From NCBI GenBank assembly GCA_001692895.1, contig KV748204.1, positions 1,516,771 through 1,580,770 of the forward strand: a stretch of DNA of 64,000 nt, read 5' to 3'. Under the pieces are notes generated by a model that was not told the DNA's origin, searched no databases, and saw nothing but the letters and a program-made list of their open reading frames with translations. Of the stretch, positions 1 to 64,000 are shown piece by piece. The position numbers were made by a program, and so were the translations under genes. Origin of the DNA: Cenococcum geophilum 1.58 (Eukaryota; Ascomycota; Dothideomycetes; Gloniales; Gloniaceae). Numbering within the stretch: the stretch's first letter is position 1; each line of letters begins with the position of its first letter.

Positions 1-724
1 CAATAATTTTAATAGACCTCAATAATGACTTAAAGGGTAGATAGTTTTTCCTTCTTCCTCTTAAGGTTCTATAATTCGTTTTTCTAGTATTCTAACCATC
101 CTAATAAGATAGATTTAACGGTATACACAAAGTCCTTAACTAGTTAATCGCCATCTACCTTAGGTAGTTTAACCTTTTTGCAATTATTATATACCTTTTC
201 CCACTCGCGGAGCCACTTCTTAATATTCTAACTCTTTAGGGCTTTCTTTATTTTTAAATATTGGGTAGCTAGATTAACCTTCTAAGCGTCGTTAGTTAGG
301 GCGACAGCCTACTTAAGTAACATAAGGACATCGTAGACGGTATTCCCTTTAAAGGTGTAGTTAATATAGTTATAAGAGATCGTGCTAATAATATAGGTGC
401 GTAGAGATCTAAGGGCTGCTTCCTCTTTCTTATACCGCTTATAAGCACAGTTATACTATTTTTATAAAGCTTAAAGCTCTTCCTTCTCGCCTTTATTAAG
501 GGCTGAGAACGTAGTTTTCTAAGGATTAACAACTAATAGTAATAGCTCTAACGGTGCTCTATGTCTAGGTAGATTATTTTTCTTAACATCCGAATCAATA
601 TACTTCCATATACTCTTACCGTTAGCTCTATACTTAATAACACCAATCTATTAGTCCCAATTATTTAGGCCTACTAGGATTATAGTATGCGTTATAATAA
701 GGGTTTTAGATTATTAAGAGGACA
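1..724 (-). pseudogene. Copia gag relic (Copia-1), cut by the left window edge
   Basis: Read on the minus strand from an ATG at 724, the sequence gives a gag-like protein beginning MSS and then NWD, IKYRANGKSIWKYID, a KGEKEEL segment, and further on a WLREWEKVYNNCKKVKLPKV segment. This order is typical of the N-terminal gag of fungal Ty1/Copia polyproteins. Many in-frame TAG/TAA codons fall where Trp or Gln is expected, as RIP would produce. The frame continues past base 1, so the rest of the element lies outside the window. The family call rests on motif recognition without an alignment. Confidence 0.7.
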
Positions 725-1079
725 TTTTAAGGCTTCTACTGTTTAGTTAATAATAGGATAATTAGGGTTTCAAATTAAAGATAATGCAGTAGATAGCCCG
801 GGCTTATAACTGTTGGACAAACAAGTCACTTATAAAAACTCTGTCAATTAAAGCTAGCTCTAGAAGCTCTCTATATATATAACGTTAGGGCAAAAGACTA
901 ACGACGACACTGACGACGACACTAATAACGATTTGGAACTATTACTTAATCGCCACCAGGTCGACATTGCCACTCAGTCAGTAATAGGTAATGAATAGGT
1001 AATAGAAAATAGATAGTAAGATATACAATGGCAAGAAACAGGGTGTAAGTCATAAGGTGGTACTTAACAGTGACCTTAA
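725..1079. other. AT-rich spacer, probably the 5' leader/LTR of Copia-1
   Basis: No coding signal is visible. The stretch lies upstream of the minus-strand gag start, so it probably holds the leader and 5' LTR of that element. LTR ends could not be defined because no second copy is in the window. A short tandem GACGACACT-like repeat occurs at about 902-932. Confidence 0.4.
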
Positions 1080-1345
1080 TATTCGACATATTCTGCCACG
1101 GTAGTCGAATCCACCAATTACGATTTTCCATGCCGGGCACGGAAAATCGCCATTAGCTCGCTTATCACTAGCGCCTTAGCGGCCCTTAAGATCTGACTTA
1201 CGGCCAGCTTAAAGCACCGTTTAGAAGGCAGCCTAGACGGCACCTTAGGGAAGATTTCTTATGTATTTTCCTATATGTTTTATAGTTTTATTAAAGCAAT
1301 TACGGAGGCTATATATAGGTGGTTTCATTTTTCAAGTACTGCTAG
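1080..1345 (+). repeat. 3' internal tail of a Copia-B element
   Basis: This segment matches the last part of the Copia-B interior at about 39330-39641, including the palindrome GATTTTCCAT...GGAAAATC (1121-1149), the GCGCCTTAGCGGCCCTTAAG stretch and the CAATTACGGAGGC stretch just before the LTR. It runs directly into an LTR, so it is the 3' end of a plus-strand Copia-B copy whose coding region is missing. Confidence 0.75.
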
Positions 1346-1616
1346 TGTATAATTACAGCACCTATTATACTAACCGCGTGCTTACGCGTTCGGTACACTA
1401 GGTACGCGTTTACGCGTTTAGTATATTAACTACTTACTTACGCGTCTAGTGCACTTATAAAGCACTAACTAATTAGGGGGGAGGTGTATTAGTATATAGA
1501 CCACGTAGTCTGCTTTATATAATTAATAGTCACCACTATCCTAAAGAGCATACAATACTATACGTATTTCGTGCCCCAGGATATAACTCACTCGTGCTAT
1601 TAAATTAGTATAAATA
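1346..1616 (+). repeat. Copia-B type LTR, 271 bp
   Basis: It begins TGTATAATTACAGCACC and ends GTATAAATA (ancestrally GTACGAACA). Its length equals that of the two LTRs of Copia-B' (40917-41187 and 47177-47447). It contains tandem ACGCGTTTACGCGTTT-like units and a conserved TTAGGGGGGAGG block. It acts as the 3' LTR for the tail upstream, and no matching 5' LTR is present. Confidence 0.85.
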
Positions 1617-1676
1617 GTATTAATAAATTAATAAAGACCTCTAATATAATAAATAAACTTATTCTTTAAAGCTAAC

Positions 1677-1897
1677 TGTTAGTTATATAAGGTGATATCA
1701 CGTAGCTACGGTTCGTAGATAGTATAGTAATAGTTATTATTCTTCTTATCTTAATAAGGGAGGGCGAGGAGCTTAAGGCTCCTCGCCACGCTAGTACCGC
1801 GGCAATACGTGACGGCAACTTACCGTACGTAACGGCAACTTGCTATACGTGACGGCAATATACCTTATATGGTGACCCCCTACCTTTATTCCTAACA
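1677..1897 (-). repeat. Solo LTR of Copia-C, 221 bp
   Basis: This is the reverse complement of the Copia-C LTR at 48010-48230, with exactly the same length. It starts with TGTTAGTTAT and ends with CCTAACA on the plus strand. The flanks are CTAAC (1672-1676) and CTAGC (1898-1902), which is a 5-bp target duplication differing by one transition. That supports a solo LTR left by LTR-LTR recombination. It contains a hairpin with 10-base arms (1763-1787) and three GACGGCAA-type tandem units. Confidence 0.85.
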
Positions 1898-1902
1898 CTA
1901 GC

Positions 1903-2279
1903 AACTTTTCTTTTATAGTTGCTATCTATATATATATACCGCTTAACTAGCGGAATAAATATTAATCCTCCTTACTTACTATTACCATTATAATATAAGT
2001 CTCGCTATCCCAAAATTTGCCTTTTAGTACGTAGTGCTTTCTTACTTATAAGTTATAGGTAGGTATCTTGTTAGTAGGGCCGCTAAGGCGCTAGTGGTAA
2101 GTAAGCTAATAGCGATTTTCTATCCCAGGGATGGAAAATCCTAATTAGCTAGGTTAAGTTAGGGTCTGCAGAATATTATGCTCTAAAAAAGTCTTAGTAA
2201 GAGAATCTGACTAATTAGATAACTTTAACCACCGGTTAAAGTTTCTAGATATCTTAAAACCTTATATAACTAAGAAATT
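1903..2279 (-). repeat. Copia-type 3' untranslated relic with palindrome
   Basis: No coding signal is seen. The part at 2075-2145 matches the 3' untranslated region of Copia-B' (about 41410-41480): CCGCTAAGGCGCTAGTG, then the palindrome at 2113-2140. It lies directly downstream, on the minus strand, of the Copia-G RNase H relic, so it is probably that element's 3' UTR. Confidence 0.55.
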
Positions 2280-3785
2280 TTTAGGGACTCCCTTTTAACC
2301 TAACCTTTAACTCGTATATATAGAGTATTTATATTAATAAACGTCTCTAGTGCCTTATTTGGGTTCGCCTTTGTTATTATATCTACTGGGTTATCTTAGC
2401 CATTAATCTATTAAATCTTAAAGAGTTTTTAACGCTTATAGGATTGCTAAAGTGCCATAATATTAATTATAAGGCGCTTCTCCTTTATAGTACTAAGCTT
2501 AACTAAACACTCGTAGAGGGAATATAAGTTAGTGCATATAATTGTAGGGATAATAGGAAGTTTAAGTCGATCTATAATTATTTTTAGGGTAGTTCCAATT
2601 ATAATTACTATATTAACTCCGCTAACCATTCTATATATCTCTAACGCTAAAACGCTTTAAGTAATACGCTTACTCTTAGTTAAGCTCTAATAGATAAGGT
2701 TACTGTAGATTATAAAGTTATTCTCTCTAGTAGATTTATTTGCGATAATAATCTTATATCCTAATTAGGAGCTAAAATCTTTATTATTTATAAATAATCT
2801 ATTAACAAATATAAAGAGCTTAGCGGTGGGAAGATTAATAGGCATATAGAGTAGTTCCCGATTAAGATAGTTTATTTATTAAAAAAGACGCTTATTTAGG
2901 GCAAGAACGTTATCCTTAGTGGGTTCCTAGTGTTAAGCGGCAATAGAGAGATTAAATAAAGCCTTAGGTTAATAGATAGAAGTAATATAAGCTTCGCAAG
3001 TACGTTGCTCTACATATCCTTGCTTTAGAGGATTAACGTTAATAATATTAATCTTCTTACCTTAACCCTTCTGGCGTAAAGCAATAGAATCCTTATTTAG
3101 GGAGAGGATGCATCTATTAAAGAGTAATGGTATTATTAAATTAAGCTTTTCCTTTAGCTTTACTATAAGATTTGCCTTTACTAGCTTATCCTCTTTAAGA
3201 GCTAAGAATTGGTCGTCTCCTAAGATAATTATATTATTAGTTTATATACCAACGATTCCAAATAGAGTTCCTGTGGTTATAATAAGGAAGTAGGGATTAA
3301 ATATAGATATAGTTATTAATAGCTTCTCTTTGTAGTGCTTGCTATAGGTAGCTTACTAATAAGTTCCTGCCTCTGCGATTCCGTATAATGGCTTAAGCAT
3401 AACTATAATTATATCTTCGGGATATTGGTAGCGAATTTGCTCTAGAAGGTGTGCTAATATTAAGCGCTAAAGGTATATCTCTAATTGGGTATAAGCCTAG
3501 GTAATATCTTATAAATAAACTGCTATTCTATTTTTTATTAATAAGGGAGCTAATGTAATAATAACTTGTTAACTAGCTCGTTGAATTATAGGAGATTGTA
3601 TAAGAATTATCTCCTTACTATTATTATTGTAACCTTAGATAATAAGCCTTAATTTCTTAAATAGGGCGTTAGTAGCCTTACCTAGGACCTCCGTAAATAC
3701 CTAAATAACTATAATACCTACTAACGCTTTAAATCGCGCCGCTATAACCCTTATAATAAGCTATAGCTTCTTTAAGTCCCCACCT
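2280..3785 (-). pseudogene. Copia-G reverse transcriptase and RNase H relic
   Basis: On the minus strand the order is RT, then RNase H. Recognisable stretches are a KLRLIIQGYN-like RT start (about 3640), KPLYGIAEAGTYW (about 3400), the catalytic region read as TNNIIILGDD (about 3230, ancestrally TDD), an FNRCILSLNKD stretch, then LYECLVKLSTIKEKRLI (about 2500) and DNPVDIITKANPNKALE (about 2370). The last is the classical end of fungal Copia RNase H. RIP has converted the catalytic Asp pair to Asn and added many stops. No gag or integrase lies upstream: at about 3785 the sequence changes to an oppositely oriented Gypsy fragment, so the element is truncated. Confidence 0.75.
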
Positions 3786-3789
3786 AAGC

Positions 3790-4866
3790 CTAGCGGCATT
3801 ATTTACTTAACTTTATTATAGATCTTTTAGAGTCTAAAACTCCTAATAGCGTAGAGTATAACTCTATTCTTAGCCTTACAGACCGTTTTATAAAGCTAGT
3901 ACGCTACTATCTAGTGCGTAAGGTAATTAATGCTATACAACTCGCAGAACTCTTATTTAGAGTCTTTACGTAAATAGGGCCTTTAAATAATATTATCTTT
4001 AATAGGGGTAGTATATTTATAAGCGAGTATTAAAGCACTATATATTACCATCTCCGCATTTAACGTAAACGTATCACTATATTTTACCTATAGATAGATA
4101 GTTAGATAGAGCGTTAAAACTAGGAACTTAAGATATACCTATATATATTTACAAACTAGGAATAATCTAATTAGGCCTCCCTACTTAAAATACAGCCTTT
4201 ACCTATAACTCTAAGGTTTATATTATAATAAAGCGTTCCCCTATTAAGCTCGCCTATAGCTAGCTAGTAAGGTAGGGAGGGATTTAAGTTAATAAATGTC
4301 TAACTTATAGAGGCGTATTTATAAGGTAGTAGTAGCGCCAATAATATACGCCTAAAAGCTTTAGGTAAAATACTATAATCGTCACTATCTAGCTAAGCAC
4401 TTCGCCGTTAGTAACTAAGTCCTACTCTCCTCTAAAAATATCCACACAAAACGTCCCTATAAGAAGCTTAACTATAAGTTTATAGGACTATTTTAAATCC
4501 TAAAGCGTGTAAGGCGGTAAGCATATAAGCTGGAGCTTTTACTTACTATAGTACGGCTCTACCTAGTCTTCTATATCTCCCTACTAGAGCCTTATAGGTT
4601 GGACCTTAGGTTTTAACCCTTAGCAGCAAAAGAGCTTAAAAAAGGCAGCTGGGAAGTAGAAGTAATTATCACCTACTAGGATTATATTAGATAACTATAG
4701 TACCTTATTAAATGGTTAAAATAGCTAAATAAGTATAATAAATAGAAATACAAGACAAAACTTAAAAATTATTAATAACTATTAGATAAGTACCGTAAGT
4801 AAAATACCCTAGCCTTATAGCTAAAGCAAAGGCGAAAAGCTAGCGCCGCTATTAAAATATGGCCTA
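3790..4866 (+). pseudogene. Gypsy-F integrase and chromodomain relic
   Basis: The plus strand reads NFIIDLLESKTPNSVEYNS at about 3805, then LTDRFIKLVRYY, FNRGSIFISEY (integrase core with the second catalytic Asp changed to Asn), IHPVF-YISLLEPYRL at about 4570 and GSWEVEVIITY, a chromodomain start, at about 4650. This is the C-terminal half of a Ty3/Gypsy chromovirus pol with RIP-type stops. Its RT, protease and gag are absent because the Copia-G fragment abuts at about 3785. Confidence 0.75.
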
Positions 4867-5027
4867 TTGTAACGGAATCCCCTAGAAGGTATATATCGGA
4901 TAAGATAGTAAAAGGTTCTATTTATATCCTATTTATATTTTATCTACGTCCTAAAAGATATAGTTAGACAGATAAGGGGTAAAGGGTTTTACTAGCGTCT
5001 TAAAAGGATTATATAGGGAGCTAGTTC
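4867..5027 (+). other. AT-rich stretch downstream of Gypsy-F, possible LTR start
   Basis: TGTAACGGAATCC near 4867 resembles an LTR 5' end, but no second copy is available to define it. The stretch is interrupted at 5027 by the Gypsy-A array and appears to resume at 21972, because AGTTC is present on both sides. Confidence 0.35.
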
Positions 5028-5449
5028 TGTAACGGAACCTTATAGCAAGTACTACGGTGGGTTTGTTATTAGGCTAGGTGTATAGGTAATATGTAAAGTC
5101 AACAACGTAATAACAACTAGTGGAGTAGTTGCCCAATAGATTAACTCTAATTATATTCTGAGAATTACTACAAGGAAGGAACTATCTAGGTAGGGACTAA
5201 GGGTCCTTAAATATATAACCGTACTCCTATAAAATCCTTCTTATACGTAAGGTACGTGTGCTCTATCTACTCTATTATATAGATTATATAAATTATATAG
5301 ATTACATAGATTATATTATATGACTTGGTTACTATTCCTTATTATATAGTTTTACTAGATCTATCTTAGACCGTGCTTATATTAACCAACTAGCTTCCTC
5401 TAACTCTTTTCTAAGTAGTTATAATATTGTACTTAAAGCGTCTATAACA
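5028..5449 (-). repeat. Gypsy-A LTR 1 (outer left)
   Basis: 422 bp, beginning TGTAACGGAACC and ending TATAACA on the plus strand. Its outer (left) half keeps more C and CA dinucleotides than the corresponding part of LTR 2. It is preceded by the target duplication AGTTC. Confidence 0.9.
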
Positions 5450-8400
5450 CTATCTTCCTTCTCTTTATCTTTATCCTTAAAGATTCCTAATATCTCCAAG
5501 TTATTTACTAGAGGTATAATATCCGTCTAATTAATTTGGTTAACATTATTACTTATAATACCTTTAAAGGTTTCTAAGCCTCCGCCTTTTTTTTCTACAG
5601 CTTATCGGTCTTATACTATTACTGCGATATTATCTCTGGGTAGAATAATACTATCTCCGTATTCTCATTATGCGAAAGAGGGGTTAGTTTATATTACGCT
5701 AGCAAGCCCTTTATCTTAGCAACCCTCTTCTTATTTAAAGTGTACTAAAGCGAATATCCGTTTATCTTGCGACGTTCGCTTTATATCTAATGCTAAGTAT
5801 ACATATCTTATGACTTTTAATAGTTGTTAAGTTCCCTAAGTAATTTGTTATAGGGTTTTATATTTAATCTGCCGCTATAAAGCTTAATAGTAAACTTGCG
5901 GGTACTCTAGGCGAGATTTATTGCCTTTAACGCGAAAATTAAGCTCGCGCTAAGTAGGTAAGAGAAGAGGATCGTTAAGCCCTTAAAGCCCGCGCCTCTA
6001 CTTATGCTCGGCTTCTTCGTCTTAAAAAGGTTCGTAAAAAGGTTTATTTTAAGGAGTAGAAACTTATAAAATAAGGTCTATAGGAACTTAGTAATAAAAG
6101 AACAGATTTTCTTTAATTAGCAAAGGAAACAATTCTAAGTAGTTCGGTAATTACTCTTCCTAAGTCCCCCTTAGGTGACTTATTCTTTAGTAATCCTTCT
6201 TTAATATTACCTAACCTGTTTTCTTCTAATACTTCTATACCTTTCCTATAGCGTTCTTTAAATTTTCTAGTAGTTCCTAGGTAGTCTCATTATAGCCTAT
6301 TTACTTAACTTTGTACTATATTTTATTATTAACGTCTTTATAACTAATAATCTTTAAAACTTACTATTTATTTTCTTCTTATCCTCTATATATGTCTGCT
6401 TTATAAACTAATAGCTTAACTTTCCTATATACTAGCTCTAGTATTGTAATATACTATATAGGGTAGATCTTTATCTTAGCTAGTAGGTTTATCTTAAATG
6501 TAACCGGTAAAATCCTTTAACTAATTTTAAAAGGTCCTAGCCTAATATAGTCCAATTTTTTACTTAGTTGTTAACTCTTGAAATTTTTATATAGTAGCTA
6601 CACTTTATCTCCCTCCTTAAGATTTAGTCCCTTAGATCTCTTAGCATTATAGTATTTCTTTATTCTTTGCTATACTACCTTAGCTGTTTCTATAAGGTTC
6701 TTATAAAGATTTATTAATGTCTCCATCCTTTACTTAGCCGTACTACTTATTTTCTTTACTTAATGTGGCAATAATAATGTTCTTAACTTATATCTATAAT
6801 TTGCCTTAAATAATAACATACCTATTCCTTCTTATAGTGTTATATTGTATATAAACTATATAACTAGTAATAATAATACCTAATTATTCTATACGTAATT
6901 AATATAATATCTTAGATACTGTTCTAGTATCTAATTTAATCTTTCCGTTTAACCGTCTGTTTGCGGATAATATATAGTAGAAGTTACTACTTAAACTCCT
7001 TGCTCCGCTAAGAATACCTCCTAAAATACTGCTATAAATCTTAGATCCCTATCTAATATAATTTTACTTAGTGCTCTATATCTTATAAATACTTCTTTAA
7101 TATAGATTCTAGTAACATCTTCTACTAATATCTCTTCTATATATGCTATAAAGTATCCCCACTTTATAAGCTTATCTACTATTATTAAGATTATATTATA
7201 ATCTTATCCAGTAATAGGATCTCTTAATTTTAGTAACTTTATAATAAAGTCCCATAATATAACCTCCTATAGTCTCTCTAGTATTTTAATAGGTTATAGC
7301 CCTCTATATAGCTTATACCTTATTAATTTATTTTTTTAGTAATCTAAATACTCCTTAGTGACCTTTCTAGCTATCCTTTAGATTCCGTTAATAATATACT
7401 CCTTCTAAAGTCTTAACACTAAGCCTATAGCTCCGTTATATCCTTAAATTAGTCCTTTATAGAAATCTTTTATAAATTGCTCTGCTATGCTTTTTGGGAT
7501 ATACTTTACTTCTTAGTTTTTATATATATCCGTCTATAGATCTTCTAGCTATATTTTTAGAATTCTTTATACCTAAAAGCTTTCTAATAACTTATAAACC
7601 TTCTCTAGTTCTTTCTAAGTTGCTATAATTTTTAGATAATTATACCTAATTAATCTATCTATATCTTTTCGCAACAAAGCCCCTAATGGCTTTTTATTAT
7701 TTTATAGTTTAGCTTTTTAACTTAGAGCATTTACTCTTATGTTGTCTATACCCTTAGTATACTAAATCTTAAAATAGTATTCTATAAGTATCTCTACCCA
7801 TTTAACCTATCTTTAGTTAAGTTTCTTTATTATTAGGAATCCCGTTAAGTTCTTATAATCCATCTTAACTATAAATAGTTTTTCCGTACCTTATAAGAAT
7901 GCTCTTTATTTCTTTAGTGCTATAACTATACCTAATAACTCCTTATTATAGATGTTATAGTTTAACTCTAGTAGTATTATCTTCCGACTATAGTATACCA
8001 CTAGGTGCTATCCATCTAGATGCTTTTATATAAAGTATACCCCTAGTATAAAGTCTAATATATTTGTCTTAATAACCGTCTCTAGTCCTAGTTAATAGAT
8101 CTTAAGAACTAGCTCCTAGGTAAACAACCTTTTAACTTCCTTAAATAATTCTTATTATTCTTATCCCTATACCTATAGTTTTTCTTTCTTTATTAACCGC
8201 GTAAATAACTTAATATCCTTTAACTATTATGCTATAAACCTTCTATAGTAATTGTAAAACCCTAAAAATAACCTTAATTATGTAATGTTCTCTAGTTCTT
8301 ACTAATTTACTATAGCCTTAATCTTCTTTGGATTTATGCTAAGTTAGCCTAGTTTAATAATAAATCCAACGAAATCTGTCTTCCTAGTAAAGAACTTATA

Positions 8401-11400
8401 TTTCTTAATTACTACTAGCATCTGTTCCTCTTATAGTCTCTTTAAAACCTATTTAATATATTCCCTATATTCTTCCTTAGTTATTAAGTAGATAATAATA
8501 TTATCAAGGTATACCATAATAAATTTATCTAAGTATTCTCCTAATATATTATTAATTCACTTTTAGAACATTACTAGTACGTTTATAAGTCTAAATTGTA
8601 TAACTAATAGTTTATATAGTCCTTCCTTTAACCTAAAGGCTGCCTTTTATTTATTGCCTTTTTTAATTCTAATCTAATGGTATGCTTATCTCAGATCTAT
8701 CTTTATAAAGATTTATACGTTATCTATTCTATCTTAAATCTTACTAATTAAGGGTAAAGGATACCTATCCTTTTTAGTAATGCTATTTAACTATTTATAG
8801 TTAATATATAGCCTTAGCTTGCCATTCTTCTTTAAAACAAATAATACTAGATAACCTACTAATAATTGCAATAGTCTAATATATCCCTTTTATAAGTTCT
8901 CCTAGATAAACTCTTTTAATACTCTACCTTCTTCTTTAGTAAGCTTATAGATTAAAAAGAACCTTAGACTTATTCCTAGTTTTAATTTTATTTTATAGTC
9001 CTATACTATATACTCTAACAGCTTTTTACTTTCTGGTGACTATAGTTTCTTACTATACTTATAGTATCTCTTTAGTATATAGCTTAGTCCCTTTTCTATT
9101 TCCTTATAGGTTACTCCTACTTAGTACTATACCAACTTAGCTTATTATTACACTTTACGGCGTTAAGTATCTCTAATATTAACCTAACCTGTAACCCAAT
9201 TGATCTTTAGATTGTACTCCTATAACTAAGGCATCCTTAATATCGCCTCGTCCTTCCCTAATAGTAGGATATTAAAAGACATCCGAATTTATTTTCCTTT
9301 AATAGTTAACTAAATAGGTCCTATTTTAAGATTAATAATGCCATTTCTATAGGCTATTAGATCTCCTAAAATTATTACTAATAAATATAGGTGCTCCTTT
9401 CTTCTATATAATAGTCCTATTCTTTTAACTGCTGCTAGTAAGATATAGTTCCTTATTACTCCACTATCTATTAGTGCTTTAAACTGTTAATCTTACTATT
9501 TAATTTATAAATTTAGGTATTTTCCTTAAATTCCTTTAAGGATCTAAGGCTCTACTACTAGTTCCCTCTAATTCTATAGGCCTCTACTTTTCCTAACTAT
9601 TAGCTACTAGATCCTATTTATACTTAGTCTAACTTAGGCTAATACTTAGTTTACTTCTTTTCTTTAATATGCCATAGACAGGTATTCTCTAGACATTCCC
9701 ACTATTATTGTTTATTTAGGTATTCTTCCGTAAGGAATCTTCCTAGTTAAAGTATTAAGTCCCCTTATTCTTAAACTTCTACTAGGTACTAACTATATAT
9801 ATACTTAGTATTTTAATATTCCGCCTTGTCCATTATCCAATATATCCTTATTAAATACTTCCAATTTTTATCCTTAGGTGCTTTATACATATTATACGCA
9901 TTATCTACGTATACTATCTAAGATAGTATATAATATACTTAGTGTCTTGGGTTAACTCTTAGCTTGTCTTTATTCTTAAGTTTAAACCTTTCTTATATTA
10001 ATCTAAGCGTCGCAACTTTATTCGTAGGTACTAAGATTTATCTCTCGCTTCTCTAGTCCTCTAATTACTCCTCTAGATCTTTTAACGTTATAATTAAGGC
10101 TCCTTTAATATAAGTTATAGCCTTTTCTATAATTAGGTGGTCTTAGATAACTTTTTTATCCCGCTATATATAGAAATCTTCCTACTTATCGTTATATCGC
10201 TGCCTATACCACTTTTAGTATAGCTGCTTAAGTATATACGCTCTATCTATAAGGAAGTATCTTCTTATTACTATATTGTAATAGCCCTTTATATATTATT
10301 CCTTAAATCTAGTTAGAATCCCTAAATCCTCTTCTTATTTTAGTTTAGTAAGCCACTTAGCTCTTAATATACTTGTTCTCAGCCTATTAGTAATTCTTCG
10401 TACTAGTGCTCTATCCCTTATATAACCTAATAGACTAAATCTCTAATTTAGTTTCTACTCTTACTACAAGGTAATTCTCGCTCTAAATTCCTCTATGGTT
10501 TCTTTTCTTTTACGTCTTACGCGTAGATCCTTAAAGTCTTCGTACTTCTTAATCTTAATATTAACTTTTTAATTTTTAGGCTAAATACTGTATTTAACTA
10601 GTAAGTCTTCTAGGTCTATATATCTATCTCCTAGTCTAACTACTGCCTAAATTACAGATTCTCTAATCTATAAAGAAGCTCCTTACCTCTTATCTATAGG
10701 TGTCCTTATTTGTACTCCAAATTCTTAGTCCCTTAGATTTTTTAATCCTAAGCTTACTTCTAACTTAAGCTTAGCTCCCGCCTTAGTTTAATTAGGCGTC
10801 TATAGTATTCTTATCTCGTCTTAAGAGTCTTAAATCTTATCTATCTTATTTTAAGAATTTAATGCCTATAGGAAACTCTATCCCGAGCTTATTTGTATAT
10901 CCTTAAACTAAGCTATTACCCTACTCTATCGGTTCTCGTCCGTTATAGGTCCTTAGGTATACCTTATCTCATCTTAAGAATCTTAGTCGTCTCTTATCTC
11001 GTCTTAAGAATCTTAAGCCTTTAGCCTTTTACCTTTATTAAGTAGTGAATTAGCACTAGCAGTCGTCTACTTACTTAATCTTTATAGGATACTCTTCTTA
11101 CCATCTCGTAAAGCAATAGATGCCGTATCCAACGGTGTCATAATGCCCGTTACTAAACCTTACTCTATAGCGGTCTCAGTCTCTACTTCTAATACTAATA
11201 TCTTAAGATCTTCTTTCTTAATATCGCTGAATAGATTTTTCCCAAAGTCCCTTTCTAAATACTGCCTTATTAACACTATACTAAAAGTTACTATTAGATC
11301 TTCGTTACATTTATAGAGCCTATCTTACTCTTTATAGTCTTAGGTAGCTCTTAGTTTCTCTAAACTAGGTTCCTATAGCTAATAGCTTACGCCGTACTTA

Positions 11401-12640
11401 GTGTCTTTATAAATTCGGCACGCGTTATTATAGTAAAACGTAAAGTAGTTAATTAAACAATCCTTTATTCCTTATAGTGTATTATTATCCCTCTATATAT
11501 ATATACCGTCTACTAGTCCGGTTCCCTTTATTATATAGTAACTCTAACTATCTTTATAATCTCTAGCGAAATAACCCTATTTTCCGTAATTTATATAAGC
11601 TCCCTTTTTAAACTATTTTTTTTATTATAGAGTCTACCTAAATATCTTCTACTACTAAGATCCCTAATTCGGCCTTTACTCCCTAGACCTTTAATTACTT
11701 AATTCTTATCCTCTTAGTTTCTATAGTGTCTTACTCCATCTTTTATAGGCTTCTTTAGTACTACTTAGGTCCATTAGCTCTACGCTATACTATAGTTTCT
11801 AACTTAGCTTTGGTTAATGCGTACTTTACGCCTTATATAACTATAAAACTCTATCCTAACCTTTCTTAGTCTATTTCCTTTAGTAGATCCTATTATTAAT
11901 CTTTATTACTTAATCTATTAATTCCCTTAGGGTATCCGCATCTTCCATTAGAATAATTACGTCTTAGACTTTAGCCTTAAGTCCCTATTTATACTATACT
12001 ATAAGCGCCCTATTATTCTACTTAACTTATATTACTAGTGTTTAGAACTGCGTTATATACTTAATAGCTAAGGTTTATTACATAATATCTTAAAGCTTTC
12101 TTTTTACCATAATTATTGCCTTTAGGTCTCTAAATATCTATATAAGTCGCTCTATAAATCCATTCTAGCTTAAGAATATAAACCGTACTTCTTAGTTTAT
12201 TATTATTATTCCATTTACTTATATCTCTATAAGGTAAGGCTTAAACCATTTAAGTGCTCTTTTTAATAAGAATAATTCTACATACGCTATTTAATTCATA
12301 GGTATTACTAGCTTTGCTCCCTCTTATATAACCTTAAAATACATTTATGTAAGAAATCCTTTAAGCTTTAATCTCTCTCCTAAGAATTTTTTAATTAATA
12401 GTAACTTAACCTTTACTACTCCTATCCTATTAACCCTTTATTTAAGTGCCGTATTATTTTCTATTAACTAGTTAACTATTTCTTATAGTTGTCTAACCGT
12501 TATAGGTTGTTATAAGTTAGTATCTGCTATACTAGTATTACCTCCTAACCTTAAAGTAGTTGCCGCCATTAATGGCGTTATAGTGGCTGCTTTTAGTGGT
12601 ATATTATTTAACTTTTAATACTATAACTAGGTAGTAATTA
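5450..12640 (-). pseudogene. Gypsy-A copy 1 gag-pol relic
   Basis: This is minus-strand coding with gag at the high-coordinate end, where the start ATG near 12600 is mutated to ATA. The zinc knuckle region near 11570 reads NYGK-GYFARDYKD, having lost its cysteines. Lower down come a long linker (about 9560-11500), retropepsin near 9480, RT with the catalytic box read as YLDN (about 8500), RNase H, integrase (about 6900-7500) and a chromodomain near 6300. The domain order gag-PR-RT-RH-IN-chromodomain is that of Ty3/Gypsy chromoviruses. Frequent TAG/TAA codons at Trp and Gln positions show that it is inactive. Confidence 0.8.
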
Positions 12641-12805
12641 TATAACGGAACCTTGTAGTAAGTACTATGGTAGGTTTATTATTGGGCTAGGTATATAGGT
12701 AATATATAAAGTTAATAACGTAATAATAACTAGTAGAGTGGTTACCCAACAGATTAACTCTAATTATATTTTGAGAATTACTATAAGAAAGGAACTATCT
12801 AGGTA

Positions 12806-14094
12806 CAGTGCCAAGACATTAGTCTGTGCACACCCGAATTCTCACCAAAATCGACACGACTTTGAACAATCGCACAACGCCACAGCAATTAAATGCAGCC
12901 AAATTAGTATGAGATTGTTTAATTATAGTTAATACTTTGTCTGCCAGCCACGTGCTTTTTTTACTGCCTCCAGCCTTCGGTCCATACTGTCGATTAATCG
13001 TCGCATAAGGCCTTGATCGATAGCCAACCACGCCTCCTTACACGCCTCAATTAAACGCTCCAAATTCTCCTTACTTTGTCCCATCTGTTCAAGCTCTGGA
13101 TGAAGCTTAAGAATCTTCCTTTTTAGTGCCAGCTAAAGGTGCTTAATTGGGTTAAGATCGGGCGAGTATGGGGGGAAATCGAGCGTCTAAACACCGTGCG
13201 TTTCCAACCACTTCTTTACAAGATTCGACATATGGATTGGAGTGTTATCCATTTAGTAGATATCTAAAGGCTTATAGACTGGCATAAGACCTTCTTCTAA
13301 GGCCTAAATATAGCTTCGGGCGCTATAGCCTTCCTTCCGCGCTAAAACGTCTCTTTCCATAGCAATCAACTCCGAACGGCCATCGTACCAAAAAGCGTGC
13401 GTAGATTATCTGTGTAAGATCCTTTCCGTTGGACACCTCTGTAATAAAGTCATGATTCCACTTTTGTAGAGACGTCCGGAAGACCCAAACGGGCTTCTTT
13501 CCTAAGCCTCGTTCGTATGAGCATTTATTAGAAAACTTGACACGTCTCTAAGGGAATCCCTTGTATTTTCGAGCCCAAAGATACCTTAATTGAGCTACCG
13601 CTGGCGTCAGCTTTGGTCTTTTTTTGGCGAGCCACTTCGTAATATGGTGTTTTTTGAATAGACGTTGTAAAGTTCTATGCTTAACGGTAACCCCTACAGC
13701 CTGACACTTAAGAGCTGCATAGTCGATTCAAGGGTTCCTGCGTACAATTTGAAGAAGTAGACGCTTCTGTCATCGAGTAAGCTTTTCGGGCTGTCCGGGT
13801 CTTGGTAGAGATTTAAGCGTGTGGTGGTTATTCCATTGATCGATTATATTGTAAATAACGCGACGACTGACGCGATACCTCGCCGCGATTTTAGTCTTCT
13901 CCTCCCCTGCCTCTACTGCACTAAGGATTCCAGCTCTTTGTGCATCTGAAAGCTCTGCCCCAGGCCTTCGATTTCCACTAATTTCCGTTCCAAACGAGCG
14001 TTGCATTGTGATGTGGTAAATGATTGAATTTGGTGACAATATTGCGATCGTGTGGTGTTGGTTCGCGTGTGCACAGACTAATGTCTTGGCACTG
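12806..14094 (-). mobile_element. Tc1/mariner (impala-like) element, 1289 bp
   Basis: Terminal inverted repeats begin CAGTGCCAAGACATTAGT and match for about 30 bases (12806-12835 against 14065-14094). The insertion is flanked by TA on both sides (12804-12805 and 14095-14096). The uninterrupted LTR 1 reads CTAGGTAGGGACT at the same place, so the empty site is directly visible. The element is clearly richer in C/G and in CA/TG than the LTR that hosts it. Confidence 0.92.
12929..14006 (-). pseudogene. Tc1-type transposase, inactivated
   Basis: The ATG at 14006 (MQRSFGTE) starts a protein with an N-terminal helix-turn-helix region (ELSDAQRAGILSAVEAG ... RVSRRVIYNIIDQW), then TKWLAKKRPKLTPAVAQL. 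The first catalytic block reads FSNKCSYERG, where the family has Asp (FSDE-C). FWYDGRSELIAMERD follows, then MDNTPIHMSNLVKKWLE carrying the second Asp, and PPYSPDLNPIKHL where Glu has become Lys. The frame ends at TAA 12929. There are several TAA/TGA/TAG codons and one net frameshift near 13390. Asp-to-Asn and Glu-to-Lys are both G-to-A changes, as expected from RIP. This is a cut-and-paste DNA transposase that can no longer act. Confidence 0.88.
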
Positions 14095-14353
14095 TAGAGA
14101 CTAAGGGTCCTTAAATATATAACCGTACTCCTATAAAATCCTTCTTATATATAAGGTACGTGTACTCTATTTACTCTATTATATAGATTATATAAATTAT
14201 ATAAATTATATAGATTATATTATATAACTCGGTTACTATTTCTTATTATATAGTTCTACTAGATCTATCTTAGACTATACTTATATTAACCAACTAGCTT
14301 CCTCTAACTTTTCTCTAAGTAGTTATAATATTATACTTAAAGCGTCCATAATA

Positions 14354-17300
14354 CTATCTCCCTCCTCTCTATCTTTGTCCTTAAAGATTTCTAATATCTC
14401 TAAGTTGTTTACTAGAGGTATAATATCCGTCTAATTAATTTAGTTAATATTGTTACTTATAATGCCTTTAAAGGTTTTTAAGCCTCCGCCTTCTTTTTCT
14501 ATAGCTTATTGGTCTTATACCGTTACTATAATATTATCTCTGGGTGGAATAATGCTATCTCCATATTCTTATTATATAAAAGAGGGGTTAGTTTATATTA
14601 CGCTGGCGAGCCCTTTATCTTAGCAACCCTCTTCTTATTTAAAGTGTACTAAAGTAAATATCTATTTATCTTATAACGTTCGCTTTATATTTAACGCTAA
14701 GTATACGTATCCTATAACTCTTAATAGTTATTAAGTTCCCTAAGTAATTTATTATAGGGTCTTATGTTTAATCTGCCGCTATAAAGCTTAATAGTAAACT
14801 TATAGGTGCCCTAGGTAAGATTTATTGCCTTTAGCGTGAAGATTAAGCTCGCGCTAAGTGGGTAAGAGAAGAAGATTATTAAGCCTTTAAAGCCCGCGCC
14901 TTTACTTATACTCAGCTTCTTTATCTTAAAAAGGGTTATAAGAAGGTTTATTTTAAAAAGTAGAAACTTATAGAATAAGGTCTGTAGGAACTTAGTAATA
15001 AAAAAATGGATTTTCTTTAATTAGCGAAGGAAATAATTCTAAGTAGTTTAGCAATCGCTCTTCCTAGGTCCCCCTTAGGTAACTTATTCTTTAGTAATCC
15101 TTCTTTAATATTACTTAACCTATTTTCTTCCAATACTCCTATACCTTTCCTATAGCGTTTTTTAAAATTTTTAGTAGTTTTTAGGTAGTCTCGTTATAGC
15201 CTATTTACTTAACTTTATACTATATTTTATCGTTAACGTCCTTATAATTAACGATCTTTAAAACTTGCTATTTATCTTCTTCTTATCCTTTATACGTGTC
15301 TGCTTCGTAAACTAGTGGCTTAACTTTCCTATATACTAGCTCTAGCATTGCGATATACTATATAGGGTAGATCTTTATTTTAGCTAGTAGGTTTATCTTA
15401 AATGTAACCGGTAAAATCCTTTAACTAATTTTAAAAGGTCCTAGCCTAACATAGTCTAATTTTTTACTTAGTTATTAACTCTTAAAATTTTTGTATAGTA
15501 GCCACATTTTATCTCCCTCCTTAAGATCTAGTCCCTTAGATCTCTTAGCATTATAGTATTTCTTTATTCTTTGCTATACTACCTTAGCTGTTTCTATAAG
15601 GTTCTTATAAAGATTTATTAATATCTTTATCCTTTACTTAGCCGTACTACTTATCTTTTTTACTTAACGTAGCAATAGCGATATTCTTAGCTTATATCTA
15701 TAATTCGCCTTAAATAGTAACGTACCTATTTCTTCTTATAGTATTACATTATATATAAACTGTATAATTAGTAATAGTAATACCTAATTATTTTATGCGT
15801 AATTAATATAATATCTTAGATACTGTTTTAGTGTCTAATTTAATCTTTCTATTTAACTGTCTGTCTGCGGATAATATACGGTAGAAGTTACTACTTAAAC
15901 TCCTTACTCCGCTAAGAATACCTCTTAGAATACTGCTATAAATCTTAAATCCCTATCCGATATGATTTTGCTTAATGCTCTATATCTTATAAACACTTCT
16001 TTAATATAGATTCTAGTAATATCTTCTACTAATATCTCTTCTATACACGCTATAAAGTATCCCCACTTTATAAGCTTATTTACTATTACTAAGATCGTAT
16101 TATAATCTTGTCCAGTAATAGGATCTCTTAATTTTGGCAACTTTATAATAAAGTCCTATAATATGACCTCCTATAGTCTCTCTGGTATTTTAATAGGTTA
16201 TAGCCCTCTATATGGCTTATACCTTATTAGTTTATTTCTTTAGCAATCTAAACACTTCTTAGTAACCTTTTTAGCTATTTTCTAGATTCCGTTAATAATA
16301 TACTCCTCCTAGAGTCTTAACACTAAGCCTATAGCTCCGTTATATCCTTAAGTTAGTCCTTTATAGAAATCTTCCACAAATTACTCTACTATGCTTTTTA
16401 GGATATACTTTACTTCTCGGTTTTCGTATATATCCGTCTATAGATCTTCTAGCTATATTTCTAGAATTCTTTATACCTAAAAGCTTTTTAGTAACTTATA
16501 AACCTTCTCTAGTTCTTCCTAAGTTACTGTAATTTTTAGATAATTATACCTAATTAATCTATCTGTATCTTTTCGCAACAAAGCCCCTAATAGCTTTTTA
16601 TTATTTTACAGTTTAGCTTTTTAACTTAGAGCATCTGCTCTTGTGTTATCTATACCCTTAGTATACTAAATCTTAAAATAGTATTCTATAAGTATCTCTA
16701 CCTATCTAACCTATCTTTAGTTAAGTTCCTTTATTATTAGAAATCCCGTTAGGTTCTTATAATCCGTTTTAACTATAAATAGTTTTTCTATACCTTATAA
16801 GAATGCTCTCTATTCCTTTAGTACTATAACTATATCTAATAACTTCTTATTATAAATATTATAGTTTAACTCTAGTAGTATTATCTTCTAACTATAGTAT
16901 GCCACTAGGTGCCATCTATCCGGATGCTTTTATATAAAGTATACCCCTAGTATAAAGTCTAATATATCTATTTTAACAACCGTCTCTAGTTCTAGTTAAT
17001 AGATCTTAAGAACTAGCTCCTAGGTAAATAACCTTTTAACTTCCTTAAATAATTCTTATTATTCCTATCCCTATGCCTATAGTTCTTCTTTCTTTATTAA
17101 CTATATAAATAGCTTAATATCCTTTAACTATTGCGCTATAAACCTTTTATAGTAATTGTAAAACCCTAGGAATAACCTTAATTGTATAATGTTCTCTAGT
17201 TCTTACTAATTTACTATAGCCTTAATCTTCTTTAGATCTATACTAAGTTAGCCTAGTTTAATAATAAATCCAATAAAATCTATCTTCCTAGTAAAGAACT

Positions 17301-20300
17301 TATATTTCTTAATTACTACTAGCATCTATTCCTCTTATAGTCTCTTTAAAACCTATTTAACATATTCCCCATATTCTTCCTTAGTTATTAAGTAGATAAT
17401 ATTATTATTAAAGTATACTATAATAAATTCATCTAAGTATTCTCCTAATATATTATTAATTCACTTTTAAAATATTACTAGTGCGTTTATAAGTCCAAAT
17501 TGTATAACTAATAGTTTATATAGTCCTTCCTTTAACCTAAAGGCTGCCTTCTATTTATCGCCTTCCTTAATTCTAATCTAATAGTACGCCTATCTTAGNT
17601 CTATCTTTATAAAGATTTNNNCNTTACCNATCCTNTCTTAGATNTCGCTAATTAAGGGTAAAGAATACCTATCCTTCCTAGTAATGCTGTTTAACTATCT
17701 ATAGTTAATATACAGCCTTAGCTTACTATTCTTCTTTAAGACGAATAATACTAGATAACCCGCTAATAATTGCAATAGTCTAATATATCCCTTTTATAAG
17801 TTCTCCTAGATAAACTCTTTTAATACTCTACCTTCTTTTTTGGTAAGCTTATAAATTAGAAAGAATTTTAAACTTATTTCTAGTTCTAATTCTATCTTAT
17901 AGTCCTATACTATATACTTTAACAGCTTTTTACTTTTTAGTAACTATAGTTTCTTACTATACTTATAGTATCTCTTTAGTATATAGCTTAGTCCCTTTTC
18001 TATTTCCTTATAGGTTGCTTTTACTTAGTACCATACCAACTTAGCTTATTATCGCACTTTATAGCGTTAAGTATCTTTAATATTAACCTAACCTATAACC
18101 TAATTAATCTTTAGATTATACTCCTATAACCAAAGTATCCCTAATATCGCCTCATCCTTCCCTAATAGTAGGATATTAAAAGACATCCGAATTTATTTTC
18201 CTTTAATAGTTAACTAAATAGGTCCTATTTTAAGATTAATAATACCGTCTTTATAGGCTATTAAATCTCCTAAAATTGTTACTAATAAATATAGGTGCTC
18301 CTTTCTTCTATATAGTAGTCCTATTCTTTTAACTGCTACTAGTAAGATATAGTTCCTCATTACTCTACTATCTATTAGTACTTCAAACTATTAATCTTAC
18401 TATTTAATTTATAAATTTAGGTATCTTTCTTAAATTCCTTTAAGGGTTTAAGGCTCTACTACTAGTTCCCTCTAATCCCGTAGGCCTCTACTTTTCCTAA
18501 CTATTAGCTACTAGATCCTATTTATACTTAGTCCGACTTAGGCCAATACTTAGTTTACTTCTTTTCTTTAATGTGCTATAAACAGGTGTTCTCTAAATAT
18601 TCCTACCATTATTATCCATCTAGGCATTCTTCCGTAAGGAATCTTCCTAGTTAAAGTATTAAGTCCCCTTATTCTTAAACTTCTACTAGGTGCCAACTAT
18701 ATATATTCTTAGTATTTTAATATTCCACCTTATCCGTTATCTAATATATCCTTATTAAATACTTCCAATTTTTATCCTTAGGTGCTTTATATATATTACA
18801 CATATTATCCACATATGCTATCTAAGATAGTATATAATATACTTAGTGTCTTAGGTTAACTCTTAGCTCGTCTTTATCCTTAAGTTTAAACCTTTCTCAT
18901 ATTAATCTAAGCGTCGCAACTTTATTTACAGGTACTAAAATTTATTTCTCGCTTCTCTAGTCCTCTAATTACTCCTTTAAATCTTTTAATGTTATAATTA
19001 AGGCTCCTTTAATATAAGTTATAGCCTTTTCTATAATTAGGTGGTCTTAGACAACTTTTTTATCTAGCTATATATAGAAATCTTCCCACTTATTATTATA
19101 TCGCTGCCTATACCACTTTTAGTACAGCTGCTTAAGTATATACGCTCTATCCGTAAGGAAGTATCTTCTTATTACTATATCGTGACAGCCCTTTATATAT
19201 CATTCCTTAAATCTAGTTAGAATCCCTAGATCCTCTTCTTATTCCAGTTTAGTAAGCCACTTAGCTCTTAGTATACCTATTCTTAGCCTATTAATAATTC
19301 TTTATACTAACGCTCTATCCCTTATATAACCTAGCAGACTAGATCTCTAATCTAGTTTCTACTCTTGCCACAAGGTAATTCTTACTCTAAATTTCTTTAT
19401 AGTTTCTTTTCTTTCGCGTCTTACGCGTAGATCCTTAAAGTCTTCGTACTTCTTAATCTTAGTATTAACTTTTTAATCTTTAGGCTAAACACCGTGTTTA
19501 ACTAGTAAGTCTTCTAGGTCTATATATCTATCTTTTAGTCTAACTACTACCTAGATTACAGATTCTCTAATCTATAAAGAAGCTCCTTACCTCTTATCTA
19601 TAGGTGTCCTTATTCGTACTCTAAATTCTTAGTCCCTTAGATTTTTTAATCCTAAGCTTACTTCTAACTTAAGCTTAGCTCCCGCCTTAGTCTAACTAGG
19701 CGTCCGTAGTATTCTTATCTTATCTTAAGAGTCTTAAATCTTATCTATCTTATCTTAAGAATTTAATACCTGTGGGAAACTCTATCCCAAGCTTATTTAT
19801 ATGTCCTTAAACTAAGCTATTACCCTACTTTATCGGTTCTCGTCTATTATAGGTCCTTAGGTATACCTCATCTTATCTTAAGAATCTTAGTCGTCTCTTA
19901 TCTCATCTTAAGAATCTTAAGCCTTTAGCCTTTTACCTTTATTAAGTAGTGAATTAGCACTAGTAGTCGTCTACTTACTTAATCTTTATAGGATACTCTT
20001 CCTGCCGTCTTATAAAGCGATAGATGCCGTATCCAACGGTATTATAATGCCCGTTACTAAACCTTACTCTATAGCGGTCTCAGTCTCTACTTCTAATACT
20101 AATATCTTAAGATCTTCTTTCTTAATATCGCTAAATGGATTTTTCCTAAAGTCCCTTTCTAAATACTGCCTTATTAACACTGTACTAAAAGTTGCTATTA
20201 GATCTTCATCGCATTCGTAAAGCCTATCTTGCTCTTTATAGTCTTAGGTAGCTCTTAGTTTCTTTAAACTAGGTTCCTATAGCTAATAGCTTGCGTTATA

Positions 20301-21544
20301 CTTAGCGTCTTTATAAATTTAGCACGCGTTATTATAGTAAAATATAAAGTGGTTAATTAAATAATCCTTTATTCCTTATAGTGCATTATTATCCCTCTGT
20401 ACGTATATACCGTCTACTAGTCCGGTTCCCTTTATTATATAGTAACTTTAACTATCTTTGCAATCTCTAGCGAAATAACCCTATTTTCCACAATTTATAC
20501 AAGCTCCCTCTTTAAACTATTTTTCTTATTATAGAGTCCGCCTAAATGTCTTCTGCTACTAAAATCCCTAATTTGGCCTTTGCTCTTTAGACCTTTAATT
20601 ACTTAATCCTTATCCTTTTAGTTTCTATAGTATCTTACTCTATCTCTTATAGGCTTCTTTAGTACTACTTAGGTCTATTAGCTCTGCGCTATACTATAGT
20701 TTCTAACTTAGCTTTGGTTAATGCGTACTCTACGCCTTATATAACTATAAAACTTTATTTTAACCTCTCTTAGTTTATTCCCTTTGGTAGATCCTATTAT
20801 TAATCTTTATTACTTAATCTATTAATTCCCTTAGGGTATCCGCATCTTCTATTAGAATAATTGCGTCCTAGACTTTAGCCTTAAGTCCCTATTTATACTA
20901 TGCCATAAGCGCCCTATTATTTTACTTAACTTATATTACTAGCGTTTAGAACTACGTTATATACTTAATAGCTAAGGTTTATTACGTAATATCTTAAAGC
21001 TTTCTTTCCGCCATAGTTATTACCTCTAGGTCTCTAAATATCTGTATAAGTCGCTCTATAAATCCATTCTAGCTTAAGAATATAAACCGTACTTCTTAGT
21101 TCGTCGTTATTATTCCATTTGCTTATATCTCTATAAGGTAAGGCTTAAACTATTTAAGTGCTCTTCCTAATAAGAACAATCCTATATACGCTATTTAATC
21201 TATAGGTGTTACCAGCTTTACTCCCTCTTACGCAACCTTAAAATGCATTTACGTAAGGAATCCTTTAAGCTTTAATCTCTCTCCTAAGAATCTTTTAATT
21301 AATAGTAACTTAACCTTTGCTGCTCCTATTCTATTAACCCTTTATTTAAGTACCGTATTATTTTCTATTAACTGGTTAACTATTTCTTATAATTATTCAA
21401 CTGTTATAGGTTGTTATGAGTTAGTATCTGCTATACTGGTGTTACCTCCTAACCTTAAAGTAGTTGCCGCCGTCAATAGCGTTATAGTGGCTGCTTTTAG
21501 TGGCATATTGTTTAACTTTTAATATTATAACTAGGTAGTAATTA
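14354..21544 (-). pseudogene. Gypsy-A copy 2 gag-pol relic
   Basis: It has the same layout and exact length as copy 1. The gag start ATG is intact at 21506 (MPLKAATITLL). The RT catalytic box near 17410 reads YFNN, a different combination of RIP hits from copies 1 and 3. An open integrase-core piece is visible at 15925-16140, with DPITGQDYNTILVIVNKL and SDRDLRF, the latter holding a catalytic Asp. Ambiguous bases (n) occur at 17599-17645. The copy is dead because of in-frame stops. Confidence 0.8.
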
Positions 21545-21966
21545 TATAACGGAACCTTGTAGCAAGTACTACGGTGGGTTTGTTATTAGGCTAGGTGTGT
21601 AGGTAATATATAAAGTTAATAACGTAATAATAACTGGTGGAGTGGTTGCCCAATAGATTAACTCTAATTGTATTCTGAGAATTACTATAAGGAAGGAACT
21701 ATCTAGGTAGGGACTAAGGGTCCTTAAATATATAACCGTACTCCTATGAAATCCTTCTTATACGTAAGGTACGTGTGCTCTGTTTACTCTGTTACACAGA
21801 TTACACAGATTATACAGATCACACAGATTACATCACGTGACTTGGTTACTATTCCTCGTCACATAGTTCTACCGGATCTATCCTGGACCGTGCTTATATT
21901 AACCAACTAGCTTCCTCCAACTCTTCTCCAAGTAGTTATAACATTGTACTTAAAGCGTTTGTAACA
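21545..21966 (-). repeat. Gypsy-A LTR 3 (outer right)
   Basis: 422 bp, with the target duplication AGTTC following at 21967-21971. Its distal part (about 21780-21966) keeps many CA and CG dinucleotides, including a run of ACACAGATT-type units, which in LTRs 1 and 2 are mutated to ATATAGATT. It is therefore the best guide to the unmutated LTR sequence. Confidence 0.9.
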
Positions 21967-21971
21967 AGTTC

Positions 21972-22313
21972 TCCTTTAAAGAAGAGCTAGCAATTAGTCT
22001 CTAAATAAAAGAGGTTAGAAAGTATTTATCCTTTATTTATAAAGATTATTCTACCTTACCTTATCTTCTACTTAACTATAACTCTTATTCTATACTATTA
22101 ATTAGATAATTATACGTTCCGGTTAGACTAGCCTTTTATAATTACGCTAAAGCGGAATAAAGGACGTTTTAAGGGATTAAAGAATAAGCTAATACTTATA
22201 GTAAGAACTACGGTATATATATAGGATAAAGCGTAATTTATTAATATCCTATATAAGCCACACTTTAATGTAACCTAGTTATACTAGTGACTTATAGGTA
22301 ACTTATAGGCAAC
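21972..22313. other. AT-rich sequence resuming after the Gypsy-A array
   Basis: It probably continues the sequence interrupted at 5027, i.e. the 3' part of Gypsy-F or its flank. I see no recognisable coding domain. It ends at the start of an LTR of the Gypsy-E type. Confidence 0.35.
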
Positions 22314-22657
22314 TATAAGGGCGCAAAGAGACTTCGGGGAAGATTTAAAGGAATGATATAAATTCTATCTAAATCTAAGGGTATATAGCTCTTGCTAAGA
22401 ATAAGACGTTACGTAAAGAAGAGAAAGTAATAATAAAAGGGTTATATATTAAATAGTTAGGGGTCTTAGTAGTCAATACGTGCGCACGTACATACGCGGT
22501 CTTTGACTAACTTTAGTAAAATTCAATACATCTAGCAGAACTTAGCAGAAGTCAATTAAGCTAGCAGAATTTAGCAGAATTTAGTCAAAGCGTTAGAATT
22601 TATCTATCGAGTATTTTACTAAGACATTCCTACTATAACTGGGCTAGTCCCGTTATA
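22314..22657 (-). repeat. Solo LTR of the Gypsy-E type, 344 bp
   Basis: It starts TATAAGGGCGC and ends CCCGTTATA on the plus strand, parallel to the repeat at 22822-23107. It carries an extra segment of about 58 bp made of AGCAGAA-type units (about 22524-22582) that the other copy lacks. The flanks GCAAC and GAAAC are nearly a 5-bp duplication, though the single difference is a transversion, so solo status is likely but not proven. Confidence 0.65.
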
Positions 22658-22821
22658 GAAACTTATAGGTAAAGCTATAGCGTACGCTAATAATAAAGCT
22701 TAATTTAAAGAGCACCCTTCCTAAACTAGTTTATTACTCTATACTAGCTTAATAGACTATTTATATATTATAAAATAGGCCTATTTATAACTAGGGTCTA
22801 TTTAACCAAAGTTTATAACCC
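22658..22821. other. Spacer between two Gypsy-E type LTRs
   Basis: 164 bp of AT-rich sequence with no recognisable coding or repeat content. Confidence 0.4.
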
Positions 22822-23107
22822 TATAAGGGCGCGAAGAGACTTTAGGGAAGATTTAAAGGAATGATATAAATTCTATCTAAACCTAAGGGTATATAGCTCT
22901 CGCTAAGAACAAGACGTTATATAAAGAAGAGAAAGGAATAATAAGAGAATTATATAATTAAATAGTTAGGGGCTTAGTAGTTAATGCGTGTGTATATACG
23001 CATGCGGTCTTTAACGGACTTTAGTAAAATTTGGTTAAAGCGCCGGAATTTATTTATTAAGTGTTTTATTAAGACATTCTTATTATAACTAGGCTAGTCT
23101 CGTTATA
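22822..23107 (-). repeat. Gypsy-E 3' LTR, 286 bp
   Basis: On the minus strand it begins TATAACGAGACTAGCC and is preceded by a purine-rich tract, AAAGTGGGGGTAC, suitable as the polypurine primer of a 3' LTR. It is closely related to the LTR at 22314-22657. Confidence 0.65.
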
Positions 23108-23836
23108 GTACCCCCACTTTTAGCTAAAGGTCTAAATAATTTAATTTTAGTTAAGACTTATAACTTATTACGTATTATATTTTCGCGTTAGGTAGTAGTA
23201 TAAGGTTTTACTAGTTCTAATCGTTAAATAGGCTAATTAGGATTTTCTATCCCTAGGATAGAAAATTGCTATTAGCTTAGTTAAGGCGGTAAGCAGAACT
23301 AATATCTTATAGTAGGTTTTAGTAAGGCGGATCTAACTAATTAAATAACTTTAACTGGCGGTTAAAGTTCCTTAATATCTTACGTATTACGTAATTATAT
23401 TATAAATGTTATAATATATTTTAAGTTCTTTTTAATTTTAAGCTTTCTGCTATTATATTTCGTATATTTATATTAGGTATTAGTCTTTTATCTTTATATT
23501 ATATTTATCTAGCTAGAGTAGGCTATAAAGGATAGTCTTTATAGAATTCTTTTACTAGGGAAGGCGCGTTAGTCTTAATCTAGTTATAGGTTTCCTAAGT
23601 TTATATTTTATATCCTTTTTACTTAATAAGGAGTTTAAATTATTTAGATTATATTTTCTATTATATATTATTAATTAAGTTAATAAAGTAAGAACTATTA
23701 CCGTTATTAATAATTATAGAAGGTAGCGGCGGCACTTTATAAGTTATATGTTTACCCTTTAAAGATTATAGTAAGCTTATATAAAACGTTAGATATATTT
23801 TTATCTTAGTTAGTAGTTTAAGCTTAGAAGTATACG
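23108..23836 (-). pseudogene. Gypsy-E segment 1: chromodomain tail and 3' UTR
   Basis: Minus-strand reading gives KGKHITYKVPPLPSIIINN, then FKLLIK-KGYKI-T-ETYN, a degraded chromodomain, then PSLVKEFYKDYP, the C-terminal end of a chromovirus pol. The 3' UTR contains the GATTTTCTAT...ATAGAAAATT palindrome (23241-23267). The coding frame is cut at 23836 by Gypsy-A copy 3 and resumes at 31802. Confidence 0.75.
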
Positions 23837-24262
23837 TGTTACGGACGCTTTAAGTACAATATTACGACTACTTAGGGAAGAGTTGGAAGAAGCTAGTTGG
23901 TTAATTTAGGCACGGTCTAGAATGGAACCGGTAGAACCATGTAACGAGGAATGGTAGCCGAGGTCATATAATGTGCTATGTATTAAACGAGAGGAACGAG
24001 AGGAACTTATATACCTTACGTATAAGACGTATATTACGTATAAGAAGGATTTTATAGGAGTACGGTTGTGTATTTAAGGACCCTTAGTCCCTACCTAGAT
24101 AGTTCCTTCCTTATAGTGATTCTTAGAATATAATTAGAGTTAATCTATTAGGCAACCACTCTACTAGTTGTTATTACTTATTAACTATTATTATTTATAT
24201 TTCCTATACACCTAGCCTAATAATAGGACCTACCGTAGTTCTTGCTATAAGGTTCCGTTATA
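23837..24262 (+). repeat. Gypsy-A copy 3 5' LTR
   Basis: 426 bp. Its outer end (23837-23960) keeps GGAACC, CACGG and CATG that are transitioned in the 3' LTR, so the edge of the element was mutated less. No tRNA-type primer site TGG is seen after it; the interior begins TAATTACTACCTAG. Confidence 0.88.
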
Positions 24263-24307
24263 TAATTACTACCTAGTCACGGTATTAAATATAGTAAGTT
24301 AGATAAC

Positions 24308-25445
24308 ATGCCACTAAAAGCAGCCACTATAACGCTATTAACGGCGGCAACTACATTAAGGTTAGGTAACGACACTAATATAGCAGACACTAACTTACAG
24401 TAACCTATAACGGTTGGACAACTATAAGAGATAGTTAACTAGTTAATAGAAAATAATGCGACGTTAGAAAATAGGATTAATAGGATAGGCGCAGTAAAGG
24501 TTAAGTTACTATTAATTAAAAGATACTTGGGAGAGAGATTAAAGCTTAAAGGATTCCTTACGCAAATGCACTTTAAGGTTGCGTAAGAGGGAGCTAAGCT
24601 GGTAACACCTATAGATTAAATAGCGTACGCGGGATTGTTCCTAATAGGAAGAGCACTTAAGTAGTTTAAGCCTTACCTTACGGAAATCCAGGTAAATAGA
24701 ATAACGACTATAAACTAAGAGGTACGGTTTATGTTCTTAAGCTAGAATGGATTTGTGGAGTAACTTATATAAATATTTAGAGACCTAAAGGCAGTAACTA
24801 TAGCGGAAAGAAAACTCTAAGATATTACGCAGTGAACGTTAGTAATTAAGTATATAACGTAGTTCTAGACGCTAGCAATATAAGTTAAGTAGAATAATAG
24901 GGCGCTTATAGCACAGTATAAATAGGGACTTAAGGCTAAAGTCTAGGACGTAATTATTCTAATAGAAGATATAGATACCCTAAGGGAACTAATAGATTAG
25001 GCGATTAAGATTAATAATTGGATCTACTAAAGGGAACAGGCTAAAAGAGGTTAGGATAGAGTTTTATAGTCGTATAAGACGCAGAGTATATAATGACTAA
25101 AGCTAAGTTAGAAACTATAGTATAGCGTAGAGCTAATAGACCTAAGTAGTACTAAAGAAGCCTATAAGAGATGGAGTAAGAAACTATAAAAACCTAGAGG
25201 TTAAGGATCTAGTGATTATAGGACTAAGGAGCAGAGGCTAAACCAGGGATCTTAATAGTAGAAGATGTTTAGGCGGACTCTATAGTAAAGTTAATGGTTT
25301 AGAGATGGAGCTTATATAAATTGCGGAAAATAGGGTCACTTTGTAAGGGATTATAAAGATAGTTAGAAGTACTATATAATAAAGGGAACTAGACTAGTAG
25401 TAGATAATATATATGTATAGAGGGATAATAGTGTGCTATAAGGAA
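24308..25445 (+). pseudogene. Gypsy-A copy 3 gag relic
   Basis: The ATG at 24308 begins MPLKAATITLLTAATTLRLG. Downstream are a capsid-like helical region and, at about 25308-25360, a zinc knuckle that reads YINCGK-GHFVRDYKD. Of the CCHC set only the second Cys and the His remain; the first and last Cys are Tyr (TGT to TAT) and the aromatic residue is a stop. Gag would package the RNA into virus-like particles in the cytoplasm. Many TAG/TAA codons show inactivation. Confidence 0.8.
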
Positions 25446-27340
25446 TAAAAGAGTATTTAATTAAAAGTTTTGCATTTTATTATAATAATGCATACCAAAT
25501 TTATAAAGACGCTAAGTACGGCGTAAGCTACTAGCTATAGGAGCTAGTACCTGTAGAATATAAAGAAACTAATAAACTAGTTCGTAGATCGGACATTAAG
25601 GATAATGAATTCGATATAGGCGAAATATTTCGTAACAATAAGGCAATAAGGGCGGTTTACTAGGAACACGTAGCTATTAGAGATGTTATACTAGAGGTAG
25701 AGGATAATTCTACTACAGAATAGGGAATATTAGTAGGGATTAAGACCCTACTAGACACGATGTCTATCGCTTTATAAGACGTAAGAGAAGTAGGACAGCG
25801 AGCCACTTTGGCACTTAATAAAGGTAAGAAGCCAAAGGCTTAAGATTCTTAAGATGAGATAAGAGACGACTAAGACTCTTAAGATGAGATAAGGTAAGCT
25901 TAAGGACCTATAATGGACAATAACTAATGGAGTAGAGTAGCAGCTTAGTTTAAAGACATATAAATGAGCTCGGGATGAAAATTCCCATAGGTATAAGATT
26001 CTTAAGACGAGATAAGTGAAATTTAAGACTCTTAAGATGAGATAAGAATACTAAGTAAGCCTAGTTGGACTAAGGCTGAAGCTAAGCTTAAGTTAGAAGC
26101 AAGCTTAGGATTAAAGAATCTAAGGGGTTAGGAATTCGGAGTGTAAATTAAAACACCTATAGGCAAGAAGTAAGGAGCTTCTTTATAAATTAGAGAATCT
26201 ATAATATAAACAGTAACTAGACTAGGAGACAAATATATAGACCTAGAGGACTTACTAGTAGAATATAGTGTTCGGACTAAAGATTAAAAAGTTAATACTA
26301 AGATTAAGAAGTAAGACGATTTTAAGGATTTAAGCGCAAGGCGCAAACCAAAGGAAACTATGGACGAATTTAGAGCAAGAATTATNGNATAGTAAGAANA
26401 GAAACTAGATAAGAGATCTAGTATATTAGGACGTATAAGGGACAGAGCGCTAGTATAAAGAATTACTAATAGGCTAAGAGTAGGCACATTAAGAGCTAAG
26501 TGGCTTACCAAACTGGAAAACGAAGAGGATTTAGGAATTCCTATTAGGTTTGAAGAACGACATATAAAGGGCTGTTACGATATAGTAATAAAAAGATACT
26601 TCCTTATGGATAGGCTGTATATACTCTAGCAGCTGTACTAAAAGTAGTATAGGCAGAGGTATAACGATAAGTGGGAAGATTTCTATATGTGGTTAGATAA
26701 AAAAGTTATCTAGGACTACCCGATTATAGAAAAGGCTATAACTTATATTAAAGAAGCCTTAATTATAACGTTAAAGGATCTAAAGAAATAATTAGAGGAC
26801 TAGAGAAGTAAGAGACGCACCTTAGTACCTGCGAACGAAGTTATAACGTTTAGATTAGTACAATAGAGGTTTAAACTTAGGGATAAAGATAAGCTAAGAG
26901 TTAACCTAAAGCACCTAGCATACTATATGTTATTATAGATTACGTGCGTGGACGATATATGCGAAATGTATAAGAATTTAAAGGAAAAGAATTGGAAATA
27001 CTTTGTAAGGATATACTAGATAACGGATAAGTAATAGTATAGAAATGCTAAATATATATACAAATGGCATCCAGCAGAAGTCTAAGAGGAAGGAAATTTA
27101 ATACTTTAACTAGGAAGATTCCTTATAGAAGAATACTTAGAAGGACGACAGTGGTGGGAATGCCTAGAGAATATATATCTATAGTATATTAAAAATAAAA
27201 AGCGAACTAGGCATTGGCTAAAGAGTAAGCTAAGTGTAATAAGATTAAGTAGCTAATAGTTAGGAAAAGTAGAGGCCTACGGGACTAGAGGGAGCTAGTG
27301 GTAGAGCCTTAGACCCTTAAAGGAATTTAAGGATAACACC
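25446..27340 (+). pseudogene. Unassigned coding segment between gag and protease of Gypsy-A
   Basis: About 1.9 kb separates the zinc knuckle from the retropepsin. In the plus frame it first gives an acidic, Ser/Asp/Glu-rich linker with a repeated DSQDEIR-type motif (about 25840-26050, four copies). A predicted mostly helical, charged region follows (about 26200-27250; readable stretches include WLTKLENEEDLGIPIRFEE and GRQWWECLENIYL). I do not recognise a domain. It is present at the same position in both array copies. It could be an extended gag C-terminus or an accessory domain. Ambiguous bases occur at 26386-26399. Confidence 0.6.
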
Positions 27341-30300
27341 TAAATTTATAAGTTAAATAGTAAGATTAATAGTTTGAGGCATTAATAGATAGTGGAGTAA
27401 TAAGGAACTATATCTCGCTAGTAATAGTTAAAAGAATGGGATTACCTTATAGATAAAAAGAGGAGCCTTACCTATTAGTGATAATTTTAGGAGATCTAAT
27501 AGCCTATAGAGGAGGGATTATTAATCTTAAAATAGGACCTATTTAGTTAACTATTAAAGGGAGATAAATTGAGATATCTTTTGATATATTACTATTAGGG
27601 AATAATAAGGCAGTACTAGGAATGCCTTAGTTACAGGAATATAATCTAAGGATTGATTGAATTATAGGTTAGGTTAATATTAGGGATACTTAACGCCGCA
27701 AGATATAATAATAAGCTAAGTTAGTATAGTACTAAGTCGGAGCGATATATAAAGAAACTAAGTAAGGCTTAAGTTATGTACTAAAGAGATACTATAAGTA
27801 TAGTAAGAAACTATGGTTACTAGAGAGTAAAAAGCTGTTAGAGTATATAGTATAGGACTATAAGATAGAATTAGAACTAGGAATAAGTCTAAGGTTCTTT
27901 CTAATCTATAAGCTTACTAAAGAAGAAGGTAGAGTACTAAAAGAGTTTATCTAAGAAAACTTATAAAAGGGATATATTAGACCATCGCAGTTATTAGCGG
28001 GTTATCTAGTACTGTTTATATTAAAGAAAAATAGCAAACTAAGGCTGTATATTAACTATAGATAGTTAAACAGCATTATAAGAAAGGATAGGTATTCTTT
28101 ACCCTTAATTAGCGAAATCTAAGATAGGATAGGCAATGCGTAAATCTTTACGAAGATAGATCTAAGATGGGCGTACTATTAGATTAGGATTAAGAAAGGC
28201 GACGAATAAAAGGTAGCCTTTAGGTTAAAGGAAGGACTATATAAACTATTAGTTATATAATTTAGGCTTATAAACGCACTAGTAACGTTCCAGAAGCGTA
28301 TTAACAATATATTAGGAGAATACTTAGATGAATTTATTATGGTATATCTTAACGATATTATTATCTACTTAATGACTAAGGAAGAATATAGAGAATACGT
28401 TAAATGGGTTTTAAAGAGACTATAGAAAGAACAGATGCTAGTAGTAATTAAAAAATACGAGTTCTTTACTAGGAAGACCGATTTTGTTAGATTTATTATT
28501 AAACTAGGCTAACTTAGTATAAATCTAAAGAAGATTGAGGCTATAGTGAATTGGTAAGAACTAGAGAACGTTACGCAATTAAGATCGTTCTTAGGGTTTT
28601 GTAATTACTGTAGAAGGTTTATAGCGCAGTAGTTAAAGGATATTAAGCTACTTACGCAATTAATAAAGAAAGAAGAACTATAGGTATAGGGAAAAGAGTA
28701 ATAAGAGCTATTTAAGGAAGTTAAGAGGTTATTTACCTAGGAGCTAGTTCTTAAGATCTATTAACTAGGACTAGAGACGGTTATAAAGATAGATGTATTA
28801 GACTTTATACTAGGGGCATGCTTTATATAAAAGCATTAAGATAAATAGCACCCAGTGGTATACTATAGTCGGAAGATAACACTACTAGAGTTAAACTATA
28901 ACATTTATAATAAGGAGTTATTAGATATAGTTATAGCATTAAAGGAATAGAGAGCATTCTTGCAAGGCATAGAGAAACTATTTATAGTTAAGACGGATTA
29001 TAAGAACCTAATAGGATTCCTAATAATAAAGGAACTTAACTAAAGATAGGTTAGATAGGCAGAGATACTTACAGAATATTATTTCGAGATTTAGTATACT
29101 AAGGGTACAGATAATACGCGGGCAGATGCTCTAAGCCGCAAAGCTAAACTACAAAATGACGAGAAGCCATTAGGGGCTTTACTACGAAAAGATATAGATG
29201 GATTAATTAGGTACAATTATCTAAAGATTATAGCGACTTAGGAAGATAAGGAGCTAGAAAGAGTCTATAAGGCACTAGAAAGCTTTTAGGTATAAAGAAT
29301 TCTAAAAGCATAGCTAGAAGATCTATAGATAGATATATACGAAAATCGAGAAGTAAAGTATATCCTAAGAAGCATAGCTAAGCAATTTATAGAAGAGTTC
29401 TATAAGGGATTAACTTAAGAACATAATAGAGCCATAGGCTTAGTGTTAAGACTCCAAGAAGAGTATATTATTAATGGAATCTAAAGAATAGCTAGGAAGG
29501 TTATAAGGGAGTATTTAGATTACTAAAAAAATAAACTAATAAGGCATAAGCTATATAGAGGGCTATAACCTATTAAAATACCAGAGAGACTATAGGAGGT
29601 TATATTATAGGACTTTATTATTAAGTTACTAAAGTTAAGAGATCCTATTACTGGATAAGATTATAATACGATCTTAGTAATAGTAAACAAGCTTATAAAG
29701 TGGGGATACTTTATAGCATGTATAAAAGAAATCTCAGCGGAAGATGTCGCTAGAATCTATATTAAAGAAGTGTTTATAAGACATGGAGCACTAAGTAAGA
29801 TTATATCGGATAGAGATCTAAGATTTATAGCAGCATTTTAGGAGGTATTCTTAGCGGAACAAGGAGTTTAAGCAGCAACTTCTATTGTATATTATCCGCA
29901 GATAGACAGTTAAATAGAAAGGTTAAATTAGACACTAGAGCAGTATTTAAGATATTATATTAATCATATATAGAACAATTGGGTATTACTATTACTAGTT
30001 ATATAGTTTGTATATAATATAATACCTTAAGAAGGAATGGGTACGTTACTATTTAAGGCGAATTACGGATATAAGCTAAGAATATCGTTATTGCCACGAC
30101 AAGCAAAGAAAACGAGTAGTAGAGCTAAGTAAAGAATGGAGACTTTAATAAATCTTTATATAAACCTTACAGAAACAGCTAAGGAAGTACAATAAAGGAT
30201 AAAAAGGTACTATAACGCTAAGAGATCTAAGGGACTAGATCTTAAGGAGGGAGATAAAGTATGGCTACTATATAAAAATTTTAAGAGTTAACGACTAAGC

Positions 30301-30816
30301 AAGAAGTTAGACTATATTAGACTAGGACCTTTCGAAATTATATAAAGGATTTCACTAGTTATATTTAAGTTAAACCTACTAGCCAAAATAAAGATCTACC
30401 CTGTACAGTATATCGCGATACTAGAGTTAGCATATGGGAATATTAAGCCACTAGTCTACGAAGCAGACACGTATAGAGGGAGAGAAGAAGATAAATAGCA
30501 AGTTTTAAGGATTATTAGTTATAAGGACGTTGACGATAAAATATAGTATAAGGTTAAGTGGTTAGGCTACACTAAGACTACCTAGGAACTACTAGAGAAT
30601 TTAAAAAACGCTATAGGAAAGGTATAGGAGTATTAGAGGAGATTAGGTTAGGTAGCATTAATAAAGAAGGATCGCCAAAGAATAAGTCACCTAAGGGGGA
30701 CCTAAGAAGAGCAGTTACCGAACTACTCGGATCTATTTCCTTCTCTATTAGAAGAGAATCTGTTTTTTTATTACTAAGTTCCTGTAAACCCTATTCTATA
30801 AGTTTCTACTCCTTAA
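27341..30816 (+). pseudogene. Gypsy-A copy 3 pol relic (PR-RT-RH-IN-chromodomain)
   Basis: Domains in order are: retropepsin with an intact ALIDSG active site (about 27380); RT (about 27950-28500) with INYR and a catalytic box read YLND at about 28346-28357, where Asp is mutated; the RT connection SFLGFCNYCRRF (about 28590); RNase H (about 28780-29150, ADALSRK at its end); integrase (about 29440-30150, with DYNTILVIVNKL and SDRDLRF); and a chromodomain (about 30510-30630, YKVKWLGYTKTT). The order is that of Ty3/Gypsy chromoviruses, whose chromodomain targets integration to heterochromatin. Stops at Trp/Gln positions show inactivation. Confidence 0.85.
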
Positions 30817-31370
30817 AACAAACCTTCTTACAAACCTTCTTAAGGCGAAGTAATTAAGTAGACGCCGCGATGCGAGTATCTAGGGCCTTTTGTTCCGCAT
30901 TATAAGAATATTCTAACTTAGCAAGGGCTTAAGACAGTTTACTATTTAGCCGTATAGCAGCAGATTAAATATAAAACCCTAAGATAAATTAATTAGGGAA
31001 CTAGACAACTATTAAGAGTAATAGGTCACATATATTTAGTATTAGAGGTAGAGCGAACGTCACAGGACAAATAAATATTTGCTTTAGTGCACTTTAAGTA
31101 AAAGAACAGTTGTCGCGAAGATGGGTTCGCTAACATAATATAAACCAACCCCTCTTTCAAATAGCAAGAACATAGAGATAGCATAATCTCACTAAGAGAT
31201 AATATTACAGTAATAGTGTAAGCATAACGTTAGGCGTATAAAGAAGAAATTGCTTTAGGTATAATAAGTAATAATATTAACTAAATTAATTAGACGGATA
31301 TTATACCTCTAGTAAATAACTTAGAGATATTAGGAATCTTTAAGGACGAAGATAAAGAGGAGGGAGATAG

Positions 31371-31796
31371 TGTTACGGACGCTTTAAGTATAATATTATA
31401 ACTACTTAGGGAAGAGTTAAAAGAAGCTAGTTAGTTAATTTAGGTACGGTCTAGGATGGAATCGGTAGAACTATGTGATAAGGAATAGTAGCCGAGGTTA
31501 TATAATATGCTACGTATTAAACAAGAGGAATAAGAGGAACTTACGTACCTTATATATAAGACGTATATTATATATAAGAAGGATTTTATAGGAGTACGGT
31601 TGTGTATTTAAGGACCCTTAATCCCTACCTAGATAGTTCCTTCCTTATAGTGATTCTTAGAATATAATTAGAGTTAATCTGTTAGGCAACCACTCCACTA
31701 GTTGTTATTACTTGTCGACTATTGTTATTTGCATTTCCTATACACCTAGCCCAATAACAGGACCTACCGTAGTTCTTGCTATAAGGTTCCGTTACA
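31371..31796 (+). repeat. Gypsy-A copy 3 3' LTR
   Basis: 426 bp, pairing with 23837-24262. Its last 110 bases keep CCACTCCACTAGTTG and TTGCATTTCC unmutated, again showing less damage at the outer edge. Confidence 0.88.
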
Positions 31797-31801
31797 ATAC
31801 G

Positions 31802-33549
31802 GGCTTAGTCTCTTCTTAATTTAATATAGGCCTATAAACTTCTAATTAAGTTTCTTTAAGGGTTATTAAGTCTTTAGGTTTTATATATTTAGGTAAACTA
31901 TATTACCTTCCTTAAAGTCCTATATAGGAGCTTGTCCTTTATTTATATACTATTTTTATACTATTTAAGCGTACGCTAATTTACTTTATAATAGTTCCAT
32001 TAACTACTTTATTTAATTAGCGAAGTTATACGCGTTAATTAGTTAAATCCTCTTAATTATAGGTCCTATTGTATTAATTTCAGGTTATAGTTTAAATCTA
32101 AATTAAGGGTCTTATCTATAGGTTGCGTAGAATGGCGTTACGCCTATTAATTTATTTCTTATATTATTTATAGTAAACTTAGCTAAAGGTAGCCACTTTT
32201 TTTAGTTATCTTATAGGTATTGTTCTATAATTGTATTTATAATTTTAGTTTAACTATCTGTCTCTAAATAAAATACAGTTAAGAGTTGTATTTATATACT
32301 TAATTGTTTATATAGGGCTTACTAGAAGTCTAAAATAAATTAGCTTCTATAGTTAGATATTATTAAATTAGGAAGACTATATAGCTTAAAGACGTGCTTA
32401 ATAAAACATTTAGCTACTAATATTGCATTAATTAAGTCTATAGGAATTATATATTGTATTTTTATAAAATAGTTAATAACTACTATAATATTTATAAACC
32501 TATTACTATTAGGTAGGTTAACTATAAAGTTAATTAAGATATCTCACTATCTTTATATTGGAATTGGTAATAGTTAAAGTACTCTTTACTTCTTTATATA
32601 AGAGGTCTTCCTACATATATATATTCTATATACTCAAACATATTTTAATATATAGTTATGCATTATAGGCTAGTAATATACTTATTAGATAATTTTATAG
32701 GTCTTAATATATAGCCTAGATGCCCTACTATAAGGGAATTATATATAAATTTAAGTATCTTAAATTATAAGGGTTTAGAATTCGGGATTACTATCTTTTA
32801 TTAATAGTATAACTAATTATTATAGATTTCGTATTTAGTGAGTGTAATATCCTTATATTGCTATTTCCCTATTTAAATTACTTTTATTATATCTACTATC
32901 TAGGGGTTATTCTTATATTTATATTCTATTGATTTATTAATTTTTATATCCTACTTATTAATTTCTAATTTATTTCTATTAAGCTCCGCATTTAAAAATA
33001 TAGGGCGTAGTTTCTTAAAGCGTTTAGAGGGTAGTAAAATTTATAATTAATTTATAATTCGTTTAATAGAGGCGTTTATAGGTAAGTTTTATAATTATTA
33101 TATTAATAAATTAGGCTTCTAATTAAGTTTGCTAAATTAGTAGGTAATCTTAAAGTTAAATTATAAGAGGTATTTAGCCTAACAAATTTAGTGTTATATT
33201 AATTGCTTTATAGTTATAAAGTACTATAGGTTTTTATAATCCATTAATACGCGTATTAGAAATAATAATTCTTTAAGTTCTAGACGCTCTTATTTAAAGT
33301 ATTTAATAATTATAAGCAGTTCCTTATTATATATTTTATAGTTTAATTTAGTAGGGGTAAGTTTCTAAGAGAGAAAGGCTACTAGACGTAGCTCGCCGTT
33401 TTTATTATATTGCGATAATACTCCTCCTAGTATATAATTAGACGAGTCTGTTTTAATAATATATTTAAGGTCTAAATTAAAGTAGATAAGAATTAAAGTA
33501 GTTATAAAATAATATTTTAGGTTATTAAAAGCTTATTTATATTTAGTAG
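31802..33549 (-). pseudogene. Gypsy-E segment 2: RNase H and integrase
   Basis: Read on the minus strand from 33549, FNNLKYYFITTLILIYF is followed by TDSSNYILGGVLSQY (RNase H), VAFLS-KLTPTKLNY and YNKELLIIIKYFK-ER. Integrase and the pol C-terminus follow toward 31802, where FKEGNIVYLNI is recognisable. The RNase H start lies against the Copia-B insertion, and its frame continues at 39865. Confidence 0.8.
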
Positions 33550-33767
33550 TATATAATTACAGCACCTAGTATACGAACGCGTATTTACGCGTTCGTGCAC
33601 CAACTACCTACATACTGACTAATTAGGGGGGAGGCGCGTTAGTATATAGACCACGTAGTCTACCACAATAGAATCGACAGTTACCACTATCCCAAAGAGC
33701 ATACAATACTATACGTATTTCGTGCCCCGGGATATAACTNACTTATNCTATTAAGTTANTANAAACA
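33550..33767 (+). repeat. Copia-B 5' LTR
   Basis: 218 bp, containing TTAGGGGGGAGG and a CGCGTATTTACGCG inverted motif. It is 53 bp shorter than the LTRs of Copia-B' because it has fewer ACGCGT units. It contains several n. Confidence 0.88.
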
Positions 33768-34147
33768 CTAATTAGTAAGCGCGCACANATTAGNAATNAC
33801 TTAATACCTCCCCCNAAGCGATANACGANAGCGACNACCCGTTTAGACTCCTAGTANNACCTACTAGAAGGTCAGAAGTCGGGGATTACGGACTTATCTC
33901 CAACTCTATATACTTATTTAAGTCTTAGTACGGTTTATTAGAAGTTATAGACGCGAATATAGACCTATAGGGAACCCCTATCCTTAACCCCCTTAAACCT
34001 TAAACCTCTTTAGACCTTTTATAGAAACCCCTTACCCTCCTATAAACTATTATAGACCTATTAATCGATTTTATGGACTGTTATAAAACCTCCCCCACCT
34101 GTTACAAGCTGCTACTACCTAATATACACTACACTACACTATATAGT

Positions 34148-37100
34148 ATGGCAGACATTAGCAAGCAAGTTAGTAAAGGTTAAAAGAAGTAGAGATAAGG
34201 AGTCAACGTTACGTCTATAAACGACGTTAACGACTATATTAGTTTTAAAATCCTTAAATACAAACACTTTAAGCTTATAAATAATAACCTATAGGAGTAA
34301 TACCAGGAAGACTTTACGGACTTTACGGAAGCTATTTTTAAGGCCTATAACCCTATTACTATCCGTAAACTACAAACCCTTTTACATAACTAAGGTGTAT
34401 AGGTTAAAAGGGATAAATAAGTTACTGTTATATAGTCTTTATATAATATAATAATAAAAAAAAACTAAACAGAATGGACTAAAGAGGAAATCCTAGACCA
34501 GGTTAAAACTACTAAAGAACTCTTTACTTCTTCCAAACTTAATAGGATTACTAGCCTTATACCTAACCTACTTAACCAAATTTATCCTATAGACCTAAGC
34601 GGCTTTAGAGCTAACCTTGCTAGCTAAAATATACCCTACTCTTAAGTTACGGACCACGCTATAGACTATAATACCCCTATAACCCAAAATACGGACCAAA
34701 TTACCCCTATTGTTTAAGTCACAAATCCGCAAGCTATATATCCGTAAACTATATATCCGTAAGCCATATATCCATAAGCTATAGATCTATAAGTTATAGA
34801 TCTGCAATCTACCTAAGTGAAGACCTATAGTAAGGAGCTAGCTAACCTAGCTAACCTTTACACTAATAAATCTAAGTATAGTAGTGAAAACGATAACTTT
34901 AACTTTAAACTAACTATCTTTACGGACCTTTGCCAGAAGGCTAATATTCCTAAATAAGAGTTTAGCCAAGCCTACTCTACTATACTGCGCGGCCTAGTAC
35001 TTAACTACTACTACACTAACCTTAAGAGCAACCCTCTTGGTGTTCCCTTTAATAAGCTATATAAAGCCACCCGTAACTACTTTAAAGGACCGGAATATAA
35101 GCGTAATATTCTTACCTAATAGAATGCGACTAAGCTACGGACCGTAATTAACAAGAATACTAAAAAATTGACTATAGAGTGCCTATAAATTCTTATTAAA
35201 GACCTCCGGTACCTACAGCACGGCCTTAACGCTAAGCTTCGAATAGACGACTTCCTATATAATAAACTTATTACGGCCTACTAGAAAGTAGAGCCCTATA
35301 AGTACGTCTACTATAAGCCTATAGATACCTTAGCTAGCCTTATTAATAATCTACGCTCCTCTATTATAATATATAAAGTCTTAAACTAGGCAGCACTTAA
35401 GCCTTTATTACGGATATTTAATATCCGTAAATAAACTTAGACGTCTACTTTATAGACCGCCGCTACCGCTAGCAGCACCCGCACCAACTAAGTCCTACCC
35501 GTAACCCCTATAGTAACCCCTATACGAAAATATACCCCCATAGATAAACCAGCCAGAAATGCTTCGTGTGCGGTAAAAAAGGATATTAGTCTATAAGGTA
35601 TACCTAGGAAGAATGTAATAAGTTTAGGAAGAGACTTAATAGCCGTATTAACCAGTTCATTTTGGAATATAAAGGAGAGAAAGTAGAAGAGCCCCCTAAT
35701 AAGTTAATAGAAGCCCTTATAATTAACTTTAANTTANANNCTTAGNAATAANANACCTTAGAGANATTTCTAACCACTTTTAGACCTTTTACGGACAGCT
35801 AAGCCTTTAATATTACGACCGTATTAGCCGACCGCTCCTTTATATACTTAATTACACCTAAAAACTAGCCCGTAAGTATACCCGTTGGACCCGTTATAGA
35901 CGTTATAGATGTTATAGATTATAAGTAGGACCTATTTACATATATCACTACGGAACGCTATACCCCTAAAGAATTCTACGGCGTTATAATTAATATAGGT
36001 GCCTCTAAGAAGTCTACTATAGGTTATAGACAATACCTTATATATAGGACCACTATAAATAATAATACGGACATTGATATTACGTAAACTAGGGCCATAA
36101 ACGTCTAATTCGGCATTAGCTTAACCGCATTAATTAGATTAGTTAAAGTTAAGACTCTAATTAGCCTAGTTAACTTCCACATAGTAAAAGCGGACACCCC
36201 CTTTCTACTCTATCTTACAGATATAGATAGGTTATAGGTATACTATAATAATATTACGGACACCCTAATTAGCCCTATAACTACCCTAGGAAGTAAGTAT
36301 ATTACCTTACCAATTATATAACAATTTGGACACCCGTTCCTTATATAGGGAGAGACTTTATAAACCTATATTTAGAAATCTTTTAACTATAACCCGTACT
36401 ACCTTACTAGTACGGAAATCTACCGCCTATACCGCCGTTTTAGCCACCTATTAGCCGAAAAGCTATATAGAGTCCTTAAACGCTCTAGATATAACGACGT
36501 TAATAAAAAGGCAGTTAACCACCTAACTAAATACTACTCCTTTTGCTAGAAATACGGACGTTCCCTAGGCTAATTTAAGTTCACCCTTTATAAAGACCTT
36601 AATTTTAACCACTTAGTATACATAAACATTATATATATTAACGGCAGCCTAGTATTATATATAATTAACAAGGCAACCCACTATTAAGCCGCCCGTTAGT
36701 TATAAAATATATCTATAAAATATACTTAGGACATTTTACGGACCTACTAGATTAACATATACGTTAAACCCCCTAATTATATCACCTATAACGCTAGTAG
36801 GAACTTTATTAGCAAAGAATTCCAATAGTACGCTATAGCTATAGCTATTTTAACAAAAGCCGTTCCAGTTAAGGCGTACTAGTCTATTAGGCTTATTAAG
36901 CGAGCTTACCTAGCTCTATAAAGAGCTTATTAGATTATTATAGATAAGTATAAAGATATTTAAAAGGAACTGGCTTTACAGATAGCTATAAAAGCCATTA
37001 ATAACATTGCTAGCCCTAACAGATTAGTACCTACCCTCTTAGTTTATAGAGCCTACCTAAAGATAAGCAACCTAGGCCCTCCTACCCCATCTATTATAGA

Positions 37101-39174
37101 ATAAGCAGCTATAATACGGAAGGCAATAGCTAAAATAGTCAAATTACGGGCTAAATAAACTATTAATAACGCTCTATACTACCGTAACGGACCTAATACA
37201 ACCTTAGTACACAACCTCCCGCTTAATTCTAAGGTCCTTATATAGCGCGAGAGCGGTAATTAGACTAGACCTTACCGTTTACTAGCTGTAGAAGATAAGA
37301 CGTATTGTGTACAACTCCCTAGCAGGCCAACTAGCTTCAGAAGCACGTCTGTAAAACCCTACTTTTGGCCCAAAAATACCTATAACGTTAAGCTAGACAA
37401 ACTAGAAGTACCCGCCGAATTAGATAAACTAAAAGTACCCGCCAAATTAAACAAACTAGAAGCACCCTTACTTATCCTAAAGGTCCCCTAGAAACCTACT
37501 AAACCTACTAAACCTACCGTAAAGCGTAGCTGAGGACGCCCCTATAAGAACCCTATAATAGAGAATTACCTAACCTCCACAGGCATATCCGCAAAGCAAT
37601 CTCCACCTACAGATATATTAGTTCTAGTACAGGAAACCCCTTTTACGGACTTATAACGTAAAGAGATTAACAGACTACTTAAGAAGGGCGTCTTTACGGT
37701 TATAACGAAGAGAGACGTTCCGCAAGGCGTCCGTATATTTAACTTACGCTTTATTAATAAAATTAAGCACCCTAATACTAATAAAGCTTTTAAAAAATTA
37801 GGGCTTATTATACAAGCCTATAACGACTAAAGAAAGGACTTAGTTCTTATATAATCGCCTATAATTTAACGGGTTAGTTAATAGATTATACTCGCACTTA
37901 TACCTAGACTACAGCAAACCAAATCTATAGCCCTTTACTTACGGGATATCTTATAAGCCTATATACAGTCTAATATCTACCTAAATAGGGACATCTTTAT
38001 ACGGCCACCCCTTAAGCTTAACCTATAACCAGGAATAATTTTATAGGTTATAAAACCTCTTTACAAAGTACCAGAAGCTAGAAACCATTAATTTAAGACA
38101 TACTACTAGCATTACGTTAGTAAGCTTAAAATGGAATAGTTAACCTATAACCCCTACCTCCTATACAGCCTATTAAACGGCCTTAGTATTATTGGACTCT
38201 AAATAAATAATACCTTATTCCTAGCAGACTAGACCTTTATAGATACTAAAGAAACTAAACTATAAAAGGCTAAGTTCTTAGCAAAGCTGTAAGAGTAGTT
38301 AACTAAGCAGAATCTAATTAAGTTTAATAGAGGCCTAATTACATAAAAGGGCAATCTAATTAAGCTAACTTAGGAATGCTAAGCTTAAAACCTAAAGCCT
38401 ATTACAGTAAAGCCTACGGACCTTACTAGCTCCTATAGAAAGACCTATAAAACCGTAAATATAAAGGACTAATACATTACATAACGTATAAAAGGCGCCT
38501 ATATTGCCATAGTCTATCAGCCTAAATCTGCCTATAATTTATCCTTTATAGCCTAGGTAGTAGATCCGTAAGAAGAAAATATTAAGTAGCTTAATAAGCG
38601 CATTTAGTGGCAAATTAATAATGCAGCAAGGGGACTTACTTTTATACCACTGGACCTAAGTTCCCTTAGCTTATTAGTATTTACAAACGCCTCCTTTACT
38701 AATAATAGGGACCTATTATTACAAATTGGCTTTATAATCGTACTTACAGACTATAATTAGGACGTAAATATTCTATATTAGTCCTTAATTAAATATAAAC
38801 GGGTAACCCGTAGTATACTAGCTTCTAAACTATATATACTAGCTTATAGCTTTAATATAGCAGCCGCAATTAAATTAACGGTCCAGAAGATTCTATAACT
38901 AAAGTAGTTACCCCTAGTTTTATATACCGATTTAAAGTCCCTCTATAACTACCTAGTTAAACTAGGTACAATATAAAAGAAGAGGCTTATAGTTAACCTA
39001 ATATACTTATATTAGGCCTATAAACGATATAAAATTATAAAAGTTAAATAGATCAGCGGCGGAAATAACCTAGTAGACGCTATAACTAAGGTAAAGCTAT
39101 ATTAAGCCCTTAAAACCCTAATTAATATAAATAGGCTTAACCTAAAAGTTATAAAATAGGTAGAATGGGACTAA
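34148..39174 (+). pseudogene. Copia-B gag-pol polyprotein relic
   Basis: The ATG at 34148 begins MADISKQVSKG. A gag domain follows, then a pentapeptide repeat (ancestral PQAIY; 34726-34810) and a knuckle-like CFVCGKKGYWS near 35565. Protease follows near 35970 (ERYTPKEFYGVIINIGASKK, Asp mutated to Asn), then integrase (about 36420-37100, zinc site residues and YVDIMYINGS-like text), RT (about 37640-38500) and RNase H (about 38660-39160, ending EWD before TAA 39172-39174). PR-IN-RT-RH order marks Ty1/Copia. The length is not a multiple of three, so indels exist as well as the stops. Confidence 0.85.
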
Positions 39175-39641
39175 CAAAGTACCTACGGTACGCCTACGGC
39201 CCGTTAAAAGGCCGTACAGCTTATTATATAGCCTATTTTACGGACTATAAGCTATTAAATAGAAAACGGTAGAAAGCTACAGTGAAACTTAGTAGACTTA
39301 CGTAACCTGCTAAATTCTACTATATTTTGCCACAGTAGTCAAATTAACTAATTACGATTTTCCATACCAGGCACGGAAAATCGCCATTAGCTCACTTAGC
39401 ACTAGCGCCTTAGCGGCCCTTAAGATCTAACTTATGGCTTATCTACTGCCCGTTAAAAGGCTATATGGTTTATTTTACGGACCATAAGTAGAACTTACGG
39501 CTAGCTTAGGGCACCATTTAAAAGGCAGCCTAGACGGCACCTTAAAGGGATTTCCTATGTATTTCCTTACGTATTTTATAGTTCTATTAAGGCAATTACG
39601 GAGGCTATATATAAGTGATTTTATTTTCTAAGTACCGCTAG

Positions 39642-39859
39642 TATATAATTATAGCACCTAGTATACAAACGCGTATTTATACGTTCGTGCACTAACCACC
39701 TATATACTAACTAATTAGGGGGGAGGCGCGTTAGTATATAGACTACGTAGTCTACTATAATAGAATTGACAGTTACTACCATCCCAAAGAGCATATAATA
39801 CTATACGTATTTCGTGCCCCGGGATACGACTTACTTATACTATTAAGTTAGTACGAACA
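39642..39859 (+). repeat. Copia-B 3' LTR
   Basis: 218 bp, pairing with 33550-33767 and preceded by the conserved 3' tail with its palindrome (39355-39383). Confidence 0.88.
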
Positions 39860-39864
39860 AGTAG

Positions 39865-40916
39865 TCTATTTAAATCTTATATTCTTCCTTATTAAGTTTA
39901 CTAATAGCTAAATAATTTTTAAAAAGTAATTAATAAATTAATAATAAAAATTTGCAAATCTTAGAAATCCTTAAATATTTTATATACTACTAGGACTTTC
40001 CTAGTTTATAATTACAGTAATTTTTTTAGGGTCTATTTTAATTCCATTATAGGATATAATTAGGCCTAAGTATATAACTTATATTTCTTAATATTGCATT
40101 ATAAGCCCGCGTTTTATAGGTGTTTAAGAACTATTTAGATATACTTCTAATGCTTAAAAAGTAAAGATAAATAGATTAAAATATTATTAATATATACGGT
40201 AATAAATAGATTAAGGAATTCGCGAAGTATATTATTAATATATTACTAAAACATACTAGGACCGTTCTTTACACTAAATAGCATTATTAGATATTTAAAA
40301 GATCTCTATTATATATAGAAAGCTATATACTTTTTATCTCCTTTATAAATATAGATTTAATTAAAGGTAGCAACTATATTAAGCTTTATAAAGTATTATA
40401 CTTTTATTAAGTAGTTAAGCGTTTCTTAAAGTAGAGAAATTAGATATTGGTTTTAAATTATAATTGCATTTAAGGCTTAATAATTAATATAGAACCTTAA
40501 GCCTCCTTTAGGTTTCTTAATAAATAATATAGGCGAGGTAAATAGTAATTAACTAGGGTAAATAAATCCTTTCTCTAAGTACTCTTTAAGGTATTATTAT
40601 ATTATAAGCAGCTTTTCTCGTAATATACCGTATAATAGGCTAAACTTTAGCGTTATACTAGGTTTAAGTTCTATTTTAAAATTATACTCGTTTTAATATA
40701 GGGGTAGTTAGTTTATAAATTATTTCTTAAACGTATTAATTAAATTATAATATTTTTTAGGTATAAGAGGTTAGGGGTTAATATATTGCTTTAGTTTTAA
40801 CACTTTTTTAATATCTTTTAGTATTATAGTAAAGATCTTATAGTCTTATTTCCTTACTAACAAATAAAAGGGTGCGGCTTATATTATATAAATTTTAAGG
40901 GGTTTTAATATATTAT
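39865..40916 (-). pseudogene. Gypsy-E segment 3: reverse transcriptase
   Basis: The minus strand reads EKLLIIQQYLK-YLKKGFIYP, SPILFIKKPKGGLRFYINY, then LGLIISYNGIKIDPKKI and SSI-NI-GFLRFANFY: RT fingers, palm and connection of a Ty3/Gypsy element. It joins the RNase H in segment 2 across the Copia-B insertion and is cut at 40916 by Copia-B'. Confidence 0.82.
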
Positions 40917-41187
40917 TGTTCGTACTAACTTAATAGCACGAGTAAGTTGTATCCAGGGGCACGAAATACGTATAGTATTATATGCTCGTTTAGATAGTAG
41001 TAACTGTCAATTATATAAAGCAGACTACGTAGTCTATATACTAATACGTCCTCCCCCTAATTAGTCAGTACTTTATAAGTGCACTAGACGCGTAAGTAAG
41101 TAGTTAGTGCACTAAACGCGTAAACGCGTACCTGGTATACCAAATGCGTAGGCACGCGGTTAGTACAACAGGTGCTATAATTATACA
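40917..41187 (-). repeat. Copia-B' 3' LTR
   Basis: 271 bp, plus-strand start TGTTCGTACTAAC and end ATTATACA. The interior tail next to it contains the palindrome 41447-41475. Confidence 0.9.
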
Positions 41188-41655
41188 CTAGCGGTACTTA
41201 AAAAATAAAACCACCTATATATAGCCTCCATAACTATTCTAACAGAACCATAAAATATAAAAGAAAATACATAGGAGAACTCCTCTAAGGTGCCGTTTAG
41301 GCTACCTTCTAAACAGTGCCCTAAGCTAGCCGTAAGTTCTACTTACGGTCCATAAAATAAACTATAAGGCCTTTTAACGGGCAGTAGACAAGCTATAAGT
41401 TAGATCTTAAGGGCCGCTAAGGCGCTAGTGCTAAGTAAGCTAATGGCGATTTTCCATCCCGGGGATAGAAAATCGTAATTAGTTAATTTAACTACCCTAG
41501 CAGAATATAGTAGAATTTAGTAGGTCACGTAAGTCCACTAAGTTTTATTATAGCTTTCTACCGTTTTCTACCTAATAGCTTATAGTCCGTAGAATAGGCC
41601 ATATAATAAGCCGTACGGCCTTCTAACGGGCCGTAGGCGTACTATAGGTACTCTA

Positions 41656-44600
41656 TTAGTCCCGTTCTACCCATTTTATAACTTTTAGGTTAAGCTTATT
41701 CATATTAATTAGGGTTTTAAGGGCTTAATATAGCTTTGCCTTAGTTATGGCGTCTACTAAGTTGTCTCCGCTACTAATTTATTTAACCTTTGTAATTTTA
41801 TGTCATTTATAGGCCTAATATAAGCACATTAGGTTAACTATAAGCCTCTTCTTTTATATTATATCTAGTTTAACTAGGTAGTTATAAAGGGACTTTAAAT
41901 TAGTGTATAAAAATAGGGGTAACTACTCTAGTTATAGAATCTTCTAGACCATTAATTTAATTGCGGCTGCTATATTAAAGCTATAAGCTAGTGCATATAG
42001 TTTAGAAGCTAGTACACTACAAGTTACCCATTTACATTTAATTAAGGACCAGTATAGGATATTTACGTCCTAATTATAGTCCGTAAGTACGATTATAAAG
42101 CCAATTTGCGATAATAGGTCCCTGGTATTAGTAAAGGAGGCGTCCATAAATACTAATAAGCTAAGAAAACTTAGGTCCAGTAGTACAAAAGTAAGTCCCC
42201 TTACTGCATTATTAATTTGCCACTAAATGCGCTTATTAAGCTGCTTAATATTTTCTTCTTATAGGTCTATTACCTAGGCCGTAAAGAATAAATCATAGGT
42301 AGATTTAGGCTAACAGACTGTGGCAATATAGGCGCCTCTTACACACTATACAGTATATTAGTCCTTTATATTTACGGTCTTACGGGTCTCTTCGCGGGAA
42401 CTAGTAAGGTCTATAGGCTTTACTATAATAGGCTTTAGGTTTTAAGCTTGGCGTTCCTAAGTCAGCTTAATTAGGTTGCCCTTTTATATAATTAAGCCTT
42501 TATTAAACTTAATTAGGTTCTACTTAGTTAACTACTCTTACGGATTTGCCAAGAACTTAGCCTTTTATAGTTTAGTTTCTTTAGCGTCTATAAAGGTTTA
42601 GTCTGCTAGGAATAGGGTATCGTTTATTTAGAGTTTAATAATACTAAGGCCGTTCGATAGGCTGTATAAAAGGTAGGGGTTATAGGTCGACTGTTCCATT
42701 TTAAGTTTACTAACGTAGTACTAGTAGTATATCTTAAACTAATAGTTTCTAGCTTCTAGTACTCCGTAAAGAGGTTTTATAACCCATAAAATTATTTTTA
42801 GTTATAGGTTAAGCTTACGGGGTAGTTATATAAAGATATTTCTGCTTAGGTAGGTATTAGACTATACGTAGGCTTATAAGATATCCTATAGGTAAAGAGC
42901 TATAGGTTTGCTTTACTATAGGCCGGGCATAAGTATAAGTATAATCCGTTGGCTAACTCGTTAAATTATAGGCAATTATATAAGGACTAAGTCCTTTCCC
43001 TTATCGTTATAAGCTTATATAATAAGCCTTAATTTCTTAAAGGCTTTATTAGTACTAGGGTGCTTAATCTTATTAATAAAGCGTAAGTTAAATATACGGA
43101 CGCCTTACGGGACGTCTTTCTCTATTATAACCGTAAAGATACCCTTTTTAAGTAGTCTATTAATCTCTTTACGCCGTAAGTCCGTAAAAGGGGATTCCTA
43201 TACTAAAACTAATATATCTATAGGCGGAGATTGCCTTGCGGATATTCCTATAGAGGTTAAGTAATTCTTTATTACGGGGTTCTTAGTTATAGGGTGCTTT
43301 TAGGGGCGTCCTTAACTACACTTTATAGGTTTAACGGGTTTAGTAAATTCCTAGGGGACTTCTAAGGTAGGCAGGGGTGCTTTTAGTTTATCTAGTTTAA
43401 TGGGTGTTTCCAGTTCGTCTAGCTTGACGTCATAGTTGTCTTTAGGCCGAAAGTAGGGTTTTACGGACGTACTTCTAAAGCTAGTTAGCCCGCTAGGGAG
43501 TTATACGTAGCATGTCTTGTTTTTTACGGCTAGTAGGCAATAAGGTCCATTCTAATTGCCGCTTTTACGCTATATAAGGACTTTAGAGTTAAGCGGGAGG
43601 TCGTATACTAGGGTTATATTAGGTCCGTTGCGGTAATATAGGGCGTTATTAACAGTTTATTTAGCCCGTAGCTTAACTATCTTAGCTATTACCTTCTATA
43701 TTGCGGCTACTTATTTTATAATATACAGGGCAAAAGGATCTAATTTACTTATCCTTAGATAGGCTCTGTAAACTAAGAGGGTAAGTACTAGTCTATCCAG
43801 GCCAGCAGTGTCATTAATAGCTTTTACGGCTATCTATAAAGCCAGTTCCTTTTAAATGTCCTTATATTTATCCGTAATAATCTAGTAAGCTCTCTGTAAG
43901 GCTAGGTAAGCTTACTTAATAAGCCTAATAGACTAATACGCCTTAACTAAAACGGCTTTTATAGAGATAGCTATGGCCGTAGCATATTACTGGAATTCCT
44001 TACTAATAAAGTTTCTACCGGCGTTATAGGTAATATACTGCGGGGGTCTAACGTACGTGTTAATCTAGCAGGTCCGTAAGATATCCTAGGTATACTTTAC
44101 GGATATATTTTATAACTAACGGGCGGCTTAATAACGGGTTACCTTATTAATTATATATAGTACTAGGCTGCCGTTAATATACATAATGTCTACGTATACT
44201 AAGTAGTTAAAGTTAAAATCCTTATAAAGGGTGAACTTAAATCGGCCTAGGGAACGTCCGTATTTCTAGCAGTAGGAGCAGTATTTAGTTAGGTGGTTAA
44301 TTGCCTTCCTATTAACGTCGTCATATCTAAAACGTTTAAGGACTCTATGCAGCTTTTTAGCTAATAGGTAGCCGAAACGGCGGTATAGGTAGTGGATTTC
44401 CATACTAGTAAGGTAGCACGGGTTATAGTTAAAAGATTCCTAAATATAGGTCTGTAAAGTTTCTCCCTATATAAGGAACGGGTGTCTAAATCATTGTATA
44501 ATTGGTAGGGTAATATACTTACTTCTTAGGGCAGTTACGGGGCCGATTAGGGTATCCGTAACATTATTATAGTAAACCTATAATCTATCTATATCCGCAA

Positions 44601-46671
44601 GGCAGAGTAGAAAAGGGGTGTCCGCTTTTACTATATAGAAGTTAACTAGGCCAATTAGGGTCTTAACTTTAACTAATCTAATTAATGCAGTTAAGCTAAT
44701 GCCGAATTAGACGTTTACAGCCCCAGTTTACATAGTACTAATGTCTATATTATTATTTACGGTGGTTTTATATACAAGGTATTGTCCGTAACCTACGGTA
44801 GACTTCTTAAAGGCACCTATATTGATCATAACGCCGTAGAATTCTTTAGGGGTATAGCGTTCTGTAGTAATATATGCAAATAGGTCCTGCTTATAATTTA
44901 TAACATCCATAATAGGGGTGCTTGCGGAATAGTTTTTGGGCGCAATTAAGTATATAAAGGAACGGTCGGCTAATATAGTCGTAATATTAAAGGCTTAGCT
45001 ATCCGTAAAAGGTCTAAAAGTAGTTAGGAATATCTCTAAGGTCTCTTATTCCTAAGCGTCTAAGTTAAAGTCAATTATAAGGGCTTCTATTAACTTATTA
45101 GGGGGCTCTTCTACTTTCTTTCCTTCGTATTCCAAAATAAACTAGTTAATACGGCTATTAAGTCTCTTTCTAGACTTATTATATTCTTCCTAGGTATACC
45201 TTATAAACCAATATCCTTTCTTACCGCATATAAAGCACTTCTAGCTAGTTTATTTATGGGGGTGTATTTTCATACGGGGGTTGCTATAGGGGTTATAGGT
45301 AGGACTTAGTCGGTACAGGTGCTGCTAGCGGTAGCGGCGGTCCGTAAAGTAGACGTCTAAGTCTGTTTATAGATATTAAATATCCGTAATAAAGGCTTAA
45401 GTGCTACCTAGTAGGTTTAAGACTTCGTACATTATAATAGAGGAGCGTAGATTATTAATAAGGCTAGTTAAGGTATCTGCAGGCTTATAGTAGGCGTACT
45501 TATAAAGCTCTACTTCCTAGTAGGCCGTAATAAGTTTATTATACAGGAAGTCGTCCGTTTAAAGCTTAATATTAAGACTATGCTATAGGTGGCGGAGGTC
45601 TTTAATAAGGATTTGCAGGCACTCTATGGTTAATTTTTTAGTGTTCTTGTCCATTACGGTCCATAGCTTGGTCGCATTCCATTAGGTAAGGATATTACGC
45701 TTATATTCCGGTCCTTTAAAGTAGTTATATATAGCTTTACATAGCTTATTAAAAGAAACACTAAGGGGGTTACTTTTAAGGTTAGTGTAGTAGTGGTCAA
45801 GTGCTAGGCCGCGCAGTATAGTAGAGTAGGCTTAGCTAAACTCTTATTTAGGAATATTAGCCTTCTAGCAAAGGTCCGTAAAGATAGTTAGTTTAAAGTT
45901 AAAGTTATTATTTTCGCCGCTATATTTAGATTCGTTAGTATAGAGCTTAGCTAGGTTAGCTAGCTCCTTGCCGTAGGTCTTTAGTTAGGTAGGTTACGGA
46001 TCTATAACTTACAGATTTATAGTTTATGGATATATGGCTTACGGATATATAGTTTACGGATATATAGCTTATGGATCTATAACTTAAATAACGGGGGTAA
46101 TTTAGTCCGTATTTTAGTTTGCGGGGGTATTATAGTCCGTAATTTGGGTTATAGGGGTATTACGGTCCGTAACTTAAGTACTAGGTATACTTTAGCCCAT
46201 AAAATTAATTCTAAAACTACTTAGGTTTATAGAACAAATTTGGTTAAGTGGGTTAGGTATAAGGCTAGCAATTATATTAAGTTTAGAAGAAGTAAAGAGT
46301 TTTTTAATTTCTTGGAACTAGTCTAGGATTTCCTCTTTAGTCTATTCTGTTTGGTCCTTCTTATATATTGTGTTATATAAGGACTATACAATAGTAACTC
46401 GTTTATTCCTTTTAACCTATATACCTTAGTTATATAAGAGGGTCCGTAGGTTACGGATAGTAGTAGGGTTGTATACTTTAAAGATAGCTTCCGTAAAGTC
46501 CGCGAAGTCTTCCTAGTATTGCTCCTATAGGTCGACATTTATAAGCTTAAAATATTTATATTTAAGAACTTTAAATTTAATATAGTTATTGACGTCAGGT
46601 ATAGACGTAAGGTTAACTCCCTACCTCTACTTTTCCTAGCCTTTATCAACTTGCTTCTTTAGGTCTGCTAT
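41656..46671 (-). pseudogene. Copia-B' gag-pol polyprotein relic
   Basis: It runs from the former start codon at 46671 (now ATA before GCAGAC, against ATGGCAGAC in Copia-B) to TAA at 41656. That is 5016 nt, or exactly 1672 codons, so there is no net frameshift. Order: gag; PQAIY-type repeats (about 46010-46085); protease (44728-44910 open: ERYTPKEFYGVMINIGAFKK, Asp to Asn); integrase with YVDIMYINGS (about 44190); RT (about 43150-42200); RNase H (LDASFTNTRDLLSQIGF-like near 42150; IVNLMCLY near 41825). Damage is almost only premature TAG/TAA plus missense transitions. Confidence 0.87.
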
Positions 46672-47176
46672 ACTATATAGTGTAGTATAGTACGCAGTGG
46701 GTGGAAAAGGTCTTGTAGTGGTCCGTAAAGGCAGTTAATATCCGTAGCAGTTTGTAGAAGGGTAAAGGTGTCCGTAAGGGGTCTTAATAGATCCGTAGTA
46801 GTTTACAGAAAGGTAGGAGGTCTCCGTAACGGTCCGTAAAGGTAATTAATAAGTCCGTAACGGTTTGCAAAAGGGTAGAGGGTCTCTATAAGGGGTCTAA
46901 AAAGACGTCAGAGGTATTAAAAGAGGGTGTAGTAGGGATAGGGGTTTGAGGTTTAAGGGTAGGGGGTTCCGTACAGGTCTATATTCGCGTCTATTATACT
47001 TTTAGTAAACCGTACTAAGACTTAAATAAGTATACAGAGTTGGTGATAGTCCGTAATCCCCAACTTCTAACCTTCTAGCAGGTTATACTAGGAGTCTAAA
47101 TAGGTGGTCGTTGTCATATATATCGCTCGGGGGGAGGTATTAAGTAATTGCTGATCTATACGCGCTCACTAATCAG

Positions 47177-47447
47177 TATTTATACTAACTTAATAGTACG
47201 AGTAAGTTGTATCCAGGGGCACGAAATACGTGTAGTATTATATGCTCGTTTAGATAGTAGTAACTATCAATTATATAAAGCAGACTACGTGGTCTATATA
47301 CTAATGCGTCCTCCCCCTAATTAATTAGTGCTTTATAAGTGCACCAGACGCGTAAGCGAGTGGTTAGTGCACTAAATGCGTAAACGCGTACCTGGTGTAC
47401 CGAACGCGTAGGCACGCGGTTGGTATAACAGGTGCTGTAATTATACA
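47177..47447 (-). repeat. Copia-B' 5' LTR
   Basis: 271 bp, pairing with 40917-41187. It keeps GCGTAGGCACGCGGTTGG-type CG-rich sequence at its outer end. Confidence 0.9.
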
Positions 47448-47452
47448 ATTAT

Positions 47453-48009
47453 CTTCGCATTCTTTGCTATAATTAGCTGTTATAACTTTCTTATATTAGT
47501 TTAGGGTTTATAGTAAGGGTAATTTATATTATATTAAATTTAAATAATTATATGCATGTTTATAGGGTACGTAGTATTTTAAGTAATAATTTTACTAAGT
47601 ATATTAAGGGAGTTATATTATATATTAGCGCTAAAAGAGCCTAAATACTTATACTCTTCCATTTCTTATCCTAAGGCGTAACTTGGCCCTAGAATAATTT
47701 ATTTTCTAAGTTAACTAAAGGAGAGATGCTTTATAGTAACTAAATATAATTTAAGGACTAAGAGGAACTACGGCGGACCTTTTTAAAAGGGTAAGTTTGG
47801 CAATTCCTTTTAATATATCCCTTTTTACTATATTTAAAGTATTCTCTATTTACGGCTTATATTCTTTATTTATTAGTCCTTAAGGGTATATAGGATTAAA
47901 TAGCGTTAAGGTCTATAAGGTTATATATAAAGCCTTTAGGGTTTAGAGATAAATTGCGCTTTAGGGTATATACTAGTTTTATAAAGTTTTAAATATAAGG
48001 TATAGTTAG
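47453..48009 (-). pseudogene. Gypsy-E segment 4: upstream polyprotein, unresolved
   Basis: This AT-rich minus-strand continuation of Gypsy-E lies upstream of RT. A weak GPSYALG-EMEEYKYL stretch near 47690 resembles the linker just before Gypsy RT. Protease and gag cannot be identified. It ends where the Copia-C LTR begins, so the 5' part of Gypsy-E is lost. Confidence 0.5.
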
Positions 48010-48230
48010 TGTTGGGAATAAAGGCAAGGGGTTACCATATAAGGCATATTGCCGTCACATATAGCAAGTTGCCGTTACGTGCGGCAAGTTGCCGTCACGT
48101 GTCGCCGCGGCACTAGCGTAGCGAGGAGCCTTAAGCTCCTCGCCCTCTCTTATTAAGATAAGAAGAATAATAACCATTATTATACTATTTACGAACCGTA
48201 GCTACGTAATATCACCTTATATAACTAATA
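48010..48230 (+). repeat. Copia-C 5' LTR, 221 bp
   Basis: It starts TGTTGGGAATAAAGG and ends ACTAATA. It contains three tandem units of about 20 bp starting GCCGTCAC or GCCGTTAC (48051-48110) and a hairpin with 9-base arms, GCGAGGAGC/GCTCCTCGC, loop CTTAA (48121-48143). These CG-rich motifs have survived in otherwise TA-rich sequence. Confidence 0.88.
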
Positions 48231-48587
48231 CTGATTAGTAGTTAACTTTACTATTATACTATAGAGCAGCTAGGTATTCTACTAAGAAGAGATAAGCTAC
48301 TATACCAGTACTACTTATACTAGAGAAAACTGTCTTTTAAGGTTAGAACTAGTCCTAAACCTTAAATAGAACTCTTCTTTAAAATCTAAGGATTTAAAGG
48401 CTAGAACTAGTCCTAAGCCTTTTTAAGATTATAGATTCTTGCGTCTATTACATAAAATAACACGCTTTACGAGTCTTCGCGATTTAAGGCTAAAACTGGT
48501 CCTAAGCCCTATACCCGCAAATACACGTTACGAACGTGTACTAAACGATAATCCCTATACCAATAACACTTCCCTCCCTCCGAAAAC

Positions 48588-51500
48588 ATGGCTACGCCTA
48601 TTTTAAATAACTAGAAAGACTCCTTACTACTAGGGGTAGCTAAGTATATAAAACTTATTAATAAAGATTAGGACGAATTTGCCTTTAATATAATAACTTA
48701 TACCGTAAAACAAGTTAACGGCTTTCTCCTACACTATATTATATTCTACCGAAATAGATACTACGCCGATTTACAACTATAGGAGTATTTTAGGGAGGAT
48801 TTTATAGGATGGACTGCTAATACCTAGGCACTTAGCAACGTTAATATTATTTAAGATTTTTAAGACTTTCTCTGTAGGAATAGGGTATATATTACTAAGA
48901 ATAGTAACCTAATTACTAGCAATATTTAGGCCGTTATTACTAGTATAAAAGAACTAATATAGACAGAAGCTAAAATTATATATTAATTACGGAAACCTAA
49001 AAATAACCTATATTCTTTAGAAGGCAACTTTAATTTATATTAAAACCCCTAGAACGCTAACCCCCTACCTAAAGCTGCTCTCCTACCTAGAGGTACTCTC
49101 CTACTTAAAATTGCTCCGCCTCTACCTCCTCTACTCTAGCTAACCGGTAAGCCTTTACTATAAGAAGTTATGAATCTAATAAAGGTATATTTGGATAAAG
49201 AGAAGAAGTTTAAAGGAGAATTATATAATATACTTGGAGCAAAACTATAGGTCTTTTATAACTGTTATAATAAGGTTAAAATTTAACGCTATTAGTACTA
49301 TTACGCTTTCTCTATTATATTAAAGGGATAGGTAGTAACATTCTATTACAACTATATTACGGGTAAAAACTATAACTTTAATATAATGCTTTAGCTTACT
49401 AAAGCCCACTTTAAGACTAATAAGAATCGCTAACTTTATATATCTAAATAGCGGGAGACTACGCTCTAGAGAGTTATTGCTTCTAACCTAATAAAGACTT
49501 ATTTAGAGTGCCTTTAACTACTTTTTAATAAACTTTAGAAAATCTAATATAGCTTTACTAAAACTTACTAAAATAAGAACAGTTTAAGGGACTAGGTTAT
49601 CTTAGCCTACCGTAGTGTTTTTAAGTGTAATTTGGCGCTATATAAATCTGTGGATATATTTAAAGGAGTATATACCAAACTACGCTCTACTATAGGTATT
49701 GTAATACAAATATAAGAACCTTAATAGTTCTATACTAAAAACCCTGCCTAACTAAGTATTCCTAACTAATATAATTATAACTAGACTAACCGAATATATA
49801 GTGGCCGTAGTAGGGAATATAGTAAAGGGTATAATTAACGTTAACTATAAGGCAATTATAGAGGTTCTTATAGAGGTTTATTTCAAAGTAATTGCTAAAA
49901 AAAGTGCTATGTTTATAAGAAGCTAAATTACCAGTTAACTAAACACTCCCTTAATAAGCGAAAAAAGGCATATAATAAGTTCCGTTAGAGTATAAAAAAT
50001 GTTAAAAATTGTAAGGTTACTACGGCCTACTTTTAAAGCTTCCTGGTTTAATATAAAGGCGCAGAAGATCTTAAGGGTAAGGTTAATAAGACTAAATAGC
50101 TCCTTATAGATATAGAAATTAAGGACTACTCTCCTAACTAATACTTTACTAAGTATAGTAAGGTAAATAGTATACAAACCGTCGCTATTTTTAATAACCA
50201 ATCTACGCTCCATTCTATTACGAAGTTAAATATCTTTAATAAGCTAAAGGAGAGTTCCGCGTTTTCCTTTAACAATAGATACTTAGTAAATGTCTTTTAT
50301 AGTATTATGCCAGATATAGGAGCCGTAAGAGTATCTATAGTAGGAGAACCTTAAGTTTGAGCTCTTTAGTAGCTTAATAGCTCTATTTAGATTAACTAAT
50401 TAATAGTAGGCCAATATACGATTCGTTTTGGTAAAGGTACTATAATCTCTCTCGGCACAATTAGGGTTTAAACCCCCTTAGGGTATATTACTTTTTACGT
50501 TGTTTCTACAAATACCCTATTTCTATTTTACATTAAAGATATAAATAAATTAGGTATTAAGCTTAATAACCTTAAGAATATACTTATTTAAGGAGATAAT
50601 TGGGTGCCTGTTATACGCAAGTAGGGTTACCCCTAGTTGCTCCTTTATTAACTAGAAAAGAGTATTACTTAAAGCTATTTAACTAAGTTAGAGTTACGCC
50701 AACTATACCATTATTTTAGCTACCTATCCGTTTATTAATTACTTAGGGTTCTTTAGTAAGTAGGCTATAAAGTTAAGGTTAAGGCAATTAAGCATCTTAT
50801 AAAGTATTACTATTACTACTAAATAAACTAGAAGTCCCCTAGCCGATTTAAGTTTACCCTTAAGGATAACTATAACTTTAACTTCTATATTATTATTAAC
50901 GTTATATATTTTAGCGGCAAACTAGTACTCTAAGTTATTAACTTCTTAACCTCCTTCTAAGCCGCGCGTTTCTTAAAAGATATATTAGCCAGAAACGTAT
51001 AGAATACCCTTTAGTTATACTAGATTAATATTTATTTAGGACCCCCTAATTAAATTATCTATAATGTAAAAAAGAACTTCTTATTTATAGAGTTCCGATA
51101 ATAGATAAAGGTAATAGCAATTAAGGTTAAGGAAGTCCCTATTAAGGTATATAATAGTATTAGAAAAGTAAAGCAATATTATACGCTATTACGCCGCGTA
51201 TATAAGATTATCTCTTTAGAACTAAAGGACGCTAGCGAAAAACTTACCTTATAAATGGCTGTTAAAGCTATTAATAATTCTGCTGGCCTAGATAGACTCG
51301 TACCTACGTTACTAGTCTTTGGCGCCTACCCTTAAATAACTAATAATTCTCTACTATCTCCCTCTATTATATAATAAGCCAAGGCTATTTATAAGGCAAT
51401 AAAGGAGGTGCAATATCTCTATGCTATACGCTAGGTTAATAATATATTAGGAATAAGAAATGGCCTAAACACCTTAACTACGCTTAATCTGCTACTTTAG

Positions 51501-52290
51501 TCTAAAGTATATATATAGCGTAAAAAGGGAGAATAGTTAGGCCCACACTAACTTATTACAATTAATGGTTAAACTTATACTATTTAGATGCCTTATAGAC
51601 CCACTTAATTCTATTTAACTGTTATTAAGCCTTACTATAAAAATAACAATTCTAAGCCTTTACAGGATGCCTTAGAAGATACCCTAGAGGAGAACTATAA
51701 TTAACGTGCTCTAGAAGGCGACTATAATCCCAATATAATTATAGTAGATACGCCACAACTATAACGCGGTAGAGGTCGCCCGAAGGAATTACAAAATCGC
51801 TAATATCTTATTAATTTTAAAGAATAATTTATTACCGCCATTAAGAATAGAGCTAAGTTATTAATAGCCTTTATAACAGCTAAAGAGAAGACTAACTTTA
51901 AGCTCGCAAAATAGCTTTAAAAGGAAGGTCGTATTATAACCCTAGGAGCTCCTTTCTAAGTATCCGACAAGTAGGAGATCGACAGTCTTATTATAAGAGG
52001 AGTCTTTAAATTTAAGAAGTATGACCCTACTAAGTTTAATAAAGTTTGCATCTTTAAGTTAAGGATAGTTAATAAGATTAAGGGTAAGGCTATTCTAAGC
52101 ATACTTCCACATAATTACCTTAAAGGTATAGTTAAAACTAGAGTAGCCGCCTATAGGATTATTACAATTCCACTTAAAGATCTTCTGTTATAGTAGTGTG
52201 TAATTTAGCACCTAGACCTTGTTATTTTGCCTTAGGAGTTCTTAATTATTAAGGGTATAGTCCTTATTACTAGTAGGAACTTACCCCTAA
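48588..52290 (+). pseudogene. Copia-C gag-pol relic, truncated in RT
   Basis: The ATG at 48588 begins MATPILNN-KDSLLLG. A gag region follows, then a knuckle-like CYVYKKLNYQLTKH near 49900, protease-like text near 50290, integrase (about 50680-51400: YYYYQMN-KSPSRFKFTLKD, NSAGLDRLVPTLLVFGAYP) and the start of RT (about 51960-52290: IIRGVFKFKKYDPTKFNKV, TRVAAYRII). RNase H is absent. The frame is riddled with stops at Trp/Gln positions. It is a Ty1/Copia polyprotein related to, but distinct from, Copia-B. Confidence 0.8.
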
Positions 52291-52300
52291 GTTAACCCAA

Positions 52301-52427
52301 TATTTGTGCCTCATTTTCTTCACATATTTTCACTATTCGTCAAACACGATAGACCTTACAATAAACTTGTTCAGTAGTACGAGATTGTCCTTCTATGCCC
52401 GCGGCGCGGTGCCATAACATAGACAAT
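52301..52427. other. Short GC-normal stretch at the repeat/host boundary
   Basis: Base composition changes here from TA-rich repeat to ordinary DNA with normal CA/TG content. It probably holds the remnant promoter of the F-box-like pseudogene. No discrete motif was recognised. Confidence 0.4.
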
Positions 52428-53470
52428 ATGAACGTTCAACTTGCAGCAATTCCTCCAGAAATTATCGAATGCGTGGCACAAAATCTTCAGCTAGCTGAGC
52501 TGCGCTTCTTACGATTGACTTGAAAAGCGCTTGCAGAAATGTCGTCTTACTATTTCGGACACACCTACTGTACCAAAGTCACCACAAATCTATCACTCGC
52601 GAGTATACGAAAGCTAGACGACCTCTCAAGATCTACATGTAAAAGTCTTTCGGCTAGACTGGGATAAAGAAGCAGGGCGTGGACTTATTTGGGACCGGGA
52701 CGCTTCCAAATCTGTACTCCCCGGCTTACCAGTCATACAACAAGTACGCGATAGTATTCTTCGATTTGCCAACTGCCGATCTATTTACGTTGGAGCCCCA
52801 TACGAATATGACCATATGGTCTCTCCAAGGATAGATGCGATTGGATGCAGCGATTTACCTGGACTCGGCTTTATTCTTATTGCGGAAACCGGCTTACCAC
52901 TTGAGACATTTCATATTAAATTTGGGTCAGATACTAATGGTAATTGAGTCAAAATTAGTCAAATTCACTCGGAACAAATTAGGAGGCCAACATTCAAGAG
53001 AGCATTGTCCAACCTTAAGGAGCTGTCGCCGAGGCTCTATATTGACGATGGTCATTGCGATTGGACTTGGAATTTAGTATCGGAAGCGGCACATTTGCAA
53101 AAGCTTGATTGGAAAGTTGAACTTTTTGAGCCTTTCTATTTCGAGCCAATTGGCCTATCCCATATCCAGGAATTGATATTTCAGCATGTGCCTTTTCGGA
53201 GACGAACCTGACTGAGCTTCTACTACAGTGTCGCCATCGCCTTCGATCCCTTACGTTCTTTCAAATCAGGCTGGATCGAAGCTGGCGAGGCATCTTTCAG
53301 TACTTGCAGGACTTCGACAACCTCGAAAGCATCTCCTTTCACTTTCTCAAGTTGGGCAGTGGCAGGCGCAGACCTTGTGCCTTCTCTGGTCTGGACGATG
53401 GCGTAGAAGCAGACTTGCTGATAAGCAAGCAAGCAAGCAAAACACCCCTCTGCTTGCTTAATTACCCGAT
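52428..53470 (+). pseudogene. Broken F-box-like gene
   Basis: The ATG at 52428 gives MNVQLAAIPPEIIECVAQNL and then LRFLRLT, the start of an F-box domain (Skp1-binding adaptor of SCF ubiquitin ligases), but TGA at 52521 stops it. The frame resumes (KALAEMSSYYFGHTY), shifts near 52630 (HVKVFRLDWDKEAGRGLIWD), meets a second TGA at 52945, continues (RALSNLKELSPRLYIDDG), and shifts again near 53200 (NLTELLLQCRHRLRSLTFF). Composition is host-like, so the damage is not simply dense RIP. The C-terminal half resembles the poorly conserved tails of fungal F-box proteins; no substrate can be named. A gene model with introns avoiding every lesion was not found. Confidence 0.7.
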
Positions 53471-53515
53471 TTAGAAGCCCTCTGCTTGCTTGCTTGCTTG
53501 TTAATTACTTGCCAA
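53420..53515. repeat. CAAG/CTTG microsatellite in inverted arrangement
   Basis: A run of AAGC/CAAG units (about 53423-53440) is followed by CTTG runs at about 53450-53460 and 53481-53502. The opposite-polarity runs could pair as a hairpin. The segment CCTCTGCTTGCTT followed by AATTA or GCTTG occurs twice as a direct repeat. Confidence 0.75.
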
Positions 53516-55090
53516 GATAGTATAGAATTTGAAGTTCTATAGAATTTAAAGTTTTATAGAAAATCCGCCATGGCTTCGCCTAGTAGCAGTATCTTGCCTA
53601 CTAAGCTCCTCCACTATTAATTAATTGTAGTATAAGGTATAAGCTTATTTGCGCGGCTTAAAGGTAGTTTATAAGGTAGACGCGGTTAAGGCAGTGCGTA
53701 GATCGCGATCTTGGCGTAGTATAGAGGATTGGGAGAGATCTGCAAGTATTACCATACAAGCAGCCAACATTGATTGAGCTCTCTCATTATTTGGCTCAAT
53801 TTCCAACATTGATTCAAGTGAAGCAATCATAGCCTTTTGCATACGTATATCTGCTCTAATCTTGTAGCAGAGGAAGGAGGTGTAGCAGCTGTCCCTTTAT
53901 TAGCTATTAGCTTTATATAAATTAATAGACTTACTACCTTCTCTAGCGGCCTTTTTATAACCTATCTTCTTCTAAGAACGCGTGCATTATAGAGCAGCAA
54001 TTATTATTGGCTGTAGCCTAAATTAATAAGGCTCTAGTAGATTACTAGCTTTACTAAATCCAAGCTTATAATCCAAGCTTATAGCTAGTATAGTTAGTAT
54101 ATTAAAAGCGAACTAGGTAAGGTGTAGAAACTTAATTTATATCTACTATTAGTACTTAATTAGATCCTAGGCCAATAGGTGTTCCTTTAATAGAGGATTA
54201 AGCAACTTCTACTATATATACTTATTCTTATAGACTATCTAGCTTAGTATTAAGGCACTAGAGTAGGCATTAATATAGCTATTACGGCCAGCGGAGGCTC
54301 ATACGCACTTTAGATATAGTGCCTTTAGTTCTGCTAATAAAGGTAGTAAATAATCTTTATACTAAAGCTAGAGAGTTTAAAAGGTAGTATTGCCGCTAAT
54401 AATCTAATTAGGCCGATCCTTCTATGTATTCTAGTAGAAGCGCTTAAAATAAGAATATAAAAGGACTACTGCATAATATACTAGAGTATTATTAAGCTTA
54501 AGGTAGTAGTTATTTAGCTTTACCTAGGCCGCGTTAAGATTAATTATAAAATAATTCTCTATAGCTTCTTAATTTGGATAGTCCTCTATTATAGCTTTAG
54601 CAATATAATCCTTCTTTTCTTTAAAGACTATAAGCAGCTAATTAAACATAAGAATGACCTTCTAAATCGCGCTATATTTACTAGCCTTGCCTCTGCCTTT
54701 TACTAAGCTTATAGCTTCTTTAAGAGGGCTAAAGATCTCCATATATTTATTAATAATTAACTAATTATATACATTTAAGCCGCTAACGGCGATATAGCGG
54801 CAAGGCTTAGGTACCTCCTTGCCTTTAGATCTAAGGGAGGCCGTTTCCTTTTTATACTTTATAATCTGGTACTAAGTAAACAAATTAAGAGACGCTTAAA
54901 GCTTAGTAGCTTATTTAAAGGCAGTATAGTAGCTATTCTAGTGGGTCTTAACAGGCTTAATAAGCTACTTAATTTAGAAGCCTTTCTATAGAAGTATGTT
55001 CTTATTAACTTAATATTGCTTAAATAGCTATATAAGCTAAGGCGTATTAATTAAATTAATAAGGTTATAAAGTGTTCTAAGTGGTCCTTC
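53516..55090 (-). pseudogene. hAT-family transposase relic
   Basis: On the minus strand a frame near 54740-54300 reads MEIFSPLKEAISLVKGRGKASKYSAI, VILMFN, NYFIINLNAA-VKLNNYYLKL and NTLVYYAVVLLYSYFKRFY, the pattern of the hAT catalytic core. Further on, at about 54110-53960, FAFNILTILAIS--YKLGFSKASNLLEP and KAARESS match the C-terminal dimerisation region. TAG/TAA stops at Trp positions show RIP-type damage. Terminal inverted repeats and an 8-bp duplication were sought but not recognised, so element ends are approximate. Confidence 0.7.
53669..53842 (-). other. Small undamaged reading frame inside the hAT relic
   Basis: A 57-codon frame from ATG 53842 to TAA 53669 reads MQKAMIASLESMLEIEPN, then ERAQSMLAACMVILADL and ends TALTASTL. 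Unlike its surroundings it keeps CA and TG dinucleotides. It may be the C-terminal end of the transposase or a captured host fragment. I do not recognise the sequence, and expression is not implied. Confidence 0.4.
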
Positions 55091-55198
55091 CTTCCACTAC
55101 TACTCTAGGAACTCTTTTTCTTCCAGTATATTTGCATTCTTATTTTTAAAAGCTTCTTTATTTTTACTAAACAAACCTTTGTTATTCTCTTTTGAATT
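55091..55198 (+). promoter_or_regulatory. Upstream region of the ankyrin gene
   Basis: About 108 bp between the hAT relic and the ATG at 55199, pyrimidine-rich (CTTTTTCTTCC, TTGTTATTCTCTTTTG), as is common just upstream of fungal start codons. No TATA box was identified. Confidence 0.35.
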
Positions 55199-56094
55199 AT
55201 GAGTCACACTACGAACGATCCCCTTCTGCGCGCAGCAAACGACGCTTGTCAAGCTGAACGCCTCCAAGAGGCCCAGTCTTTGCTGGATCGGTGGTTTCTC
55301 GGTACCCCAGAATATGCAACCATCGCTGGCAGCGCATCCCTCAAAAGCCACGCTTGTCAACTGCAACTCGAATCTGCAGCCGAAAATGGCTACGCGCCCT
55401 TGGTTGGGTTTCTTCTCAACCACAACGCTGAAATCAATGAGCGTGCTGTTTACGCCGCACACCAGAGCGGTTCAATAGACGTGTTTCAGGAATTCCTAGA
55501 CCACGGGTGGGACATAAATGGGAGGCCGGAAATGACGAGTATCAAGTATGGAAAGATCACCTTCGACTCCCCATAGTCGCTGACGTTGACGGGGTGCACA
55601 GCTCTGCGGTCAGTAACAATAACGCCACGCTAGTAGACTGGCATCTCTCCCACGGCGCTAATCCGGATCTGCACACGGGTCCTGGTGGAGATCCGCTTAC
55701 TCGAGCTGCGGTAAACGGCATGTTCGGAATTGTGCAGGCTCTCGTGGAACATGGAGCGACGCTGCAGAACACGGAGGCATTGGTGGCAGCATCGGCAAAC
55801 ACCGACAGGTCTCAAGAGGCGATTAAGATAATGACGTACCTGCTGGATGCTGGGGTGGATATCAATTACGTTGAGAAGACGAAGGTGAAGGATCCAATAT
55901 ATGAGTTGCTCTTCGCAGGAACAGCGTTGCATCGGGGGGTCGAAATGGAAGACGCAGAGCGTGTCCAATTGCTTCTAAGACGCGGGGCGGATCCAAACAT
56001 CACAGGCCGGCACGGGAAGACTCCTCTAGAAACTGCGGAGCTATGTAAATTGTCTCACATGGTTAAAATTCTCCGGGCCCACGGCAAAACCTGA
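55199..56094 (+). CDS. Ankyrin-repeat protein, two exons, 279 aa
   Basis: Exons 55199-55545 and 55602-56094. The 56-nt intron starts GTATGG, has a GCTGACG branch-like site and ends GCACAG. Without splicing the frame meets TAG at 55574; with it, repeats join smoothly (MTSI/NSAVSNNNATLVDW). The 840 nt encode 279 aa made of ankyrin-type helix pairs from about residue 8 to the end: LESAAENGYAPLVGFLLNHNAEIN, YAAHQSGSIDVFQEFLDHGWDIN, LTRAAVNGMFGIVQALVEHG, MTYLLDAGVDIN, RVQLLLRRGADPNITGRHGKTPL. No signal peptide, membrane span or catalytic domain is seen, so it is probably a cytosolic or nuclear protein-binding scaffold; partners are unknown. Codon and base composition are host-like even though it sits between RIP-damaged transposons. 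Small fungal ankyrin proteins of this kind are numerous and often lineage-specific. Confidence 0.8.
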
Positions 56095-56288
56095 TAGATT
56101 TCATGGGTAATTATTACGTTAGAATGGTTTCAAAGTGTATACATTAAGACTTTAAAGTTGTGTCCATTTGGAGTATATAGTAAGGTGCAAGTATTAGGAG
56201 ATGTAGGTTTTCAATCCACATCCGTGTATACTTTAAATGTTAAGTGCTTTGTATATACCTCTTTCAAGTGTAGTGGAGAATTGGACGC
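56095..56288. other. Intergenic: 3' flank of the ankyrin gene
   Basis: AT-moderate non-coding DNA with no recognised motif. It ends at the inverted repeat of the mariner-type element. Confidence 0.4.
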
Positions 56289-57754
56289 CTCTACGTAGCC
56301 GAAATAAGTGTCGGTTTGGGGCACGTGCGCACCCACCAAAATCATACTTCACGATCACAATACCACAATACAGCCAAATCAATTCAATATCGAGTCATCT
56401 GCCCGTCGGCCCTAATGCACTCATGTAGGCGCTTCGTGTACCAGCTGTACATCTCTGCAATCTTCTCCTGATCCACTTGGTTCTCCTAAACATCTATAAA
56501 ACGCTCCAATGCTGTGTCCTCTTCCACGCGCTTTAAATGGAATTTCTTCTTAATAGGATGGGCTAAGGACTCTATAATTAATAGATCTGGTAATAAACTA
56601 GATAATGTTAGAAGCTTTAAGTCCTATTCCTTTGCCTAGGCTAAAGACTCCCTTAATTTATACGCTGAATCTGTATCCTGGTATAAAGTAATTCCCTTAA
56701 TATTAAACTTTAAAAGAAGCTATAGCAATACCTGCTCGGTATAGGCTTTTAAGTTTATTTTACTTACCTAGTTATCCACCTTATATAAGAAGAACTTCTT
56801 CTAGGTCTTGCTAATAACAATAAAGACATTAAACAGTTTAAAATGCTTCTTCTCTTAGGCCTTCTCCTTTTTATCCTTTTTAGTAACCCCCTTCTTCCTA
56901 TAAATATTCTGTGGTAAATAGCGGTAAAGATTACTACTTCTTCTCTTAATTTTATGGGTTTCTTTAGCACCTAAACCAAAGTGATATTTATTACAAAAAG
57001 CAATATTATTTCAGTCCTTAGGATGGGGTCTTTCTTCTAGCTGTAAATAGCACCAATTCTTTCTTCTATCTGCCTGCTCCGGGTTAAGCCACTTCTCTTC
57101 TTCTATCTTTGCATTAATATACCCTTTATCCTTTTTTATAGCTCTTTAATTTAGCTTATTTCCAAGAGGTTGGCGACCTGTTCTTTAAGCTAGAACCATT
57201 AAAAGATCTTTATAATTTAGGGCCTTTTAAATAATAGTCTGCTATAGGGCTGATTTTAAGTCTTAATTAAGATTGGGGTCGTCTAAATACACGGTAATAG
57301 CGTGGGTGTCTTCCTTTATAAGAGCTCGATTTCTCCCTCTTATTTCTAGCCTAGAATTATATATAGTTCTGTATTGCTTTAAGGCCATAATACGTTGCTA
57401 AGAGCGCTCTATAATTCTAATAGCCTACTATATAATAGCTGGAGGAATAGCCTTACCCAGTAATTGGCTAAAGATTTTGGCGTAGAGAACTCCTATACGT
57501 GGAGGAGTCTTTAGATACTTATTTTCCCTAGCGTTGTAGTATAATTCTGGGGGTGGGGTAAAGTGTTTTGCCCGCATCTTTTGGGATGCAGGCTCCTTGG
57601 TAACTCAGGTCATAATTAGTAATTATGGCGAACGAATTTGGGTGCGAAATGGTGGTGTTGTGAGGTTTGTTATGATTGTGAGGCATGCTCAGGGGGCTTT
57701 GTTTGGGTGGGGCGCGCACGTGCCCCAAACCGACACTTATTTCGGCTACGTAGA
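56289..57754 (-). mobile_element. Tc1/mariner-superfamily element with long inverted ends
   Basis: The ends carry inverted repeats of about 45 bp: the left reads CTACGTAGCCGAAATAAG from 56291 and continues GGTTTGGGGCACGTGCGC; the right is its reverse complement, ending GGCTACGTAG at 57753. The terminal CTACGTAG is itself palindromic, so the TA target duplication could be 56292-56293/57751-57752 or the inner pair. Alternatively, GGACGC occurs on both flanks (56283-56288 and 57755-57760). Total length is about 1.46 kb with one transposase frame. The ends are GC-normal while the middle is RIP-damaged. Confidence 0.85.
56384..57577 (-). pseudogene. DDE transposase of the mariner-type element
   Basis: ATG 57577 (MRAKHFTPPPELYYNAREN) to TGA 56384 is 1194 nt, exactly 398 codons, so there is no net frameshift; only in-frame stops break it. 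N-terminal part: PRIGVLYAKIFSQLLGKA, likely the DNA-binding region. Middle: KWLNPEQADRRKNWCYLQL and KYHFGLG. Catalytic core: HFKLFNVFIVISK, LKAYTEQVL, ITLYQDTDSAYKLRESL (second catalytic Asp, DxDSA context) and IIESLAHPIKKKFHLKR (third acidic position E). C-terminus: MYSWYTKRLHECIRADGQM. The pattern fits fungal DDE-superfamily (Tc1/mariner-type) transposases. Stops fall at Trp/Gln positions. Confidence 0.8.
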
Positions 57755-57824
57755 GGACGCTAAACAATGCCCATTTTCTTTGCTCACAAAAAGTGAATCT
57801 TCCTCCCGTGTGCCTGGAGTAACC

Positions 57825-57950
57825 TAAAAGGATAGAGAACTAAAAAGAATTTATAAGATACTAAAGAGCTTTTAGGTATAAAGAATTCTAAAAGCATAGC
57901 TAGAAAATCTATAGGTGGATATATATAAAAATTAAAAAGCAAAGTATTTT
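57825..57950 (+). repeat. Orphan fragment of Gypsy-A pol, about 125 bp
   Basis: It matches Gypsy-A copy 3 at about 29245-29365, including an almost unchanged 50-base core around AGCTTTTAGGTATAAAGAATTC. In the element this piece lies between RNase H and integrase. Here it has no LTR or other element sequence beside it. It is RIP-mutated and sits in GC-normal DNA. Confidence 0.85.
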
Positions 57951-58718
57951 GGTACTGTAACGTGTCCCGCTCCACGTCGCCATACGGCAAAAAAGACAGA
58001 GAGTACTCGCGAACTTGCGCGGCTCTTGCGGGATCTAATGTATATGCTCTTACAGGCACGAAGACGCGTCTTGGTGCTGGTGGGGTGGCCGGATGAGCAG
58101 TGAAACACGTTAGTACGGGTGCTAGAATCACGTTCTATTAATGCAGGACTACAGACTTTTGCTTTCTAATCCCGGTGGAGATTCGAATTATTGTTGACGA
58201 GCGTCTAAGATGCCTTTCTGTCACCAGAGGCGTCCAAACGCAATGCGGATCTTAAGCTACCAGAGGCAGAATTCACGAGACCAGAATCGTCAATTCAAAC
58301 AGCCAGCAATGTAGCCATGAATGCTGGCTAGGTATCCCATGCTCCGTTAAGGTGTGCACGTAATTTGGTTTCCTATTTACACCATGGTGGATGATTTTGA
58401 GTGTTTCAGAAGAATATATGAGCCCTTCTATCTTTAGCTTTGGCATACTTCAAGGGCTGGTATAAAGTCCATATGGTGTGATACGGACTGAACGAGTGGA
58501 GTATCACGCGTTTACGCTTTCATCAAACTGCGCATGTAACAGCAAAACAAGTCGGAGCAAAAAGTCATAACGGTTGATGTTACAACACGAAACCTGTCTA
58601 TCCAACACCCACATCCCAGCACAGCCAACAGCGCTACAAAGAAAATCGATGTCATGCGCCTGATACTATACATAACATGTCGGCGCCATCAAAATGCCCG
58701 TTATATACATTTTTTACT
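57951..58718. other. Intergenic between orphan fragment and mdv1 3' end
   Basis: GC-normal DNA. It opens with TGTAACGTGTCCCGCTCC at 57956, which resembles the 5' end of an LTR; no partner is present, so this is only a possibility. The remainder (about 58140-58718) should contain the 3' UTR of mdv1. No coding region is supported. Confidence 0.4.
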
Positions 58719-60847
58719 CTAACAAGACCAGACGCCTACCATGCCGTTCTTGCGCCCTTCAACTGTGTAGCCGTCCTTGATGCGCACCCGCTCGACTATG
58801 GAGAGAACACCAGCCTCATCGTCCGCACCGACACCCGGCCCGCAGTTCCAGTGCCGGCCGTCCGTCTTGTCGTAGACTTTGACGACGTCTTCACCTGCGG
58901 CGGTGACAATGCGGCGCGCGTCGAACATCATGCTGGTAACAGGATTATCGTAGGCGTAGGCGTCATAAATTGAGCCGGTACGGAGATCCCAGATCTGCTT
59001 AAGTCAGCCAGTTGCCATGAGGATCGATATAATGACTAGTTTTGCTTACCCGAATGCTTCTGTCTAAACTTCCCGTGACGAGATGGACGTCGTCAAACTG
59101 CAGACAAGTCACTGGCCCTGTATGTCCCACTAGGCTCCGGTGCACTTGCCCGCTTCTGAGATCCCAAAGTCGTACCATACCATCAGCAGTTCCGCATGCG
59201 AGTGCGGCATCGAAGACTTGAAGAGCACCAACGAAATCAGCTGATGCGTCAGGTAACCGTCCTGTCTGACGCCATTGGCTGCTGTTCGCATTTAAGGTGG
59301 CTGTTGCTTGTGCTGCTGCCCACAAGACATCAAGGGTTTGCACACAACGGCCTTTCACTAAATCCCACTGTCGAAGAGTTTTATCTGCTGAGCCAGAGAC
59401 AAGGGTGTCACCCCGGAAATGAAGCGCCGTGACTTCGTCCATGTGGGCTTCAAGTGAGAATAATGGACAATCCTNCATGATAGTTGGTGGTGGCGGTGGT
59501 GGAGCGTCCTCGGCGTTTTCGAATGTTAAACCGTCATCCTCTTCCTCCTGGCCATCTTTATTTATCCGATTATCTAACGGGGCGTATTCTGCGCGACTCA
59601 GATCCCAAAGACGGATGGAAGCATCCATAGAACCCGTTGCAACAATATTGTCTTCCACTTGTAAGCAGCGCACTGATGAAAGGTGGCCTTCGAGAAAACC
59701 CATGCATCGCCCAGCACTAAGATCCCACACTCTTACTGTATCATCTAAAGCAGCCGTGACCATTGTGCCCCATGGCACATCGAAATCTAGCGCGGTAATC
59801 ATATCGTTATGTGCCTCTAATTCCTTGATCTTTGACCCAGGCTCTAGATGCTCATGTAGGATTGCCAGAGATAACCTCCTTGGTCTCTTCCTTCGTTTAG
59901 ACTTCGGGGAAGAAGGCAATTTTTCATAAATAGATGCAGACATGAAATCTCCCGAGCCCCCATCCGTGCTTGGAGCTCCACCAGTATCGGGCGACTTTGG
60001 TGCCAAGGCTGCTGCATCTTCAAGTTCTTCCTGGAGGTCTTCAAGCCTGTTTTCGACATCTAGGATATCACGCTCCAAGTCCATTTCATCCTGCTCAAGC
60101 CCAGCTAGTCTATCCAAAACAATCTTGCGCATTGTGTTCAAATTTGCGATTTTGTTGTCAATTTCGTGGATTTCGGTAGCGCACATGTGCTTCCGTACAC
60201 CGAGCATCTCCAGCCGATGGCTCATACTGTGCTTCTCCTTTCTCAATTTGACAAGAGACGGCGGTGCGTTTGGGTCATCTTCAGCTTCCCCTAACAATCG
60301 TTGACCTCGCGAGTTGTGTCCATACCTATTCTTGAGACCATTATTTTCCTCTGGCATAGAAGCCTGAAACCCCTGAAAAAGCGAATATACATTGTTGTCT
60401 TCGGGGATGTTGGCGAGAAGCTCGTCTGGGAGGTAGGAAAGAGCTCGTTGTTGGATTTCTGGTACGGATATTCTAGACCGCACTATTTCTCGAGGAGTTG
60501 TTTGCGCAAAGGAGAAAACCGATCGTTGGAGCATTGGACGCCTAAGTTCTTTGTGAAGCTCGCCAAGTGCGTTTTGGTAGTGTTGGCTAACACCACCTTC
60601 CCCCAGGGGCCCTGATATTAGGTGGCCTGCAGTTGCTGTAACTTTTCGCCCAAATGCTTCTAACTGCCGTGTCTGTCCAGAAAAAAAAGTTTAGATTTTG
60701 TGCTTATGCAGCATATTGAAATGTCAGGTAAGAGCTTACAGGAAGACCATCAATAATGCTAGATTCATCATCTGACGGTGTCATTGGCCTCGTGCTCCCT
60801 GATCTGCCACGGGGCGGCGAGCCATCACGGCTCGAGGAGCTGGCCAT
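58719..60847 (-). CDS. mdv1: Mitochondrial division protein 1 (WD40 adaptor), three exons, 668 aa
   Basis: Exons 60847-60740, 60672-59050 and 58994-58719. Introns are 67 nt (GTAAGC...GGACAG) and 55 nt (GTAAGC...AAGCAG). The start [17 protein letters not shown] is the only ATG giving the conserved [22 protein letters not shown] junction. Mdv1/Caf4 proteins bridge tail-anchored Fis1 and the dynamin Dnm1 on the mitochondrial outer membrane to drive fission. Visible parts: a Fis1-binding-type helical N-terminal region ([35 protein letters not shown]; residues about 37-160), a coiled coil (about 176-260), and a seven-blade WD40 propeller from about 320 to the end, with [60 protein letters not shown] and a final GVWSC. 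One ambiguous base (59475) falls at about residue 436, in an acidic/proline-rich loop. It is divergent from the chorismate mutase gene. Confidence 0.93.
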
Positions 60848-61149
60848 GCGAATATGCGAAGGAAATGTGAAGGAAAAGGTTGCAGGTATGTCGGAGGGCC
60901 TAATTGCTGGTAGGGAGCGTCATTATGGTCGGAAGGAGCTGCTAGTAAAGAAATGGTGAAATTGGTGAAAAGGTAGCATGCGGTGTTGGGATGAGTGCCT
61001 GAGGTCGCATGAAGTCGGTCTGCAGGTCGCGGTCTTACATAGTGCGTCATTCTCTTCCCGGCATCGGCTATGGTTGAAGATAGCCAAGAACACAAGTTAA
61101 TCGCTCTTCTTCAGTATTAACTAGCTCGGCTGTTCTACGCTGTGGCATT
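60848..61149. promoter_or_regulatory. Shared divergent promoter of mdv1 and chorismate mutase
   Basis: 302 bp separate the two start codons. The region must carry both promoters and 5' leaders. A CT-rich stretch (CGCTCTTCTTCAG, about 61101-61113) lies 40-50 bp before the chorismate mutase ATG. No specific factor site was assigned. Confidence 0.6.
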
Positions 61150-62062
61150 ATGGATTCTGCAATTGATCTCTCTGATGTGTCGAAAGCTCTGGATCTTGCT
61201 AACATTCGTTTTCAACTTATGTAAGTGACAACCCCTAGTGCGAACTGCGGACGCTGAGTCCAGCTGACAACTTCCAGCCGACTTGAGGACACTATCACTT
61301 TCCACCTGATAGAGCGAGCCCAATTCCCTCTCAACCATACCATCTATGTCCCGGGAGGCGTGCGGATACCTAACAGTTCTCTGAGTCTATTTGATTGGAT
61401 GCTCCGAGAGCAAGAACGCTTCCACTCACTCGTCCGCCGATATCAGTCACCAGACGAATACCCGTTCTTCCCGGATGCCCTCGAGACGCCCATCCTTAGA
61501 CCTCTAGACTACCCCCAAATCCTGCACCCAAACGATGTGAATGTAAACAAGAAACTCAAGGAATGTTATATTAAACTCATTTTGCCAGCTGCATGCGCAC
61601 AGTTTGGCAGAGAGGAGAGAGGGGAGGCTCAGGAAAACTACGGGTCTGCAGCTACTTGCGATGTGGCATGCTTACAAGCACTGTCTCGACGCATACATTT
61701 TGGAAAATTTGTTGCGGAGGCAAAGTTTAGGAAGGAGAAGGACCACTTCGTAAAGCTGATAAAGTCAGAGGATAGGAAGGGAATAGATGAGGCTATCACA
61801 GATGCTAAGGTGGAGAAGCAGGTCTTGGAGAGGTTGAGATTGAAGGCAAAGACATATGGCACAGATCCGGATGGAGGATCTGACAGTCCTGTCAAAATTA
61901 ATGTGGATGCTGTGGTAGCCATGTATAAGGTAAGACTACCGACTGCCCCCTAGAGGTGTAGAAACTAAGACCCTGAACTAGGACTGGGTCATACCTTTGA
62001 CTAAAGAGGTTGAAGTGGAATATCTTATGCAAAGACTCAAGGCCACCGAAAGGGAGTGCTAA
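61150..62062 (+). CDS. aro7: Chorismate mutase, three exons, 267 aa
   Basis: Exons 61150-61220, 61278-61929 and 61982-62062. Introns are 57 nt (GTAAGT...TTCCAG) and 52 nt (GTAAGA...AACTAG). The protein begins [20 protein letters not shown] and continues [19 protein letters not shown]. It has the usual length of the AroQ eukaryotic class. It converts chorismate to prephenate, the branch point to Phe and Tyr. Residues matching the active site are the Arg of [19 protein letters not shown] (Arg and Lys pair), and the C-terminal [15 protein letters not shown] with Thr and Glu. [10 protein letters not shown] corresponds to the Gly-Ser site where, in yeast Aro7, Tyr (inhibitor) and Trp (activator) bind, so allosteric control is probably kept. 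The likely location is the cytosol. Sequence and splice sites show no damage. Confidence 0.95.
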
Positions 62063-62686
62063 GCCTAAAACATGGCTGGAAGTTTTTCTCAGTCTTGTGT
62101 AAGTTCCTACAATGGATACATCATTTGCGTACTGTGCTGTATCTGGGGCCCGCTGACCTTTTTATCTAGACCCATGATGTTGTTTCACGTTTTTCTAAAC
62201 CTCGTTATCATATTTTTAATTTTAGCGTTTGGCAAGAAGACTTGATTCCACGCATTTAGCATCACAGTTATCATAAACACCTCTGTGCACAGCGTATATG
62301 AGAGAGCTGAAGTTTCTTGGGCGATTTTTATGAGTCATACCGGGGAATTCCTTTTCCTATAGAGAAAAGTATGGAGCTGTGACTCCACAATAGATTATCT
62401 GTGGTGGTATACGCAGTGCATGTAGAACTAGAGTGACTTGTGACGTTCTAAAATAGATAACAACGGTTCTAGAACTGCAAATCGACCATCCGGAACAAAA
62501 TAATGCGATGGAAGCTCTCGCTTCCTAAATCTTGATATGAAACACTATTTGTCTTGAGAAATGCCTTCGGAGTGCATGCGAAACCTGCAACTAAGGCCAC
62601 GTGATCTTAACGGCCCCTTTAATAATGCCGTGAGGTCCCATAAGGCATCAGCTCATCCATATTTCTCACAACAAAAATCTATCACA
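62063..62686. other. Intergenic between chorismate mutase and alg3
   Basis: 624 bp, GC-normal, holding the 3' UTR of chorismate mutase and the promoter of alg3. An in-frame upstream ATG at 62561 would extend alg3 by 42 codons of unconserved sequence; the ATG at 62687 in ATCACAATGA is preferred. Confidence 0.5.
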
Positions 62687-64000
62687 ATGAATTTAATCGA
62701 ACGGAGCGTCGACCTTGCGGGGAACCCAAAGCATACCAGATGGCTTTCGCCATTGCTCCTCATAGCGGACGCGGCTCTTTGCGGTCTAATAATATGGACG
62801 ATCCCCTGTTTGTGATATCTTGCCAAGAATGTCCGAACCTCTGCTAAGCCGTTATTAGACACCGAAATCGACTGGCAAGCTTATATGGAGCAAGTTGAGA
62901 TCTATCTCACAGGAGAACGAGACTACAAAAATATTGAAGGCGGAACAGGCCCTCTTGTCTATCCCGCTGTTCACGTGTATATTTACCGCGCTCTCTACGC
63001 GCTCACAGATCGGGGGACCAATATTCTCCTAGCTCAGATCATCTTTGGGCTTGTATATCTGGCGAACTTGGCCGTGGTAATGGCTTGCTATAGACTAGCA
63101 AAGGTTTGACGCTTTCCTATATTGTATTGCTTCAAGTAAGAACTAAACGCTCATGCAAGGCACCACCATACGTTTTTCCACTTCTTATTTTATCAAAACG
63201 ACTGCATAGCATCTTTATCCTGCGCTGCTTTAATGACTGCTTTGCGGTCCTGGGGCTTTTCCTAGCTATCTATGCCTACCAAAGGCGCATGTGGACTATT
63301 GGATCGTTTTTGTATACGATTGGTCTTAATGTTAAGATGACAGCTTTGCTGCCTCTTCCTGCAATCGGTATGGTTCTACTTCAATCTATTGGCCAATCAA
63401 GAGCAATCACGCAGGCTTTGATTATTGGGCAGATGACGGTACGTTTATCATAATTTGATGTGCCGGTTGGTCTAAGTGGTGCATAGATCGTTTACGGATA
63501 TCCGTTCTTATATTACTACACATCTTCATACATATCCAGAGCATTCCAGTTCACACGGCAGTTCTTGTACAAATGGACAGTCAACTGGAGATTTGTTAAA
63601 GAAGAAATTTTTCTATCAAAGGGCTTCTCATTGTCACTATTGGGAGCGCACGCCGGTCTCCTTTCATTCTTTACTATCACCCGGTGGACCAAACCAGCAC
63701 AACGACCCTTCCCGGATTTCATAAATTTGGTATTTAATGATCCCTGGGACCAAGAACGAATTTCTAGGAAAATAACACCCCAATTCGTCATGNCTACAAT
63801 CCTGACAGCCAACGCAATCGGCATGCTTTGTGCGAGATCCCTCCATTATCAATTCTACGCCTATATTGCGTGGACAACACCCTTCCTGTTATGGCGGGCC
63901 GGCTTCCATCCTATCATTCAGTATTGCCTCTGGCTTGTGCAAGAGTGGGCCTGGAACGTTTACCCGAGCACAGAAGCAAGTTCGTTGGTGGTTGTGAGTG
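62687..64000 (+). CDS. alg3: Dol-P-Man:Man5GlcNAc2-PP-Dol alpha-1,3-mannosyltransferase, partial
   Basis: Exons 62687-62807, 62859-63103, 63160-63438 and 63487 to beyond 64000. Introns of 51, 56 and 48 nt start GTTTGT, GTTTGA and GTACGT and end TTAG, CAAG and ATAG. About 386 codons are visible of a family usually a little over 400 aa; the C-terminus lies past the window. Alg3 (GT58) adds the first lumenal mannose, from dolichol-phosphate-mannose, to the lipid-linked oligosaccharide in the ER. Diagnostic stretches are [20 protein letters not shown] (first lumenal loop with the conserved acidic pair), [62 protein letters not shown] [16 protein letters not shown], and [20 protein letters not shown], with multiple hydrophobic spans throughout. 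One ambiguous base (63793) falls near residue 318. Confidence 0.93.

Follow-up and report, generated by a model that had tools for sequence, protein, structure and literature searches.

Within the window, the whole 64,000-nucleotide stretch of Cenococcum geophilum DNA that was analysed, positions 5023 to 21971 hold two sister units of one LTR retrotransposon, joined head to tail through a shared middle LTR, which very likely go back to a single insertion at this site. All parts lie in the same orientation, the coding strand of the element being the minus strand: outer LTR A (5028–5449, 422 bp), body 1 (5450–12640, 7191 bp), middle LTR B (12641–14353 overall), body 2 (14354–21544, 7191 bp), the sister of body 1, and outer LTR C (21545–21966, 422 bp), which carries fewer mutations than LTRs A and B. 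LTRs and bodies alternate, an LTR stands at both ends, and the inner LTR is common to both units, which is the plan of a tandem LTR-retrotransposon insertion. All six reading frames of body 1 are broken, with 194–297 stops per frame. The order, coordinates and equal body lengths are as given in an earlier note on this DNA. The note's description of all three LTRs as 422 bp long holds for LTRs A and C; LTR B has that length only with a Tc1/mariner-like element of 1,289 bp set aside. This element (12806–14094, minus strand) separates piece 1 of the LTR (12641–12805, minus strand) from piece 2 (14097–14353, minus strand). This insert was absent from the description in the note.

The target site duplication AGTTC is present at the two outer edges of the array only (left copy 5023–5027, right copy 21967–21971, unstranded), as had been claimed; the probability that two random 5-mers from the window agree by chance is 0.0024. 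A differing 5-bp flank at an inner LTR had been named as evidence against this reading, but the inner flanks are all body ends (AATTA to the left of LTRs B and C, CTATC to the right of LTRs A and B), with no inner target duplication. An unoccupied paralogous target was found on contig C3, where the alignment runs across the junction and a single GGTTC stands in place of the AGTTC of the window. The two bodies differ in 601 of 7191 columns: body 2 has N in 8 of them, and the remaining differences are 588 transitions and 5 transversions, with 0 indels (7183 positions compared), and LTRs A and C differ by 42 transitions and 0 transversions over 422 positions; the divergence by substitution alone that the earlier note proposed is thus borne out by the count. 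As expected of sister units, bodies 1 and 2 have in common 21 transversions not seen in any known base of the eight genomic copies compared, with six or more of these present at each site, and only 5 transversions are private, the closest other sampled pair of copies being 29 transversions apart. In a comparison limited to an end stretch of 1,145 bp, body 2 is matched slightly better by a copy on contig C1 (1667 bits) than by body 1 (1653 bits), a result that is overruled because transversions over the whole body point the other way. The outer-only AGTTC, the unoccupied C3 locus and the shared transversions together therefore indicate, with high confidence, that the two sister units belong to one insertion.

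In the scheme that we prefer, one LTR retrotransposon would have inserted once, leaving a single 5-bp target duplication, and a second unit would have been gained by recombination between LTRs soon afterwards, while C-to-T changes were still few. Candidate routes are unequal crossing-over at the LTRs, either of sister chromatids or of homologues, and recombination with a one-LTR circle of the same copy. A RIP-like process would then have mutated each unit on its own, and a Tc1/mariner-like element would later have entered a TA of the middle LTR. The earlier note had taken the anatomy as the product of unequal LTR recombination or of a circle; it does not single out either, since a cDNA multimer that was integrated ready-made would look identical, and the route is accordingly left among recombination, circle and multimer. 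We lean, if only slightly, toward LTR recombination after insertion rather than the arrival of a ready-made multimer.

Arrival as a ready-made tandem, in which recombination or template switching in the course of retrotransposition produced a cDNA multimer that was then integrated once, is given somewhat less than an even chance. It accounts for the single outer target duplication and for a sharing of RIP-context mutations that barely exceeds that between separate insertions. Precedent exists in yeast lacking SGS1, where heterogeneous Ty1 multimers transpose according to the passage concerned (PMC4378997), and both routes are left open by the authors of a rice study in the part bearing on this point (PMC11899658). 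Other tandems in the genome bear on the same question. An exact-pattern search detected 2,188 LTR-body junctions and six further tandem junctions, against 0 tandem junctions in a reversed-pattern control; three of these tandems look sister-like and three do not. Among the four with both edges read, three have one matching outer 5-mer, and two of the non-sister tandems are in this class (C9, ATTAT; C87, TTATT), which favours multimers, both words consisting of A and T only. Non-sister tandems with one outer 5-mer lie beyond what simple unequal crossing-over of a single resident copy can yield. Against a multimer at the present locus, the 5 transversions between the bodies would require two near-identical cDNAs, whereas other sampled copies are at least 29 apart. 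Common chromosomal LTR recombination is also suggested by a surplus of LTRs without a body: 5,021 LTR ends were counted against 2,188 and 1,690 LTR-body junctions, which by rough arithmetic on exact-pattern counts leaves roughly 650–1,150 LTRs without a partner. Many of these are probably solo LTRs, and LTR recombination seems to be active in this genome. A tentative reading, which we regard as rather doubtful, is that the genome holds two classes of tandem, homogeneous and heterogeneous pairs, both with a single target duplication. If this is true, cDNA multimers or one-LTR circles naturally enter the chromosomes of a filamentous fungus, and every homogeneous tandem offers a naturally formed pair that records the mutation following duplication.

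An assembly error, in which versions of one single-unit insertion from two alleles or two nuclei became linked at their LTRs, is improbable on indirect grounds. The join does fall in a repeat with thousands of copies, and alleles of one insertion would likewise show only transitions and shared transversions; a cluster of N is also present at 17599–17644 within body 2, but it lies away from any junction. Filamentous ascomycetes are mostly haploid, which argues against alleles, as do the middle LTR's own mutations and own insert, the six other tandem junctions with none in the control, and the single matching outer 5-mer of three of the four tandems mentioned above. Two independent insertions, whether merged through LTR-LTR recombination or lying one within an LTR of the other, are a known source of three-LTR structures but are extremely unlikely here, as the earlier note had held, given the matching outer target duplication with none inside, the contiguous target in the unoccupied paralogue and the 21 exclusive shared transversions.

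A donor elsewhere in the genome was sought and not supported. The nearest other copies by score, L009 and L010 on contig C1, lie 55–63 whole-body transversions from the bodies; a closer donor may exist, since the scoring covered 40 of 3,390 first-look candidates. Over 5.2 kb L009 comes within 12–13 transversions of the bodies, which are themselves 3 apart in that stretch, and its LTRs are only ~81% identical to LTR C. LTR B was also considered as a mosaic of the kind that a crossover would give, resembling LTR C on the left and LTR A on the right. The pattern is striking by eye: sites mutated in the putative donor are mutated in LTR B in 27 of 29 cases, and other sites in 3 of 6 (Fisher 0.026, uncorrected and the best of 34 scanned breakpoints). 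Across five bins, LTR B has the highest mutation level in all five and LTR C the lowest or joint lowest. Because B is the most mutated and C the least, a match of B to its mutated partner proves little, and the mosaic, weak after the breakpoint scan and confounded by mutation levels, is kept as no more than suggestive.

RIP produces transitions almost exclusively, affects CpA most and leaves AT-rich sequence. The array resembles RIP-mutated fungal transposons in each of these respects, with C-to-T and G-to-A both frequent, indicating C-to-T change on both strands, and without indels. The mutated fractions in bodies 1 and 2 are 0.66 and 0.59 for CpA, 0.46 and 0.43 for CpG, 0.15 and 0.14 for CpT, and 0.14 and 0.13 for CpC; the heavy mutation of CpG sites differs from such transposons. 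The suggestion that the array is an exceptional RIP substrate finds no support, its CpA fractions being not clearly higher than the 0.48–0.63 of eight dispersed copies.

The timing of mutation was assessed from the odds ratio of shared mutation, in which, among 45 pairs, the body pair leads by a narrow margin in CpA (3.47, against 3.43 for the separate insertions L009/L010 and a median of 1.80 for the other 44 pairs) and CpG (4.30 against 4.04 for the next pair), and by a wide one in CpT (28 against 12); in CpC it ranks second of 45 (25.5). Stratified odds ratios under L009/L010 ascertainment are 6.1 for the bodies and 2.2–3.1 for seven distant pairs, and related separate pairs reach 5.9 (L021–L023) and 6.2 (D–L022); under L014/L021 ascertainment the bodies reach 13.3 and L009–L010 9.7. 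Sharing in CpA and CpG is little above that of related separate insertions, and therefore much of the mutation, and probably most of it, appears to postdate the duplication. The earlier proposal of duplication followed by mutation thus stands as far as CpA and CpG are concerned and is qualified by the CpT excess, which with the high CpC sharing could reflect some mutation before duplication. Heavy RIP before duplication was rejected, related separate pairs sharing about as much in CpA and CpG. The slight surplus of shared mutation in RIP contexts is explained by arrival as a tandem no less well than by early duplication. Private changes are patchy along the array, with 242 runs by copy against 275.6 expected (sd 11.7).

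The array is an added example of a plan already known from rice, barley and yeast, and a useful case rather than a new type; among the papers listed by literature searches, none was seen to describe such a tandem plan in a RIP-mutated filamentous fungus. Ty1 is a Copia-type element, and RIP is not known from yeast. Among the closest known systems are the rice tandem LTR-retrotransposon insertions, which are Gypsy-rich and, in the sections describing them, show the same alternation of LTR and body with three LTRs, similar bodies (94% at the TLI1 locus) and one outer target duplication (PMC11899658); the present array differs in its fungal genome, its divergence almost wholly by C-to-T change and the mariner-like insert in its middle LTR. 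The Ty1 arrays of yeast likewise involve multimers of an LTR retrotransposon entering a fungal genome, heterogeneous ones included, although the relevant passage concerns mutants (PMC4378997). Cassandra and BARE1 arrays of barley and its relatives also consist of LTRs and internal domains and are ascribed, where that source discusses them, to LTR recombination or template switching, but Cassandra is described there as lacking gag and pol domains and as forming long arrays (PMC7215508). Units that are born identical and then mutated provide an internal clock, in which private changes postdate the duplication and shared changes may be older than it. The presence of several tandems in one genome allows one to ask whether linked duplications mutate more or earlier than dispersed copies, and heterogeneous tandems bear on how retrotransposon multimers enter chromosomes.

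The element is very probably a Ty3/Gypsy LTR retrotransposon. LTR A starts with TG and LTR C ends with CA, which together with the 5-bp target duplication is compatible with Ty3/Gypsy and is also seen in other LTR elements. An integrase-like piece (15928–16155, minus strand; counterpart in body 1 at 7024–7203) has a weak match to Ty3 Gag-Pol (E 0.29); it has no Pfam match, and the Ty3 match was not found again with a profile built from 8 pieces. An aspartyl-protease-like piece (18217–18387, minus strand; counterpart in body 1 at 9313–9486) has no Pfam match of its own, and homologous pieces in all three of the other copies scanned match gag-asp_proteas below the cut-off (E 2.7e-4 to 0.0047). 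A protease-like piece of the related copy L016 is followed by a piece that we take to be RT-like on motif likeness and then by an integrase-like piece; Pfam matches, below the cut-off, are confined to the protease pieces, and the RT-like piece has none in Pfam and one unrelated match (E 0.31) among PDB sequences. Most stop-free pieces returned nothing from Pfam and nothing convincing among PDB sequences. A PF17921 search of the genome returned 150 places.

The Tc1/mariner-like insert has terminal inverted repeats and is flanked by TA at 12804–12805 and 14095–14096, as is characteristic of this group. It is taken to be a later arrival because its GC content is 45% in surroundings of 26–37%. Two other insert pieces scanned against Pfam gave no match to a DDE domain; a frame piece at 13770–14144, which runs past the end of the insert, contains a transposase-type helix-turn-helix, with HTH_29 and HTH_23 above the Pfam cut-off. 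Among seven aligned relatives of the insert, L007 and L008 matched only in part, L006 has TA at both edges with the left edge one base off, and the other four (L002–L005) have TA at both edges.

The window (C29:1516771-1580770, in a genome of 177,193,698 bases and 162 contigs) contains a tandem array of one retrotransposon family, for which weak sequence matches point to the Ty3/Gypsy class. As its edges read in the sequence, the array consists of LTR A (5028-5449), body 1 (5450-12640), LTR B in two pieces (12641-12805 and 14097-14353), body 2 (14354-21544) and LTR C (21545-21966). In a self-comparison of the window, 5190-12805 aligns with 14094-21709 over 7616 bp at 91.7% identity and with no gaps. 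AGTTC is present at both outer edges, an agreement expected by chance at 0.0024 for two random 5-mers of the window, and the inner LTR edges continue into body sequence (AATTA or CTATC), alike at both inner positions. These edges confirm, in the assembled sequence, the tandem with AGTTC at its outer limits only that was proposed in the earlier note, and a different 5-bp flank at an inner LTR was looked for, with only the body ends being found. The order of the three equal LTRs described there also stands, but LTR B is not unbroken, as it carries a 1,289-bp insert that the note did not mention. The bodies contain 194-297 stops per frame.

Over 7183 compared positions, bodies 1 and 2 differ by 588 transitions, 5 transversions and no indel, which bears out the proposed divergence by substitution alone. 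The two were compared with eight other bodies of the element: seven genomic copies (L009, L010, L011, L014, L021, L022 and L023, with L014 lacking its first 0.6 kb) and D, the neighbouring inverted copy. Bodies 1 and 2 have 21 transversions in common that separate them from all other copies in which the position is represented by a base (six or more copies); private transversions number four in body 2 and one in body 1. No other sampled pair is closer than 29 transversions. Over 5.2 kb L009 is closer, with 12 and 13 transversions to the two bodies and no indel; bodies 1 and 2 differ by 3 transversions in this stretch, and LTR C shares only about 81% identity with the L009 LTRs. Within the final 1,145 bp of the body, a copy on contig C1 slightly outscores body 1 as the match to body 2, a ranking that the whole-body transversions overturn.

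The same anatomy would be expected from LTR recombination after insertion, from a one-LTR circle or from integration of a cDNA multimer. The near-identity of the units favours self-duplication, and we lean towards post-insertion recombination as the origin of the array; low mutation before duplication would be neutral as to mechanism or would favour early formation. The routes named earlier, unequal LTR recombination or a one-LTR circle, are thus compatible with the anatomy, but a cDNA multimer fits it equally; its integration here is a possibility that we hold more tentatively, given the near-identical units. Tandems elsewhere in the genome bear on this. Exact patterns detected at least 2,188 LTR-body junctions on one side, at least 1,690 on the other and at least 5,021 LTR ends, with none for the reversed-pattern controls; these counts are lower bounds because the patterns permit only their letter sets. 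An intact middle LTR flanked by body on both sides was found at six places (control, 0), from which the present array is absent because its middle LTR is split. In these six loci, assessed from their edge stretches only, transversions were counted in alignments of 377-1,074 columns that include the LTR. Units are sister-like on C10 (0 and 0 transversions), on C30 at 0.87 Mb (1, one side only) and on C30 at 1.87 Mb (0 and 0), and not sister-like on C9 (28 and 9), C87 (27 and 7) and C94 (35, one side only). The non-sister loci (L025, L029, L030 with L031, L032 and L039-L041) have 27-35 transversions on one side. Both outer edges could be read in four of the six, with matching 5-mers on C9 (ATTAT), C10 (CGATA) and C87 (TTATT) and unequal ones on C30 at 1.87 Mb (TATTA, TCTAC); within the fetched stretch, one outer LTR was not found for C30 at 0.87 Mb and C94. 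ATTAT and TTATT, being A/T-only in AT-rich DNA, are weaker evidence of target duplication, but on C87 a single host element body supplies both flanks, in support of a single insertion there. On C9, 25 transversions separate the left LTR from the middle one and 26 separate it from the right one; on C87 the right LTR is set off from the other two by 4. Since two of the non-sister tandems (C9 and C87) show one matching outer 5-mer, simple unequal crossover does not appear to be the sole route in this genome, a point in favour of the cDNA multimer. Tandem LTR-retrotransposon insertions of rice are organised in the same way and likewise have one target duplication (PMC11899658), three-LTR arrays are described for barley elements (PMC7215508), and Ty1 multimers are named for yeast without SGS1 (PMC4378997). 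Among the papers listed by searches of an open-licence library for tandem LTR arrays in fungi, with and without RIP, none is evidently a report from a filamentous fungus.

A fusion of two insertions that lost the intervening DNA is excluded by L017, an unoccupied relative of the target on contig C3 (a paralogue, and not the same site of another strain), on which the left flank to 5027 (162 columns, 83%) and the right flank beyond the array (190 columns, 77%) form one contiguous alignment, with a single GGTTC where the window has AGTTC. This paralogue, the outer-only AGTTC and the transversions common to both bodies uphold the view that the array does not derive from two separate insertions.

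At the 42 sites where LTRs A and C differ, LTR B tends to side with C at the left and with A at the right, as expected for a crossover between right and left LTRs. When 34 breakpoints are compared at ascertained sites, the most favourable gives 27/29 versus 3/6 (Fisher 0.026, uncorrected). This pattern is weak evidence of a crossover, because over five bins LTR B has the highest mutation level in all and LTR C the lowest or joint lowest. At 21780-21874 (LTR C positions 236-330) the mutated share of ascertained sites is 0.20 in LTR C, versus 0.61 in LTR A and 0.68 in LTR B; the range in eleven other LTRs is 0.12-0.57.

The mutation process appears RIP-like from its sequence contexts. At sites where at least three other copies retain C or G, bodies 1 and 2 are mutated at fractions of 0.66 and 0.59 for CpA, 0.46 and 0.43 for CpG, 0.15 and 0.14 for CpT, and 0.14 and 0.13 for CpC. 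For CpA the eight other copies range from 0.48 to 0.63, body 1 ranking highest and body 2 fifth of ten; the tandem is therefore no outlier, and the suggestion that it was an exceptional RIP substrate is not supported. Given the CpG component, plain deamination of methylated C could also contribute. In the four contexts together, both bodies are mutated at 386 sites and a single body at 391, and at least the latter changes postdate the duplication. For CpA, 124 of 273 sites are mutated in both, versus 105.5 expected under independence; the odds ratio (3.47) is the first of 45 pairs, next to 3.43 for the separate insertions L009 and L010 and a median of 1.80 for the other 44 pairs. For CpG, 105 sites are shared where 73.3 would be expected, an odds ratio of 4.30 that compares with 4.04 for the next pair and a median of 1.95. 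Sharing is far above expectation for CpT, at 106 versus 24.0 with an odds ratio of 28 (12 in the next pair, L009-L010), and for CpC, at 51 versus 10.9 with an odds ratio of 25.5, exceeded only by the 29.6 of L009-L010. Much of the RIP-context mutation, and probably most of it, would thus have followed duplication, as the earlier note supposed, the CpA and CpG sharing being near that of separate insertions; the CpT excess, which we read as inherited differences, perhaps with some pre-duplication mutation, allows for an earlier share.

The insert in LTR B (12806-14094; 1,289 bp, 45% GC) is a Tc1/mariner-like element with TA on both sides and inverted arms of 44 nt, TA included, that are 89% complementary; a frame piece with a helix-turn-helix exceeds two Pfam cut-offs. 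It has 65 matches elsewhere in the genome, and TA is found at both printed edges in four (L002-L005) of seven aligned relatives. Six of the seven are more heavily mutated than the insert, and L003 is less so: 44 of 57 differences from L002 are C/G in the insert and T/A in L002, and 41 of 71 differences from L003 run in the opposite direction. We infer an order in which the element would have inserted into another repeat, the unit was duplicated, both units underwent RIP-like mutation, and the mariner-like element then entered LTR B.

Cenococcum geophilum is reported to have a genome of 178 Mb, of which 81% is repeats (PMC5023957). Clusters of single Ns within repeats (17599-17644, 26386-26399, 33740-33858 and 35733-35765) point to base calls that the assembly left unresolved. 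At 23837-31796, between ATACG target duplications (23832-23836 and 31797-31801), the array's family has an ordinary single copy that lies inverted. Another repeat family forms an inverted pair at 34128-39674 and 41154-46691 (85% identity), with common end pieces near 1.2-1.9, 33.6, 40.9 and 47.2-48.2 kb. In the related copy L016, two partial LTR-like stretches (621-1692) adjoin an element's LTR, possibly as a stacked LTR remnant.
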